In this document: piece after piece, positions 1-49,467 of the stretch | Position numbering within the stretch: position 1 is the first letter of the stretch | How the letters are laid out: the number at the start of each line of letters is the position of its first letter | Origin: Halorubrum sp. 48-1-W | GTDB lineage: Archaea > Halobacteriota > Halobacteria > Halobacteriales > Haloferacaceae | Reading direction: 5' to 3' | Length of the DNA stretch: 49,467 nucleotides | Assembly: GCF_003287355.1 (NCBI RefSeq) | Contig: NZ_QMIM01000035.1 | Coordinates: forward strand, 1-49,467 | Position numbers and translations under genes: made by a program | Notes under the pieces: model-generated | What the model saw: only the letters and a program-made list of their open reading frames with translations | What the model was told of the DNA's origin: nothing | The model's database searches: none

Positions 1-21
1 CGACAGAACAGGTGACTCAAG

Positions 22-321
22 TCAGGTTAGCTGACGATGCTTTGTGAGGTACTGAGTATACTCCACAGCGACATACATACCGGAGAATGCCACCACAACC
101 GCAGCAAGCCACGAAACGCCCAACATACGTGGAGCAATCAACTGACTATTTATTCTGGTGCTTATTCCATAGCTAAGTATCCAGACGGCTGATCCGAGTC
201 CGTGGATGACGAGTGGCTTGCCACCGGGGCTCGATCGATGTTGCCACGCAAACAGCGCGACACCTACTGATATCAGAGCCGGAACCCCGAACAAGATTAG
301 ATCAAACTGGGTCACACTCAT
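22..321 (-). CDS. small three-helix membrane protein, unknown function
   Basis: This encodes a 99-residue, mostly hydrophobic protein. I see about three membrane segments, near residues 8-26, 38-56 and 70-90, and a short basic tail. There is no enzymatic motif. The layout resembles the first helices of the N-terminal 7TM sensor region of haloarchaeal histidine kinases, so it could be a stand-alone relative or a leftover of one. That is only a resemblance. It is the outermost gene of a block of minus-strand genes (regulator, membrane protein, PepSY protein) but is separated from them by about 290 bp, so it is probably transcribed on its own. Confidence 0.55.
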   Translation of the reverse strand: MSVTQFDLILFGVPALISVGVALFAWQHRSSPGGKPLVIHGLGSAVWILSYGISTRINSQLIAPRMLGVSWLAAVVVAFSGMYVAVEYTQYLTKHRQLT

Positions 322-401
322 ATTAGGATAATTAGCAAAATGTCATATAAAGGCCATTCATGTACCGATCGCGTACTTCCCCGCTACCTGTCAGGAAAGT
401 C

Positions 402-430
402 GTGCGAGATACACAGGGTGTTGTCAGCAC
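402..430 (+). repeat. 29-bp dispersed repeat, copy D (mobile-element remnant)
   Basis: The stretch starting GTGCGAGATACACAGGG and ending in CAGCAC matches 11690-11718 closely and the reverse of 31696-31724. At the other two places it lies next to a CTCTGTTAAAATCCT-like motif, so I read it as the inner part of a transposon end or MITE. The rest of the 290-bp gene-free stretch 322-611 shows nothing else I can support. Confidence 0.5.
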
Positions 431-611
431 GGGAACTGCGTTTTTTATCTGAATGCTAAATCAACCGATAGAATTCGCTTGCGTGTAGGCTGCCGGAAGC
501 TCTTTGATTGTAACGTATGTTCTGGTGACCATGTTGTGGATACATGTATCTGTTAGGTAGTGGTGTAAGAATGGATCATATTTTAATTAGTTTGTACCTC
601 AGATCGCGGAG

Positions 612-1151
612 TTAACCCCAGAAGTTAAGCACATTATCGACTGCCCTGTCAACGAAACTTTCCTGATATCGTACGAGGAGTTGCATCGTCAATTCCTCGT
701 CGGCAACAGTGTAGAGCGTCGTTCGGCCATCTCGAACCTCGGAGATAATCCCCTCTTCAACGAGGCGTGACACGTGCCAAGAAACCGTCGCTGGCGCCAC
801 GCCGACCTCTTCGGCGATCGCCCCATTTCGGGCCGTCTCCTCTTGTATCAAGAACAACAAGACATGGCGGGTCGTCTCGTATCGGAGGGACGACAGTATC
901 TCACGCTCTTCACTATCGAGTTCCTCGGCGACGAACAACCGGCGTTTACCCTGATGGTCCTCGCTCATGAGCACGTCATAGTTTTCGAGCGTGTCGAGAT
1001 GGTGCTGTAAAAGCCCGGTCTCCATATCGAGTTCGCGCTTCGCTTGGCTGAAGTGAACACCCGGGTTTGCTTTGACGTATTCGAAGATCTCCTTCCGCGT
1101 CTCTAGCTCAAGGATGTCTTCCTCGCCGTCGTGAGGTCGGCGTCTAACCAT
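612..1151 (-). CDS. transcription regulator with two winged-helix domains
   Basis: This 179-residue protein has two tandem winged helix-turn-helix domains, at roughly residues 18-76 and 82-150. In the second, the segment AIAEEVGVAPATVSWHVSRL (residues 111-130) is a textbook ArsR/MarR-type recognition helix, followed by a wing (EVRDGRTTLY). Such double-wHTH proteins are common haloarchaeal DNA-binding regulators that often control the adjacent membrane or exported genes. The neighbour upstream on the same strand (1194-1490) is a small membrane protein 42 bp away, followed by a PepSY protein, a grouping that suggests one regulatory unit. No ligand-binding residues or cysteines are visible, so the signal is unknown. 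The start is the first ATG, giving a family-typical length. Confidence 0.85.
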   Translation of the reverse strand: MVRRRPHDGEEDILELETRKEIFEYVKANPGVHFSQAKRELDMETGLLQHHLDTLENYDVLMSEDHQGKRRLFVAEELDSEEREILSSLRYETTRHVLLFLIQEETARNGAIAEEVGVAPATVSWHVSRLVEEGIISEVRDGRTTLYTVADEELTMQLLVRYQESFVDRAVDNVLNFWG

Positions 1152-1193
1152 CTGCGTTTCGTTTCTGTGAGCCGGCTGTGGCGCGTGGGGATA

Positions 1194-1490
1194 TCATCGT
1201 GGCTGCCAATCGAAGCGCCAGATTACTGTCGATAACAAGAGGAGTGCAATCCCGAGTGCAAACAGGCTCGTGAGCAACTCGAAGTGTGGGATACCTTCCT
1301 CGAAGAACTCGTCACCGACCTCTAACATGAGATCGGTTGCGAGTAGCGTTGCTAGCAGCGCAAGGACAAGAATACGACGGACCCGGGTGCGGTAGTAAGC
1401 GAACGCGGTAATAAGAACCACAATCATCGTCACTAAGAGCGTAAGAGCCCGGATGAACGTTTCCGGTTCAAACAATTCAATCTCCGTCAT
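1194..1490 (-). CDS. small three-helix membrane protein
   Basis: This encodes 98 residues with three hydrophobic segments, about residues 12-32, 38-55 and 70-90. The first and second are joined by a short basic loop (YRTRVRR), which places that loop in the cytoplasm. It resembles small haloarchaeal membrane proteins of the DUF7521 type that sit next to winged-helix regulators; I am unsure of the family. It lies between the double-wHTH regulator downstream (42 bp) and the PepSY protein upstream (97 bp) on the same strand and is probably co-expressed with the regulator. Confidence 0.65.
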   Translation of the reverse strand: MTEIELFEPETFIRALTLLVTMIVVLITAFAYYRTRVRRILVLALLATLLATDLMLEVGDEFFEEGIPHFELLTSLFALGIALLLLSTVIWRFDWQPR

Positions 1491-1587
1491 GTAATGAAAT
1501 TGGGTGTGGGGGCTATCTAATTATTTGCCACGGTGGTCACACGCGACCGTTGGTTCTGGCGGTCATATTGTTGAGCGACACCACCGT

Positions 1588-2259
1588 TTATTCGTCGTCG
1601 CTGTCTTCGTACTCATCCTCGTCGTCTGCCTCCTCATTTTCCTGCTCATCTTCGTCGTCCATCTCTTCGTCTTCCCGCTCATCTTCGTCGGCTTCGCTCT
1701 CAGTTTCGAGGACCGTACCATCGTCTGCGTGGACGGCAACTTCAGTTTCTGAGCCGTTTGCCGTCACGAGTTCGACTTCGTAGACGGGTGCGCCATCCTC
1801 GGTTTCGAGTTCAACTTCGTCAACAGTTCCGTTGGCCTCGGCAGTTGCGATATCAATTGCTTCTTGCTCAGTGAGTGAAACGTTACTCTCCGAAATCGAG
1901 TCTTCGTCCATCTCCTCGTCTTCGCTCTCAGTTTCGAGGACCGTGCCATCGTCTGCGTGGACAGCAATTTCGGTCTCTGAGCCGCTTGTCGTCACGAGTT
2001 TTATTTCGTAGACGGGTACGCTGTCTTCGTTTTCAAGTTCAACTTCATTAACAGTCCCATTAGCTTCGGCAGTTGCGATATCAATTGCTTCTTGCTCAGA
2101 AAGTGTGACGTTACTCTCTGGGATCGAGTCGTCGTCATCAACGTCCGATACGAGTGATGAGCCACTCCCTTGCGCGAATGCTACCCCGCTGCCGACAACG
2201 GCGAGCAAGGCGATTGCAACAACGGCACCTCCGATTATTTTCCGACTGTTAGATTCCAT
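1588..2259 (-). CDS. exported protein with two PepSY repeats and acidic tail
   Basis: The 223-residue protein starts with a signal/anchor segment (residues 7-29). Two near-identical PepSY-type domains follow at about residues 52-112 and 128-188. Each contains the helix EQEAIDIATAEANGTV and a strand-rich end with IAVHADDGTVLETES or the same with one change. The last 35 residues are almost only Asp and Glu. PepSY domains are extracytoplasmic and in characterised proteins restrain peptidases or bind envelope ligands; the role here is unknown. The period between repeats is about 228 bp, a recent internal duplication. I chose the ATG at 2259 because the longer reading to 2295 puts 12 polar residues before the signal segment. 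Confidence 0.8.
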   Translation of the reverse strand: MESNSRKIIGGAVVAIALLAVVGSGVAFAQGSGSSLVSDVDDDDSIPESNVTLSEQEAIDIATAEANGTVNEVELENEDSVPVYEIKLVTTSGSETEIAVHADDGTVLETESEDEEMDEDSISESNVSLTEQEAIDIATAEANGTVDEVELETEDGAPVYEVELVTANGSETEVAVHADDGTVLETESEADEDEREDEEMDDEDEQENEEADDEDEYEDSDDE

Positions 2260-2630
2260 CAGTTTCGTAGCCTCACTACGACTATACGGGACCACGTGTA
2301 AAGTGTCGTTTGGTATATGAGTCTAGCAGTGGTACACGCCTCTAACAACTCATTACATCTGGAGTCTGTAGATAATCGTAATCGCTCTACCAGCCACATG
2401 TCATCCGATAATAGACATATTTGTTAATCTGGGACGTACATGAGACACAGCGCAAGTTGGTCCGACAGCAGTATCAATAGATTGAGTCTGTTGAATCTGG
2501 TATAAAATCAATCGTGATAACGGCCTCCAGAGAGATTCCAAAACGTGCCGAGTGTAATCAAACACAGGCAATATACGGACTGTACTGACCGATTACTCTC
2601 TCTCGTACCTCGGCCTCAGTTCGTACCACA

Positions 2631-2750
2631 TTCGCGCCCTGTATTCATCACGGAATGTTCTATCAATTTGCGAATAGTAGTGTTTCACTGAGTTCGGAAA
2701 GAGGCTTGTAGATTTGATTTACTGTTCAGATAACCCCCGTTTTCTGAACG
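2631..2750 (+). repeat. 118-bp direct repeat, left copy
   Basis: This stretch, starting TTCGCGCCCTGTATTCA, recurs in the same orientation at 13779-13897 with roughly 90% identity and one- or two-base gaps. It lies in the 560-bp gene-free stretch between the PepSY gene and the signal peptidase. It contains no ORF. The pair brackets an 11-kb block of surface and signalling genes. It may be a MITE or solo end of an insertion sequence. Apart from this repeat, 2260-2822 shows nothing clear. Confidence 0.75.
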
Positions 2751-2822
2751 CCTATTTTAAAAACATCCGCCACACGCGAGACCAAACGCCAAATTAAAAC
2801 GCTCACCATCAGTAGCTATCGT

Positions 2823-3974
2823 ATGCTACGGCGGACCGCGGCGGATGTTCTTGCGATCCTCGCGGTTCTCGCTGTTATCGCTCTTGTTGTCGGACAACTT
2901 ACTGGTCAACCAGTCTTATTGGGATACGTTACGTCTGGGAGTATGTCACCGACACTCGAAGCCGGTGACGGCTTTGTTGCTGTCCCGGCCACTATGTCAG
3001 ACGACATTGAGTCGGGAGATGTCATCGTATTTGATGCGATCGAACTACAGGGTGGCGGGCTCACGACGCATCGGGTCGTTGGGATTACCGACGAGGGGTA
3101 CATCACACGCGGAGACAACAATCCGTTTCGTGATCAAGAGGGCGAAGAACCCGTGGTGACGGAAGACCGAGTTGTTGCCACCGCCCTCCAAATAAACGGA
3201 CAGGTCGTTCGCGTGCCTGGGCTTGGAACCGGGATCGAAACCGTCAGGGGTACAGCCGAGAGCGCACAGACGACAGTCGCTGAGGCGTTTGGTCTTGAGA
3301 CGGTGGGTTCTCGGACACTGAGTGGGCTATTCATTTCAATCGGTTTGGTACTGCTTTTGATCGTGTTCGCTGATGACTTCCGAGGTCGGCAAGGACGTGA
3401 CAGAACGCGGAACCGGTCTCGATTTGGTACCAAGGGCATCGACGGTCGGTGGGTCGCACTCGGGCTAGCATTTCTAATCTTAGTGCCTGCCAATGCGGCG
3501 CTGTTCGCGCCTGCGGGCACCCAACAGGTGGTCATCGACGGTGACGACCTTCCCGGTGGTACGACGGCTGGTGAAACTGTTGAAACCGAACTTACTGCCG
3601 AGAATAACGGCCTGATTGCCATGCTGGTGCTCTTGGAGACGAGTCACCCGGACGGAGTGTTGAGCCGAAATGAGTTGGCAGCACCGCGTGGTGGGTCAGC
3701 GACGGCGACTCTAACGGTGACGGCCCCTCCGCCCGGGGAACAGGCCATCGTGACGATCTCGGAGCATCGGTACTTTCTGGTCGCGCCGCCGTCACTGATC
3801 GTCTGGCTCCACTCAATTCACCCACTTGTGGCAGTTGCTGCGTTCAACGCGTTGGTACTCGGAAGCGTCCTTACCCTTGTCGGTGCGACCTTCGGGTTTG
3901 GACGACAAAAAGTGCGGAGTCGAAAAAAGCGGAGAAAATCTATATTATACCGACTGCGATATCTGTTTGAGTAA
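2823..3974 (+). CDS. signal peptidase I, archaeal (S26B) type with extra C-terminal domain
   Basis: This membrane protease removes signal peptides on the outer face of the membrane. After an N-terminal anchor (residues 7-27), the S26B catalytic set is intact: Ser40 in TSGSMSPTL, His83 in TTHRVVGI and Asp98 in RGDNN. At 383 residues it is much longer than a minimal archaeal enzyme. A second membrane segment (165-183), a basic loop, a third segment (210-230), an exported region (about 235-320) and a fourth segment (330-355) with a basic tail follow. SipW-like peptidases paired with TasA/CalY-type substrates are encoded next to those substrates, and here exported proteins with unusual leaders follow at 4-8 kb. 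I infer that it processes them. Confidence 0.88.
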   Translation: MLRRTAADVLAILAVLAVIALVVGQLTGQPVLLGYVTSGSMSPTLEAGDGFVAVPATMSDDIESGDVIVFDAIELQGGGLTTHRVVGITDEGYITRGDNNPFRDQEGEEPVVTEDRVVATALQINGQVVRVPGLGTGIETVRGTAESAQTTVAEAFGLETVGSRTLSGLFISIGLVLLLIVFADDFRGRQGRDRTRNRSRFGTKGIDGRWVALGLAFLILVPANAALFAPAGTQQVVIDGDDLPGGTTAGETVETELTAENNGLIAMLVLLETSHPDGVLSRNELAAPRGGSATATLTVTAPPPGEQAIVTISEHRYFLVAPPSLIVWLHSIHPLVAVAAFNALVLGSVLTLVGATFGFGRQKVRSRKKRRKSILYRLRYLFE

Positions 3975-4019
3975 TGGACTCGATGTGTCGTCTGCTGATA
4001 GTCACATAGATACGTCTAC

Positions 4020-4988
4020 TTACGACTCGTGTGCCTGAAAGTCAATGAACCGTATTTCGGATCTGTTGTTTCCATTTGAGCCATCTTCAAATACGAGGAA
4101 GAGGTCATTTCGATTCTTTTCATCGCTTATTTTCTCCCCAGCAGCGGCGCACTTATTAGTAGCTTGAATGACGTATTCGTCCGTGTTTTTCTTGATCTCT
4201 TTGTTACAGCTCAGTCTGACCTCGTCGCCGTCCTCATCTCCGGTCACGATGTACGCGACCAGGCCTCCGGTCGCTTTTTTTGTCCTGACAGTGAGAACGT
4301 ACTTCTCGGCAGACGAAACCGGTGGGAGTACGAATCCGACTTTCAACCCACCGTCCTTGTTTCGGCTGTTCAGTGTAGCGAAATTTTCATCATTGTTACC
4401 GATGTTACTCGGGTACTCCACCGTTCCTCTCGCTTTATCGCCGGGCTGTTCAGCATCGCCCTCTCCGTTGTCGCTGTAGTTGTTTACATCAGCATAGTCC
4501 GCATCTACCGTACAGTCAATGGGGACCGGCTCACCCGCGGTTCGGTCCGTAACGACCGACACCTGCCCGCCTTCGCTCTCTGCTTTCAGGTCGAAACTGA
4601 GTTCGTACTTACCGCTGAACGTGCTCCCGGAACAGCTGATGACGACGTCTTCTCCACTAGTCGACACAGTAATAGGACTGTTTCCTCGACTGATATCGTC
4701 TCCACTTTCCGTTTTGATGTTCGAGAGACTCACGTCGGTGAAATCCCAGTTCACGTTGTTCTCCGCTATTCTGTAGACCGTGGTTTCGTCTCCGAAGCCC
4801 GAGATCTCCGCACTTACTGACTCATCGATAAGCGGCAGAAGGGCCTCAGTGTCGGTAGTCGTCCCGAGATTCACCCCTCGATCGGCCTGAATCTGTATCG
4901 CTGCATCCGTTCTCAGTGCTAATAACCCAGCTCCACCGCTGATGAACCCAATTGCGGCTCGGCGAGTCCACTTCTTATTCTCGCTCAT
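4020..4988 (-). CDS. exported protein with RR/Gly-rich leader, TasA-locus type
   Basis: The 322-residue protein begins with a leader of the form KKWTRRAAIGFISGGAGLL followed by a conserved-looking IQADRGVNLG segment. That combination of Arg pair, Gly-rich core and nearby surface domain is typical of haloarchaeal exported proteins found beside signal peptidase I genes. The rest looks like a beta-rich, acidic extracellular domain. It has four cysteines outside the leader (VISCSG, PIDCTV, LSCNKE, TNKCAA), enough for two disulfides. Its start codon overlaps the stop of the winged-helix membrane protein upstream (ATGA, 4985-4988), so the two are translationally coupled. Its 3' end converges on the signal peptidase gene. 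Its molecular role is unknown; a structural or regulatory surface subunit is my inference. Confidence 0.75.
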   Translation of the reverse strand: MSENKKWTRRAAIGFISGGAGLLALRTDAAIQIQADRGVNLGTTTDTEALLPLIDESVSAEISGFGDETTVYRIAENNVNWDFTDVSLSNIKTESGDDISRGNSPITVSTSGEDVVISCSGSTFSGKYELSFDLKAESEGGQVSVVTDRTAGEPVPIDCTVDADYADVNNYSDNGEGDAEQPGDKARGTVEYPSNIGNNDENFATLNSRNKDGGLKVGFVLPPVSSAEKYVLTVRTKKATGGLVAYIVTGDEDGDEVRLSCNKEIKKNTDEYVIQATNKCAAAGEKISDEKNRNDLFLVFEDGSNGNNRSEIRFIDFQAHES

Positions 4989-5545
4989 TCTCGGAACTCC
5001 GGCGGTTCGTAGCCACTACCAAGCACCGTCTCTCGACTCTCATATACGTGATACGCGGCTGAACCGGCGAACAACACACCGATCAACGCCGCCCACACCA
5101 ACTCCGGAACCGACGCCGGAAAGATACCGACCCAGACGGCAGCCACAAGTGCGAGTGAAAACGCCGATAGCCCAAGATAGTACTCGCCCCACGGAATCGA
5201 ATTCCCAGGAACGATGTCCATGTAGACGTCAAGCTCTTCAGCCTCGTTCGTCAGCTCAAGCTCACCCCGCTCATGGCTGATTACGCCTGCCCGTTCTAGC
5301 CGTGGGATGTGGTTCTGTTGTATAGAAGTGTAGATGAGATGGCGCTCTTGGGAGGTGACTTTCGACCGTGGCTTGTCGTTTTCCCACGCCGCGACTTGCT
5401 CGGCGATCGACGAGAGTTCCGCTGTGCCGTCGTCGCGTTTCAGAATGTGGAGCGTGTGGCGGCGGCGCGGGTTACTCAACAGGTCGTGGATCTCGTCACT
5501 CGAAAGCGGGGAGTCGTCGGTTTCGACCTGTGTTATAGAGTTCAT
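4985..5545 (-). CDS. winged-helix regulator with two C-terminal membrane helices (DUF7344-like)
   Basis: From the ATG at 5545 this gives 186 residues. Residues 12-100 form a winged-helix domain starting SSDEIHDLLSNPRRRHTLHIL, a signature of haloarchaeal DUF7344-type proteins. Two hydrophobic segments (about 122-140 and 147-166) follow. The architecture places DNA binding on the inner face of the membrane, so it may sense envelope state. An open frame continues upstream to 5752, but that part is AT-rich, has odd residues and does not fit the family, so I reject it. The stop codon overlaps the start of the exported protein downstream. I infer that it controls that gene or the wider surface locus. 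Confidence 0.8.
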   Translation of the reverse strand: MNSITQVETDDSPLSSDEIHDLLSNPRRRHTLHILKRDDGTAELSSIAEQVAAWENDKPRSKVTSQERHLIYTSIQQNHIPRLERAGVISHERGELELTNEAEELDVYMDIVPGNSIPWGEYYLGLSAFSLALVAAVWVGIFPASVPELVWAALIGVLFAGSAAYHVYESRETVLGSGYEPPEFRE

Positions 5546-5795
5546 ATGTGATTTGAGAGTGGAAGGGGATTGCTTTGCTACGTAATCAAAATGATATTTA
5601 GAAACATAAATCAGGCGGTTTTCTACATCCACGTAGATAGGGTAATACCTAGCTATTTTGTCAGACAAGAATTGAGTTATTCTGTGTTTTAGCCTACATA
5701 CAGTACCGTTCTGTCCTCTTAGACTACTTATCGCACAAAATAAATCCCACAAGCCAGATTGTACGATGCGTCATCGGGTTGTACCGGTTACAAAC

Positions 5796-6545
5796 TTAGT
5801 TCGATTGTCCGATTACGATATCTAGATTCTCTGTCTCTGTACTGGCGGTTCCGGTGCTGATCTCAGCGCTTTCTTCTTGCCGGTTGGATACAGTACTGAA
5901 TTCAACTCCTGAGCCGTCTGCTGAACTAACAGAACTGCTTGCAATACTGGTAAGAAGTTGTTCCGCATTGTCATTGGCGGTGGTCTGGAATTCAACACTC
6001 GATCCGTTACCTTGCGGATCGGCGAAGGCAAAGAAGGGGTCGTACGTAAGCACCGAGTTCGGTGGCACACCCGCACCATCACTGTCTCCAGGGCCAAATA
6101 CGATCGTCACATCGTTAGCGACGAGACTAACGTATTCCTCTTCGTTGTCAATATTAGCTCCGTCATCAAATGGGTCCCCGCTGTTCTGACCATATACTGA
6201 TGATCCGTCTGTTGGATTGGGGAATAGTGCGGTGCCATCACTAAATAGGGTGCCATCATTAGCACGAACGGCGACGGAGTCCGACGAAATGTCTACGAGA
6301 ACGTCGACTGCGTTACCGGTGATTGTCTCTGCGATTTCTTCCTGAGCATTTTGTTGCTGTGTAGGACCACCATCAAGCTCATTTATCTCAACAACCCCGT
6401 CTGGACCGGCATTGGCACCGAACACGTTCACTTCGACCGCACGCTCGGCAGTAGTTGAGGTAAACGCACCCGACCCGAACGCCGCACCTGTTCCAACTCC
6501 CACCAGCCCGATCGCACCCAGTACGCTTCTGCGGTTAAGCTTCAT
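5796..6545 (-). CDS. exported TasA/DUF1102-like protein
   Basis: The leader MKLNRRSVLGAIGL is followed by VGVGTGAAFGSGAFTS, the typical leader of haloarchaeal proteins that share a locus with SipW-type signal peptidases. Cleavage would fall near the AFGSGAFTS segment. The mature part (about 215 residues) is acidic, free of cysteine and beta-rich, as expected for an extracellular subunit. I chose ATG 6545 (249 residues); a GTG four codons upstream (6557) is possible. It is divergent from 6720-7292, which has nearly the same leader, and the two share a 170-bp control region with several dyads. TasA-like family members assemble into surface fibres by strand exchange; fibre formation here is inference. 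Confidence 0.78.
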   Translation of the reverse strand: MKLNRRSVLGAIGLVGVGTGAAFGSGAFTSTTAERAVEVNVFGANAGPDGVVEINELDGGPTQQQNAQEEIAETITGNAVDVLVDISSDSVAVRANDGTLFSDGTALFPNPTDGSSVYGQNSGDPFDDGANIDNEEEYVSLVANDVTIVFGPGDSDGAGVPPNSVLTYDPFFAFADPQGNGSSVEFQTTANDNAEQLLTSIASSSVSSADGSGVEFSTVSNRQEESAEISTGTASTETENLDIVIGQSN

Positions 6546-6575
6546 TTTTACACTCACACATTACAGAGGAGGCTA

Positions 6576-6719
6576 CATATTAATGCGCCGCGTTAGCAGC
6601 CTAAATGCGCTATTTAGCTGGGTTGTTTGGCTTCAGGGACATCCTGAAGCGGCTTTTGTACGCAGGGTCGCCTACTAACGCGCCGCAATATTATACCCCT
6701 CTGGCTAGAAGGAGGGGTA
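6576..6719. promoter_or_regulatory. divergent promoter region with stacked dyads
   Basis: This short stretch controls two divergent exported-protein genes and holds four inverted repeats. GCGCCGCGTTAG (about 6585) pairs with CTAACGCGCCGC (6675) with one mismatch. CTAAATGCGCTATTTAG (6601-6617) has 6-bp arms. CTTCAGGGACATCCTGAAG (6631-6649) has 7-bp arms. ACCCCTC (6695-6701) pairs with GAGGGGT (6712-6718) right against the ATG at 6720. A TATA-like TTATAC lies at 6691, about 27 bp before 6720, so the rightward transcript may be leaderless and the last dyad would then act as DNA. If transcription starts earlier, the same dyad would hide the GGAGGGG ribosome site. Confidence 0.5.
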
Positions 6720-7292
6720 ATGAAACGACGAGTGGTTCTCGCGGGAATCGGTACCGCCAGCATCGGGGTTGGAGCCGCATTCGGATCCGGGGCGTTCACC
6801 TCAATCGAAGCCGACCGTGACGTTACACTCAATGTCGACAACGACGACAACGCGCAAATAATATTCAAACGAAACTCAGACGCTGTCGGGGCAGAGCGAC
6901 TCATCGGTACTGACGAGAGCAACGCAGTCAACGTAATCGAGTTCTCACAGAGCGATCTTAATGAGCAGTCAAAAACCTCGTTCAAGCAGGCGCTCGTTGT
7001 GGAGAATAACACCGGCGAGAACGGTGATAGCCTCAAAGTCGATCTCTTCGTCAAGGAGGACCAAGATGTCGGAATCAGTGATGGAGGAGTCCTCGATTTT
7101 CGTATTGATGATGGGAATGACTCAACCGTCTCTATTGTCGGCAAGGGGAACAAGTCTCGACTAGACGATACCGAAACAGAACAGATAGACATTATCGTTG
7201 ATCTCCGAGACGATGGTACAAACGACGGCACAAACGACCTAGATGACATTAGTCAGGTAACGTTCATCGTAGAGGCTGTTGACAGTAATTAA
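6720..7292 (+). CDS. exported DUF1102/TasA-like protein
   Basis: The 190-residue protein has the leader MKRRVVLAGIGTASIGVGAA followed by FGSGAFTSIEADRDVTLNV. This is the classic N-terminus of haloarchaeal DUF1102-type proteins encoded beside signal peptidase I. The mature part is a small acidic beta domain ending in QVTFIVEAVDSN. It starts an operon with the Gly-rich surface protein (86 bp downstream) and a rhomboid protease. The same leader in the divergent gene (5796-6545) suggests one processing route for both. I infer a secreted structural subunit; a carbohydrate- or metal-binding role cannot be excluded. Confidence 0.8.
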   Translation: MKRRVVLAGIGTASIGVGAAFGSGAFTSIEADRDVTLNVDNDDNAQIIFKRNSDAVGAERLIGTDESNAVNVIEFSQSDLNEQSKTSFKQALVVENNTGENGDSLKVDLFVKEDQDVGISDGGVLDFRIDDGNDSTVSIVGKGNKSRLDDTETEQIDIIVDLRDDGTNDGTNDLDDISQVTFIVEAVDSN

Positions 7293-7378
7293 AAAATTTC
7301 CACGCACTCTGTGCCGTATCCCGAAGCGCTGCTGAATAAACAAGCTGGCAACGACTCCCCTGACGAACTCCGAATCGA

Positions 7379-8266
7379 ATGAACCGCACCGTCGCCGTCG
7401 TGATTGCCGTTATTATCCTCTGTAGCGGCGCAGTCGCCACCGCAGCGGCGTTTACCGACGGTGATGAGGTCGCGCCCGATTCTGAAATGTATCTCGATGC
7501 CGCCGATAGTGAGAGCGGCGAGCAGTACGTACAAATTGACCAGAACGACGAGGTTCGAATCCGCTTCGACACGCTCCCGCCAGGGAGCCAGACGCGGATT
7601 GATGACCTGTTTGTCGTCGGGTTCGGTGGTTACGAAGACAGCGAGGCCAGCACGACCGTTCACCTCGAAAGCACTGACGAGCGTGTCGCGCTTGAACGGA
7701 TGGACACGGGAGAGACCTTCAACGACGGAACGATCGAACTTCAGCCCGGTGAGTCGGTGTTGTTCGGTGCGGTCGTCTCAACGGGTGGCACAGGGTTCTC
7801 ATCTACCATCGAGCTTGAGGTCGATGTCCCTGACGCCGGTACTGGTGGTGGCGGCAGCGGTGGTGGCGGCCAGGCTGGAGGCGGGGGCAGCCAAGGTGGC
7901 AGCGGTGGCGGAGGTGACACCGGTAGTGATGACGATAGTAGCAGTGGCGGCGACGGAGGTGGTAGCGGTAATGACGAGCCCACTAATGGAGATGGGGATA
8001 CACCAGACGGACCGACAGAAGACGATGAGGGAGGCGAGGAGGGAGCAGACAACCCCGACGACGACACGGACACAGTCAGTGACGCCACCGATCCAAGTGT
8101 CGACCCCGACGCCGACCTCGAGAGCAGTCTGATCGAACTCGCCGGCTTCGGCAATCCGTTTTCGCTGATTTCCATTGGCGTTATCGCGATGATGTTGTCA
8201 CTCAGCTATGTCTACCGGGTCCGAATAGCCACTAATGGCTTCAAGCCCAACACGGAGAAAAAATAA
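7379..8266 (+). CDS. surface protein with Gly-rich linker and C-terminal membrane anchor
   Basis: The 295-residue protein has a signal peptide (residues 1-23), a beta-rich extracellular domain (about 25-150), a Gly/Ser/Asp-rich flexible linker (152-245) and one membrane segment (about 258-278) followed by a basic tail (NGFKPNTEKK). The anchor enters the membrane through GFGNPFS, a helix-breaking sequence like those that make rhomboid substrates. Its stop codon overlaps the start of the rhomboid gene (TAATG at 8264-8268), so the two are made together. I infer that the rhomboid cuts this anchor and releases the protein or controls its attachment. The N-terminal domain resembles the neighbouring DUF1102-type proteins only in general character. 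Confidence 0.8.
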   Translation: MNRTVAVVIAVIILCSGAVATAAAFTDGDEVAPDSEMYLDAADSESGEQYVQIDQNDEVRIRFDTLPPGSQTRIDDLFVVGFGGYEDSEASTTVHLESTDERVALERMDTGETFNDGTIELQPGESVLFGAVVSTGGTGFSSTIELEVDVPDAGTGGGGSGGGGQAGGGGSQGGSGGGGDTGSDDDSSSGGDGGGSGNDEPTNGDGDTPDGPTEDDEGGEEGADNPDDDTDTVSDATDPSVDPDADLESSLIELAGFGNPFSLISIGVIAMMLSLSYVYRVRIATNGFKPNTEKK

Positions 8267-9147
8267 TGACGACGACAACCGACGAAGGGATGACTACCGA
8301 GTCTAGACTTGAGTTACCAGCAGAGGAGTCGTTTGCTGATGCAGTACAGCGTGTTGTTCGGCGGGTCGATATTATTCTCCTCCTATTTCCCGCGGCAGTA
8401 CTCCTTGTGATCGGGCTCTTCCCGTCAGAGGTTCGACGGCAGTTGGCGTTCTCATACGCTGACCCGAGCGTGCTGACAGCGTTTACTTCCAACTTCACCC
8501 ACGCGAACAGTGTCCACCTGCTTCGGAACCTCACGGCGTATCTCGTCGTCGTCCCAACGGCGTACCTCCTCTCGGTACTTGCCGACCGCAGACAACTGTT
8601 TCATACCGTCTTTGTCGTAGTATTCGTTACATTCCCGTTCGTGCTATCCGGGCTGAACCTCGTTGTCCCCCGTGAGGCCCTTTCGCTAGGAGCATCCGGA
8701 TTGACACTTGCGTTTGTCGGCTACCTCCCGGTTGCAGTTGCCCAGTACGTCCGCCGCCGGTTCAGCATCGATAATTTTGTCCGACGGAACATTGCTGCCG
8801 GCCTGTTTTTCGTAGGATTGAGTGTCGTGATCCCGCTCGCAGTTGCTGTCGTCCAACCGGGCCTCACAATCGTTTTGACGTTCGTCGCGTTCCTCGCTGT
8901 CGTCGGATACGGTGTAACGCTGCGACATTCCGGGGTCGATCGGTCGACTCTCCGTGGACCGCCGCCAGGGTTTGTTGAGTTCGGTGTCTGGTCGATCGTC
9001 GTTATTATCGCTGTATTGATAACTGCGTTCCCGGCAGACCCGTTATCGGACGCCGGGCTGGTAAACACGTACACACACTTTCTGGGATACGCGCTAGGCT
9101 TTTTGAGCAGCTACCTCGTAGTATTATTCTTCTTCGACAGTGAGTAG
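8266..9147 (+). CDS. rhomboid family intramembrane serine protease
   Basis: The 293-residue protein has about six to seven membrane segments and a full set of rhomboid landmarks. These are FTHANSVHLLRNL with His79, His84 and Asn88 in the second core helix, the nucleophile Ser144 in LGASGLTLAF, and His271 in YTHFLGYALGF. Rhomboids cut substrates inside the membrane near helix-breaking residues. The gene overlaps the stop of the anchored surface protein by one base and ends an operon that starts with a DUF1102-like secreted protein, so its substrate is probably encoded next to it. A 30-residue cytoplasmic N-terminus precedes the first helix. Confidence in the family is high; the substrate is inference. 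Confidence 0.88.
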   Translation: MTTTTDEGMTTESRLELPAEESFADAVQRVVRRVDIILLLFPAAVLLVIGLFPSEVRRQLAFSYADPSVLTAFTSNFTHANSVHLLRNLTAYLVVVPTAYLLSVLADRRQLFHTVFVVVFVTFPFVLSGLNLVVPREALSLGASGLTLAFVGYLPVAVAQYVRRRFSIDNFVRRNIAAGLFFVGLSVVIPLAVAVVQPGLTIVLTFVAFLAVVGYGVTLRHSGVDRSTLRGPPPGFVEFGVWSIVVIIAVLITAFPADPLSDAGLVNTYTHFLGYALGFLSSYLVVLFFFDSE

Positions 9148-9360
9148 CTTCTACCCGTGATTCAAAGAAAAATTAGTACATAACTTGCGTCCTATAGTTA
9201 CCAGCATCTACACAGGCCTTAGATTCCTCACCACCCCGCGCAGGATAAGAGTATGAGTCGCGTACTCGTCGCCGTCTGAATTGTACGGGATCAACTCGAT
9301 CAATGAGAGAGCTCACAAATCAAAGCTGGTCTGTCTCTATCATGTGCTGTGAGCGGAGAT

Positions 9361-9480
9361 CTACACGTCAGAGTCAACTTCTGTAATCTCGAATTGCGTA
9401 CCACCATCAGTGCTGTTCGTAATCTGAATTTCACAATCGCTCTTTTGTAGGAGATTGTTGGTACAGTCGTCACTAGTTGA
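9361..9480 (-). pseudogene. remnant of a histidine kinase C-terminus
   Basis: On the minus strand the reading ending at 9361 gives SDCEIQITNSTDGGTQFEI, which lines up with the last residues of the intact kinase next to it (DWEIQVTESISGGARFVIT). Only about 35 codons remain before the similarity is lost, with no ATP-binding boxes, so this is a relic of a second kinase gene. It lies in the 690-bp gene-free stretch 9148-9841. The only other thing I see there is the transposon-like motif at 9692. Confidence 0.6.
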
Positions 9481-9691
9481 GCGGGGGAACTAACCGACCC
9501 TCTAAGCGTCTCTACCGTGAACTTCCAATTTGACTCACGCACCGCAAACCGAAAGACCGCAGTCCATCAACAATGTGCTACGCAAAGGCTAACGGAGTCA
9601 GTGAGTGTCAGCTGTACCATCGAGTTTCCGCCTTTATCCCGGTGAAATGCCGCGTGTCAGCAACCCTCTAAGTTTCTGTCTTGAGAAATCC

Positions 9692-9720
9692 TTGGCTCTG
9701 TTGAAATCCTCTTCTTCAGA
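9692..9720 (+). repeat. transposon-end-like motif, copy E
   Basis: TTGGCTCTGTTGAAATCCTC followed by TTCTTCAGA is almost identical to the reverse complement of 43516-43543. GGCTNTGTTGAAATCCT resembles terminal inverted repeats of haloarchaeal insertion sequences. No transposase gene is present, so this is a solo end or MITE scar. Confidence 0.5.
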
Positions 9721-9841
9721 TACATTATCGACTGAAACAGCCGGTCGATGAGAACTGCGAATTGACCGGACTGAACTCTGGCGATTCGGATCCCGTTCCG
9801 AACACCGTGAAAGAGACGAGTCGCGCATGTAGCACTACGTA

Positions 9842-10861
9842 CTAATCCACCGTCTTGACGCCGGTAATCACAAATCGTGCGCCCCCCGAGATACTCTCCG
9901 TAACCTGTATCTCCCAATCGTGGCCGGTAACAATCTGCTGGACGATATTCAAGCCAAATCCCGTCCCGTCCGGATTCGTCGTGAACCCGGTCTCAAAAAC
10001 TCGATCACGCTCTTCGGGTGGAATTCCAGGTCCATCATCGGCGACTGAGAAGCCGTCTGACTGTGCTTCGACGGTTACCTCTACATCTGCCCCGGCGTGT
10101 TCAATAGCATTTCGGAATAAGTTCTCGAACAATTCCCGTAATCGGGACTCATCCGCAAGTATCTGCGTATCGGAGCCTGCCAACCGCAGGTCGGCGTCGA
10201 TCGTTGCGACTGAGTCCCAGGCTTTCGTCACGGTGTCGAACAACGACACTGGGTCTGTCTCCCCGACCGGTGTGTTCGTCCGTGCGAGCTGTAACAGCTC
10301 AGACACCAGCGAATCCATCCGTTCAAGCGCGTTGTCAACGAGAGTTAGCTCATCGCGGTCAATGTCTGCCTGTAGCATATCGACATAGCCCTGCGCGACG
10401 TTGAGCGGATTCCGAAGGTCGTGTGAGACGAGCCCGGCGAAATTCTCCAGACGTTCGTTCTGCTGTTGAATTTCACGCTCCTGAGCCTTGCGTTCAGTAA
10501 TGTCTTTGATTGTCCCAAAGTGGTACGGCGCCCCGTCAATCGTTCGCTGCGTTGTGACCGTCGCCACGGGCACGCGGTTCCCACTGTACTCATGGACAGT
10601 CTCCGCCTGCCGTGTGTCACCGTCAGCGAATGAGTCCCAGTACGCGTCGAACGTATCGGGGTCGACTTCGGGTGCGACCTCCCAAATCGCTACTCCGACC
10701 AGATCGGCCGGCGTGACTGAGAACAGCTCAGCGTAAGAGTCGTTCACGTAGATATACCGACCGTCTTGTCCGTATATCCCGACGCCGACGCCGACTGCCT
10801 CGACCATCTGCTGGAAAAACTCGGAGGAGAGGTCATCCGGTTTCGAGTCGCCGTCGCTCAT
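9842..10861 (-). CDS. PAS domain sensor histidine kinase
   Basis: The 339-residue soluble kinase has one PAS domain (about 12-125) and a HisKA dimerisation helix with the phospho-accepting His147 in FAGLVSHDLRNPLN. The ATPase domain has Asn251 in LFRNAIEHA, DDGPGI (275-280) and GTGFGL (299-304). All boxes are intact, so it should be active. It senses an unknown cytoplasmic signal through the PAS domain. No response regulator is adjacent, which is usual in haloarchaea. It lies 119 bp downstream of a type IV pilin gene on the same strand. A decayed second kinase tail at 9361-9480 suggests that two kinase genes once stood here. Confidence 0.92.
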   Translation of the reverse strand: MSDGDSKPDDLSSEFFQQMVEAVGVGVGIYGQDGRYIYVNDSYAELFSVTPADLVGVAIWEVAPEVDPDTFDAYWDSFADGDTRQAETVHEYSGNRVPVATVTTQRTIDGAPYHFGTIKDITERKAQEREIQQQNERLENFAGLVSHDLRNPLNVAQGYVDMLQADIDRDELTLVDNALERMDSLVSELLQLARTNTPVGETDPVSLFDTVTKAWDSVATIDADLRLAGSDTQILADESRLRELFENLFRNAIEHAGADVEVTVEAQSDGFSVADDGPGIPPEERDRVFETGFTTNPDGTGFGLNIVQQIVTGHDWEIQVTESISGGARFVITGVKTVD

Positions 10862-10980
10862 ATGTCGTATTCTCTGTCGGCTGGTTACTTACTCTTTGGT
10901 AGGTCCGCACCGACCGATGAGCCCTTCACCTGTATTGTGCGATTGGTCGTCGTCAGGATCCGCAGGTGCCAATAAGGCAC

Positions 10981-11499
10981 CTATTCAACAGTGTGTTCCC
11001 AAATTACTGCAGCGTTTTCGCCGATTACTTCGCTTGGTTCTCTTCCACCTGCGCCATCTTTTTTCACCTCTGTTGGGTTCCAGACTATGCGAATTGTGAT
11101 CCCAGACAGGTCCCCAACGCCACCGAGTTTTATCGTCTCTCCTGCTGTCCAGTATTCGCCAACACCGGATTGATCATTCCCCTCTGTCAATTTCTCTCCG
11201 ACCGTTGCGTAACCACCATTTGGGTCCGTATCTGGGCCACCAATATCGACTGGCTCTGTTGCGACGATCAGCACCCGGTTTGCACGGATTCCACCTCCAT
11301 GTGTGAGGGTAACCTCAAGACGCTCATTAGGACCACTTTCGTCAAGCAGTTGTTGCTCAAATGCGGCGTTTGGGGCTGGTTCTATAGTGTTGCTAAGATC
11401 GTAGAAGTATACAGAGATGGTTGTTGCTAAAACGACCACAACCGCGACCATGAGAATTGTTGCGATGACAGGAGTAACAGCGCGGTCATCCTTACTCAT
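10981..11499 (-). CDS. archaeal type IV pilin
   Basis: From ATG 11499 the protein has 172 residues. It starts MSKDDRAVTPVIATILMVAV, the short basic leader plus hydrophobic helix of haloarchaeal Pilin_N/DUF1628 pilins. The prepilin peptidase PibD would cut before the hydrophobic stretch, which then packs in the pilus core. The rest is a beta-rich head without cysteine. An open frame extends to 11589, but its extra 30 residues (with three Cys) do not fit the family. No pilus ATPase or membrane platform gene is in the window, so the machinery must be elsewhere. It is the only pilin here. Confidence 0.85.
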   Translation of the reverse strand: MSKDDRAVTPVIATILMVAVVVVLATTISVYFYDLSNTIEPAPNAAFEQQLLDESGPNERLEVTLTHGGGIRANRVLIVATEPVDIGGPDTDPNGGYATVGEKLTEGNDQSGVGEYWTAGETIKLGGVGDLSGITIRIVWNPTEVKKDGAGGREPSEVIGENAAVIWEHTVE

Positions 11500-11651
11500 T
11501 AGCTCAACTAATCTCTGCTTGATAAAATATCTATAGGGTTGACAAGCTATACATTCTCTACAGAATTCATTCGAGAAACCAATCCTCAATCACCAGATAT
11601 CAAGTTCATCATAATCTATTGTAGCTGCGGCAGATGTTGGTTACACTGCGA

Positions 11652-11718
11652 TTGACTTGCTGAAATCATCTGAATCTGATAAAAACGGCGTGCGAGATAC
11701 AGAGGATGTACACAGCAC
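11652..11718 (+). repeat. dispersed element end, copy C
   Basis: It begins GACTTGCTGAAATCATC, has CTGATA in the middle, and ends with a 29-bp part GTGCGAGATACAGAGGATGT...CAGCAC. It matches the reverse of 31696-31762 along its whole length, and its last part matches 402-430. It is a probable MITE or insertion-sequence end. The rest of 11500-11778 shows no gene. Confidence 0.5.
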
Positions 11719-11778
11719 AGCGATACCGTCGGAAAAACTCGGGTCGCCACATGGGGTGCCACAGTGCCGTACAGACAA

Positions 11779-13701
11779 TCAGTTCACGCTCTTCGAGAGC
11801 TCAGCCCCCGTCTTGAATTTCACATCATCCGACGCACTCGCAGCGTCTACTAAGTGTAACACCGGCGCATCCACCGCCACGTGCGTCAGGGCCACCCGAT
11901 CACCGCCGCCTCCTCCAGACCGAGACCGAAGAAAGTCACTCATCACAGGATCCTCAGGGTCAAACGAGTCCGCTGAAGACACTCCCGCCTTGACCAACTC
12001 ATCGACCGTTCCTGAGTCGATTCGCGCCCCCCGACGAGCACGCTCACTCAGCCCTGCTCGTGCCACTAAGTCACTGAGCCTATCTCCATCAGCGTCAGCA
12101 GAGTAATCGAAGCAGCACTCGATACCAATCACCTGCGCCGCCCCAGCCATCGACAACACCGTCGTCGAATTCTCGTACAACGCAGCATCGTCGATAATCC
12201 ACCCGCCTGAGTAGATGAGCTGCCCGTCGCTTAGCCCTCGACTCACATATATGAGGGCCGGAACCGACTCCGGACACCCTGGTGGCTGGACCATCACCTG
12301 CGCTACTGTCAGGTTGAGCAATCGACCCTGCTGAGCAAGTTCAACAGGCACGTCATCCATTTTCTTTGCCCACGCATCCAACCCGTCCGGCTCGAACGGC
12401 TTATGCTTAACCGGGCACACCACGACAGACACACCACCCTCAGCAGACGGTGGAGAGTTCGTCACAACAACTTGACCGTCAGCAGTGCGCTCAGCAACGA
12501 GTCCACCGCCCGTCGCCACAGGCCCCGTCATCTCCGCAACGAAGTGGGGTGTTTCCCCGCACACCGCACCCGGGGACACAGTGGAACTGACATCGTCACA
12601 ATCACCGCTCTCATCCGGGCCAGCATACTCTGAATTCCCCCACGAGTACACCTTACCCTCACCATCGGACCGACCCGTCAGGTAGGCGAAGAGCCGCTCC
12701 GGCGTCACCGCGTCCTCGATACTGCCGTTTCCACCCGGAACCTCAGCATCAGGCAAACACACCGAGAACCGTTCCGCAACAACAGGCTTCTGCTCAAGAT
12801 ATCTGAAAAGCTCCGCCTGCTCTCCCGGACTGAACAACTCCGATGAATCAAACCCGACTGGTGGAAGCAAGTAATCTCCGACGAGGATATCGTTCCCGTC
12901 ACCACCACTGTCAAGACCGAAAGCCTCCCACTCGTCGTCCTGAGCGTATTCTTGCGCTCGGACAACGTCTGTCTCCCTATCTGCGACGTTCGCCAGTGCC
13001 GCGACACAGGACTCGTCTGAACATCGCTCCAGCACTGCCCGCATCTCGGCCAGCACTGCTTCCATGTCACCTAACGCCTCAGTAATCTCTTTCTCCGTCT
13101 CCGGATTCCGCCCTGTCCGCGCACTCCGCTTCGAAATTGCTGTCGCAGCCGCAGTCGTCGCCTCTTCGAGCTGTGCGTCAAGCCGCGAGACGCGCCGGAA
13201 CGTCTCATCGTCTTCGTCGATATCGTCGTCGATGATATCGCTGGGGCCTGCGATACTCCGATTACTTCGGGGCGAGTTGTAGTCCTTACCGCGAACGTCG
13301 TCGTCAACACCATCGGCATCCTCATCCCCGTCAGGAGCCCGGGTTTTTGATTTGTTACTCCGAGAGTTGTTGTAGTTCGCCGCGGTGAGCGCGGTCGAAG
13401 TTACCCACCCTTCCAACTCAACTCGCCCAGCAAGCGTCGGAGTCAACCGAGCGACGTGCGGTTCGCCAAAGATCTCGTCTTCGGACGTGAGTGTGACCTC
13501 CGTTTCATCGTCATTCCAATCCGCACCTGCGAACACTGCCGCAGGCGACGACCCTGTGTTCGTGACTGACGACGCGACTTGGCTCAGACAGCCACTTAGC
13601 GCGCCGATTGCGACGGCGCCGCTTGCTGTGAGTAACGCCCGTCTGCTTGTGGTAGCACGTCGCATGCTGTCTGCGTGACTATCACGTCGTCGTGAATTCA
13701 T
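11779..13701 (-). CDS. large Tat-type lipoprotein with acidic calcium-binding-like segments
   Basis: From ATG 13701 the protein has 640 residues. The leader contains TTSRRALLTASGAVAIGAL and ends in the lipobox LSGC, so Cys38 would carry the lipid after Tat export. The mature protein is soluble and outside the cell. It includes a region rich in Asn/Arg/Asp with DGDEDADGVDDD, an Ala-rich helical part (EATTAAATAISKRSARTGR) that is probably a coiled coil, about ten cysteines, and a second DADGDRLSD motif near the C-terminus. DxDxDG-type loops bind calcium in other families. I do not recognise the protein. The frame runs on to 13899, but that part translates the 118-bp repeat and is not coding. 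A start at 13665 is possible. Confidence 0.78.
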   Translation of the reverse strand: MNSRRRDSHADSMRRATTSRRALLTASGAVAIGALSGCLSQVASSVTNTGSSPAAVFAGADWNDDETEVTLTSEDEIFGEPHVARLTPTLAGRVELEGWVTSTALTAANYNNSRSNKSKTRAPDGDEDADGVDDDVRGKDYNSPRSNRSIAGPSDIIDDDIDEDDETFRRVSRLDAQLEEATTAAATAISKRSARTGRNPETEKEITEALGDMEAVLAEMRAVLERCSDESCVAALANVADRETDVVRAQEYAQDDEWEAFGLDSGGDGNDILVGDYLLPPVGFDSSELFSPGEQAELFRYLEQKPVVAERFSVCLPDAEVPGGNGSIEDAVTPERLFAYLTGRSDGEGKVYSWGNSEYAGPDESGDCDDVSSTVSPGAVCGETPHFVAEMTGPVATGGGLVAERTADGQVVVTNSPPSAEGGVSVVVCPVKHKPFEPDGLDAWAKKMDDVPVELAQQGRLLNLTVAQVMVQPPGCPESVPALIYVSRGLSDGQLIYSGGWIIDDAALYENSTTVLSMAGAAQVIGIECCFDYSADADGDRLSDLVARAGLSERARRGARIDSGTVDELVKAGVSSADSFDPEDPVMSDFLRSRSGGGGGDRVALTHVAVDAPVLHLVDAASASDDVKFKTGAELSKSVN

Positions 13702-13778
13702 AATCGCGCAGTAGAGGTGATGTGTTAGTATAAATCTTCTTATACTTGCGGTATTCGTATGAATTAGCGTGCGGCGGA

Positions 13779-13897
13779 TTCGCGCCCTGTATTCATTACA
13801 GAATGTTCTATCAATTTGCGGACAGTAGTGTTTCATTGAGTTCGGGAAGAGCCTTGTAGATTTGATTTTACTGTTCAGAAAACCCCCGTTTCTGTAC
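13779..13897 (+). repeat. 118-bp direct repeat, right copy
   Basis: This is the second copy of the repeat at 2631-2750, in the same orientation. It lies just upstream of the lipoprotein gene, so it may carry or disturb its promoter. Together the two copies mark the ends of the 2.6-13.9 kb block and could have served as sites for homologous exchange. Confidence 0.75.
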
Positions 13898-13960
13898 ACA
13901 GATCTTGGCTTCGAGCCGAATAGATTTGAAGAGAGTCCCCGTCAAACTCGCTTCTAGACT

Positions 13961-14428
13961 TTATTTATCAGCAACTTCAGAATGTTTAGGGTATGGCCTC
14001 TCATCACCGAGATATCGGTAGAACGCATCTCTTATTCTAACATGAGCTATTTCGTCATCAATCACGTCTATTTGTTCTTCTATATTGTCCCACGTATCTG
14101 ATGCGGACTCATCTGTACTCAAGCTCTTTTTTACTTCTTCTAATTCAAAGAAAATATTGAATAATGCCTGTTCACCGACTTGATTCAATAACCAGGTATT
14201 TTCCATGTACACGTCTTCAGCAGACTCTTTAGCTTTCCTTAGCGCTTGATTCTTCGGTGATGTATTCTCGTCATCTCTCGTTCTGAACGATTGTATGTAT
14301 TCAAGATAGGACCTCAGTCTCCGAGCATTCTGAATATCATTCCGATACACAGACAGGACTTGACCAAATGACACTGCTAGCACACCACCACTTAACGCTG
14401 CTAGCACAGACAATACGTTTAAGATCAT
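13961..14428 (-). CDS. membrane-anchored helical protein, unknown function
   Basis: From ATG 14428 the protein has 155 residues: one N-terminal membrane segment (about 1-25, MILNVLSVLAALSGGVLAVS) followed by a charged, mostly helical domain likely to form a coiled coil (residues 35-135). The codons are clearly more AT-rich than those of its neighbours, which points to acquisition from elsewhere. The open frame extends to 14512, but those 28 residues have odd composition. I do not recognise the family. The layout would fit a membrane-tethered sensor or effector partner, but nothing nearby confirms this. Confidence 0.6.
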   Translation of the reverse strand: MILNVLSVLAALSGGVLAVSFGQVLSVYRNDIQNARRLRSYLEYIQSFRTRDDENTSPKNQALRKAKESAEDVYMENTWLLNQVGEQALFNIFFELEEVKKSLSTDESASDTWDNIEEQIDVIDDEIAHVRIRDAFYRYLGDERPYPKHSEVADK

Positions 14429-14586
14429 AGTTGAAAAACAATATAATTCAAAATAAGTGTAACGCCGACAGTGACGAATAAAAGGAAGTAGGGAAAACAA
14501 TAGAGCCCACACATTCTGCTATCTATGAGTCGTTCTCCTGGTAATCTTCCAAACTGCTTAATACGAACCCGAATGGAGTATTAACT

Positions 14587-14817
14587 GCCTAGGGGTGGAG
14601 TTGCCGCCGCATGGCGTACTCCACTACTTCCACATGTCGACCAGCTGCGCGGCCAGCTTGATCACCTCCAGAGCCGTTTTAATCTCCTTCAGCTGGTCGA
14701 TCGGGGACTCACCTCGGTCGTCGGAGTCATCCTCGTCTGACTCCTCGTCGTTGTCACTCATCGGTGGAGCTTCCGGAGAAAGGCTCTTCCGACCGGCCTA
14801 GGGGCGGAGTCGCTGCC
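14587..14817. repeat. 22-bp direct repeats flanking a small gene
   Basis: The stretches at 14587-14608 and 14796-14817 share the pattern GCCTAGGGGYGGAGTYGCYG, with differences only at pyrimidine positions. They flank the 45-codon gene 14624-14761 on both sides. They could be target-site or excision repeats of a very small inserted unit, or binding sites. Confidence 0.5.
14624..14761 (-). CDS. 45-residue acidic/helical small protein
   Basis: This short gene starts MSDNDEESDEDDSDDRGESP, an acidic disordered head, and ends with an amphipathic helix, IDQLKEIKTALEVIKLAAQL, then VDMWK. The acidic head with haloarchaeal composition, clear third-position bias and a plausible folded helix argue for real coding. 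It could bind a partner protein through the helix. It sits alone between two direct repeats; no family is recognised. Confidence 0.5.
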   Translation of the reverse strand: MSDNDEESDEDDSDDRGESPIDQLKEIKTALEVIKLAAQLVDMWK

Positions 14818-14996
14818 TTTATCCAATAGCAGATGGGGGAGAATCACCTAAAAAGGCACCCGATCGGACCGGCAGTGAGGTGTTTCTACAATTCCAACAG
14901 TACCTCCTAGGAGCCAGAGTTTAGAGAAACGTGTTTTGTCGATTTCTCAAAGGCGCATGCGTTGGTTTTATTATAAAATATTCGAGAAATACAATC

Positions 14997-15143
14997 ATGT
15001 CAGCACAACAGATTAAGGGGATCGGCACATTGATGCTCGTCGTCTTTGGAATCCTGCTCCTCAGTGCAATCTACTGCGGATTTGCTACCGTGTTCCCAAG
15101 TACATTTCTCGGGGCTGGCGCTTGTAATGTGATCATGCCATAG
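14997..15143 (+). CDS. 48-residue membrane protein
   Basis: The product starts MSAQQIKGIGTLMLVVFGIL and has one long hydrophobic segment (about residues 10-35) and a hydrophobic tail with two cysteines. An ATG at 14997 follows an AT-rich promoter-like stretch (TTTTATTATAAAATATT around 14966-14982), which fits leaderless or short-leader transcription. It is similar in kind to tiny haloarchaeal membrane proteins of unknown role. An upstream ATG at 14931 in the same frame would read through the promoter and is unlikely. Confidence 0.5.
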   Translation: MSAQQIKGIGTLMLVVFGILLLSAIYCGFATVFPSTFLGAGACNVIMP

Positions 15144-15709
15144 CAACCACGTTGCCGTAAGAACCCTAGTCCGTGTCGAACAGTACCGCGTAGAGCCGCT
15201 CGCCGCCCGTGTACTCTCCCGGCTCGTCGAGCTACTGTCAGGCGTCTCGCCAGTTCTCGATACCCGGGTGTGTGTTATGACTCGCACGGCTCAACCTTGG
15301 TCGTGTTCTCGTGTAGGTCTATCTTATTTATTTCAGTACGGGTTTACACGGCTTTGCGAGAACCACTTCCTTCTCGGTGCTTTTTAGACACTATATGAGG
15401 GTGTCATAGATCAGTTTACATACCCTCTGTATAGCGATCTGTGTCAAGAGTAGCTGTATTTTCCAACGCTATTCTTCGAACTCAACGAGACAAATACTTT
15501 CTCGTGTCACTCATAATATCCGTTCGATGACACACTCGCTATATGATTTTTTGAATCGACCCAGATTATGGCGAGACACACGATACAGCCAAACAACGTC
15601 CGAATTCTCTGAAATCAGCGATCCAATCCACAGACGTCCTCGTTATGCAACGGACCAAGGATGGCTGACTAGCCGAACAATCTTGTTCATGAGGCTGTTT
15701 AGTGCTTTT
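15144..15709. other. gene-free stretch with a possible relic
   Basis: Nothing intact is seen here. On the minus strand around 15165-15230 a GC-rich piece reads GEYTGGERLYAVLFDTD then stop, which looks like the tail of a protein similar to the beta subunit of nitrile hydratase-type enzymes; it is preceded by stops, so it is at most a relic. A forward frame opens at 15527 and leads into the Fe-S scaffold gene, but its first 60 codons do not match the family. Confidence 0.3.
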
Positions 15710-16123
15710 ATGAACAACAAGTTTGTCCAAGAGTTACTCGCAGATCACTCGCAGAATCCCCGGAATTACGGTGAGCTTCCCTCTCCCGATGTTGAGGCAG
15801 CAATGACAAACCCACAGTGTGTCGGCCCAACGCACCCTGAAGGAGACCGAGTTAGACTTCAGGTAGTTCTCAGTGATGATGGGACCACAGTCGAAACAGT
15901 CCGCTTCACCGGTGACGGGTGTACACTGTCACAAGCCGGTGCCTCACTATTGTCTGAGCAGATGGTTGGTGTCTCCGTCTCGGAGATTGTTGAGTGGGAC
16001 TCCGAATATATTGAAGAGCATGTTGGAATGGACTTGACACCACCTCGGCTCCAGTGTGCGGAGTTGATTCTGACTGCCTTTCGGCAGGCTATTGAGGACG
16101 GACCCACCAATCCCTCTAGTTGA
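15710..16123 (+). CDS. IscU/SufU-like iron-sulfur cluster scaffold
   Basis: From ATG 15710 the protein has 137 residues. Family landmarks are NPRNYGELP (16-24), a first cysteine Cys37 in NPQCVGP, Cys71 in FTGDGCTLSQAGAS, and Cys116 in PPRLQCAEL. These three cysteines would hold a nascent Fe-S cluster. In typical members the first Cys is followed directly by Gly-Asp; here six residues (VGPTHPE with the Glu) separate Cys37 from GD (45-46), so the key Asp is displaced. Spacing between the second and third Cys (45) is like IscU, not SufU. No cysteine desulfurase is adjacent. Starts at 15689 and 15527 are also open. Confidence 0.78.
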   Translation: MNNKFVQELLADHSQNPRNYGELPSPDVEAAMTNPQCVGPTHPEGDRVRLQVVLSDDGTTVETVRFTGDGCTLSQAGASLLSEQMVGVSVSEIVEWDSEYIEEHVGMDLTPPRLQCAELILTAFRQAIEDGPTNPSS

Positions 16124-16469
16124 TCAATCTCGGTGTAGTAACGCTTCAGTTGTGGTCTGCTATATCGCTAGTATAGACCGTTCATTCGCGTTTCCCATTG
16201 GACTGTTCACTAGCATGCGCCTAAGAGGTCCGCTCTTCACACTTGTAGCGGTCCGATCGAAATCCCGCGCCCGCTGACATCGATACCCGGGGGGCAAAGT
16301 GATATCATGTCCGAGGAATCATCGCCGCAGTCTATCAACAACGGATCGTTCCCATAGAGCACCGGTCTTCATTATCCTCATTTTTTATTATTCAAATATC
16401 TTGTCTTATGTATAATTCGTGTTTTTACATGGCAAACATATACTTTTGTATTCAGCCCATTATGTGAAC

Positions 16470-16601
16470 ATGAGTAGTTTCGCAAAACCAGAGAAAAATA
16501 TTATAGAAACCTTTTGTGGTTACTTAGCGAGACAAATTTTCCCCGATTTAATCAGATCACTCGATCATTATACTCTTGTGGAGGTTGATGCTGATGAGTG
16601 A
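16470..16601 (+). CDS. 43-residue small protein overlapping the lactate permease start
   Basis: The reading starts MSSFAKPEKNIIETFCGYLA and ends HYTLVEVDADE. It would be a small soluble helical protein. Its stop (16599-16601) overlaps the permease start at 16594, and GGAGG at 16580 lies inside it, an arrangement typical of translational coupling. A TATA-like TTATGTATAA lies near 16406. It is short and has no known relative that I recognise, so it could be a leader ORF. The 346 bp before it (16124-16469) hold no other gene. Confidence 0.4.
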   Translation: MSSFAKPEKNIIETFCGYLARQIFPDLIRSLDHYTLVEVDADE

Positions 16602-18294
16602 CTTATTATTAGCTGCCGCAGCGGCGCTTCCGCTCACCGTTGCCGCGACGCTACTCGTAGGGGCACTTTGGCCAGCAGCAAAAGCGATGCCGATCGCTTG
16701 GCTAACAGCAGTTATCGTAGCCGCCACCGTCTGGCAGCTCCCGATCAGATGGATTGGAGCAGCAACGGCGTGGGGAGTACTCCTTGCCATCGAGATCCTG
16801 TGGATCGTGTTCGGTGCGTTGGTACTGCTATACACTCTTCAGCAGGCAGGCGCGATCTCGCGGATCACTTCCGGATTCGCCTCAATCAGTAGCGACCACC
16901 GAGTCCAAACCATTCTCGTTGGGTTCTTTCTTACGACATTTCTGACAGGAGTCGCAGGGTTTGGAACTCCTGCAGCGATCGTCGCACCCCTGTTGGTCGG
17001 CCTCGGGTTTCCAGCGCTCGCAGCAGTTATTGTCGCGCTCGTTGGACATGCGATCGCGACCACGTTTGGTGCGGTCGGCGTACCGATTCACCCCGGCGTG
17101 ACACAGGCAGTAGGATCGATTAATGGAGTTTCTGTGGCCGAAGCCACAGCGTTCTCCGCTGATGTAAGCGGGCTGGTCGGTATCTACCACCTTCTTCCCG
17201 GACTGTTCATGCCGTTGGTTACTGTCTCAATGCTCGTTTATTTTTTCGGAGACACCACCAAGCGGTCGCTCACAGCAGTACGGCCCGTCATTCCGCTCGC
17301 GCTGTTCGCTGGAGGTGCGTTCATCGCTCCGTTCGTACTAACTGCCACGTTCGTTGGTCCGGAGTTTCCATCGATTATCGCGCCGATGGTCGGCGGCGGG
17401 CTGACAGTTACTGTGCTCAAGCGTGGCTTACTCCTCCCACAGAATGAATGGCGACTCCCCGCGGAAAGTGCGTGGCCAGAGACGTGGACGGGGCTAACAG
17501 CCACTGGGAAAGCGACTGACTCCGAAACCGGGTCAGGCACCATGACAGATGGCGGTACAAGCATCTCGCTCGTTCGGGCGTGGGTACCGTACTTACTCCT
17601 CGTCATGCTCCTCGTGGGGACGCGTGACTTTACCCCGGTTGGAAGAGTGCTCACTGAGATCAATGTGTTTGCTCCGACGTGGGTGAATATATTCGGAACG
17701 ACAATCACGAACGGTGTTGAGTGGGCATACGCCCCGGGTACGTGGCTCGTGGTAACCGCACTCGTTTCCATTCCACTGTATGGGCTTTCGTACACCGAGA
17801 TCACGCGCGCCTGGAACAAAGCCGGAAAAACAGCTGTCGGTCCCGCTGTGGCACTCGTGTTTATTATCGCCACCGTCGGCATCCTGCTACACTCGGGTCA
17901 GTACACAGGTGTTCCCGGTGATCAGAGCATGATGCTAGCACTCGCCGATGGTATCGGAAGTATCTTCGATGGGATGTATGCTGCCGTAGTGGCACCAATC
18001 GGCGTGATAGGGACGTTCGTGACCGGATCCGTTATGGTTTCTAACGTCACGTTCAGTCCCATGCAGTACGAGTTGGCCGGTGAAATGGGTCTTAACCAAG
18101 TCCACGTCGTCGCTGCACAAGCCGCTGCGGGGGCGATGGGCAATGCGATATCCATCCATAACGTGATCGCTGCACTAGCCACGGTCGGTCTCGTCGGCAA
18201 GGAGGGGATAGTGATCAGAGTGAACCTGCTACCGGTCGTTGGTTATACGATCGTAATTACTCTGTTGCTCTCAGTTACTGTTGTGTTCGTATGA
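16594..18294 (+). CDS. lctP: L-lactate permease family transporter
   Basis: The protein has 566 residues with about 12-14 membrane segments throughout and matches the LctP/LldP family. It has the characteristic VAGFGTPAAIVAPLLVGLGF, the GHAIATTFGAVGVPI segment, and near the C-terminus MGNAISIHNVIAALATVGL. The family moves lactate or glycolate into the cell together with protons. A GGAGG ribosome site at 16580-16584 sits nine bases before ATG 16594, which decides the start; ATG 16588 and TTG 16576 are in frame. No lactate dehydrogenase gene is adjacent, so the substrate is inferred from family only. Length is typical, and no defects are seen. Confidence 0.9.
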   Translation: MSDLLLAAAAALPLTVAATLLVGALWPAAKAMPIAWLTAVIVAATVWQLPIRWIGAATAWGVLLAIEILWIVFGALVLLYTLQQAGAISRITSGFASISSDHRVQTILVGFFLTTFLTGVAGFGTPAAIVAPLLVGLGFPALAAVIVALVGHAIATTFGAVGVPIHPGVTQAVGSINGVSVAEATAFSADVSGLVGIYHLLPGLFMPLVTVSMLVYFFGDTTKRSLTAVRPVIPLALFAGGAFIAPFVLTATFVGPEFPSIIAPMVGGGLTVTVLKRGLLLPQNEWRLPAESAWPETWTGLTATGKATDSETGSGTMTDGGTSISLVRAWVPYLLLVMLLVGTRDFTPVGRVLTEINVFAPTWVNIFGTTITNGVEWAYAPGTWLVVTALVSIPLYGLSYTEITRAWNKAGKTAVGPAVALVFIIATVGILLHSGQYTGVPGDQSMMLALADGIGSIFDGMYAAVVAPIGVIGTFVTGSVMVSNVTFSPMQYELAGEMGLNQVHVVAAQAAAGAMGNAISIHNVIAALATVGLVGKEGIVIRVNLLPVVGYTIVITLLLSVTVVFV

Positions 18295-18326
18295 TTACTC
18301 ACGTTCATCGATGTACGGAGCATTGA

Positions 18327-18446
18327 TGTTCGGTTAAGCGCGAACGGGGGTTCTGTGGGATTTGAGCACCGCTCGATTCCGTCGCGTACGCCCGATTCAG
18401 GTGATCTTACAACGTGTATATTATTACTGAGAGTATTAACCGAACA
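18327..18446. promoter_or_regulatory. 11-bp inverted repeat in the 316-bp gap after lctP
   Basis: TGTTCGGTTAA (18327-18337) and TTAACCGAACA (18436-18446) are perfect inverted copies 98 bp apart in the gap between the permease and the zinc-ribbon nuclease gene. They could be two operators for one regulator. Nothing else is seen in 18295-18610. Confidence 0.4.
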
Positions 18447-18610
18447 CGGATGGTCAGTGAACCTACTCCAGTTGAGCGATAGGCTATAGTATCACGTTTT
18501 GGGGTTGCGGCCCCTATCTCGATATGTAGTCAGACCATCCCAGACTGTCGACCTTAGGACGGCTCCCAGCCAAGGTATATTAAACTCACAGATCTAGCAT
18601 AAACAAGGAT

Positions 18611-20275
18611 ATGCCCTGTTCTGACTGTAGCCATCTTCTCATCTTGGACCATAACAACGAGAAACTGGTGTGTCCGAATTGTCTCGATATCCAGATCGCG
18701 GACCAGGACGAAATTGAGGAGAAAGTTAGACGCGACCGGCAGTTCCTCCGTGATGAGAACCTAGTCCAACTTATGCAGGAGTACGACAAGGGCCACCTAC
18801 TCCTCTACCTCATAGAACGTCTCAACAAGGTCTCGTACAGCTTTTACGAAAACCGTCGCCTGAAGATGCGGGAGTTCGCCTACATCAACTACCTAATCCA
18901 AATCGTCTATACGGCGGACGAGAGCAGTTTCGGAGACAAGTACTTAGACCGCGGCGATGAACTCGATGAGGAAATCGACACGCTACTCTCTACGCAGGCG
19001 GAACTCGTGAGAGCGCTCAAGCACGTCGAAGACCGGTTCCGGCTTTGTATCGAATACCCGGTCCCGATGTCAGATGGGAAGTTCCTGTTCGGGGACTATG
19101 ATCTGCGCGACACGGAATATCGATACTGCTTCCAGCGGTGCCTGAAAAGCCTGATTGGGGGACGGGAAGAGGAACTTGAGCTGTTCGACAAGACCCACGA
19201 GCAGATCCGTAACTTCGAGAGGCCGTCAAGCGACGATATCGACACGCTAGAGGACTTCGGCGACACGTTTTATGGGTTCATCCTCTCGATGCTGTTCATC
19301 GCGTCGGCCGACAACACAGTCGGGGACATCTACGGCACTATGATGCCCGACCATGTCTCGGTATTCGGTCTCTCGGACCTTTTCGACCGGATCGACGGCC
19401 AGTTCGTCAACGAAGATGGGGAAGTTATGCTTCAGGACAGTAAACTCGCGTGGACGACCGAGGAGGGACTCACACAGGCCGGGGAGGACACCTTCGGCGA
19501 CGACTGGGAAGAGGTCCGGGAGTACGTCGTGGTCGGCAGGGACAACCTCGACGCCCACCCCTTCCTGTTTGAGGTCACAGTCAACGTACCCTATTACCAA
19601 CAACAGGGCCGCCCGCCGAAGACCCGGGAACAAACACGGTTCATCTATCCGCGATGGTACGCCCAGCTACTTCGATACCAGATATTTCCCCTCCTTCAGA
19701 ACGGCAACGCGGATAGCGGCCACGAGATTCTGAACACGGTCGCCACGCGGCGAGGGAAGCAGTTCGAGGAAAATCTGTACGCGTATCTCACTGATCAGGG
19801 TTTTGAATGCTACCATAGCGCGGAGATCCCCGGTGAAGACTCATCTGAGATCGACCTGCTTGTCGTGAACGACGAAGAGGGCGAACTCTGGTTCATCGAA
19901 TGTAAGTACCTGATGCCGGAGATACTGATGAACACCGCTGAGGGCGTAGAGGATCTAAATGCTAAGTTCGACCACAAGGTCTTCAATATAGAGGCGGACA
20001 GGTACGGGGGATCGCCGACCGGACTGCCGTTCCCGGAAAAGGTAGAAACCTGGCTCAGACTGAGCCCAGCTGACCGATTTACTGCTCAAGATAAGGATGG
20101 CGAGGAGATGGAATACGAGATGAAGGGCGGCTGGCAGGATCTAAAGGTACGGAAGATGGTGGTCTCGAACCTCGTCCCATCGTACATACAGAAGGACACG
20201 GTGGAGTTCAGGACAGATATGGAACTGCTGGAGATGATCGAAGACGAGGATGACGTGTACACGGTGGAATACTGA
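18611..20275 (+). CDS. zinc-ribbon protein with C-terminal PD-(D/E)XK nuclease domain
   Basis: The 554-residue protein begins with a four-cysteine zinc ribbon (Cys3, Cys6, Cys21, Cys24). A large helical middle region (about 35-370) has no motif I recognise. The C-terminal part has a restriction-type nuclease core: RRGKQFEENLYAYLTDQGF (380-398) with the helix glutamate, then Asp415 in SSEIDLLVV, and Glu430/Lys432 in WFIECKY. These are the metal-binding residues of PD-(D/E)XK enzymes and all are present. It converges on the helicase-methyltransferase operon (220 bp apart), which suggests a defence role. The fold and family name of the middle region are unknown; it may recognise the target. Confidence 0.75.
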   Translation: MPCSDCSHLLILDHNNEKLVCPNCLDIQIADQDEIEEKVRRDRQFLRDENLVQLMQEYDKGHLLLYLIERLNKVSYSFYENRRLKMREFAYINYLIQIVYTADESSFGDKYLDRGDELDEEIDTLLSTQAELVRALKHVEDRFRLCIEYPVPMSDGKFLFGDYDLRDTEYRYCFQRCLKSLIGGREEELELFDKTHEQIRNFERPSSDDIDTLEDFGDTFYGFILSMLFIASADNTVGDIYGTMMPDHVSVFGLSDLFDRIDGQFVNEDGEVMLQDSKLAWTTEEGLTQAGEDTFGDDWEEVREYVVVGRDNLDAHPFLFEVTVNVPYYQQQGRPPKTREQTRFIYPRWYAQLLRYQIFPLLQNGNADSGHEILNTVATRRGKQFEENLYAYLTDQGFECYHSAEIPGEDSSEIDLLVVNDEEGELWFIECKYLMPEILMNTAEGVEDLNAKFDHKVFNIEADRYGGSPTGLPFPEKVETWLRLSPADRFTAQDKDGEEMEYEMKGGWQDLKVRKMVVSNLVPSYIQKDTVEFRTDMELLEMIEDEDDVYTVEY

Positions 20276-20494
20276 CTATCAATCGGTGTCTTCAGGGTCA
20301 AATGTCGATCGATGGCTACTTGGTCGCATTCTTATGGGAATTGGTGACGAACTATCACAACCTGTGTGTGGATACACATTCTGTATTCAGCATGGCTCCA
20401 AGAACATATCTCCGGTTGAGAATTTCAGCAGAGCCAGAGAAGCCCGATTTCTTTTGCCCAATCTATCACATGGGTTAGTTGTTGGAGTGAACAC

Positions 20495-23446
20495 TTAGAA
20501 ATTTTGTACTATGAAGGACGCAGTTACTAACTCTGGCTCTTCCGGCGTGACATGTTTTTCTTCTTCAAGTCGGGCAAGTTCCTCATCTTGTTCGCGTCGG
20601 AGGGTCTCAAGCTGCCGGTTCGCATTCCCAATTGGCGCCGACATATCCTCACCTTGTTCATCACGTGTTTGGTACGTCTCAAGTCGATCTTCCCACCGAT
20701 TGATCTCTTCCTCGAAATGCCGCTCTGTATGTTGGCGTTTGATTTTCGTCTCGCGTTCGCGCTCTTCACGGGCCTCCTGAGCGAACGACTCGACATGGTT
20801 CCAAGCCTCCATCTCCGCCTGCTGATAGAGGTCATCAGCCATCGACGTCAGCCGGTCGAGTCCCTCGATAGCATTCGCTTCTGAGGGCGGTAGGGTATCG
20901 ACGATCTCGGGTGATGATGTGGCGACCGTTCCGTTCGTGGTGACGTATAGGCTGACGAGCTTCTCAGTAACCACATCTCCAGCTCCGGAGATGTACCCGA
21001 GTCGGTAGGTGAAACAAATACCGGGCGCAGCATCGTCTTCCGTCGTCTTGAGTGCAATCTTTCCCTCCACACGGTCTGAGTCGAGACAGAAGTCGATGAG
21101 CGACTGGACGAGCGGGTGGTCAAGCGCGATAAAGTCGACGTCGTCCTGCTCCATCGCGACCTCTCTCGTGAATGTCGCCATGGGATATCGCTGCTTGACC
21201 TGATCGCCGGAGAGTACGTTGGGAACATCCAGCTGATAGACATCGCCACCGGAGCGAGCGGGTCCGGGGCGGACACCCTTGATGTCTCCCTTGAAGACAT
21301 CGAAGAACTCGCGGACGAGGATCTCAATGTCGTCTTCGCTCACCTCACCGTGTTGACTCCGCTCGATGACGTCGAGTATCTCCTTGTCCTCGTCGGAAAG
21401 GTCGAACCGGTCACGGATGAGGAACTGCTCTTCGACCGTCTCTAGGGCTTCCTTGCGCTCTTCTATCGTCGCCTCGATGTTCGCGACGACTTCGCCGGTG
21501 GGCGTGTCGTTCGCGATAGCGGCCATGATGGTCTCGTCGAGGTCGACGTCTTCGAGGACGCGACCCATCACGTCGGAACGCATCCCGAGGTCGGCCTCGA
21601 TCTGGTCAGTTTTCTCGAGGAGTAGAGAGAGGATCTCACTCTCACGGGTGTCCTTGAAGAAGAGGTTGCGGATCTCGACGGTGTGCTCCTGGCCGTACCG
21701 GTGGAGACGACCCATCCGCTGGTCGATGCGGATCGGGTTCCACGGGAGGTCGTAGTTCACCATGATGTGGGCGAACTGGAGGTTGAGCCCCTCCTGTGCC
21801 GCGTCGGTCGCGAGCATGATGTTGGCCTCCTCCTCGAACTTCTCCATCTCGCGGCGGCGACGGTCCTGATTGAGGTCGCCGTACACCTGCGCGATATCGT
21901 GCTCGGGGAATATCTCGTCGCGGAGGTATTCGAGGGTATCCGTGTACTCGGTGAAGATGAGAACCTTCTCGTCGGGGTCTTCCCGGAGGATCCGGCCAAC
22001 GAACTGCTTGAGGATTTGGGCCTTCGAGTCGGTCTCGATGGCCTTGGCCTGCTGCCAGAGCTGTTTGACCCGGTCAAGTTCCGCTTGTACCTGGTCGGGG
22101 TTCTGCGTGATTGTGACCGTCTCTAGGGCCTCCTCGACCCGATTGCGCTCCGCGTCGGTCAGGGTCTCGGGTTCGGTGCTGTACTGGGGAATGAGCTCTT
22201 GGACGTCGTCGGGGAGTTCCTGTCCGGTTCCCTCGTTCTGAATGGCTCGCATACGGTTCTCGAGAGATTTACGGATGGCGTAGATGCTCGACACCAGCCG
22301 CTTCTGGTAGATGACCATCGTGAAGCCGGCGGCCTGATTCTCCTCCTGGCGGGCGAGGTTGTAGTATTCGCGGATGTACTCGGTGACGTCGTCGTACAGC
22401 TTACGCTCGGCGGCGGACATCTCGACGCCGAGAGCCTCGATGTTCTTCTCGGGGAACATACGGGTCCCGTCCGTCTCGTACATGTCGTCCTTCAGCCGGC
22501 GGATCATCAGGTCGTCGAGGGCCTCGGGTTCGATCTGGGACTCGTGGCCGAAGCGGTACGGGTCGAGCAGGCTGATGAGGAAGTAGAACTGGTCGGACTT
22601 GCCCTTGTGTGGGGTCCCAGTGAGCAGCAGCAGCGCGTCTGAGTTGTTTGCGACGGCCTCGCCGACGCGGTAGCGCTGGGTTCGTTCCATCGAGTCGTCG
22701 CTCGACCGCCTGGCGGTGAGGTGGTGGGCCTCGTCGAATACGGCGACGTCCCACTCGGGTTCGAGGTTGTCGAGTGCGTCGATAGGCGAGACAGCGTCTG
22801 AACCCGTCTCGTCGGTGGACTGCTTGGCGAAGTCCACGGAGGTGATGATGAAGTCCTCTTGTGCCCAAACGTTCTGGTTCGGATGCGACTGGCGTTTCGA
22901 TCGGACGGTCTCGCGGTCGTAAATGACGAAGTTCTGATCGAACTTCTCGCGCATTTCCTCCTGCCACTGGACCGTGAGCGGAGCGGGCGCGACGATGAGG
23001 ACGCGGTCGGCGCGACCGCGAGCGATGAGCTCCTCGATGACGATCCCAGCCTCGATGGTCTTCCCGAGGCCGACCTCGTCACCGATGAGGTAGCGGTGAT
23101 CGTACGAGTTGAGGATTTCGTAGGCAGCTTGGACTTGGTACGGTTCGATCTCGATGCGGTTGTTCGTCAGCGAGAGGAACCGGTCGTAGCGGTACGCGAG
23201 ATCGAGGCGGGTCGCACGCTCCCGCAGATCGTAGTGAACCGGATCATCAACCCGTTTGGCCGCAAGTCGGTCGACAGTAGAGTCGATCTTCTCGATATGA
23301 GGCAAGCCGCTCGGAAGCTTGCGGAGTTGGCCTTCCATGGTGTAGACATGGAGCAGATGGCTTCCATTTGGACGCTCTTCGATCTTGGTAATCTCGCCCT
23401 GCCCACCGGCGAATTTGACGTGGTTGCCGACCGTGAAATCAGTCAT
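20495..23446 (-). CDS. SNF2/superfamily 2 helicase of a restriction-type operon (DrmD/type ISP-like)
   Basis: The 983-residue ATPase has Walker A IGDEVGLGKT (121-130), motif II DEAH (238-241), LTGTPHKG, and in the second RecA domain LNLQFAHIMVNYDLPWNPIR followed by QRMGRLHRYGQ. The first 60 residues form a small beta domain starting VGNHVKFAGGQGEI, and the last 250 are helical and charged. Such helicases with an Eco57I-type methyltransferase next door occur in class 1 DISARM (DrmD with DrmMI) and related phage-defence or restriction loci. DrmA, DrmB and DrmC are not in the window. Its start overlaps the end of the methyltransferase gene by 8 bp, so the two are coupled. Function in DNA translocation is inferred from the family. 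Confidence 0.85.
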   Translation of the reverse strand: MTDFTVGNHVKFAGGQGEITKIEERPNGSHLLHVYTMEGQLRKLPSGLPHIEKIDSTVDRLAAKRVDDPVHYDLRERATRLDLAYRYDRFLSLTNNRIEIEPYQVQAAYEILNSYDHRYLIGDEVGLGKTIEAGIVIEELIARGRADRVLIVAPAPLTVQWQEEMREKFDQNFVIYDRETVRSKRQSHPNQNVWAQEDFIITSVDFAKQSTDETGSDAVSPIDALDNLEPEWDVAVFDEAHHLTARRSSDDSMERTQRYRVGEAVANNSDALLLLTGTPHKGKSDQFYFLISLLDPYRFGHESQIEPEALDDLMIRRLKDDMYETDGTRMFPEKNIEALGVEMSAAERKLYDDVTEYIREYYNLARQEENQAAGFTMVIYQKRLVSSIYAIRKSLENRMRAIQNEGTGQELPDDVQELIPQYSTEPETLTDAERNRVEEALETVTITQNPDQVQAELDRVKQLWQQAKAIETDSKAQILKQFVGRILREDPDEKVLIFTEYTDTLEYLRDEIFPEHDIAQVYGDLNQDRRRREMEKFEEEANIMLATDAAQEGLNLQFAHIMVNYDLPWNPIRIDQRMGRLHRYGQEHTVEIRNLFFKDTRESEILSLLLEKTDQIEADLGMRSDVMGRVLEDVDLDETIMAAIANDTPTGEVVANIEATIEERKEALETVEEQFLIRDRFDLSDEDKEILDVIERSQHGEVSEDDIEILVREFFDVFKGDIKGVRPGPARSGGDVYQLDVPNVLSGDQVKQRYPMATFTREVAMEQDDVDFIALDHPLVQSLIDFCLDSDRVEGKIALKTTEDDAAPGICFTYRLGYISGAGDVVTEKLVSLYVTTNGTVATSSPEIVDTLPPSEANAIEGLDRLTSMADDLYQQAEMEAWNHVESFAQEAREERERETKIKRQHTERHFEEEINRWEDRLETYQTRDEQGEDMSAPIGNANRQLETLRREQDEELARLEEEKHVTPEEPELVTASFIVQNF

Positions 23447-26400
23447 CGGCGACTGCGGACTTGACGATCTCGATCTCCTCGCCGGTCAAGTCGTAGAGGT
23501 CGTAAACGATCTCGTCGATGAGCCGGTCGGTCTCCTCGATCTTTGCGTCGAGTTCATCGGCGCGTTCCTTCGTCTCGATGTAGCGTTCCAGATCGTCGGC
23601 CACGTCGTCGGGGTTCGGTAGTGTGATCGCCTTCAGACGGTCGACGAGCGAGTTCGTCTTGGTGGCGTTCTCACGGAAGCCGGCGATCTCGTCGTCAACG
23701 GCAACCGGGACGAACGCCGCGACGAGAGCGGCCTCGCGCTCGGAGCAGTCGACGAGCGTGAACGCCTCGACGAACTCGGTCTCGGTGTAGCCGTACGTGT
23801 CGGTCTCGTGCGCGTCTTCGTCTTCGGGCTTGTAGCGCGCCGTCGCGAAAATCGTGACGCTCGTGCCGTCGCGCTCGGCGCGCACGTCGCCCACACGGAG
23901 CTTCTCGTACTCCTCGGTCGTCGCGTCGAGGACGTTCGACTCGCTCGGCTGGAAGAGACCGACGTCGGGAAGATCCGGGCCGTCTTCGTAGTTACCGAGG
24001 TAGTCGGGGAGGTTCAAATTCAGTTTGACACGATTGTGTGTGTATTCAATCCGTTGTTTTGTATATCCGGACAACCATCCGAGTAGTTCTTTTTCACTCG
24101 CATCTGTAATTTTGATTGTGGACTGCTTCGGCAATTCACTTTTTTGTATTGATTCTATAGACGATTCCGAAGGAAGATACACGGGGATCTGTCTGATGTC
24201 AGATGGATAAACGTGTAGACCGCTCTCAATCAATTTTTTATAATAATATGATACTAATGAAGAGTTCCACTGAGCTAATATACACTCATTTGGGATCTCA
24301 CTAATCGCTCTATATTCTGTTCCAGTTGGGATATCTGTATTTCGCATTTTGTCATCATCTAATTCAGTCACTTTAACACAGCAATTTATAGTATTATCAC
24401 AATACATTCCAGTATCATCTAAAGCTACAGCCAGTCCATTATCCCCAACTACGTCCTGAATCAGCAACTTCTCATTTTCAAATAATTCTGGGAACCTAGG
24501 CCGTTTCATTTTAGAAGGTTCATAATCAATATAGCGGCTTGGGGACGGTATCGTCCATGGAACAACTTCTTTTCCTTCTATATATGGCTTATCTCGTGCT
24601 GTTTGCTTTGTATCATGGATCCGATCTCCTTTGGTATTTCCTGCGTCTACAGAATATATCTCAAGGCCTCTACAGACATAATAAAAGTCGCCTGTAAATA
24701 TCTGTCCTTGGACTTTCTGTAGTATTTCCGTATCTTTGCTATCTAGGTTAACACGAATGCGGTTATTGTATATGTCCTTAAATAACGAATTTTCCACAGA
24801 GACCGGATTCGAGATATCTTGTATTGATTTGGACTCTCTCTCTCCATGACTGATCTCAATACTATATCCGTCAGATTTTGTGTTTTCTAACGTCTGTATT
24901 ATATTTCTCACACCTACGTTTTCGAACACTTCTTGATTCGAGAGGTCTAATATACGATTTGTCTTCAAATCGAATAGCTGTCGATGTCGGAACTTCTTAG
25001 CGTAATTCTCATATAAATGTGGGTACGGTATGATCATGGAAGTTAATCCTCCATCTTTTACCAAATATATTGATCTATCCATGAAGCAGAGATATATGTC
25101 AAATCTTCCGTGAGTGGAAGGGTATAGTTCAGAATCGGTGAGGTAACTCCGGATGCTTTCGGTTTGGTTCTCTGGACTCACATACGGCGGATTCCCGATC
25201 ACTGCGTCGAACCCGGCGTCAGCCTTGCGGCCGCCGTCCTCGTCGTAGAACGCTACCGGGAACTCCAACTCCCAGTGGAAGAAGCGCTCGTCTGCCGCCA
25301 TCAACTGCGCGCTTATAAACCAGTCCTGCGCTTCGATGTCGCTCCACGAATCAGCGCGCAGGGCCTCCGCCATGCGCTTATCGGCGTCGCTCGGCACGTC
25401 GAGGCCGAAGCGCTCGGCGGTATGGACGTTCGCCATCGCCAGCAGGTGCCGGTAGAGGGGGTCCTCGCGGACCGCGTCGTACACGTCTTCCATTTCCTTC
25501 GCGTCTTCGAGCGTCTCGTTGTCGATGGCGAGCAGGCTCTGGAACCGGTCCATCACGTGCTCTAAGGCTTGCTGTCGCGTGTGTGCGAACGATTGCTCTA
25601 AGGTCAACTGTCCGTCGCCGGTATCGCTGCCGTCGCCGTTCGCCAGCACGTCCTCTATATCGCTGCCAACGAGCGAGTTCCCGGTCTTCAGATGATGATC
25701 GAGAAAAGCGAGAGGTTGCTCGGCTGCGAGCGTCCGCAGCCAAAGTGACACCTTCGCGAGTTCAGTCGCAAGCGGATTTCGGTCGACCCCGTAGATACAT
25801 CGCTGGGCCACCTTCCGGCGCGCCCAGTTGATGTCGTGATCTTCCTGGACCGTCTCGATCCCCTGCTGGGCCGCTTGCCGCTCCTGTGCGTCGATGATCT
25901 CCCGTGCGAGGTAGTCGACGGCGCTCGTGAGGAAGTGCCCGCTCCCCATTGCGGGGTCGAGCAGTTTCAACTCGAAGACGCGCTCGGCGAACTCCTCAGC
26001 GAACCCGCCCTCGCTGTAGGAGTCGTACCCGACCAGATCCTCCCGAATGTCGTCGACCAGCGGCCCGAGCGTCTCGTCGACGATGTACTCGACGACGTAC
26101 TCGGGCGTGTAGTACGAGCCCGTCGCCTTCCGCTCGCCGCTGCCCGTCGTGAGGTACACCTCGCCCGCCTCGACCGTGACCTCGTCGCTCTCGTCCGCCT
26201 CGACGTACTCGTCGCCGTCGAGCGCCAACGGTCCGTCAGCGACATGCAGCTGGTACTCAAGGAGACCCTCGTAGATGCTGCCGAGGTGGCGGACATCCAG
26301 CGACGAGTAGTCGACGAAGATCTTCCCGCCACCGTTCCTGCTTGCTCCGCGTGAGCAGCTCGATGACACGGGAAAGGTAGGCGTCGCCCACCGTGTGCTC

Positions 26401-27564
26401 CGCGAGGAACCGGGCTTCGGGGTCGTCGTCCTCATCCGGGTCAGTCCGGAATAGGCCGCCGTTGTATGCCGGGATGTGCAGGTCCTCCTTAGGAATCCCG
26501 CGTGACTTGCTCCCTTGGTCGATCAGCTCGAATAACTCGTCGAGCCGCGAGCTCAGGTCGTCCTGCCAGTCACGATACTTCGGATCGCCGCTATCGAGCT
26601 CCTCGGCGACCTCCTGCTTGAGGGAGTTCAGGCTGTAGGACTGCTCGTAGATCTCGTTGTCTGTGTCCAGCAGGTCCCGCCCCTCAGCTTCCGCGTACAG
26701 GACGAATATGAGCCGGTAGAGGTAGATCAACGAGGAGTCGTGGACGAGGCCTAGGTCATCCTCGTCGAGGTCGTTGTCGGGGTATTGGAGATACCCCTCC
26801 GAGAGCACCTTGATAGCTTCGTAGATGTTGTCTTGGAGGTCCTCCCCAAGGTCTTGAGCGAAGACGTTGGACTCGTCATAGACGTCGTCGAGGAAGCAGT
26901 CGCCGCCGGAGTCTTCGAGGAATGCGCCGTGCCGGAAGAAGAGGTAGAAGTATTTGAAGTCCTCAAGATCCCCCTTCTCCAGGACGGTAGGCAGGTCGAT
27001 CTCGTAGTAGGAGTCGAGCCTGTGGCTCGTCGGCCCGTAGTAGAGCCGCCACTTCTTCCCGTCCGTCAGCACCGCCCACCGGGCGGGCGTCTCCTGGAGG
27101 TAGACGTGGATCTGGTAGCTCGGGTTCTCGAAGTCGCGCTCGTGCTCTCCGCTCCCCCGCGTGTCGAGCGGGCGTCCCCAGCGCTTAGCGTCGGCGACGG
27201 CGACCGCGTTCTCGTAGAAGTCGCCCCCCCCTTCGCGGCGCTCGAAGGCGTCACGCGCGGCGTCTTCGGTCTCGAAGAAGCCGTAGTCCGGTCGGCGCTG
27301 TGTCCGGCTCGTGCTCTCCTCGACCTCGAAGGGAATCCCTAGCTTCCGGAACATCGGCCGGATGAACTTCTCCTCCAGCTGGGACTCGTTCCGCTTCGGG
27401 GCCGTGCTCTTCTCCCGGTCGTAGAGATCGACGATCTCGTCGTACGCGGCTTCTAGTTCGTCGTCGTCGACTTCGTCCCACTCCTCCGTCTCTGGGAGGT
27501 GCTCGTCGAGGTAGTAGTTAGAGAACAGGTCACGATTCGTGCGGTAGGTGAGTGAACTTTGCAT
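23439..27564 (-). pseudogene. Eco57I-type methyltransferase with N-terminal nuclease domain, frameshifted
   Basis: Two overlapping frames make one gene of about 1,370 codons. The first (27564 to about 26345) has a PD-(D/E)XK-like core, QRRPDYGFFETEDA and AVAVADAKRWGRPLD. The second resumes as NGGGKIFVDYSSLDVRHLGS and carries the adenine methylase core: TGSYYTPEYVVEY, LLDPAMGSGHFLTSAVDYLA and the catalytic NPPY in FDAVIGNPPYVSPENQ. About one base is lost or gained near 26335-26350. The nuclease plus methylase layout is like type IIG enzymes, and with the helicase it resembles DISARM DrmMI. About 24010-25190, just after NPPY, is AT-rich and probably the target recognition domain. A sequencing error would restore an active gene; otherwise restriction is broken and the second half may still methylate if translated. 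Confidence 0.8.
26335..26350 (-). other. frameshift point in the methyltransferase gene
   Basis: Upstream the frame reads VGDAYLSRVIELLTRSKQ and then becomes senseless (ERWREDLRRLLVAGC, stop at 26257). In the next frame the sequence is sensible from RNGGGKIFVDYSSLD on. The switch falls in AGCAAGCAGGAACGG (minus strand). A one-base indel is the simplest cause. Confidence 0.75.
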
Positions 27565-27567
27565 CAG

Positions 27568-27759
27568 TTAGGCAGGGGTCACAATGAGAAATTCGTCCGA
27601 CTCCTTGCTGTCGATGAGGGCATGCGCAACGGCCGTCGCGTCGGCGACTTCGACGTCAACCGCGTCACCGATCTCGAGACCGAGTTTGTCGAGTTCGGAA
27701 CCGGAGACGTTGATCCGCCCCGAGTTCCCGGCATTTCGCCCGACTTGTTTGCGGGTCAT
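27568..27759 (-). CDS. AbrB/SpoVT-like small DNA-binding protein
   Basis: The 63-residue protein starts MTRKQVGRNAGNSGRINVS and continues GSELDKLGLEIGDAVDVEVA, the swapped-hairpin pattern of AbrB/MazE-type transcription factors. It is the first gene of the operon with the methyltransferase (start 3 bp after its stop) and the helicase. I infer that it represses the operon or adjusts its expression, as AbrB-like antitoxins do. A GTG start at 27771 is in frame. A TATA-like CTATAC lies about 25-30 bp upstream. Confidence 0.7.
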   Translation of the reverse strand: MTRKQVGRNAGNSGRINVSGSELDKLGLEIGDAVDVEVADATAVAHALIDSKESDEFLIVTPA

Positions 27760-27928
27760 CACGTATGACACGGTCGAATACGGGCAGCCGTATAGACTTT
27801 TCTTCGACTAAGAGTCGGACATGAGCTGTGCTCAGTATTTCTATCCACATCACGGAACAGATGACTGGACTGCTACGCACTTCGACCGAACTTTTAGTAG
27901 CGCGGGACAGTTTTGTCAGTGAAACCAC

Positions 27929-28390
27929 ATGGCGAAGGAGTACGCTACCGCTGCCAGTAAGGGAGACCCGTTAATGGCCTTCTGGACGGTAGCAAGTATC
28001 GGGTATCTCTACACAATCACTGGCTATCGCTTGTTGTTTCCTATCGTGATTGTATCGACATTCACAGCCAGCGTCGGGTATTACGAACTGTCACAACTGA
28101 AAGAGACCGCACAAACAGCCGGAAAGAGGTACTCGAAAGGGAGATGGCAAAACAAATCACGGAAAGAAATATTCACTCGAATCCTCGGTGATGTTCTTGA
28201 ATCCGGGATCCTGGCTCCCGGACTCATCATCGCTGGCATCAACCTACTTCTTGGAGTTGTCATCTATCTACTGATTAGTTACTACCTCCTCACCGGATCT
28301 ACCGATAGGGTCCTGCTCTCCATCTTCCTCGTCCCACTCATTTGGATTTCAACCCTGTCATGGCGGATCATCAAATTCACCGGATCATGA
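27929..28390 (+). CDS. four-helix membrane protein, possible partner of the nuclease downstream
   Basis: The 153-residue protein has two pairs of membrane segments, about residues 16-33 and 34-52, then 95-121 and 127-147, joined by a basic cytoplasmic loop (ETAQTAGKRYSKGRWQNKSRK). No catalytic motif is visible and I do not recognise a family. The gene is divergent from the AbrB-methyltransferase-helicase operon (170 bp) and lies 66 bp before a PD-(D/E)XK nuclease gene on the same strand. A membrane protein next to a nuclease in a defence region could be an effector or a DNA-entry sensor, but this is conjecture. Confidence 0.6.
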   Translation: MAKEYATAASKGDPLMAFWTVASIGYLYTITGYRLLFPIVIVSTFTASVGYYELSQLKETAQTAGKRYSKGRWQNKSRKEIFTRILGDVLESGILAPGLIIAGINLLLGVVIYLLISYYLLTGSTDRVLLSIFLVPLIWISTLSWRIIKFTGS

Positions 28391-28456
28391 CCCAACCAAA
28401 TCACCAACTATTGGAGAATAAACAGATACATCAACGATACGTCCGACACGAACCAT

Positions 28457-29203
28457 ATGGCTGACGACGCCGATTTACATCCTACCCTCCACCCAGATTA
28501 CCAGATTGCTGAGCGAGTTCGTCTTCAGTTGGAGATGTTTGCGCAAAAGTTTCGTGATCTCAACGAAGGAGGCCAATTAGCGGATATCCTCCGTAATCCA
28601 GGGACACTTCCTGGAGCGCGGGTTGAACAACAACCCGAAGTGTTTACCGAGCAGTACTTGATCGAGCCGGTTCTTCATGGGCTCGGATACCGGAGTCCAA
28701 CATCCGAAGAGTACAGCGCAGGTGGCGCACACTTCATTCGCCGACCAATAACATATCGTAAAGTGGAACCTCGACAGCCGGATTATCTCCTCAAGAATGT
28801 CGACGACTCGTTGGTGTGTCTCGTGGAAGCGAAAGCAGCAAACCGTGAATTAGTACGAGGGTCGAAACAAGACGCTACGGCCGACGTTCGGCAATACCTC
28901 GAAGAGGATACATTCTGTAAATACCTCCGCGATATCGACCAAAAGTACCTCGTAGGGATTGGCACTGATGGACTCCGATGGACCCTTTGGATGAAACACC
29001 TTGCTACTGGAGAAATCAAAGAAGCCACCCCAAAAGTTGATCTCTCTAGCATTGTGGAACGCGAAGCGATTAGAGCCGAAACGATTGATGGAGATGTTGA
29101 GCTGGGGAGAGCTGCTGATCGAAAAACACTCTCAGAAGAGTTCGTCCCTGCTTTTGGAAAGAGAAATCTCAACGATCATGTCCGTAATTCATTTGATGGA
29201 TAA
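28457..29203 (+). CDS. PD-(D/E)XK nuclease, type I restriction R-subunit-like
   Basis: The 248-residue protein contains the nuclease core TEQYLIEPVLHGLGY (64-78), Asp109 in RQPDYLLKN, and Glu124/Lys126 in CLVEAKAANREL, all required residues of the fold. The pattern is like the N-terminal nuclease domain of type I restriction R subunits, but the protein ends after it, with no helicase. It might act alone or borrow the helicase of the neighbouring operon. A membrane protein gene precedes it by 66 bp. The last 60 residues are charged and of unknown role. Confidence is good for the fold, low for its biological target. Confidence 0.72.
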   Translation: MADDADLHPTLHPDYQIAERVRLQLEMFAQKFRDLNEGGQLADILRNPGTLPGARVEQQPEVFTEQYLIEPVLHGLGYRSPTSEEYSAGGAHFIRRPITYRKVEPRQPDYLLKNVDDSLVCLVEAKAANRELVRGSKQDATADVRQYLEEDTFCKYLRDIDQKYLVGIGTDGLRWTLWMKHLATGEIKEATPKVDLSSIVEREAIRAETIDGDVELGRAADRKTLSEEFVPAFGKRNLNDHVRNSFDG

Positions 29204-29307
29204 GCAGCTTCTGTGGTCGTGATTATTGCGCTAATTACGCCCACTCGGTCCCACGACAGACCCGCAACGGGCATTTTTCGGGTTCGTTCACACGACATCT
29301 GATATCA

Positions 29308-29360
29308 ATTCCTTATGTAACATACAGATAACACTGGAAAGTAAGAGTTACATAAGGAAT
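29308..29360. promoter_or_regulatory. dyad ATTCCTTATGTAAC-N25-GTTACATAAGGAAT
   Basis: Perfect 14-bp inverted arms lie 25 bp apart in the 450-bp gene-free stretch after the nuclease gene. The same design (arms ATACCTTATGTAAC and GATACATAAGGTAT, spacer 26) occurs at 42511-42564 in front of the DUF6788-like gene. No gene starts directly beside this copy, so it may be an orphan operator or recombination site. Confidence 0.6.
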
Positions 29361-29471
29361 TACGATGATGTTGAGCAGCTACTATAGCCACCCGATTTCG
29401 GCGGGTGATCAGCTGTCTTGCTCTTTATCAGTACCTCTAGAACACTCGTCACAGTCGACGTCGACCGTGGC

Positions 29472-29535
29472 GGCTCTGTTAAAATCCTCAGATTCTGATA
29501 GTTTGGAGAGGCTATGCTGGATACACAGCGCGAGT
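29472..29535 (+). repeat. transposon-end-like repeat, copy A (left of hybrid kinase)
   Basis: It starts GGCTCTGTTAAAATCCT, continues with CAGATTCTGATAG, and includes GCTGGATACACAGCGCGAG. Its first 17 bp are the inverted copy (16 of 17) of the right end at 31745-31761. Together they enclose 2.3 kb with one sensor kinase gene and no transposase. Confidence 0.55.
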
Positions 29536-29655
29536 CTTGTATAGGGATTGTTCTAATTGAGATGGTCAAGGTTGGCCGGTATGAGAGATTCACAGACAAC
29601 CTGTTCCGGTGAGCTATCTATCTATTGCCACGAACGCCGCACCGAATAAAAAAAG

Positions 29656-31452
29656 CTATTCAGCGAACTCAACACCAGTAATATCAAACCGTGCACCGCC
29701 GCTCTCCGCTTCGGTTATCCCGATCTCCCAGCCATGAGCCTCAACAATCTCTTCGACAATACTCAACCCAAACCCGGTTCCTTCCTCGGAAGAGGAATAT
29801 CCGGGCTCAAATACTTCCTCTCGAACATCTGCTGGGATTCCCGGCCCATCATCCTCGATATAAATACCTTCCTCACTCGCCCCAACTCGTAATGTAATAT
29901 CCGACCTGCCGTGCTCTACTGCATTCTTATATAGATTTTCAAACAAACTCTTCATCCGGCCGGGGTCTGCCTCAATACTATTATCCGTCGATACATGTAG
30001 GTGTGCGTCTGCTGTCTCAACGTTCTCCCACGTTGATTCTGCGATTTCCTGAATGCTAGCCGGTTCGGTGTCGGCCACAACCTCACCCTGTTTCGCCAAC
30101 GTCAGGAGCTCTCCAAGCATCGCTTCCATCCGACGTAGCGCCCGGTCAGCATCCTCAAGTGACTCGACAGCAGACCCTTCTGTCAGCTCCTGAAGTACCA
30201 ATTCAATTCGACCCTGAGCAACACTAAGTGGCGTCCGGAGATCATGGGATACAATACTCGTGAACGCTTCAAGCCGATCCCGTTCCCGGCGCAATTGCCA
30301 GTAGCTCTGATCATCTTCGTCAGCATCCACGACAGTTCCGATGACCGCTGGCTCCCCGTCAAGTTCGATTTTCCGCGCCAGTAGTTCGATATTAATTGTA
30401 TCGCCATCGGCTTGGACCCCGACAAACGGTTCTCGGATCGAGTCTCTGTCACCGATCATCACCTCTCCGAGGTTATCAGCCAGTCGGTCCCGATCAGCTG
30501 GCTGAACACGTTCTGATAGTGACTCACTAGCCAATACGTTCGCCTCATCCGTACATCCAAACAACTCCGCGAACTTTGGGTTGTGGTATATGATTTCTGT
30601 GCCGCGGCTAATATACAGCCCAATCAGGCTCTGTTCAACCAACAGTTGATACCGTTCTTTGGCTTCGCGGAGTTGTTGTTCGCGTGCTTTCCGCTCAGAG
30701 ATGTCCCGGAGAACACCAAGGGAACCGCGGAACTCCTCACCCTCATACGGAAGGACGCTCATTCGGTCCTCACAGTGGATAGCGTCACCGTTCTTCGGTT
30801 GGATTTTGACCTCAAACGTAGTACTGTCAGGGCCGTCATTGGAGAGGAGTTGAGCTAAATATTTCTCGCCAACGGCAACAGCTTGTTCGTCTTTAACCAG
30901 TGATGGGTCACTGCCACGAATTGTTGCCCGGTCATAGCCGGTGAGGTCACAGAACGCATTATTGACGTAGCTGAACCGGCCGTTTCCATCAAGAATGTAG
31001 AACGGGTCGTCGATGGCGCTAAGAAGTGTATCGAACCGCTGGCTGTCGCGGTACGCCTGTTCCGTTTCAAGGTCATGCCGAATGCGTGTTGCGACGTATT
31101 CGTACACTTCGGGGTTACCTTTCTGGATATAGCTGCTCGCGCCGATGTTCAGCGCTTCTGCAGCCACGTCTTCATTTCCCTCGCCTGTCAGTAATATGAA
31201 TGGAGCAGAAAAATCAGGGAATTGCTGTTGAAGTGTCTCCAGAAACTCCAAACCGTTCATTTCAGGCATATTGTAGTCGCTGAGCAGACAGTCGAGTTGC
31301 TCTTGTTCGGTTTGGATGCGATTAAGCGCGTCTGTGGGAGAGTTTTCGGAAACGACTTCGAAGCGAGAATCTTCTCGCTGCAGAAACTCTCGTGTCAGGT
31401 CGCAAAATGACGGATTGTCATCAACATGCAGGATCCGGATCGCCTCGGACAT
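29656..31452 (-). CDS. hybrid sensor kinase: receiver-PAS-PAS-histidine kinase
   Basis: The 598-residue protein starts with a receiver domain (about 4-125) with acidic residues Asp11/Asp12, phospho-acceptor Asp59 in LLSDYNMPEMNG and Lys111. Two PAS domains (137-258 and 262-378) follow, then a HisKA helix with His403 in IVSHDLRTPLSVAQG, and an ATPase domain with NLYKNAVEH, DDGPGIP and GTGFGL. All boxes are intact. A receiver at the N-terminus is a common haloarchaeal layout and lets the kinase be tuned by another kinase. There are no membrane segments, so it senses inside the cell. It lies between inverted transposon-like ends and may travel as a passenger. Confidence 0.93.
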   Translation of the reverse strand: MSEAIRILHVDDNPSFCDLTREFLQREDSRFEVVSENSPTDALNRIQTEQEQLDCLLSDYNMPEMNGLEFLETLQQQFPDFSAPFILLTGEGNEDVAAEALNIGASSYIQKGNPEVYEYVATRIRHDLETEQAYRDSQRFDTLLSAIDDPFYILDGNGRFSYVNNAFCDLTGYDRATIRGSDPSLVKDEQAVAVGEKYLAQLLSNDGPDSTTFEVKIQPKNGDAIHCEDRMSVLPYEGEEFRGSLGVLRDISERKAREQQLREAKERYQLLVEQSLIGLYISRGTEIIYHNPKFAELFGCTDEANVLASESLSERVQPADRDRLADNLGEVMIGDRDSIREPFVGVQADGDTINIELLARKIELDGEPAVIGTVVDADEDDQSYWQLRRERDRLEAFTSIVSHDLRTPLSVAQGRIELVLQELTEGSAVESLEDADRALRRMEAMLGELLTLAKQGEVVADTEPASIQEIAESTWENVETADAHLHVSTDNSIEADPGRMKSLFENLYKNAVEHGRSDITLRVGASEEGIYIEDDGPGIPADVREEVFEPGYSSSEEGTGFGLSIVEEIVEAHGWEIGITEAESGGARFDITGVEFAE

Positions 31453-31695
31453 AACAGATAGTTGGTTGAAGAGATTATATATCTACGGTTGTTGTTAGAT
31501 AGGAGTCGCAACATTCGAAGACAGACCAATGTACAGCCATTTCGGTCTGCTGATCAGCGGTTCGTAAGCGTACACGCTCTGTATTCAAATCATATCAAAG
31601 GCATCTGCCGTGGCGGATACAATCGCTGGCGATCCATAGGTAAGCACATTTTATCAACTAATTCGAGATTATCTGATTGAAATGTGGTGATTCTT

Positions 31696-31762
31696 GTGCT
31701 GGATACATCCTCTGTATCTCGTACACCAATCCTATCAGCTCGTTAGGATTTTAACAGAGTCA
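31696..31762 (-). repeat. transposon-end-like repeat, copy B (right of hybrid kinase)
   Basis: On the minus strand this reads GACTCTGTTAAAATCCT, then CTGATA, then a 29-bp part with GAGATACAGAGGATGTA ending CCAGCAC. It is the inverted partner of copy A and the full-length relative of copy C at 11652-11718. The rest of 31453-31812 shows no gene. Confidence 0.55.
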
Positions 31763-31812
31763 ATGAAGTTGTAGCCAATTATTTGCCTCCCACTAGTGAT
31801 TTCCACTCAAGC

Positions 31813-33141
31813 ATGACCGGAATCGTGATCCTCCCCGCTGGTCGCGACGACGCGTTTGAGGACTACAAACAGTTCATCCGAGATGGGCACCCAATTGAGG
31901 ATATTGAGTCCTACCTCAGTGACGAGGATCTCGAACTGTTTCAGACGACATCTGACGACGATCTCGTCCACGTCTGGGGGACCTCAGTAGATGGGACGTG
32001 GCGTAACGTCGAACGCAACGACATCGCGCTCGTCTACCACGATGGCGCCTTCGTCGCGAGGGGGCAAGTCCTCCAACTCCGACACGACCCTGACCTTGCG
32101 GAGTATCTCTGGAGAGAGAACGTTGAACACGGTCGTTGGAACGAGGAAAGCCCCTGGGAGTACATGACCTTCCTCACTGATGTCGAGGAGGTCGACGTCG
32201 ATATTGAGGAATTCAACGAACTCGTTGGCTATGACGAGACTTACCGCCCGCAGGGATTTACTCGAGTCGCCGACAAGCGCCTCGACCAACTCGCCGGAGA
32301 GGAGTCGGTCGAGACCGCCATCGCCGACCTGACCGATGCCGGCGAGCGTGTCCACCCTGTCGATGACGAAGACGACGGACCAACTCCCGACCTCGCCGAC
32401 CAACTCCGAGCGGCCAGCACAGACGGAACTGCCCACGAGGAGTTCGAGAAACTCGTCGCGAAGGCCTTCTCCAAACTGGGGTGTACCGCCGACTGGATCG
32501 AGGGAGGAGGTGACACCGACGTGGAGATCCGGTCCCCCAAACACGTCGTTGTCGAAGTGAAGGCCCGAGGGAACGGGCGAGTCAACTCTCTAGAGGTCAC
32601 CAACGTGGACAAACACCGGCGCCAGCGTGGGGCTGATCACGCCATCGTGGTTGCTCCGGGCTTCGCTCCGAAGGTGATCGATAACGCCGAGACGACCGAG
32701 TTGACAACCATTGCCGTCGACGACCTCATCGAGCTCCTCGATCGCCGGAACGAGTATGCCGTCCCACCCGAAGAGATACTGACCCTCTTGACACGCTCGG
32801 GAGCCTTCCAAGACGACAGACTCGACCTCCTCGATGAGTACATCCAGGACCGGATCGATGCTGGAGAGATCCTGCTTGCGGTCATCCAGGCCCTCGAGCG
32901 TGCCGATGGAGCCGTAGAGACAGCGGAGGACGTCCGGTGGATCGTCGTGGGCATGGAGGACTCGAACGATATCCCAACCACCGAAGAGGTTCGATCCGCC
33001 CTCCAACTTCTTGCGCATCCCAGCGTGGGAGCCGTTGAGCAGGACGAAGAAGGGTATCGGGTGACGACTGACTACGAGAACGGGATCCAATTGGTTCGAT
33101 CCCTCGGAAATATTGTTCAACCACCGGGAAGAGAGGAGTAG
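31813..33141 (+). CDS. Mrr-type restriction endonuclease with N-terminal EVE/PUA-like domain
   Basis: The 442-residue protein has an N-terminal domain (about 1-150) with VHVWGTSVDGTWRNVERNDI and GAFVARGQV, the pattern of EVE/PUA-like domains, which in other proteins read modified bases. Then comes an Mrr nuclease core: HEEFEKLVAKAFSKLGCTAD (208-227), GGGDTDVEI (231-239) and Glu248/Lys250 in VVVEVKARG. Residues 290-442 are helical and charged. Mrr enzymes cut foreign methylated DNA, so I infer a type IV restriction enzyme. ATG 31813 is chosen over 31783 since it starts the family-like MTGIVILPAG. The last 36 codons are duplicated as a fragment at 37637-37743. Confidence 0.78.
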   Translation: MTGIVILPAGRDDAFEDYKQFIRDGHPIEDIESYLSDEDLELFQTTSDDDLVHVWGTSVDGTWRNVERNDIALVYHDGAFVARGQVLQLRHDPDLAEYLWRENVEHGRWNEESPWEYMTFLTDVEEVDVDIEEFNELVGYDETYRPQGFTRVADKRLDQLAGEESVETAIADLTDAGERVHPVDDEDDGPTPDLADQLRAASTDGTAHEEFEKLVAKAFSKLGCTADWIEGGGDTDVEIRSPKHVVVEVKARGNGRVNSLEVTNVDKHRRQRGADHAIVVAPGFAPKVIDNAETTELTTIAVDDLIELLDRRNEYAVPPEEILTLLTRSGAFQDDRLDLLDEYIQDRIDAGEILLAVIQALERADGAVETAEDVRWIVVGMEDSNDIPTTEEVRSALQLLAHPSVGAVEQDEEGYRVTTDYENGIQLVRSLGNIVQPPGREE

Positions 33142-33182
33142 ATCACCGGCCTCCGCGACGGCACCTCGCTTGTCTCTGTCCT

Positions 33183-33690
33183 CACCCTCCGGCGCTTCGA
33201 GTGTTTCGAGCTGTACGCCGACAGCGATCGACGCTGAAATCCCAGCCGATCTCACACACACCACGTCTTCAAGTGTCTCCGATGACCAAACAGCCGTTCT
33301 AATTGTCGACCTTACACACCACCCGTTCAAGTGTTCAACTATAACCACCGACGCGATTGCGTACAATCTGCTGTCGGTCCTGTCGAGGCCAGTTCGTCGT
33401 CAGGACAGTGCGTCGAACAAACGAGACACCAGTCGGGACCACCCACACTCCACTATTTCAAGTGTTCAAGTAGACAGTGACGAGTGCTACGTACGATTTT
33501 AGCTGATCGAGTCTCTATTACGTCTTCTCTTATTCTACTACATTCACAAAAAATGGTTTGCGGGTGTGGTACGCAGACATTTGTGATAAATGTTAGCGTC
33601 GCACAGGGTCTCGAATATCCATCCGAAACTGACCCCCCTACTCGTTCCACCTGGAACACTCGAAACGGTGGAGTGTCTGTGTGGGTCAGT
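33183..33690. repeat. candidate replication origin with ORB-like repeats beside orc1/cdc6
   Basis: At least three direct copies of the pattern ACAC-CCAC-N3-TTCAAGTGT occur at 33256-33275, 33314-33334 and 33443-33465, with a weaker one at 33183-33203. An inverted copy, ACACTCGAAACGGTGGAGTG, lies at 33657-33677. The reverse of the pattern (CACTTGAA..GTGGTGTGT) looks like haloarchaeal origin recognition boxes. An AT-rich stretch (33490-33560) lies between the direct and inverted copies, as expected for an unwinding element. The Orc1/Cdc6 gene follows at once. No coding capacity is seen. Confidence 0.65.
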
Positions 33691-33710
33691 CGAAACAGTT
33701 GAAGCCCCGG

Positions 33711-33740
33711 TTTTATATGGTATCTGTGTATGGAACCGAT
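33711..33740 (+). promoter_or_regulatory. TATA box for the first orc1/cdc6 gene
   Basis: TTTTATAT at 33711-33718 is centred about 27 bp before ATG 33741. This fits a leaderless transcript and supports that start over 33717 or 33681. Origin-like repeats lie just upstream, so the initiator could bind its own promoter. Confidence 0.5.
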
Positions 33741-34991
33741 ATGGACAATCTCGGTCACCTCACGCCCGAGGATGAAATCTTCCTCGATGAAGACGTGCTC
33801 CGGGACGATTACGATCCGTCCCGCATCCTCGAACGCGATGAGGTGTTGAATCGCTACCTCCAGATGTTCTCCGAAGTGATTCGTGGAAAGCGACCGCGTA
33901 ACGTGTTCGTCTACGGACCGACCGGTGTCGGCAAGACTGTTGGCACCCATCTCGTGCTCGATCGTGTTCGCGAGGACGCCGATGGCGTCGACGATGTCGA
34001 CGTGACGGCCGTCCAAATGGAATGTCGTGACCTCAATACGAGCTATCAGGTCGCTGTGAATCTCGTGAACGTCCTCCGGGAGTCGACGCCCCGATCGAGT
34101 ATCTCGACGACAGGCTACCCCGAGGGGGACGTGTACGACATGCTGTTCGACGAGTTACGCAAGGCTGACACCACGCACGTTCTGATCGCACTAGACGAAA
34201 TTGACAATATCGGAACGAGTGATAACGTCTTGTACAAGCTCGGGCGGTGTAACAATCGTAATTCTGCGAAATTTGTCGATCCCGACGATACGAAAGTTGG
34301 ACTCATCGGAATCACGAACGACTCGACGTTCCGCGACTCGCTGGATCCACGAGTCAAATCGACGCTCTGTGAACACGAGATTCATTTCCCACCGTATGAT
34401 GCGAACGAACTGCGAACGATCCTCAAAGATCGTGCCGCCGACGCGTTTCATGATGGTGTGCTGACTGACGATGTGGTTCCGATAACGGCCGCGTTCGCCG
34501 CGAAGCGCTCTGGATATGCCCGGACAGCACTCGATCTGTTGTATACGGCTGGCGACCTGGCGCGCACCAGCGACGACAATATCGTTACTGAACAGCACGT
34601 CCGGCAGGCCGAAGAGGAGATCCAGCAGGGCGCGATTGTGAGCGAAATTGCATCATTATCGCCCCAAGGCAAACTCGTTGCGTACACTCTGCTTGCACTC
34701 GATAATGAAGGCGAACTACCCGCGAAGATGGACGCCTTCTACGCGTGGTACGAACACGCCGCACGGCTCGCAGAGACTGATACGGTCACCGCTCGGACGG
34801 TCCGCGATCTGTTGAATGACCTCGTGATCAACGGCGTCGCGAAGATGGAAGAGATCAACCGCGGCCAGCGCGGTGGTCGCCACTACCGCTACTCGCTCGC
34901 GGCACGCCCTGAAATGATCATTGATGGTCTCACCGAGGATGATACAATAACCGAACTGGATGAACAACGCGGTGGCAAACTCTTCCGGTGA
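33741..34991 (+). CDS. Orc1/Cdc6 family replication initiator (first)
   Basis: The 416-residue AAA+ ATPase has Walker A GPTGVGKT (59-66), Walker B LIALDEID (148-155), a sensor 1 GITND, a lid helix region with SGYARTALDLLYTAGDLA, and a C-terminal winged-helix domain (about 310-400) ending in a basic RGQRGGRHYRY wing. The protein binds origin recognition boxes and opens the origin. It follows a cluster of ORB-like repeats, its likely target. Haloarchaea often have several such genes, each with its own origin, especially on plasmids. It is distinct from the second copy at 38105 (different lengths and diverged). Start chosen from the TATA position. Confidence 0.93.
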   Translation: MDNLGHLTPEDEIFLDEDVLRDDYDPSRILERDEVLNRYLQMFSEVIRGKRPRNVFVYGPTGVGKTVGTHLVLDRVREDADGVDDVDVTAVQMECRDLNTSYQVAVNLVNVLRESTPRSSISTTGYPEGDVYDMLFDELRKADTTHVLIALDEIDNIGTSDNVLYKLGRCNNRNSAKFVDPDDTKVGLIGITNDSTFRDSLDPRVKSTLCEHEIHFPPYDANELRTILKDRAADAFHDGVLTDDVVPITAAFAAKRSGYARTALDLLYTAGDLARTSDDNIVTEQHVRQAEEEIQQGAIVSEIASLSPQGKLVAYTLLALDNEGELPAKMDAFYAWYEHAARLAETDTVTARTVRDLLNDLVINGVAKMEEINRGQRGGRHYRYSLAARPEMIIDGLTEDDTITELDEQRGGKLFR

Positions 34992-35058
34992 GACGAATTA
35001 AGCCCATCGTGGCTAAGTTTTGGTGACTAAGAGCCGTCAGAAGCCCTCAAGAACAGAG

Positions 35059-35412
35059 TCACTCTTCCTCGTACGCGAGGTTCATCAACCACTGGGAGAA
35101 GGCGTCTGCCTGCGCATCGACCTCTTCCTCACCGATGAATGGCGAGAGCATGTCACCCGCCATCAGCAGTGAAAAGTCAAGCTCAGATGCTGTTGGTTCG
35201 AGATAGTAGGTCCGTTGACCTTTGTACACCGCTTCTTCACGCTGAATCAGCTCGGCACTCTCAAGTGCTTCGACTATTCGGCTTCCTTTTCGCGAAGAGA
35301 CACCCAGCTCTTTCCAAAAGTCGCTCTGGTGAATCCCACCCGTCTCGCGGACCAATTCAAGACCCGCACGCTCGTCCGCCGATAGATCGGTTTCACCCTG
35401 TGACGCACTCAT
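35059..35412 (-). CDS. winged-helix transcription regulator (MarR-like)
   Basis: The 117-residue protein has a helix-turn-helix with HQSDFWKELGVSSRKGSRIV (28-47), an Arg/Lys-rich recognition helix, then a wing with YKGQRTYYLEP. The C-terminal 45 residues are acidic and helical, probably for dimerisation. It converges on the orc1/cdc6 gene. Small wHTH proteins next to initiators are common on haloarchaeal plasmids and might regulate copy number, but this is inference. No ligand site is visible. Confidence 0.8.
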   Translation of the reverse strand: MSASQGETDLSADERAGLELVRETGGIHQSDFWKELGVSSRKGSRIVEALESAELIQREEAVYKGQRTYYLEPTASELDFSLLMAGDMLSPFIGEEEVDAQADAFSQWLMNLAYEEE

Positions 35413-35509
35413 ATTCCAACAGCTAACATGTATCCATTATAATCGTTCTTTCTGTCGCTAGTTATGATATTGGTCGTGATTATCAGGTTGAGCCACCGGG
35501 GTGAATCTC

Positions 35510-35803
35510 TCAATAGTCCCCGGCAGAGTCGAACACGTCGGTGAAATCCTGAAGAATATCTTGTGACGACTTTCCATCAGCACGGGATGGAATTGGATCT
35601 TCCCAGCATTCGATCTCGAGTGTTTGTGTATCCGATATCTGATGCGGATCAGTCGTCACATTGAGAATTGCCGTGTGATAGATAGCAAGGAGTCGGTGAT
35701 CATGGACACTCACGTGATCGATGCCAGCTCGATTCAGAACTGCTGGAATATCCGTGCGACCAGAGAGAGATACCGAGAAGGTTGGAGAATCCGGGTCACC
35801 CAT
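35510..35803 (-). CDS. small protein, paralogue of 41282-41575
   Basis: The 97-residue protein starts MGDPDSPTFSVSLSGRTDIP. It is clearly related along its whole length to the product of 41282-41575, with shared AGIDHVSVHDHRLLAIYHT and TLEIECWEDPIPSRAD. I do not recognise the family; the sequence suggests an alpha/beta fold without catalytic motif. Each copy lies near one of the two initiator genes, so a link to replication or partition is possible. ATG 35803 is preferred over 35818 because the paralogue starts at the matching place. Confidence 0.65.
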   Translation of the reverse strand: MGDPDSPTFSVSLSGRTDIPAVLNRAGIDHVSVHDHRLLAIYHTAILNVTTDPHQISDTQTLEIECWEDPIPSRADGKSSQDILQDFTDVFDSAGDY

Positions 35804-36022
35804 ACCATCAATTCTCACATCAGACGGATAAAATACGTGTGCTGGAGAGCCTCAAGGAGTTCGCGTTGACCGTTAGGAGGGTGTCATAGAAGTCTTCTCA
35901 CACCTACACAGGAATCGCTCAGTACAGAGGACTCACGAATCGCTCGGCACAGGGTGTCCGAAGTATCACGTCCGATTCGGCAATCCCAAACACTATTATC
36001 TAGTACATGAATTATGAATTGT

Positions 36023-36604
36023 ATGTCGAAGGCAGCTGGAGACCCCGAACGCGCCGTCAACGGCCTGCTGTCAGTTGCACAGCTGCTGGAAGAGCCACGA
36101 CTGGCGCGGCTCTACACCTTCGTGCTCCGGCAAGAGGAGGTCACTATCGACGACATTGTCGATGAATTGGAGATTCCCCGGACGACAGCGTATTCGGATG
36201 CCGGCTCGCTCGTTGAGCTCAAGGTCCTCACTCGAGATGAGGGCCAGAAAACACACACGTATTCAGCAGTCCCGATCACTCTCTCGGCAAATCTCGGGGG
36301 AGACGAGTATACGATCACGCCGACGCTCATCGAAGCGTTCGGCCGATCGCCTCGGGATCAGGACCTCAATCTCCTCATCGAGAGAGACGGTCTCGGAAAG
36401 CTCGCTGCCGCCCTAACGTATGCGATACCGTACGCCAACGGGAACATGTCGGAGCGAGTTGCAGCCCGGGAACTCGACCTTCAGCACGCCTTCGCAATTG
36501 CCGTGTTACAGGCACTACGAGACGTCGTCCTCGATATGGAATCGGTCGATCCCTATTTTGACGAGATTCGGGACGCTAATGAGAATCCGACGATTGAGGG
36601 CTGA
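36023..36604 (+). CDS. HTH antitoxin-like protein of an HTH-PIN pair
   Basis: The 193-residue protein has a winged-helix domain (about 10-85) with TIDDIVDELEIPRTTAYSDA as its turn-helix segment. A second helical domain (90-190) is probably the toxin-binding part. It precedes a PIN-domain gene by 11 bp on the same strand, the usual order of antitoxin then toxin. A TATA-like CTATTATC at 35993-36000 is about 26 bp before ATG 36023, so I prefer that start over 36014. It is related in kind to haloarchaeal HTH proteins that accompany PIN toxins (DUF7437-like), an assignment I hold loosely. Confidence 0.7.
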   Translation: MSKAAGDPERAVNGLLSVAQLLEEPRLARLYTFVLRQEEVTIDDIVDELEIPRTTAYSDAGSLVELKVLTRDEGQKTHTYSAVPITLSANLGGDEYTITPTLIEAFGRSPRDQDLNLLIERDGLGKLAAALTYAIPYANGNMSERVAARELDLQHAFAIAVLQALRDVVLDMESVDPYFDEIRDANENPTIEG

Positions 36605-36615
36605 CTACGAGAGCG

Positions 36616-37143
36616 ATGAGTGAGCCGTTCAACCCGTTGCAGAATTCGGTGACGTGGATCGCGGATACAGGATTGTTCATCGCGTGTGGTCGCCAACAGA
36701 ACAACAAGTACACGGCTCTCGAACGCTTTGCTCAACGGAACGATCTCACATTTGTCATTCCGCAGCGGGTCTACGACGAGCTCGGTGGTGCGCCGAGGCG
36801 AAGTACGCCGGGACAGACTCCGATCAATAGCGCCATTGATGCCGGTTGGGTTACAGTCGCCGACGAGCCTGACTACACGAACGGCACCGTGTCACAAGTG
36901 ATGGACGACGTTCGGTCGTACATCGCTCGATCCTCGAAAAGAAGCGAGGATCGGATCGAAAAGGCTGACACCGCGCTTGCTGCGGCCGCAGTTGAAAGGC
37001 TCGAAGCGGATAGCGGTCTGGTCTGTATCGTGACGACCGACATCGACGCCGGCGAGGCGGTTGTTGCGACACTCGACGCCCACGGGTTCGAGAATCGTGT
37101 GCGGTTCAAAAATGGGTTTGAGCTGATTGACGAGATCACGTAA
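36616..37143 (+). CDS. PIN-domain toxin-like ribonuclease
   Basis: The 175-residue protein has the four acidic positions of a PIN nuclease: Asp17 in WIADTGLFIACG, Glu55 in QRVYDELGG, Asp118 in KADTALAAAAV and Asp142/Asp144 in VTTDIDAGE. PIN enzymes cut RNA with magnesium. It lies 11 bp after the HTH gene, so the two form a likely toxin-antitoxin pair that could stabilise the replicon lying around the origins. The domain is longer than VapC (about 130 residues), with an insert at 58-100. The family is confident, the RNA target unknown. Confidence 0.78.
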   Translation: MSEPFNPLQNSVTWIADTGLFIACGRQQNNKYTALERFAQRNDLTFVIPQRVYDELGGAPRRSTPGQTPINSAIDAGWVTVADEPDYTNGTVSQVMDDVRSYIARSSKRSEDRIEKADTALAAAAVERLEADSGLVCIVTTDIDAGEAVVATLDAHGFENRVRFKNGFELIDEIT

Positions 37144-37338
37144 TGGTCAGTCAGCAAGCGCATTCTATCGGCTGATTCAGCTGTGAATTCACGAAATAAA
37201 TATTGTGATAAATATTCTACGACACCCTAGATTTAGTGGGAATTGCCTGATACACCGCTCCTGTGAACCACACACCCGTTTCAGCTCACGCGACCTGCCC
37301 CCAGTTATTTTTGCCTCTCGAAAATGCATCCGATACAG

Positions 37339-37551
37339 ATGTCTGATAACTCCGACGACACTGGGGGAGAACGGGTCGTCTTCGCAATGCTCGTTGGAGT
37401 GACGTTCGGAGCGGCACTCGGAACGACAGTTCTCCAAGATATCACACAGGGAATTGTTGCTGGTGTCGTCGTTGGAACCCTCGCTGCTCTCGTCTTCCCA
37501 GCGTGGACAGACCGACTCTACAAAACGGTAACAGACAAACTCGGAGAATAA
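37339..37551 (+). CDS. small two-helix membrane protein, duplicated at 43192
   Basis: The 70-residue protein starts MSDNSDDTGGERVVFAMLVG and has two membrane segments (about 13-31 and 37-56) and a short charged tail. Its twin at 43192-43404 is almost identical in protein and DNA and lies in inverted orientation. The copied DNA starts about 55 bp before the ATG, including TTTCAGCTCACGC and an AT-rich CCCCAGTTATTTTTGCC, so the promoter moved with it. Function is unknown. Confidence 0.65.
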   Translation: MSDNSDDTGGERVVFAMLVGVTFGAALGTTVLQDITQGIVAGVVVGTLAALVFPAWTDRLYKTVTDKLGE

Positions 37552-37636
37552 TCCCCTACAGTGAACAATTCGAGAGAGCAAAGAGAGGTATGCCAACCGT
37601 TCTATAATGCCCTGACAAACTATTCAATAATTCTCC

Positions 37637-37743
37637 GTCGAGCAGGATGAAGAAGGATATCGGGTGACGACTGGCTATGAGAACGGGATCCAATTGGTCC
37701 GATCCCTCGGAGATATTGTCCAACCACCAGGAAGGAAGGGTAG
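37637..37743 (+). pseudogene. fragment of the Mrr-type endonuclease gene
   Basis: These 107 bp are about 90% identical to the last 108 bp of the endonuclease gene (33034-33141). They read VEQDEEGYRVTTGYENGIQL and end after PPGRKG without the original stop, one base being missing. Like the source, the fragment is followed by ORB-like repeats (37808-37928), so a segment with the gene tail and origin repeats was probably copied as a unit. Confidence 0.8.
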
Positions 37744-37807
37744 ATCCGGACCATCTCGCCCCGTCCCGATTACGTCGCCTCTTTCGTAGTCCCCTTGTTC
37801 TCTAGTG

Positions 37808-37928
37808 AATAGCTTCGGACATGGTGGTGTGCGGATTCCCACGATGGCTCATCGACGAAAGCTTCGGAAACGGTGGAGGGGCAGACCCGATCTATAGTTA
37901 TTGAACCCACACACCACTGCTTCAAGTG
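37808..37928. repeat. second group of TTCAAGTG-type ORB-like repeats
   Basis: CCCACACACCACTGCTTCAA at 37905 is the same pattern as in the first origin. Two copies in the other orientation, GCTTCGGACATGGTGGTGTG (about 37811) and GCTTCGGAAACGGTGGAGGG (37861), lie just before it. The group follows the Mrr gene fragment. It may be a vestigial second copy of the first origin. The gene-free stretch 37552-38104 holds this, the fragment and a 42-bp dyad. Confidence 0.5.
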
Positions 37929-37988
37929 AAACAACAGACTCTATTGGCGATGGATCTTTTCAGGAGTTCTCCATGAGAGTGAGCGATC

Positions 37989-38030
37989 TTAACCAACATA
38001 CTGGACGATTCCCCGATCTATGTTGGTTAA
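37989..38030. promoter_or_regulatory. 42-bp dyad A
   Basis: TTAACCAACATA and TATGTTGGTTAA are perfect 12-bp inverted arms, 42 bp from end to end. Two others of the same total length lie at 40037-40078 and 47356-47397. This one is 74 bp past the stop of the second orc1/cdc6 gene. Confidence 0.7.
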
Positions 38031-38104
38031 CGAAGGAGAGTCTTACCTCATAGGAATTGTACTGGGGAAGTTCTTACTCTACTCGCACCAGATTTCCCAA
38101 TATG

Positions 38105-39370
38105 CTACATCTCGCGCTTCACTGACTCTTTAACGACGTTTGGGTCTTTCAGGAGTCGGTGTTGCTTGTACGTCCCACCGGCTCGTCCACCGCTTTCCAG
38201 CGTGGATTCAAGAGTATCATTAAAAGCGTGTTCACGTAGCAGGTCGCGGACGCGGTCGATCTTGAGGTGGTTGGCGGCCTCCTGCTCGCACACCTCCACG
38301 TAGGCATCGTAGACGCGGGTAGTTCGAAAATCCGATTCGTCGGTGTTCTGCGTCAACTCCGCGAGTGCTAAGAGCACGTATCGGGCGTGAGGTGTGTCGG
38401 TCGCGAGGAGTTCACGGAGTCGATCAACCTCGGCTTTCTTTTGGGCTTCGTTGACGTGGCGCTCCTGTACCTGTTCGGCACCCTCCTGTTCAGCGAGCTT
38501 CCCGGCGTTCTTCAAGATCCGAACGGCCTTGCGGGCATCACCGTGTTCACGCGCGGCGAGAGCTGCTGTCCGGGGAATGATTTCTGAAGCGAGGACACCG
38601 TCGTGAAATGCATCTTTCCGGGCAGAGAGAATGTTCTGTAGTTGGGTTGCGTCGTATGGTGGGAAAACTGTCTCTTCGTTGCCGAGCGACGAGAGGACGC
38701 GAGAGTTTAATTCATCACCCCACTCGATCTTGTTCGAGATGCCGATAACGCCAATGTATGACTCCGTCTTTTCGCTTTCTCCAGCCCGAGATAACTGCAT
38801 CAGGAGCGTGTTGGCGTCCTCAGATGGTTGGAGTTGGTCAATCTCATCAAGAATGACGATCCCGCCGTCATAGTGGTCTTCTAATAACGACCAGATGTAT
38901 GAATAGTAGTGGGAGGGTCCGAGCCCGGTGAGCGGGATAGACTCGGGTTCGCCGGCAAGTTCGTTCAACTCGCGGGCGATCTTAGAACTCGCCTGTGCTT
39001 CCGTATTGTGCTGTGCGCAGTCGACATATACCATTTCGACGTTCGTGTCACGTGATTCTGCCTCACGGACGACGCGGCGGGAGGTGTGCTTGCTCACGAG
39101 CGATTTTCCTGTGCCGGTCTTCCCGTATATCATCACTGAGGTGGGCTCCGAGTTTGTCACCAGCGGCCCGATATTACTGGCGACATACTGGATCTGCTCG
39201 GTGCGACCAGCGATTCGGTCACTCCCTGGAACGGTGGAGATTTCGAGAAGTTCGGGCCGACGGATCAGCTCCGTCCGGTTCAGCACGCCCGCTTCAGCGA
39301 ACAGCGGGTCGCCGCCACTCGATGGCTCCTGCTTGCTGTCCGCGGGATCGTCATGCTCATCGTCAGCCAT
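38105..39370 (-). CDS. Orc1/Cdc6 family replication initiator (second)
   Basis: The 421-residue AAA+ ATPase has Walker A GKTGTGKS (83-90), Walker B IVILDEID (171-178), sensor 1 GISNK, and the lid segment HGDARKAVRILKNAGKLAEQ. Its C-terminal winged helix (about 320-410) ends in GGRAGGTYKQHRL. It would bind the ORB-like repeats that lie directly upstream (39405-39977). A TATA-like TAGATATAT about 27 bp before ATG 39370 supports that start; GTG/ATG 39397 is in frame. The acidic first 25 residues are not part of the fold. It differs strongly from the first initiator, so the two came from different replicons or an old duplication. Confidence 0.93.
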   Translation of the reverse strand: MADDEHDDPADSKQEPSSGGDPLFAEAGVLNRTELIRRPELLEISTVPGSDRIAGRTEQIQYVASNIGPLVTNSEPTSVMIYGKTGTGKSLVSKHTSRRVVREAESRDTNVEMVYVDCAQHNTEAQASSKIARELNELAGEPESIPLTGLGPSHYYSYIWSLLEDHYDGGIVILDEIDQLQPSEDANTLLMQLSRAGESEKTESYIGVIGISNKIEWGDELNSRVLSSLGNEETVFPPYDATQLQNILSARKDAFHDGVLASEIIPRTAALAAREHGDARKAVRILKNAGKLAEQEGAEQVQERHVNEAQKKAEVDRLRELLATDTPHARYVLLALAELTQNTDESDFRTTRVYDAYVEVCEQEAANHLKIDRVRDLLREHAFNDTLESTLESGGRAGGTYKQHRLLKDPNVVKESVKREM

Positions 39371-39404
39371 AGGGGTGCGTTTCAAGGCCACCACCATATA
39401 TCTA

Positions 39405-39977
39405 CCCCCGCTCCAACTGTAACTCCCCGAAATGCGTCGTTTTGATGGTTGTATAGCGGAGAATTATACAGTCGGAACTTGGTTGTACCCCCCTCATTCC
39501 GACTGTACCGAGTGAAGCAGTTAGTGTTCTCCACACCCCTCGTTCCGACTGTAACTCGGCAGGTTCGATACTGATTGTTGTTTCTCCCCCACCCCTCGTT
39601 CCGACTGTAACTCGGCAGGTTCGATACTGATTGTTGTTTCTCCCCCACCCCTCGTTCCGACTGTAACTCGGCAGGTTCGATACTGATTGTTGTTTCTCCC
39701 CCACCCCTCGTTCCGACTGTAACTCGCTCGCGGAAGCGTTCTGTTGATCTCGAACCACCGATCAATCCATAATATTTATTAACGTGCGCGTGGTCCGTTA
39801 CCGTACCGCACTTTCTGTATACTGTTAAGCCGAATCGTCTTTCGGCGACCGACCTTCTGATATATCCCGACCTCACGACCGCTAATAGCAGAAGTCGGCA
39901 GCAACAACTGTTCATACCCGATACACCATACCCCCATAGAGCGAACAACTTACACTCGGAACGAGGGGTGGGGGAGG
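39405..39977. repeat. candidate replication origin 2 with ORB-like boxes
   Basis: Six direct boxes with the core CCCCTCGTTCCGACTGTAAC or close variants occur near 39405, 39488, 39535, 39591, 39647 and 39703. One inverted box, CTCGGAACGAGGGGTGGGGG, is at 39955. The reverse of the core, GTTACAGTCGGAACGAGGGG, closely fits the haloarchaeal ORB form with its G-string. Between direct and inverted boxes lies an AT-rich stretch (CATAATATTTATTAAC, about 39769-39784) suited to unwinding. The origin abuts the second orc1/cdc6 gene. No coding capacity is seen. Confidence 0.78.
39535..39725. repeat. 56-bp tandem repeat array
   Basis: Three complete units with a period of exactly 56 bp (starting at 39541, 39597 and 39653) plus partial ends form an array. 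Each unit has one ORB-like box followed by GGCAGGTTCGATACTGATTG and TTGTTTCTCCC. The units are practically identical, so the array is a recent expansion within the origin. It is not a CRISPR, since there are no varying spacers. Confidence 0.85.
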
Positions 39978-40036
39978 TCAAGACGAACAAGACAGAATTA
40001 AAACGGGATAGCAGCCTCTGCGGATTGTGCCAGCAG

Positions 40037-40078
40037 TTAACCAACAAAATAGCGCTTCTGCCGCTATCTGTTGGTTAA
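40037..40078. promoter_or_regulatory. 42-bp dyad B
   Basis: Arms TTAACCAACA and TGTTGGTTAA enclose an inner inverted repeat ATAGCG-N7-CGCTAT. Total length is 42 bp as in dyads A and C. It lies 62 bp before the start of the gene at 40140 and just after the second origin, so it may be an operator or part of the origin. Confidence 0.7.
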
Positions 40079-40139
40079 TCACGGTGAGCTCAATCACGTA
40101 CGCCCGTATGCTTTTGTCTCGCAGTACTGAATCGCCAGT

Positions 40140-41123
40140 ATGTCGTTTCGAGTGACGTGGGACAATCTCCTCGACAACGTGGAGGAGCTTCCAGCAGACG
40201 CTACACTCCTCACTCCGCTCTCTCAGAAGCCGTTTCACATTACCGACGTCCAGCAACACCGAGTGCTGATCGAGTATCAGGCCGACAGTGAGACCGTCCC
40301 GCTCCAGCGGGAGCAGTTCGAGACGCTGTTCGAGCGCGTTGACGATGCGACTGGGTCGTTCGATCTCGATCGCCTCCCACCCGGGGCTGAACCGTATGCC
40401 ACCGTCATGAGTCTCCATCCGCGATTCACTATCGACGACCGGGACGGCACCCTCTCTGAAAGCGAGACGCCAACAGCGTCGCCACTCGTCGATCCGCACA
40501 CGGTTGAACAGGACGATGGTCCACGAGAAGAGCCAGATATCCCGGTGTACGCAGACGCGCTCCTGTTGATCGATGCGCTCGAGCAGCACGACATGACGTC
40601 ACTCACCGAATTAGACGTGCCGACGCTTGTGAACCTCTATACGCTGCTGTCAGATGTCCAGCGCAATGCCAACGACCTTCGGCAAGAGGTTCGTGGCGTC
40701 TTGCTTGACCGCCTCCATCACGATCAACCCGTGAGTGGTCAATACGGCTCCGTTCAGCGGACTGTCCGCCAAAATCGAACACTCAAAGATGACGACACGG
40801 TCCTTGAGCTACTGGAGGCGGAGGGGATCGACCCCGAGCGGGTGATGAGCGTCGATACGAGCAAACTCGACGATGCGTTGGAGGTAACGTCACTCTCTGA
40901 ATCCGATGTGTACGATATCGAGGAAAGCGAGTATGTTCGGAAAGCAGACGTCGACGAAGAGATGAAAGAAACACGTCTCCAAGGGCTCAAAGACCAGTTG
41001 GCTGGTGCCGACGAAGACACAACCGAGCTCCAAGCTGAAATCGAAGAACTGGAGCAGCGTATCACTGAACTCACCAGTTTTGACTCCGGGACATCTTACC
41101 ATACTCGTTCAACTGGTGGGTAG
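40140..41123 (+). CDS. origin-linked protein with C-terminal coiled coil, unknown
   Basis: The 327-residue acidic protein has an N-terminal domain (about 1-110, with FRVTWDNLLDNVEELPADAT), an acidic linker, a helical middle part (145-235) with QYGSVQRTVRQNRTLKDDD, and a C-terminal coiled coil (265-310). The middle part with ELLEAEGIDPERVMSVDTSK looks like a compact helical domain seen in phage and plasmid proteins, but I cannot name it. It follows the second origin and dyad B directly, so a role in replication, partition or its control is possible. No ATPase or nuclease motifs are seen. Confidence 0.65.
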   Translation: MSFRVTWDNLLDNVEELPADATLLTPLSQKPFHITDVQQHRVLIEYQADSETVPLQREQFETLFERVDDATGSFDLDRLPPGAEPYATVMSLHPRFTIDDRDGTLSESETPTASPLVDPHTVEQDDGPREEPDIPVYADALLLIDALEQHDMTSLTELDVPTLVNLYTLLSDVQRNANDLRQEVRGVLLDRLHHDQPVSGQYGSVQRTVRQNRTLKDDDTVLELLEAEGIDPERVMSVDTSKLDDALEVTSLSESDVYDIEESEYVRKADVDEEMKETRLQGLKDQLAGADEDTTELQAEIEELEQRITELTSFDSGTSYHTRSTGG

Positions 41124-41281
41124 CCGGCGTCTGGGTGGATACTGTCACGGCCGAGACTGCGGGAGGACTGTTCTATCGTACTCGTTGGGAGACGACAGAC
41201 CGGCCACGGCAACTGGCCAGATGGTGTATCCGGATCGTACTCAAGTTGGGTTTTATCAGTAGAATAGACCTAGGACCTGGT

Positions 41282-41575
41282 ATGACCGACTCGCCGTCTC
41301 CAAGCGTCTCTGTCTCGTTATCTGAGCCTACTAATGTTTCAACAGTCCTGGACCGGGCCGGAATCGATTACGTCACCGTTCATGAGCAGCGACTGCTGGC
41401 GATCTATCATACTGGAATTTTCAATGTGACAACCGAACCGGAGTCAGTGTCGAATGCGCGCACGCTCGAGATCGAATGCTGGGAAGCTCCACTTCCGTCT
41501 CGTAGTGATGAGCGATCGCCACAGGAGCTTCTCGAAGACTTTGCGGCCGTGTTTGATGCTGGCGATGAGTCCTGA
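41282..41575 (+). CDS. small protein, paralogue of 35510-35803
   Basis: The 97-residue protein starts MTDSPSPSVSVSLSEPTNVS and shares AGIDYVTVHEQRLLAIYHT and TLEIECWEAPLPSR with the copy near the first initiator. A TATA-like TTTTATC about 27 bp before ATG 41282 supports this start; the longer frame from 41135 has no similarity to the paralogue. Function is unknown. Both copies sit beside an orc1/cdc6 region, which suggests that replicon modules were duplicated together. Confidence 0.65.
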   Translation: MTDSPSPSVSVSLSEPTNVSTVLDRAGIDYVTVHEQRLLAIYHTGIFNVTTEPESVSNARTLEIECWEAPLPSRSDERSPQELLEDFAAVFDAGDES

Positions 41576-41678
41576 AGTGGTCTCTCGGGAACCTTGATCA
41601 GACCGACGGTAATCAGTTGAGAGCACTAGAAACGCTAGAAACAAGTCAGCTGGCAAGAGTCAACACAATACGCGATTT

Positions 41679-42116
41679 ATGGACATTTCTGAGACGCTCC
41701 AGACACTGTATACTGCGACTGTTGAGCAAGACGATGGCACCTACCAGATAACTGTGCCAGACCGTGAGATAGCCACGGGGACACTCTCTGAGGGTGAAAC
41801 ATACCGTGTTGCGCTCATATCGACATCGACGTCGGATACCGAAGCCACCGACACGACTGAGGTCACTCAGTCAGCTGACCACACTGGTCAGCAACACGAA
41901 TACGACGGCCCGCCTGTCGAGGAAGGTGAACAGCGAGACGTTGAAATCGAGAACCTCGGTGACCAAGGTGACGGAATCGCGAAAGTCGAGCGGGGCTACG
42001 TCGTGATCGTTCCCGAAACGAGTGTCGGAGACCGCGTCACCGTCGAGATACAACAGGTGCGTGAGAACGTTGCGTTCGCTGATGTCGTTGATGACACCCT
42101 TCGCGGGGAAGTCTAG
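41679..42116 (+). CDS. TRAM-domain protein
   Basis: The 145-residue protein ends with a clear TRAM domain (about 84-140): EIENLGDQGDGIAKVERGYV, VIVPETSVGDRVTVEIQQVR. TRAM domains bind RNA and in archaea act as RNA chaperones or accompany RNA-modifying enzymes. The N-terminal half (1-80) is a small beta-rich region with an acidic Ser/Thr linker and resembles part of a longer family form. It lies 100 bp downstream of the paralogue gene. Small TRAM proteins are common in haloarchaea; its presence on a replicon region is unusual but not unique. Confidence 0.82.
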   Translation: MDISETLQTLYTATVEQDDGTYQITVPDREIATGTLSEGETYRVALISTSTSDTEATDTTEVTQSADHTGQQHEYDGPPVEEGEQRDVEIENLGDQGDGIAKVERGYVVIVPETSVGDRVTVEIQQVRENVAFADVVDDTLRGEV

Positions 42117-42164
42117 GACCGCAGGTTGGCACGAACGAGTGGTTATGGCAAACTTCTCACACCA

Positions 42165-42512
42165 CTACTCACTTTCTGGCTTACCGACGTACTCCGATTT
42201 CATCGTCCCGTTCTCACGATAGTAGCGATAGAGATACGGACCGTGCATATCCGAGGGATTCCCGCTGGCACATTTACAGCTGTCGTCGCCACAGGTGACT
42301 TTCTCTTTGACGACGGTCCCGCTTCCTGCGCCATCAGGCTCGTCGACGGGCTCGGCAGCCTCGGGAAGCTCGTCAGTGTCGACCGACTGGTCGCGGTACT
42401 CGATGAGCGCCTCAATATAGTTCTGTACCTCTTGGAGTGTCTCCGTATCCTGTTTGGGGAGCCCCTCTGCGAGATACTTCGGGAGCGAGGTGGGTGGTGA
42501 CGGCTGCTCCAT
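42165..42512 (-). CDS. DUF6788-like protein with a Cys cluster
   Basis: The 115-residue protein has a helical N-terminal part (12-45) and a C-terminal DUF6788-type core: VTCGDDSCKCASG with three cysteines, then HGPYLYRYYRENG and EYVGK. The Cys cluster and HGPY motif suggest metal and nucleic acid binding; the family occurs on phages, plasmids and near mobile elements, and function is not known. A dyad of the CCTTATGTAAC type (42511-42564) overlaps its start codon region and probably controls it. Confidence 0.75.
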   Translation of the reverse strand: MEQPSPPTSLPKYLAEGLPKQDTETLQEVQNYIEALIEYRDQSVDTDELPEAAEPVDEPDGAGSGTVVKEKVTCGDDSCKCASGNPSDMHGPYLYRYYRENGTMKSEYVGKPESE

Positions 42513-42564
42513 ACCTTATGTAACACTCGGACCCACGTTAGCGTTCGGATGATACATAAGGTAT
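42511..42564. promoter_or_regulatory. dyad ATACCTTATGTAAC-N26-GATACATAAGGTAT
   Basis: The inverted arms (12 of 14 paired) start at the ATG of the DUF6788-like gene and reach 52 bp upstream. The twin at 29308-29360 has the same core CCTTATGTAAC and nearly the same spacer. An operator bound by a dimer or by two dimers is the simplest reading. Confidence 0.6.
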
Positions 42565-42599
42565 CGAACTTTCTCTACCAACCGTGAACACTTCAGCGA

Positions 42600-42755
42600 T
42601 TACTCAAGATCGTAGGCCGCAATCTCGTGAGAGCCACACTGTGGACATTTATCGACGGCTTTCTCCACGCTGTACCCACAGTGACGGCACTCGTGGTGCG
42701 TTGTCGATGACGGCTCGAGCCTGACGATCTGCTGGATGAACTGTTTACTGAGCAT
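42600..42755 (-). CDS. 51-residue zinc-ribbon protein
   Basis: The product starts MLSKQFIQQIVRLEPSSTTH and has four cysteines in HHECRHCGYSVEKAVDKCPQ and CGSHEI, a typical zinc ribbon as found in small haloarchaeal proteins. Its ATG overlaps the 3' end of the next small gene upstream by 11 bp in another frame, so the two are translated together. It may bind DNA, RNA or a protein partner. The longer frame to 42902 is an artefact running through the upstream gene. Confidence 0.7.
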   Translation of the reverse strand: MLSKQFIQQIVRLEPSSTTHHECRHCGYSVEKAVDKCPQCGSHEIAAYDLE

Positions 42756-42912
42756 CGGTGGGGTCAACGATCTCGCCACAGCTTGGACATTCGGCCCACA
42801 CGCCAGGGCCACCGCCAGCGGTCTCAAAGTGGATGATTGCGTGCCGACCGGTGACTGTCTCGCCACAGAACGAGCAGTCGCCACGGACCGTCTCTGGGTC
42901 ATCAGGAGTCAT
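42745..42912 (-). CDS. 55-residue zinc-finger protein (DUF7837-like)
   Basis: The product starts MTPDDPETVRGDCSFCGETV and continues TGRHAIIHFETAGGGPGVW, AECPSCGEIVDPTDAQ. Two CxxC pairs (Cys13/16 and Cys42/45) would hold one zinc ion. Haloarchaea encode many such tiny zinc-finger proteins, some of which affect motility, biofilm or stress. It is upstream of and overlaps the second zinc-ribbon gene. The first 11 codons and the upstream 200 bp are copied at 46971-47200, where the gene is cut short. Confidence 0.7.
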   Translation of the reverse strand: MTPDDPETVRGDCSFCGETVTGRHAIIHFETAGGGPGVWAECPSCGEIVDPTDAQ

Positions 42913-43113
42913 TTTCACGAGTTCACGGGCTACTTCGAGGGGGAGAGGGAGCGTGTGACACTGATTTGGAGCTGATCCGGTTGTTGAAACCGGCCCAGCG
43001 GTGCTCCCTCTCCTCAGAATTTGAGACTCTGTGACTTATAGTTCGGGCGAGCGGGGCGAAAGTACTGTTCCGGGACAGCAGCGTGACTGTAAGTCGTGAG
43101 TAGTCATCGCGTG
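42881..43113. repeat. 233-bp direct repeat, left copy
   Basis: This covers the first codons and upstream region of the zinc-finger gene and matches 46971-47200 with few differences. It contains the perfect dyad CCGGTTGTTGAAACCGG (42976-42992, approximately) and, for the minus strand, a TATA-like CTATAAGTC. At the right copy the dyad is changed by one base. Confidence 0.75.
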
Positions 43114-43191
43114 CGAAGTCATAGAACAGTTCAGATTCCTGGAACAAGATCGCTCAGTACTGGGTACTCACTTATCGATCAGTTCAGCAGA

Positions 43192-43404
43192 TTATTCTTC
43201 GAGTTTGTCTGTTACCGTTTTGTAGAGTCGGTCCGTCCACGCTGGGAAGACGAGAGCAGCGAGGGTTCCAACGACGACACCAACAACAATGCCCTGTGTG
43301 ATATCTTGGAGAACTGTCGTTCCGAGTGCCGCTCCGAACGTCACTCCAACCAGCATTGCGAAGACGACCCGTTCTCCGTCAGTGTCGTCAGAATCCTCAG
43401 ACAT
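43192..43404 (-). CDS. small two-helix membrane protein, twin of 37339-37551
   Basis: The 70-residue protein starts MSEDSDDTDGERVVFAMLVG and differs from its twin in only a few residues. The two membrane segments and the tail LYKTVTDKLEE are kept. It is in inverted orientation relative to the twin, about 5.9 kb away; the copied DNA spans about 275 bp. An inverted pair of this length allows flipping of the segment between them, which holds the second initiator and origin. Confidence 0.65.
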   Translation of the reverse strand: MSEDSDDTDGERVVFAMLVGVTFGAALGTTVLQDITQGIVVGVVVGTLAALVFPAWTDRLYKTVTDKLEE

Positions 43405-43515
43405 CTGTCTCAGACATATCTCCGGGCGGCAAAAATAACTGGGGCAGCGCTGCGTGAGCTGAAAGGACTGTTCGGTTCGCATTTCCCATCGACCAGCTTT
43501 TCAGGTGAGAAACTC

Positions 43516-43543
43516 TCTGAAGAAGAGGATTTCAACAAAGCCA
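43516..43543 (-). repeat. transposon-end-like motif, copy F
   Basis: The reverse strand reads TGGCTTTGTTGAAATCCTCT followed by TCTTCAGA and is almost the same as 9692-9720. It lies just upstream of the DUF4352 lipoprotein gene, marking a junction. Confidence 0.5.
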
Positions 43544-43587
43544 TTTACCCCCTAAATTTACAAGATCAGTCACCTTAGCGATTCTAC

Positions 43588-44634
43588 ATGGATAGACGAC
43601 AGGTCCTCGCGGCATTATCAAGTGGATTGGCTCTCTCAGTAGCTGGGTGTTCGGATGAAGGTAGCGACGGACCTGAACCTACTGGTGATGGCAGTGACGG
43701 CAGTGATGGGTCCAGTGGTGGCGATGGTTCAAACGGTGAGGACGATTCTGACACAGATGATAGTGAAGAGGGTTCGGGGCCTAAGCAGGTTGAGGCCGCA
43801 GTCGGCGACCTCGTTGAGGGCGATCAGCTTCACCTCGTTGTTGAGGGCGTGGATCGAACGGCGAGCCTCGGACAATTCTCCGAGCCAGACGCAGGCAACG
43901 AGTTCGCCGTCGTCTCGCTTGCGCTCAAGAATGTGAGCGACGGATACGTTTCGGTGAGCAATCTCCTCCAGACTCGGCTCCGTGATGACGAGGACTATCA
44001 GTACGATCAAACATTTACTGGCGGTGGCGGGAATACGTTCAATGCGGGACAGTTCGCTCCCGGCGAAGTTGAGCGCGGGACGATCACGTTTGAAGTACCG
44101 GAAGATGCCTCTGGGCTCCAGTTGGTGTTTGACCTCAACGCGTCGATCATCGGCGGAATCGATCGGGCGCAAATAAACTTGGAGGAGGAGGCCGGTTCGA
44201 TCGCTGAGATTGAGCAGAATCTCAGGGTCGAAACCTACAGTCTCGGTGAGGAGATCGGCTACCAAGACGTCGCTGTCACTGTGAACGATGCGCGTACCGA
44301 GTCATCACTCGGCCAGTTTTCTGAGCCGGATGAGGGGAATGAGTTCGTCATCGTCGACATCAGCATCACGAACAACACCGGCGAAGAGCGGCAATTCTCG
44401 ACGATTCTCCAGATGATGCTTAAAGACGATGAGGGGTACACATATCAGGAGAGTCTGACAGCGACGACCGGGCTTGACCGTGCCTTCGACGAGGGGACTC
44501 CGTTGAGCGACGGTGAGACTCGGCGTGGTGAGCTGGCGTATGAGGTCCCGGAAGGAACGTCGCCGCTCTACTGGGTCTTCGAGTTCTCAGTGTTCGCGAG
44601 CGGCGATAAAACGTTCTGGGAGATCCGGAGTTAA
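43588..44634 (+). CDS. lipoprotein with two DUF4352-like domains
   Basis: The 348-residue protein has a leader MDRRQVLAALSSGLALSVAG with an RR pair and lipobox Cys21, so it is a Tat-exported lipoprotein. An acidic Ser/Gly linker (22-65) is followed by two related beta domains, about 68-195 and 205-345. Each contains SLGQFSEPDxGNEF, the typical start of a DUF4352/telokin-like immunoglobulin fold. These domains are found in surface proteins and might bind other proteins or serve as spacers. No enzyme motif is seen. It stands alone on the plus strand between gene-free stretches. Confidence 0.85.
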   Translation: MDRRQVLAALSSGLALSVAGCSDEGSDGPEPTGDGSDGSDGSSGGDGSNGEDDSDTDDSEEGSGPKQVEAAVGDLVEGDQLHLVVEGVDRTASLGQFSEPDAGNEFAVVSLALKNVSDGYVSVSNLLQTRLRDDEDYQYDQTFTGGGGNTFNAGQFAPGEVERGTITFEVPEDASGLQLVFDLNASIIGGIDRAQINLEEEAGSIAEIEQNLRVETYSLGEEIGYQDVAVTVNDARTESSLGQFSEPDEGNEFVIVDISITNNTGEERQFSTILQMMLKDDEGYTYQESLTATTGLDRAFDEGTPLSDGETRRGELAYEVPEGTSPLYWVFEFSVFASGDKTFWEIRS

Positions 44635-44639
44635 TCGAC

Positions 44640-44790
44640 GAACTGCTCTTCGAAAATCCGCCAGAACACCGCTCGCTGTGAGCATCTCGTGTCGTGCGGC
44701 AGCTTGTCGATCGTTGACTGCGTCTCGTCGGCCTCACCGATCTTTGAGTTTCCGAATTCGCTGACTCGCTCATTTTTTAGGTAGCTTGTA
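44640..44790 (-). pseudogene. possible gene relic after the lipoprotein
   Basis: On the minus strand a frame without start codon reads YLKNERVSEFGNSKIGEADE, then TQSTIDKLPHDTRCSQRAVF and WRIFEEQFVD before a stop at 44635. The sequence has the look of a real protein tail, but a stop precedes it 60 codons earlier and no ATG or GTG start is available. I read it as the remaining end of a lost gene. Confidence 0.35.
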
Positions 44791-44818
44791 GCCCTAATTG
44801 TGCCGCTTAGCCGTTTGC

Positions 44819-44851
44819 GTTTCCGACTTCTTCATTAACAAAGTCGGAAAC
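44819..44851. promoter_or_regulatory. 33-bp dyad GTTTCCGACTT-N11-AAGTCGGAAAC
   Basis: Perfect 11-bp inverted arms with an 11-bp spacer lie in the 430-bp gene-free stretch 44635-45066. A half match (GTTTCCGAATTCG) is at 44752. It could be an operator or a hairpin. About 44935-45050 is GC-rich, has a GTAGTAGTAGTA run and a short hairpin (CGCTGCGCGCCAGCG), and might hold a small RNA on the plus strand; I cannot prove it. Confidence 0.45.
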
Positions 44852-45066
44852 TCAAACCAAACAAAGATTCGTGTGGTTTCAACTGGTCATCACTGTCTGA
44901 CTGTGAATTTGTTACCGTAGTCGTCTCGCATTAGTTATGGTGAAGATTTATCACCGCGGCCGGTAGTAGTAGTAAGTGAGCGCTGCGCGCCAGCGTGTTG
45001 AGCCCGTTCGACCATGTCCCTCGACGGACGTGGGGGCGGGAAATGGCGCTATTCCAACTTCAGCAG

Positions 45067-45912
45067 TTACAACTCTCGGAGTTTCTCAGCGAGGTCATCG
45101 TAGCCGTTCCGCTGGAGAGCGTTGACCACCCGCGTAACGGAGTCTGACATCGGCTCGTCCACACCCTCATGCGGCATGACGGCACCCTCGTACCAGCAAT
45201 TGACTCGCTCTCGGACGGTGTTGCCTCGAAGCGCCGGGAGCGTCGGAGGGGTGTACTCAGGCGAGTTCCGATAGGTCGCGCTGATAGCCTGCCCCCAGTC
45301 CTGGCCACGATGGTGCTTCGCCCGTGGGGCCGGGATGACGAGCTCCCCTGCCCGCGGCATCGTGTCTGTGCTGTTAATCCGGTGGGCGAGGTGGTTCGAG
45401 ACCAAGTCGGCGAGAAGTGCCGCCGGGTAGTAGAACTCCGACTTCTGGCAGTGAGCCACCAGCGGGCGATCGTCTCGCAGCCCTCCGAGTGCGGCGACGA
45501 ACGGTTTGGCCTGCTGTTCGTTCCCATCGACGATTACCGCGGGGGGCTCGGCGACCGTGTTCAAGATGTCGTGGACGTGGATCGCGGAGTGGACCGCTTC
45601 GACCTGCTGGGTGTCCTCGTTCCCATCCAGGCTCTGGCGGTGGGAGAACACACGGATGTGCTCCGGAAATTCCTGCAGGACGGCTTCGGTGAAGTCTCGG
45701 CGGACGGCGTGTTCGTAGTCGTTCGCCTTGTTGTAGAACGGTTTGAATCCGATGCCACTCCCGTGATCGTAGATCGCCTCCAGAATCGCCGGTTCGAGCT
45801 CCCGAGAGGCATACACGGCTGCCGTCACCGTCGTATCACCGACAGTGCTCGCGTCCATCGTCACAGACGTCGAGTAGGTGTTTGAATCGGTACGGAAGGG
45901 AAGGAGCGCCAT
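45067..45912 (-). CDS. haloarchaeal plasmid protein, unknown
   Basis: The 281-residue protein is not recognised. It begins with a short variable part, then TVTAAVYASRELEPAILEAI, and has a central PPAVIVDGNEQQAKPFVAAL followed by PLVAHCQKSEFYYPAALLAD and NHLAHRIN. The spacing of Asp in VDG and the conserved-looking KSEFYYPAALLADLV faintly recalls RNase H-like folds such as RNase HII, but essential acidic residues cannot be assigned. It is 66 bp downstream of the HTH-like gene on the same strand and probably shares its transcript. Genes of this kind occur with ArdC-like genes on haloarchaeal plasmids. Confidence 0.6.
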   Translation of the reverse strand: MALLPFRTDSNTYSTSVTMDASTVGDTTVTAAVYASRELEPAILEAIYDHGSGIGFKPFYNKANDYEHAVRRDFTEAVLQEFPEHIRVFSHRQSLDGNEDTQQVEAVHSAIHVHDILNTVAEPPAVIVDGNEQQAKPFVAALGGLRDDRPLVAHCQKSEFYYPAALLADLVSNHLAHRINSTDTMPRAGELVIPAPRAKHHRGQDWGQAISATYRNSPEYTPPTLPALRGNTVRERVNCWYEGAVMPHEGVDEPMSDSVTRVVNALQRNGYDDLAEKLREL

Positions 45913-45978
45913 TAGTGATTCAGTTGGTGCTGTATTCAGCCAGGTGGGCCCTCACATAAGTGCGTGTAGATTCCGCCA

Positions 45979-46578
45979 TCATGCCTCCTCGAAGTCGAGT
46001 TTCTCCTTCGCCGACCGGACCCGGTCGCTGACCGTCTGCGGGCTGGCCTTCCGATCATCAGCCCACGAAGACTGCCGAGTCGAGTAGAGCGTCTGCGTCA
46101 TCCAGTAGTCCAAGGTCTCAGCGGGTGACTGGAGTTCGTTCGCCAGCACGGCGAGCTCGACCGCCGCAATCTGCCGGCCGATGTCGAGCGCGGTCAGCTC
46201 CTCTTGGTAGTCGTTGATCGCCCGCCAGCCGTCTTCAATCTTGAACTCCAAGTTGATGACGCACTTCCCATCCGCCCCGTAGACGAATCCCACATTCGCA
46301 AACCGTTCTCCGCCGATCTGGCGACGGGTGTGGATAGCGAAGTGAGGAACCGAGTCGTCTCGTACCTCCTCCACAATGGGGTCGTCGTCGAACTTAGCCG
46401 CCAGGTCGCGGGCCTGGGTCCACGCACTCCAGAACTGCTCGTCCTCCTGGAAGATGGGGACGCCGTCGTCGCCCTCGGGCGCATACCGGCTGACCGGCGG
46501 AGTGTCGCACTCCAAGAGCTCAAGCCCGATCTCCCCAGCCTCACGGACCAACTGAATTTTCTGATCTACTTCAGTCAT
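45979..46578 (-). CDS. plasmid protein with C-terminal HTH-like segment
   Basis: From ATG 46578 the product has 199 residues. Most of it is an alpha/beta region with VPHFAIHTRRQIGGERFANV and CVINLEFKIEDGWRAIND. The last 45 residues, SSWADDRKASPQTVSDRVRS and AKEKL, form a likely helix-turn-helix like those of sigma-type or MarR proteins. I do not know the family. It is upstream of the unknown plasmid gene and likely in one operon. A start at 46629 would add 17 residues of a different character. An AT-rich GTAATATATACTGTC precedes the start. Confidence 0.6.
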   Translation of the reverse strand: MTEVDQKIQLVREAGEIGLELLECDTPPVSRYAPEGDDGVPIFQEDEQFWSAWTQARDLAAKFDDDPIVEEVRDDSVPHFAIHTRRQIGGERFANVGFVYGADGKCVINLEFKIEDGWRAINDYQEELTALDIGRQIAAVELAVLANELQSPAETLDYWMTQTLYSTRQSSWADDRKASPQTVSDRVRSAKEKLDFEEA

Positions 46579-46629
46579 ACACGTAATATATACTGTCAAT
46601 GGGATAAAATTTGTGTATAAATACGTCAT

Positions 46630-46970
46630 TTACGTATCAACACCAGACGACTTGCGGGGAGATATTGGGCGCAACGACGTACCCCCCGATGATGGCAAAA
46701 ATCGTGGCCGCGACCATCCAACTACTCGGCGTAACTGGGTACTGAAGTTACAGGCACTTCCAAGGCATCAAAGAGCGGTGACCTGAGGAATAGTGGTCAC
46801 TCGGTGCCAGAACGAGAGGTTCTGTTTATCCATCATTCTGCCAAGCGGGGTACACTGAACTGCTCAGTTGAATCCAATGATGGCACGGGGATCACGATCT
46901 TTGAAGGACCGTTTACTCGAGAATCCGTCCCTCGCGAGTCTCTATATATCAATTCGGCGATCCTCAACCG
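46630..46970. other. gene-free stretch
   Basis: No convincing gene. On the minus strand a 26-codon frame MVAATIFAIIGGYVVAPNIS (about 46640-46718) would make a tiny hydrophobic peptide; it has no visible control signals and I only note it. An open frame 46804-47121 runs into the repeated segment and looks like noise. Confidence 0.4.
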
Positions 46971-47200
46971 CCACGGGCCGTCTCTGGGTCATCAGGAGTC
47001 ATTTTCACGAGTTCACGGGCTACTTCGAGGGGGAGAGAGAGCGTGTGACACTTTGGAGTTGATCCGGTTGTTGAAACCGACTCAGCGGTGCTCCCTCTCC
47101 TCAAAATTTGAGACTCTGTGACTTATACTTCGGGCGAGCGGAGTGGAAGTACTTCTCCGAGGCGGGTGCCTGACTGTGAGTTGTGAATGGCCATCACGTA
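46971..47200. repeat. 233-bp direct repeat, right copy
   Basis: Matches 42881-43113. It contains only the first 12 codons of the zinc-finger gene (MTPDDPETARGG) followed by a stop, so the copy is dead as a gene. The distance to the left copy is 4.09 kb, and loss of the segment between by recombination is possible. Confidence 0.75.
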
Positions 47201-47355
47201 GCTACAGTCACCAGCGGTGATGTATTAGATACCTAGGCTGTCCTCACCGCTGTCTGTAGTTTTCTGCGCCCCGAGGAATACGCCATTGACAGAAATTAAG
47301 ACGCTCTCGACGGAGGTGAGAATGCGCCTCCGCCCCTCGGCGGGCGCTGATAAAC

Positions 47356-47397
47356 TTAACCAACAAAGAGCAGTAGCTACCTCCGTTTGTTGGTTAA
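47356..47397. promoter_or_regulatory. 42-bp dyad C
   Basis: TTAACCAACAAA and TTTGTTGGTTAA are perfect 12-bp inverted arms, total length 42 bp. The dyad is 19 bp past the stop of the ArdC-like gene. In RNA it could form a stable hairpin and act as a terminator or processing site, but the exact length shared with A and B favours a protein binding site. Confidence 0.7.
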
Positions 47398-47415
47398 ACT
47401 GGAAGAGATGTTGGG

Positions 47416-48345
47416 TCAGCCCTCAGTAACCACTCCGATGATATCCTGTGCACACGAACTGATTCGACTGAGACGCTCCTGGAGGACCGCCGAGTCGTCG
47501 TCCTGCCACGCGGCAAGGTAGAACGCTGAGCCGCTCGTATCGAGGTCGAAATACCGCCCAACGATGTACCCCACAGCTTCGGCTTCCACCTCCCGTTTCG
47601 ACCGCTCGGTGTCGTCGTCGACATCGTCATGAAGCAGCGCGTGAGCGTACTCATGAACGAGTGTTACCGCCAGGTCGGCCTGATTCTCACGGGCTTTCGC
47701 CTCGACGACAGGGCGGTCATTGTCTGGCTTCTGATGTTTACAGATACCCTTCGCGTCGCCATGGTCCCATTCGACAGCGTCGACGATCTCCACACTCACG
47801 CCGAGGTCATCAGCTGCAGCCGTGAGTACGGGCACCAACCCTTCGCCATCCCCAGTGGCGTCCGTTTCGAGTTCGGGAAGCGGCTCGCCCTCGGTCTGGG
47901 AGGCGTCGAAGACAGCTGTGGGCTTGAAGCCAACCAGACCTTTGGACCATTCCTCGGACGGTGTCTCGTCGTAGTCACAGTCGCTCTGCTCGTGGTAGCT
48001 CGGCGAGTTCTCACACTCCGGGCACTGCTTGGCGATGATCGGCGCCCAGATCCAGATGGCTGACTCGCCCTCCTGGACGTGCCGGTCGAACTCCTCCTGC
48101 CACGTCCGGTAGCCGGCGACACGAGTCGCCTCGGGGTCCTGCTGCTTGATGAGGAGCGTGTTCCGGTAGGAGTAGTCGTGGAAGCGACTCTGGATGTCAA
48201 GCCACTCCTGGAACTCCGCGCTAGCCTGCGCGTCGTCGACGCCGGCGACGAGGTCGTCGATCCACTCTTCGATTGTACTGTTCATCTCGTCGTCTCGCGT
48301 ATCGGTCTCCTCGAAGGACACCGACGAGTCACTAGTCGTAGCCAT
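47416..48345 (-). CDS. ArdC-like antirestriction protein with zincin metallopeptidase domain
   Basis: From ATG 48345 the protein has 309 residues. The N-terminal part (about 20-105) has EFQEWLDIQSRFHDYSYRNT and GYRTWQEEFDRHV, typical of the ssDNA-binding domain of ArdC. The C-terminal part is a zincin: HEYAH (231-235) in TLVHEYAHALLH with a downstream Glu in REVEAEAVGYIVG. In between a Cys-containing insert (Cys108, Cys111, Cys123) may bind zinc. ArdC proteins protect incoming plasmid DNA from restriction, which suits a mobile replicon and is notable next to several restriction genes. TTG 48357 is in frame. Tail to dyad C is 19 bp. Confidence 0.82.
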   Translation of the reverse strand: MATTSDSSVSFEETDTRDDEMNSTIEEWIDDLVAGVDDAQASAEFQEWLDIQSRFHDYSYRNTLLIKQQDPEATRVAGYRTWQEEFDRHVQEGESAIWIWAPIIAKQCPECENSPSYHEQSDCDYDETPSEEWSKGLVGFKPTAVFDASQTEGEPLPELETDATGDGEGLVPVLTAAADDLGVSVEIVDAVEWDHGDAKGICKHQKPDNDRPVVEAKARENQADLAVTLVHEYAHALLHDDVDDDTERSKREVEAEAVGYIVGRYFDLDTSGSAFYLAAWQDDDSAVLQERLSRISSCAQDIIGVVTEG

Positions 48346-48429
48346 CGTAGTTACCAATTCGAGTTTACCGCGACTGCGTCAGTTCAAGACGCGCCGCACC
48401 CTCCGGGGCGCACAAAAAACCGCTTGCGG

Positions 48430-48777
48430 TTAGCGGAGCTCGTGGGGTTCGTCCCCGAAGCCAACCGTGACGAGGTACTCGAGGAACTCGTTGAAGTGTT
48501 CGACGTCACTCGAGGTGTCGATCGCAAGGTGATGTGCCCACTCGATGGCCCATTGGAAGGCGGGATCTGTGCCGCCCTTGCCGTGTAGATACCACCAGCG
48601 AGCCGCTTTGAGAACCACTATGGGATTCGTCGGCGGTTGCTCACCGGCGAGCCCACGGGTGATAGATTCGATTTCGTCGGGGACATCGGCGGGATTGACC
48701 TCCTCTGATTGCGTGTTTGCGATATCGAGTGGGATGTCGTCGATCGAGACGTTGTCGGGACTCTGTTGTTGACTCAC
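48430..48777 (-). CDS. small plasmid protein, unknown
   Basis: The 115-residue protein has an acidic N-terminal half and a helical C-terminal half with AARWWYLHGKGGTDPAFQWA and a HHLAID segment. Such proteins commonly accompany ArdC-like genes on haloarchaeal plasmids; no function is known. It lies 85 bp upstream of the ArdC-like gene on the same strand; each is followed by a short GC-rich stretch (CCTCCGGGGCGCACAAAAAA at 48400), which may be a terminator or leader. Confidence 0.6.
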   Translation of the reverse strand: MSQQQSPDNVSIDDIPLDIANTQSEEVNPADVPDEIESITRGLAGEQPPTNPIVVLKAARWWYLHGKGGTDPAFQWAIEWAHHLAIDTSSDVEHFNEFLEYLVTVGFGDEPHELR

Positions 48778-48999
48778 AGGCAGTCACCTCTGAGGACTCT
48801 TGATGGAGCCCTCGCCCTCTCCGGGGGCGCGAAAAACCAGCACGCGGATTTCTATACTAGTAATTGGTTTTCAAAGCTGTATTGGATATGGCACATGTAA
48901 TCTGACGCCCTGAGGAATCTCGTCCCTCGCGCCTGCCTGTCTGGGGTGGCACACTCTTTCTCGGCAAGTGTTATGGGACCAGACTAAGACAGAGAATTT

Positions 49000-49440
49000 A
49001 TGGCTGAATTATTGGTTTTCACGTTTCTCGCCTCTATCGTTGCCGTCTATTCTATACTTCCTCGACACCGCCAACTCCGTGTTCGATACAATCTATGGAC
49101 GAAGCCCAGATTCGCGTATATTTTGATCGCCTTCCTGGTGATTATCGGATCGTATTGGCTCTCAATCTATTTGGAGAGTCTTGAGGCGGCCAGCGTACCG
49201 GTTAGCTATGGGGTTGGTTCTGTGGAGGTCACCCCGCTGCTGGTTGAATCTCTCCAATTAGTTGCCGTGCTAGGGATTGTTGGATTGTTCTTGGGGGTCT
49301 TTCTGAAGTCCTCTGTCAGGGTAAAGAACGAAGAGAAAATAGTGTCTATTCTTCGTGATCTAAATAACCAGGGCGATTATAGCACACTAGTCAATCTTCT
49401 TCAGAACCATTATCAGTACTTCACAAAGCCGCTTAGTTAG
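49000..49440 (+). CDS. three-helix membrane protein, unknown
   Basis: The 146-residue protein has membrane segments at about 1-20, 37-58 and 84-104 and a short cytoplasmic helical tail ending NHYQYFTKPLS. The codons are more AT-rich than those of the plasmid genes before it, so it may mark another acquired block. No family is recognised. The window ends 27 bp later, so partners downstream cannot be seen. An AGAGAATTTATGG start context with a nearby promoter-like region suggests a short leader. Confidence 0.55.
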   Translation: MAELLVFTFLASIVAVYSILPRHRQLRVRYNLWTKPRFAYILIAFLVIIGSYWLSIYLESLEAASVPVSYGVGSVEVTPLLVESLQLVAVLGIVGLFLGVFLKSSVRVKNEEKIVSILRDLNNQGDYSTLVNLLQNHYQYFTKPLS

Positions 49441-49467
49441 AACGTCTGCTTGCTGAAGGTGTGTCTA

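Follow-up and report, generated by a model that had tools for sequence, protein, structure and literature searches.

A rhomboid protease conservedly coupled to an anchored TafF-like surface protein in haloarchaeal Tat-fimbria-type loci

In Halobacteria, a rhomboid protease with an intact active site is conservedly coupled to an anchored TafF-like protein, and most proteins encoded beside it share a C-terminal membrane tail. The pair was identified in a 49,467-nucleotide stretch of DNA from Halorubrum sp. 48-1-W (the window), where it belongs to a cluster that is, as judged by family profiles, a pilus cluster of the Tat-fimbria ("tafi") type, with relatives of TafA, TafC, TafE, and TafF, a SipW-type signal peptidase, and a DUF7344 regulator. 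A functional pairing of the rhomboid with the tail of the TafF-like protein is likely from these sequences. As the best explanation of the whole, we propose with fair confidence a tafi-type pilus locus whose co-translated rhomboid recognizes and cuts the TafF tail. The fiber system itself is already known (NCBIfam TafA/C/E/F); the rhomboid is therefore the new element and the part in need of explanation. The rhomboid pairing appears to be new, as no description of a rhomboid/tail pairing was found in the searchable literature, to which the primary tafi paper does not belong.

The window locus and its fiber proteins

Seven open reading frames (ORFs) were confirmed between positions 2823 and 9147. 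The features of the locus are as follows.

2823..3974, plus strand: SipW/archaeal-type signal peptidase I (S26B) with a C-terminal exported domain (TIGR02228, 70.4 bits, above the cut-off of 51.9)
4020..4988, minus strand: TafC-like Tat-exported protein (NF052521, 57.1 bits over residues 4-148, the N-terminal part; below the cut-off of 410)
4985..5752, minus strand: winged-helix (DUF7344) membrane regulator (PF24035, 82.1 bits)
5796..6557, minus strand: TafA-like fimbrial subunit with Tat leader and AFGSGAFTS (NF052520, full-length match of 185.5 bits against a cut-off of 190)
6720..7292, plus strand: TafE fimbrial adapter protein with Tat leader and AFGSGAFTS (NF052522, 170.8 bits, above the cut-off of 155)
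7379..8266, plus strand: TafF-like anchored surface protein (NF052523, 172 bits over profile positions 2-234 of 379; below the cut-off of 420)
8135..8233, plus strand: C-terminal tail of TafF (ELAGFGNPFS, transmembrane helix, YRVR), proposed rhomboid substrate segment (alignment with other tails)
8266..9147, plus strand: rhomboid protease (S54) (PF01694, 24.3 bits, above the cut-off of 22.6)
8695..8697, plus strand: codon of the rhomboid catalytic Ser144 (GASG), invariant in 79/79 aligned homologues
9076..9078, plus strand: codon of the rhomboid catalytic His271, invariant in 79/79 aligned homologues

The layout agrees in every gene with a sequence-only reading of the window, and the peptidase residues, twin-arginine leaders, membrane anchor, and rhomboid overlap which that reading had listed are all present. 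Direct reading of the signal peptidase gives Ser40 (SGSMSP), His83, and Asp98/Asp104, and its exported C-terminal domain is flanked by two hydrophobic segments. Twin-arginine leaders occur on three exported proteins (4020-4988 and 5796-6557 on the minus strand, 6720-7292 on the plus strand), the last two of which have AFGSGAFTS in common. The DUF7344 protein carries membrane segments at its C terminus, and the end of its gene overlaps the start of the tafC-like gene. The TafF-like protein consists of a signal peptide, a beta domain, a Gly/acid linker, and ELAGFGNPFS followed by one transmembrane helix and YRVR; its stop codon shares one base with the start codon of the rhomboid gene (TAATG, 8264-8268). 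The label "DUF1102-type," used in the earlier reading, fits TafF-like proteins of sister loci (PF06510) and no gene of the window.

The Tat-fimbriae of haloarchaea have Taf proteins as their subunits, according to the available text of PMC12687288, which cites Galeva et al. (2025, iScience 28:111793). The window TafE passes its tafi cut-off, and the TafC-like (57 versus 410 bits) and TafF-like (172 versus 420 bits) proteins fail theirs, matching over N-terminal parts only. The order sipW, tafC, winged-helix gene, tafA, tafE, tafF is kept in many sister loci, which also give TafC-like matches at the position equivalent to 4020-4988. The TafE profile matches the solved pilin 9p0a (E of 3.6e-34). 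When the AlphaFold2 model of TafE (pLDDT of 73) was used in a fold search, the Pyrobaculum bundling pilin AbpA ranked first (E of 2.7e-3) and FimA took ranks 2 to 7; the Sulfolobus threads were also among the nearest structures, and TasA followed at rank 17 (E of 0.064), with no E value below 0.001. The TafF model combines a confidently predicted beta-sandwich domain with a disordered linker and a helix at residues 260-286. A TasA-like fold for TafF was rejected, since the fold search returned only diffuse beta-sandwich matches. The idea of a surface-fiber system with a signal peptidase of its own, which the sequence-only reading had put forward, is thus borne out by the TafA/C/E/F family matches, the match to 9p0a, and the donor-strand pilins as nearest folds. 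With TasA only at rank 17 and no clear TasA-like fold in TafF, the system is closer kin of the known haloarchaeal Tat-fimbriae than of TasA.

Rhomboid linkage and the shared C-terminal tail

One set of 391 Halobacteria genomes served for the rhomboid, TafE, and TafF searches. Rhomboids of the window's family lie within 8 kb of 69 of the 129 TafF-like places, compared with about 0.6 expected by random placement, and 68 of these 69 rhomboids are downstream of the TafF-like gene on the same strand. Reading out the gene architecture of 100 loci revealed two arrangements, tafi proper and a widespread second operon. Within tafi proper, three Halorubrum genomes, the window's among them, are the only ones with the rhomboid directly next to TafF; in some other genomes it lies a few kilobases from TafF. 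The second operon has the order divergent winged-helix gene, one to four TafE-like genes, TafF-like gene, rhomboid, sipW; its TafF-like protein commonly has about 480 to 560 residues and is shorter in Haloarculaceae. The window's own genome also carries such an operon (locus L155, on contig 17 of genome G000).

An alignment-based scan (a single-sequence query matched nothing) yielded 64 named loci, partly from the same genomes as the first set and spanning Halorubrum, Halobellus, Halolamina, Halobacterium, Haloarcula, Halosimplex, Halarchaeum, and others. Among them, 50 have a tail-adjacent rhomboid, 55 a sipW nearby, 44 the winged-helix gene, and 47 a TafE-like gene, whereas no tail was detected beside the linked rhomboid in 14. 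Of 106 rhomboids next to a tail, 95 have a sipW homologue no more than 10.5 kb away. Tail, sipW, winged-helix, and TafE-type neighbors were found beside none of fourteen distant haloarchaeal control rhomboids, and the eleven of these that were placed in a tree form a separate clade (SH-aLRT of 99). Absence of conserved linkage was one of the outcomes that the earlier reading had named as its own refutation; the proposal passes this test, and a specific segment can now be added to it as the candidate substrate. The active site is conserved as well: all 79 aligned homologues have Ser144, His271, and His79, 78 of the 79 retain His84 and Asn88, and the window rhomboid contains the Ser/His dyad and all three of His79, His84, and Asn88. 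No sequence match at E of ≤0.01 was found between the linked rhomboids and solved structures.

At its C terminus, the protein encoded next to the rhomboid usually has an acidic linker followed by E-x-x-G-[FIL], a single hydrophobic helix, and Arg. A profile was seeded from the tails of TafF-like proteins beside rhomboids and run over the 8,351 ORFs of the 100 loci. It matched mainly the C termini of the rhomboid's neighbor, including unrelated proteins absent from the seed: a PKD protein of 846 residues, a choice-of-anchor-D protein of 3,374 residues, and, encoded convergently with the rhomboid, a cohesin-like protein of 297 residues and a VWD/trypsin protein of 1,253 residues. Across the class, a search of whole genomes gave 96 tails of at least 35 bits and 123 of at least 25 bits, of which 81 and 85, respectively, have a rhomboid no more than 2.5 kb away; because the model was seeded from rhomboid neighbors, this adjacency is partly circular, and the unrelated and convergent proteins escape the circularity only in part. 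Six of the 123 tails adjoin a rhomboid on the opposite strand, and four of the six are nonseed. A strong rhomboid is present in 79/79 genomes with a tail of at least 35 bits (baseline, 132/391) and, outside the window's genus, in 40/40 such genomes versus 90/345 overall, both without correction for kinship.

All nonadjacent tails of at least 35 bits are likewise in rhomboid-bearing genomes, and most of those fetched belong to winged-helix/TafE-like/TafF-like loci that have no rhomboid of their own. This suggests a many-to-one pairing, in which one rhomboid may serve several tail substrates; genome G008, for instance, combines a single rhomboid with several tail proteins. Genome G288 lacks a strong rhomboid although a tail, sipW, and TafE-like genes are present in it. 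In some members of the Haloarculaceae, the helix of the tail does not end the protein, as it would in a classic sorting tail, but is internal, with about 120 to 140 residues after it. With the window tail among its seeds, the model gives that tail 43.2 bits; once window-type seeds are removed, the tail has no match, and its two orthologues reach 14.4 and 11.3 bits (E of 0.017 and 0.065) with a clade-matched model. As it is lost when seeds of its own subtype are missing, its assignment rests on position and orthologues only, by which we class it as a divergent member of the tail class, not by an independent profile. Since the rhomboid recurs directly beside proteins with the shared membrane tail, it probably has these as its natural substrates; the coupling of the rhomboid to the anchored protein, suggested by the sequence-only reading, is upheld by the linkage counts, and the shared tail points to a substrate.

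Candidate mechanism and alternative explanations

According to the mechanism that we favor, the locus would build a Tat-fimbria-type pilus. TafA, TafC, and TafE would be exported as folded proteins by the Tat pathway, with leaders that the dedicated SipW-like peptidase is predicted to remove in this organism, and TafF would cross the membrane by its own signal peptide and be anchored by its single C-terminal helix. The Gly/acid linker of TafF would span the S-layer and hold the pilus. The rhomboid, co-translated with TafF, would recognize the tail and cut it, the putative recognition element being the helix-breaking E-x-x-G-[FIL] on the outward side of the helix, while Arg would lie on the inner side. 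After the cut, TafF and the pilus might be freed, or TafF might be passed to another anchor. Rhomboid and tail would then be the haloarchaeal counterpart of rhombosortase and GlyGly-CTERM. A wider proposal, that haloarchaea have a second sorting route beside archaeosortase in which the rhomboid cleaves the E-x-x-G-[FIL]/helix/Arg tail and re-anchors several surface proteins, with TafF as the founding substrate, is tentative, and we regard it as possible rather than probable.

The same pairing could instead make the rhomboid a regulated sheddase that cuts TafF and detaches pili for departure from the surface, with no re-anchoring. Ectodomain release is typical of rhomboids, TafF as modeled has a long flexible linker and one helix, and the internal tail and presumably cytoplasmic domain of some partners fit cutting rather than sorting. 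We nevertheless consider a sheddase somewhat unlikely: the operon coupling with a signal peptidase suggests biogenesis and not occasional release, and TafF homologues with other permanent anchors or with a PGF tail of the lipid-anchoring type suggest that anchoring is needed.

These homologues come from tafi loci in which TafF has no adjacent rhomboid. They have extra membrane helices at the C terminus or, in one case, a PGF-CTERM tail (TIGR04126, 28.4 bits, above cut-off). The idea that such proteins simply have no motif was dropped, as an ExxG-like motif still precedes the C-terminal helices of the multihelix forms. The latter observation would fit if the rhomboid were mainly a quality-control or assembly factor that removes unassembled TafF, the tail being a plain transmembrane anchor with a motif kept for structure, and the linked rhomboids that have no detectable tail partner would also be accommodated. 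This explanation is improbable in our view, because it leaves unexplained why giant surface proteins of unrelated kinds, encoded beside this one rhomboid family, share one tail, and why the co-occurrence is 79/79.

It is very doubtful that the tails are processed as PGF-CTERM proteins by the archaeosortase ArtA, next to a rhomboid of unrelated function. The tail is superficially PGF-CTERM-like, and several rhomboid-linked proteins contain a PGF-pre-PGF domain (TIGR04213), yet these end in the E-x-x-G-[FIL] tail instead. In each of 11 genomes, TIGR04126 finds 8 to 25 PGF tails, with no rhomboid-linked tail among the matches listed; the window TafF gave no match at E of ≤10, and the rhomboid-linked neighbors that were checked gave none either, in contrast to the 28.4 bits of the true PGF-type TafF. 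The name of the PGF-pre-PGF domain implies the company of PGF tails. Nothing above cut-off was obtained in 10 genomes with CoaP_CTERM (cut-off of 35) and GVDTG_CTERM (cut-off of 29), a single rhomboid-linked tail, from G295, scoring 24.7 bits with CoaP_CTERM, and on these profile scores all three families were rejected for the tail. Taken together, the PGF-pre-PGF proteins with the new tail and the varied ends of TafF read as an interchange of anchoring solutions within the TafF family, namely extra helices, a PGF tail, or the rhomboid-linked tail.

Mere hitchhiking of the rhomboid with the cluster, with no functional coupling, is just as implausible, for although orthologous operons share descent, so that our counts overstate independence, independent arrangements (same-strand, convergent, with unrelated partners) are met repeatedly in many genera, and neighbors of this kind are missing beside distant rhomboids.

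PMC11985538 describes the function of rhomboids in Archaea as little understood. With the pairing, specific proteins of culturable haloarchaea become candidate substrates of a rhomboid, and a cut can be tested for in a defined segment. If the pairing is right, it would extend the rhombosortase principle to Archaea, add a tail class beside PGF-CTERM/ArtA, and link intramembrane proteolysis to pilus anchoring.

Comparison with known systems

Haloferax Rho1 (HVO_1474) and Rho2 (HVO_0727) are likewise haloarchaeal cell-surface rhomboids; rho2 differs in forming an operon with endV, and in the portion of the published description that was available (PMC11985538) no pilin or sipW linkage and no tail partner was found for either. 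The ArtA/PGF-CTERM system resembles the present one in its motif-helix-Arg C-terminal tail on haloarchaeal surface proteins, and PGF-pre-PGF domains precede some rhomboid-linked tails; the enzyme, however, is another one, and the PGF model is blind to the rhomboid-linked tails. With SipW-TasA/CalY of Bacillus and the archaeal donor-strand pilins (Pyrobaculum 7ueg, Sulfolobus threads 7pnb), the locus has a dedicated archaeal-type signal peptidase and beta-sandwich pilins in common, but its subunits use Tat leaders, a rhomboid and tail are present, and the fold match is weak by E value.

The likeness to tafi (NCBIfam TafA/C/E/F; Galeva et al. 2025, to the extent of the accessible source) comprises the subunit families, the Tat leaders, and the gene order. 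The window TafF differs in that it does not contain positions 235-379 of the reference profile, which hold extra membrane helices, and ends instead in a tail of one helix, its gene being directly overlapped by that of the rhomboid.

Rhombosortase and GlyGly-CTERM, described by Haft and Varghese in 2011 (PMC3237569), also combine a rhomboid with a tripartite C-terminal tail, and there too the genes are adjacent if the pairing is dedicated and the relation is many-to-one in other genomes. The present pair is haloarchaeal, its tail has E-x-x-G-[FIL] and not the Gly/Ser-rich GlyGly motif, and it lies in a SipW/pilin operon. The rhombosortase model TIGR03902 gives 16.8 bits on the window rhomboid against a cut-off of 84; it weakly matches 19/20 linked rhomboids (best E of 4.7e-5), yet 3/10 control rhomboids too, and membership was rejected on these grounds. 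By analogy, the rhomboid may nevertheless work in the manner of a rhombosortase, though it is no member of that family.

Replicon type and neighbours of the pilus locus

Outside the pilus locus, the following features were annotated in the window:

612-1151: two-domain winged-helix regulator, near the PepSY protein gene
1588-2295 (-): secreted protein containing two PepSY domains and ending in a highly acidic tail
20495-23446: SNF2 helicase, BrxHII/DrmD-like
23439-27564 (-): type IIG/DrmMI-like methyltransferase, in two overlapping ORFs
33681-34991 (+): Cdc6/Orc1 gene (Pfam match)
38105-39397 (-): second ORF, reading like another Cdc6/Orc1
47416-48357 (-): ArdC/IrrE-like gene

The Cdc6/Orc1 gene, the second Cdc6/Orc1-like ORF, and the ArdC/IrrE-like gene suggest that the contig represents either a plasmid or a secondary replicon; at about 54%, its GC content seems to be on the low side for Halorubrum. 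The two methyltransferase ORFs (435 and 998 amino acids) lie in different frames and correspond to consecutive portions of the same models, and the split is likely a frameshift or an assembly error. Because the SNF2 helicase adjoins this methyltransferase, the region is a probable defence island.

A second locus and variant loci

A further locus of this class lies on contig 17 of the window's genome (L155), comprising the winged-helix regulator, a TafE-like gene, a TafF-like gene with a 54-bit tail, the rhomboid, and sipW.

In some Haloarculaceae (L107, L108, L129, L149, and L159), the TafF-like protein continues beyond its tail helix with a domain of ∼120 to 140 residues, presumably cytoplasmic, and a rhomboid cut at this internal helix might also send a signal inward. 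Among loci L102, L103, L122, and L133, two (L103 and L122) have the multi-helix TafF and the rhomboid separated by a gene on the opposite strand that encodes a membrane-anchored protein, and in L122 and L133, no ATG, GTG, or TTG was found near the expected start of the rhomboid frame.

Rhomboids and other C-terminal tails

One otherwise unlinked control rhomboid (L227, genome G318) lies 114 bases from an opposite-strand gene for a 747-amino-acid protein, which ends in a PGF-like tail (FPGFG, a transmembrane helix, and RRE). The rhomboid-linked tail of L165 (G295:C1:909403) scored 24.7 bits with the NCBIfam model CoaP_CTERM, below the cut-off of 35, a hint that CoaP tails might also be processed by rhomboids.
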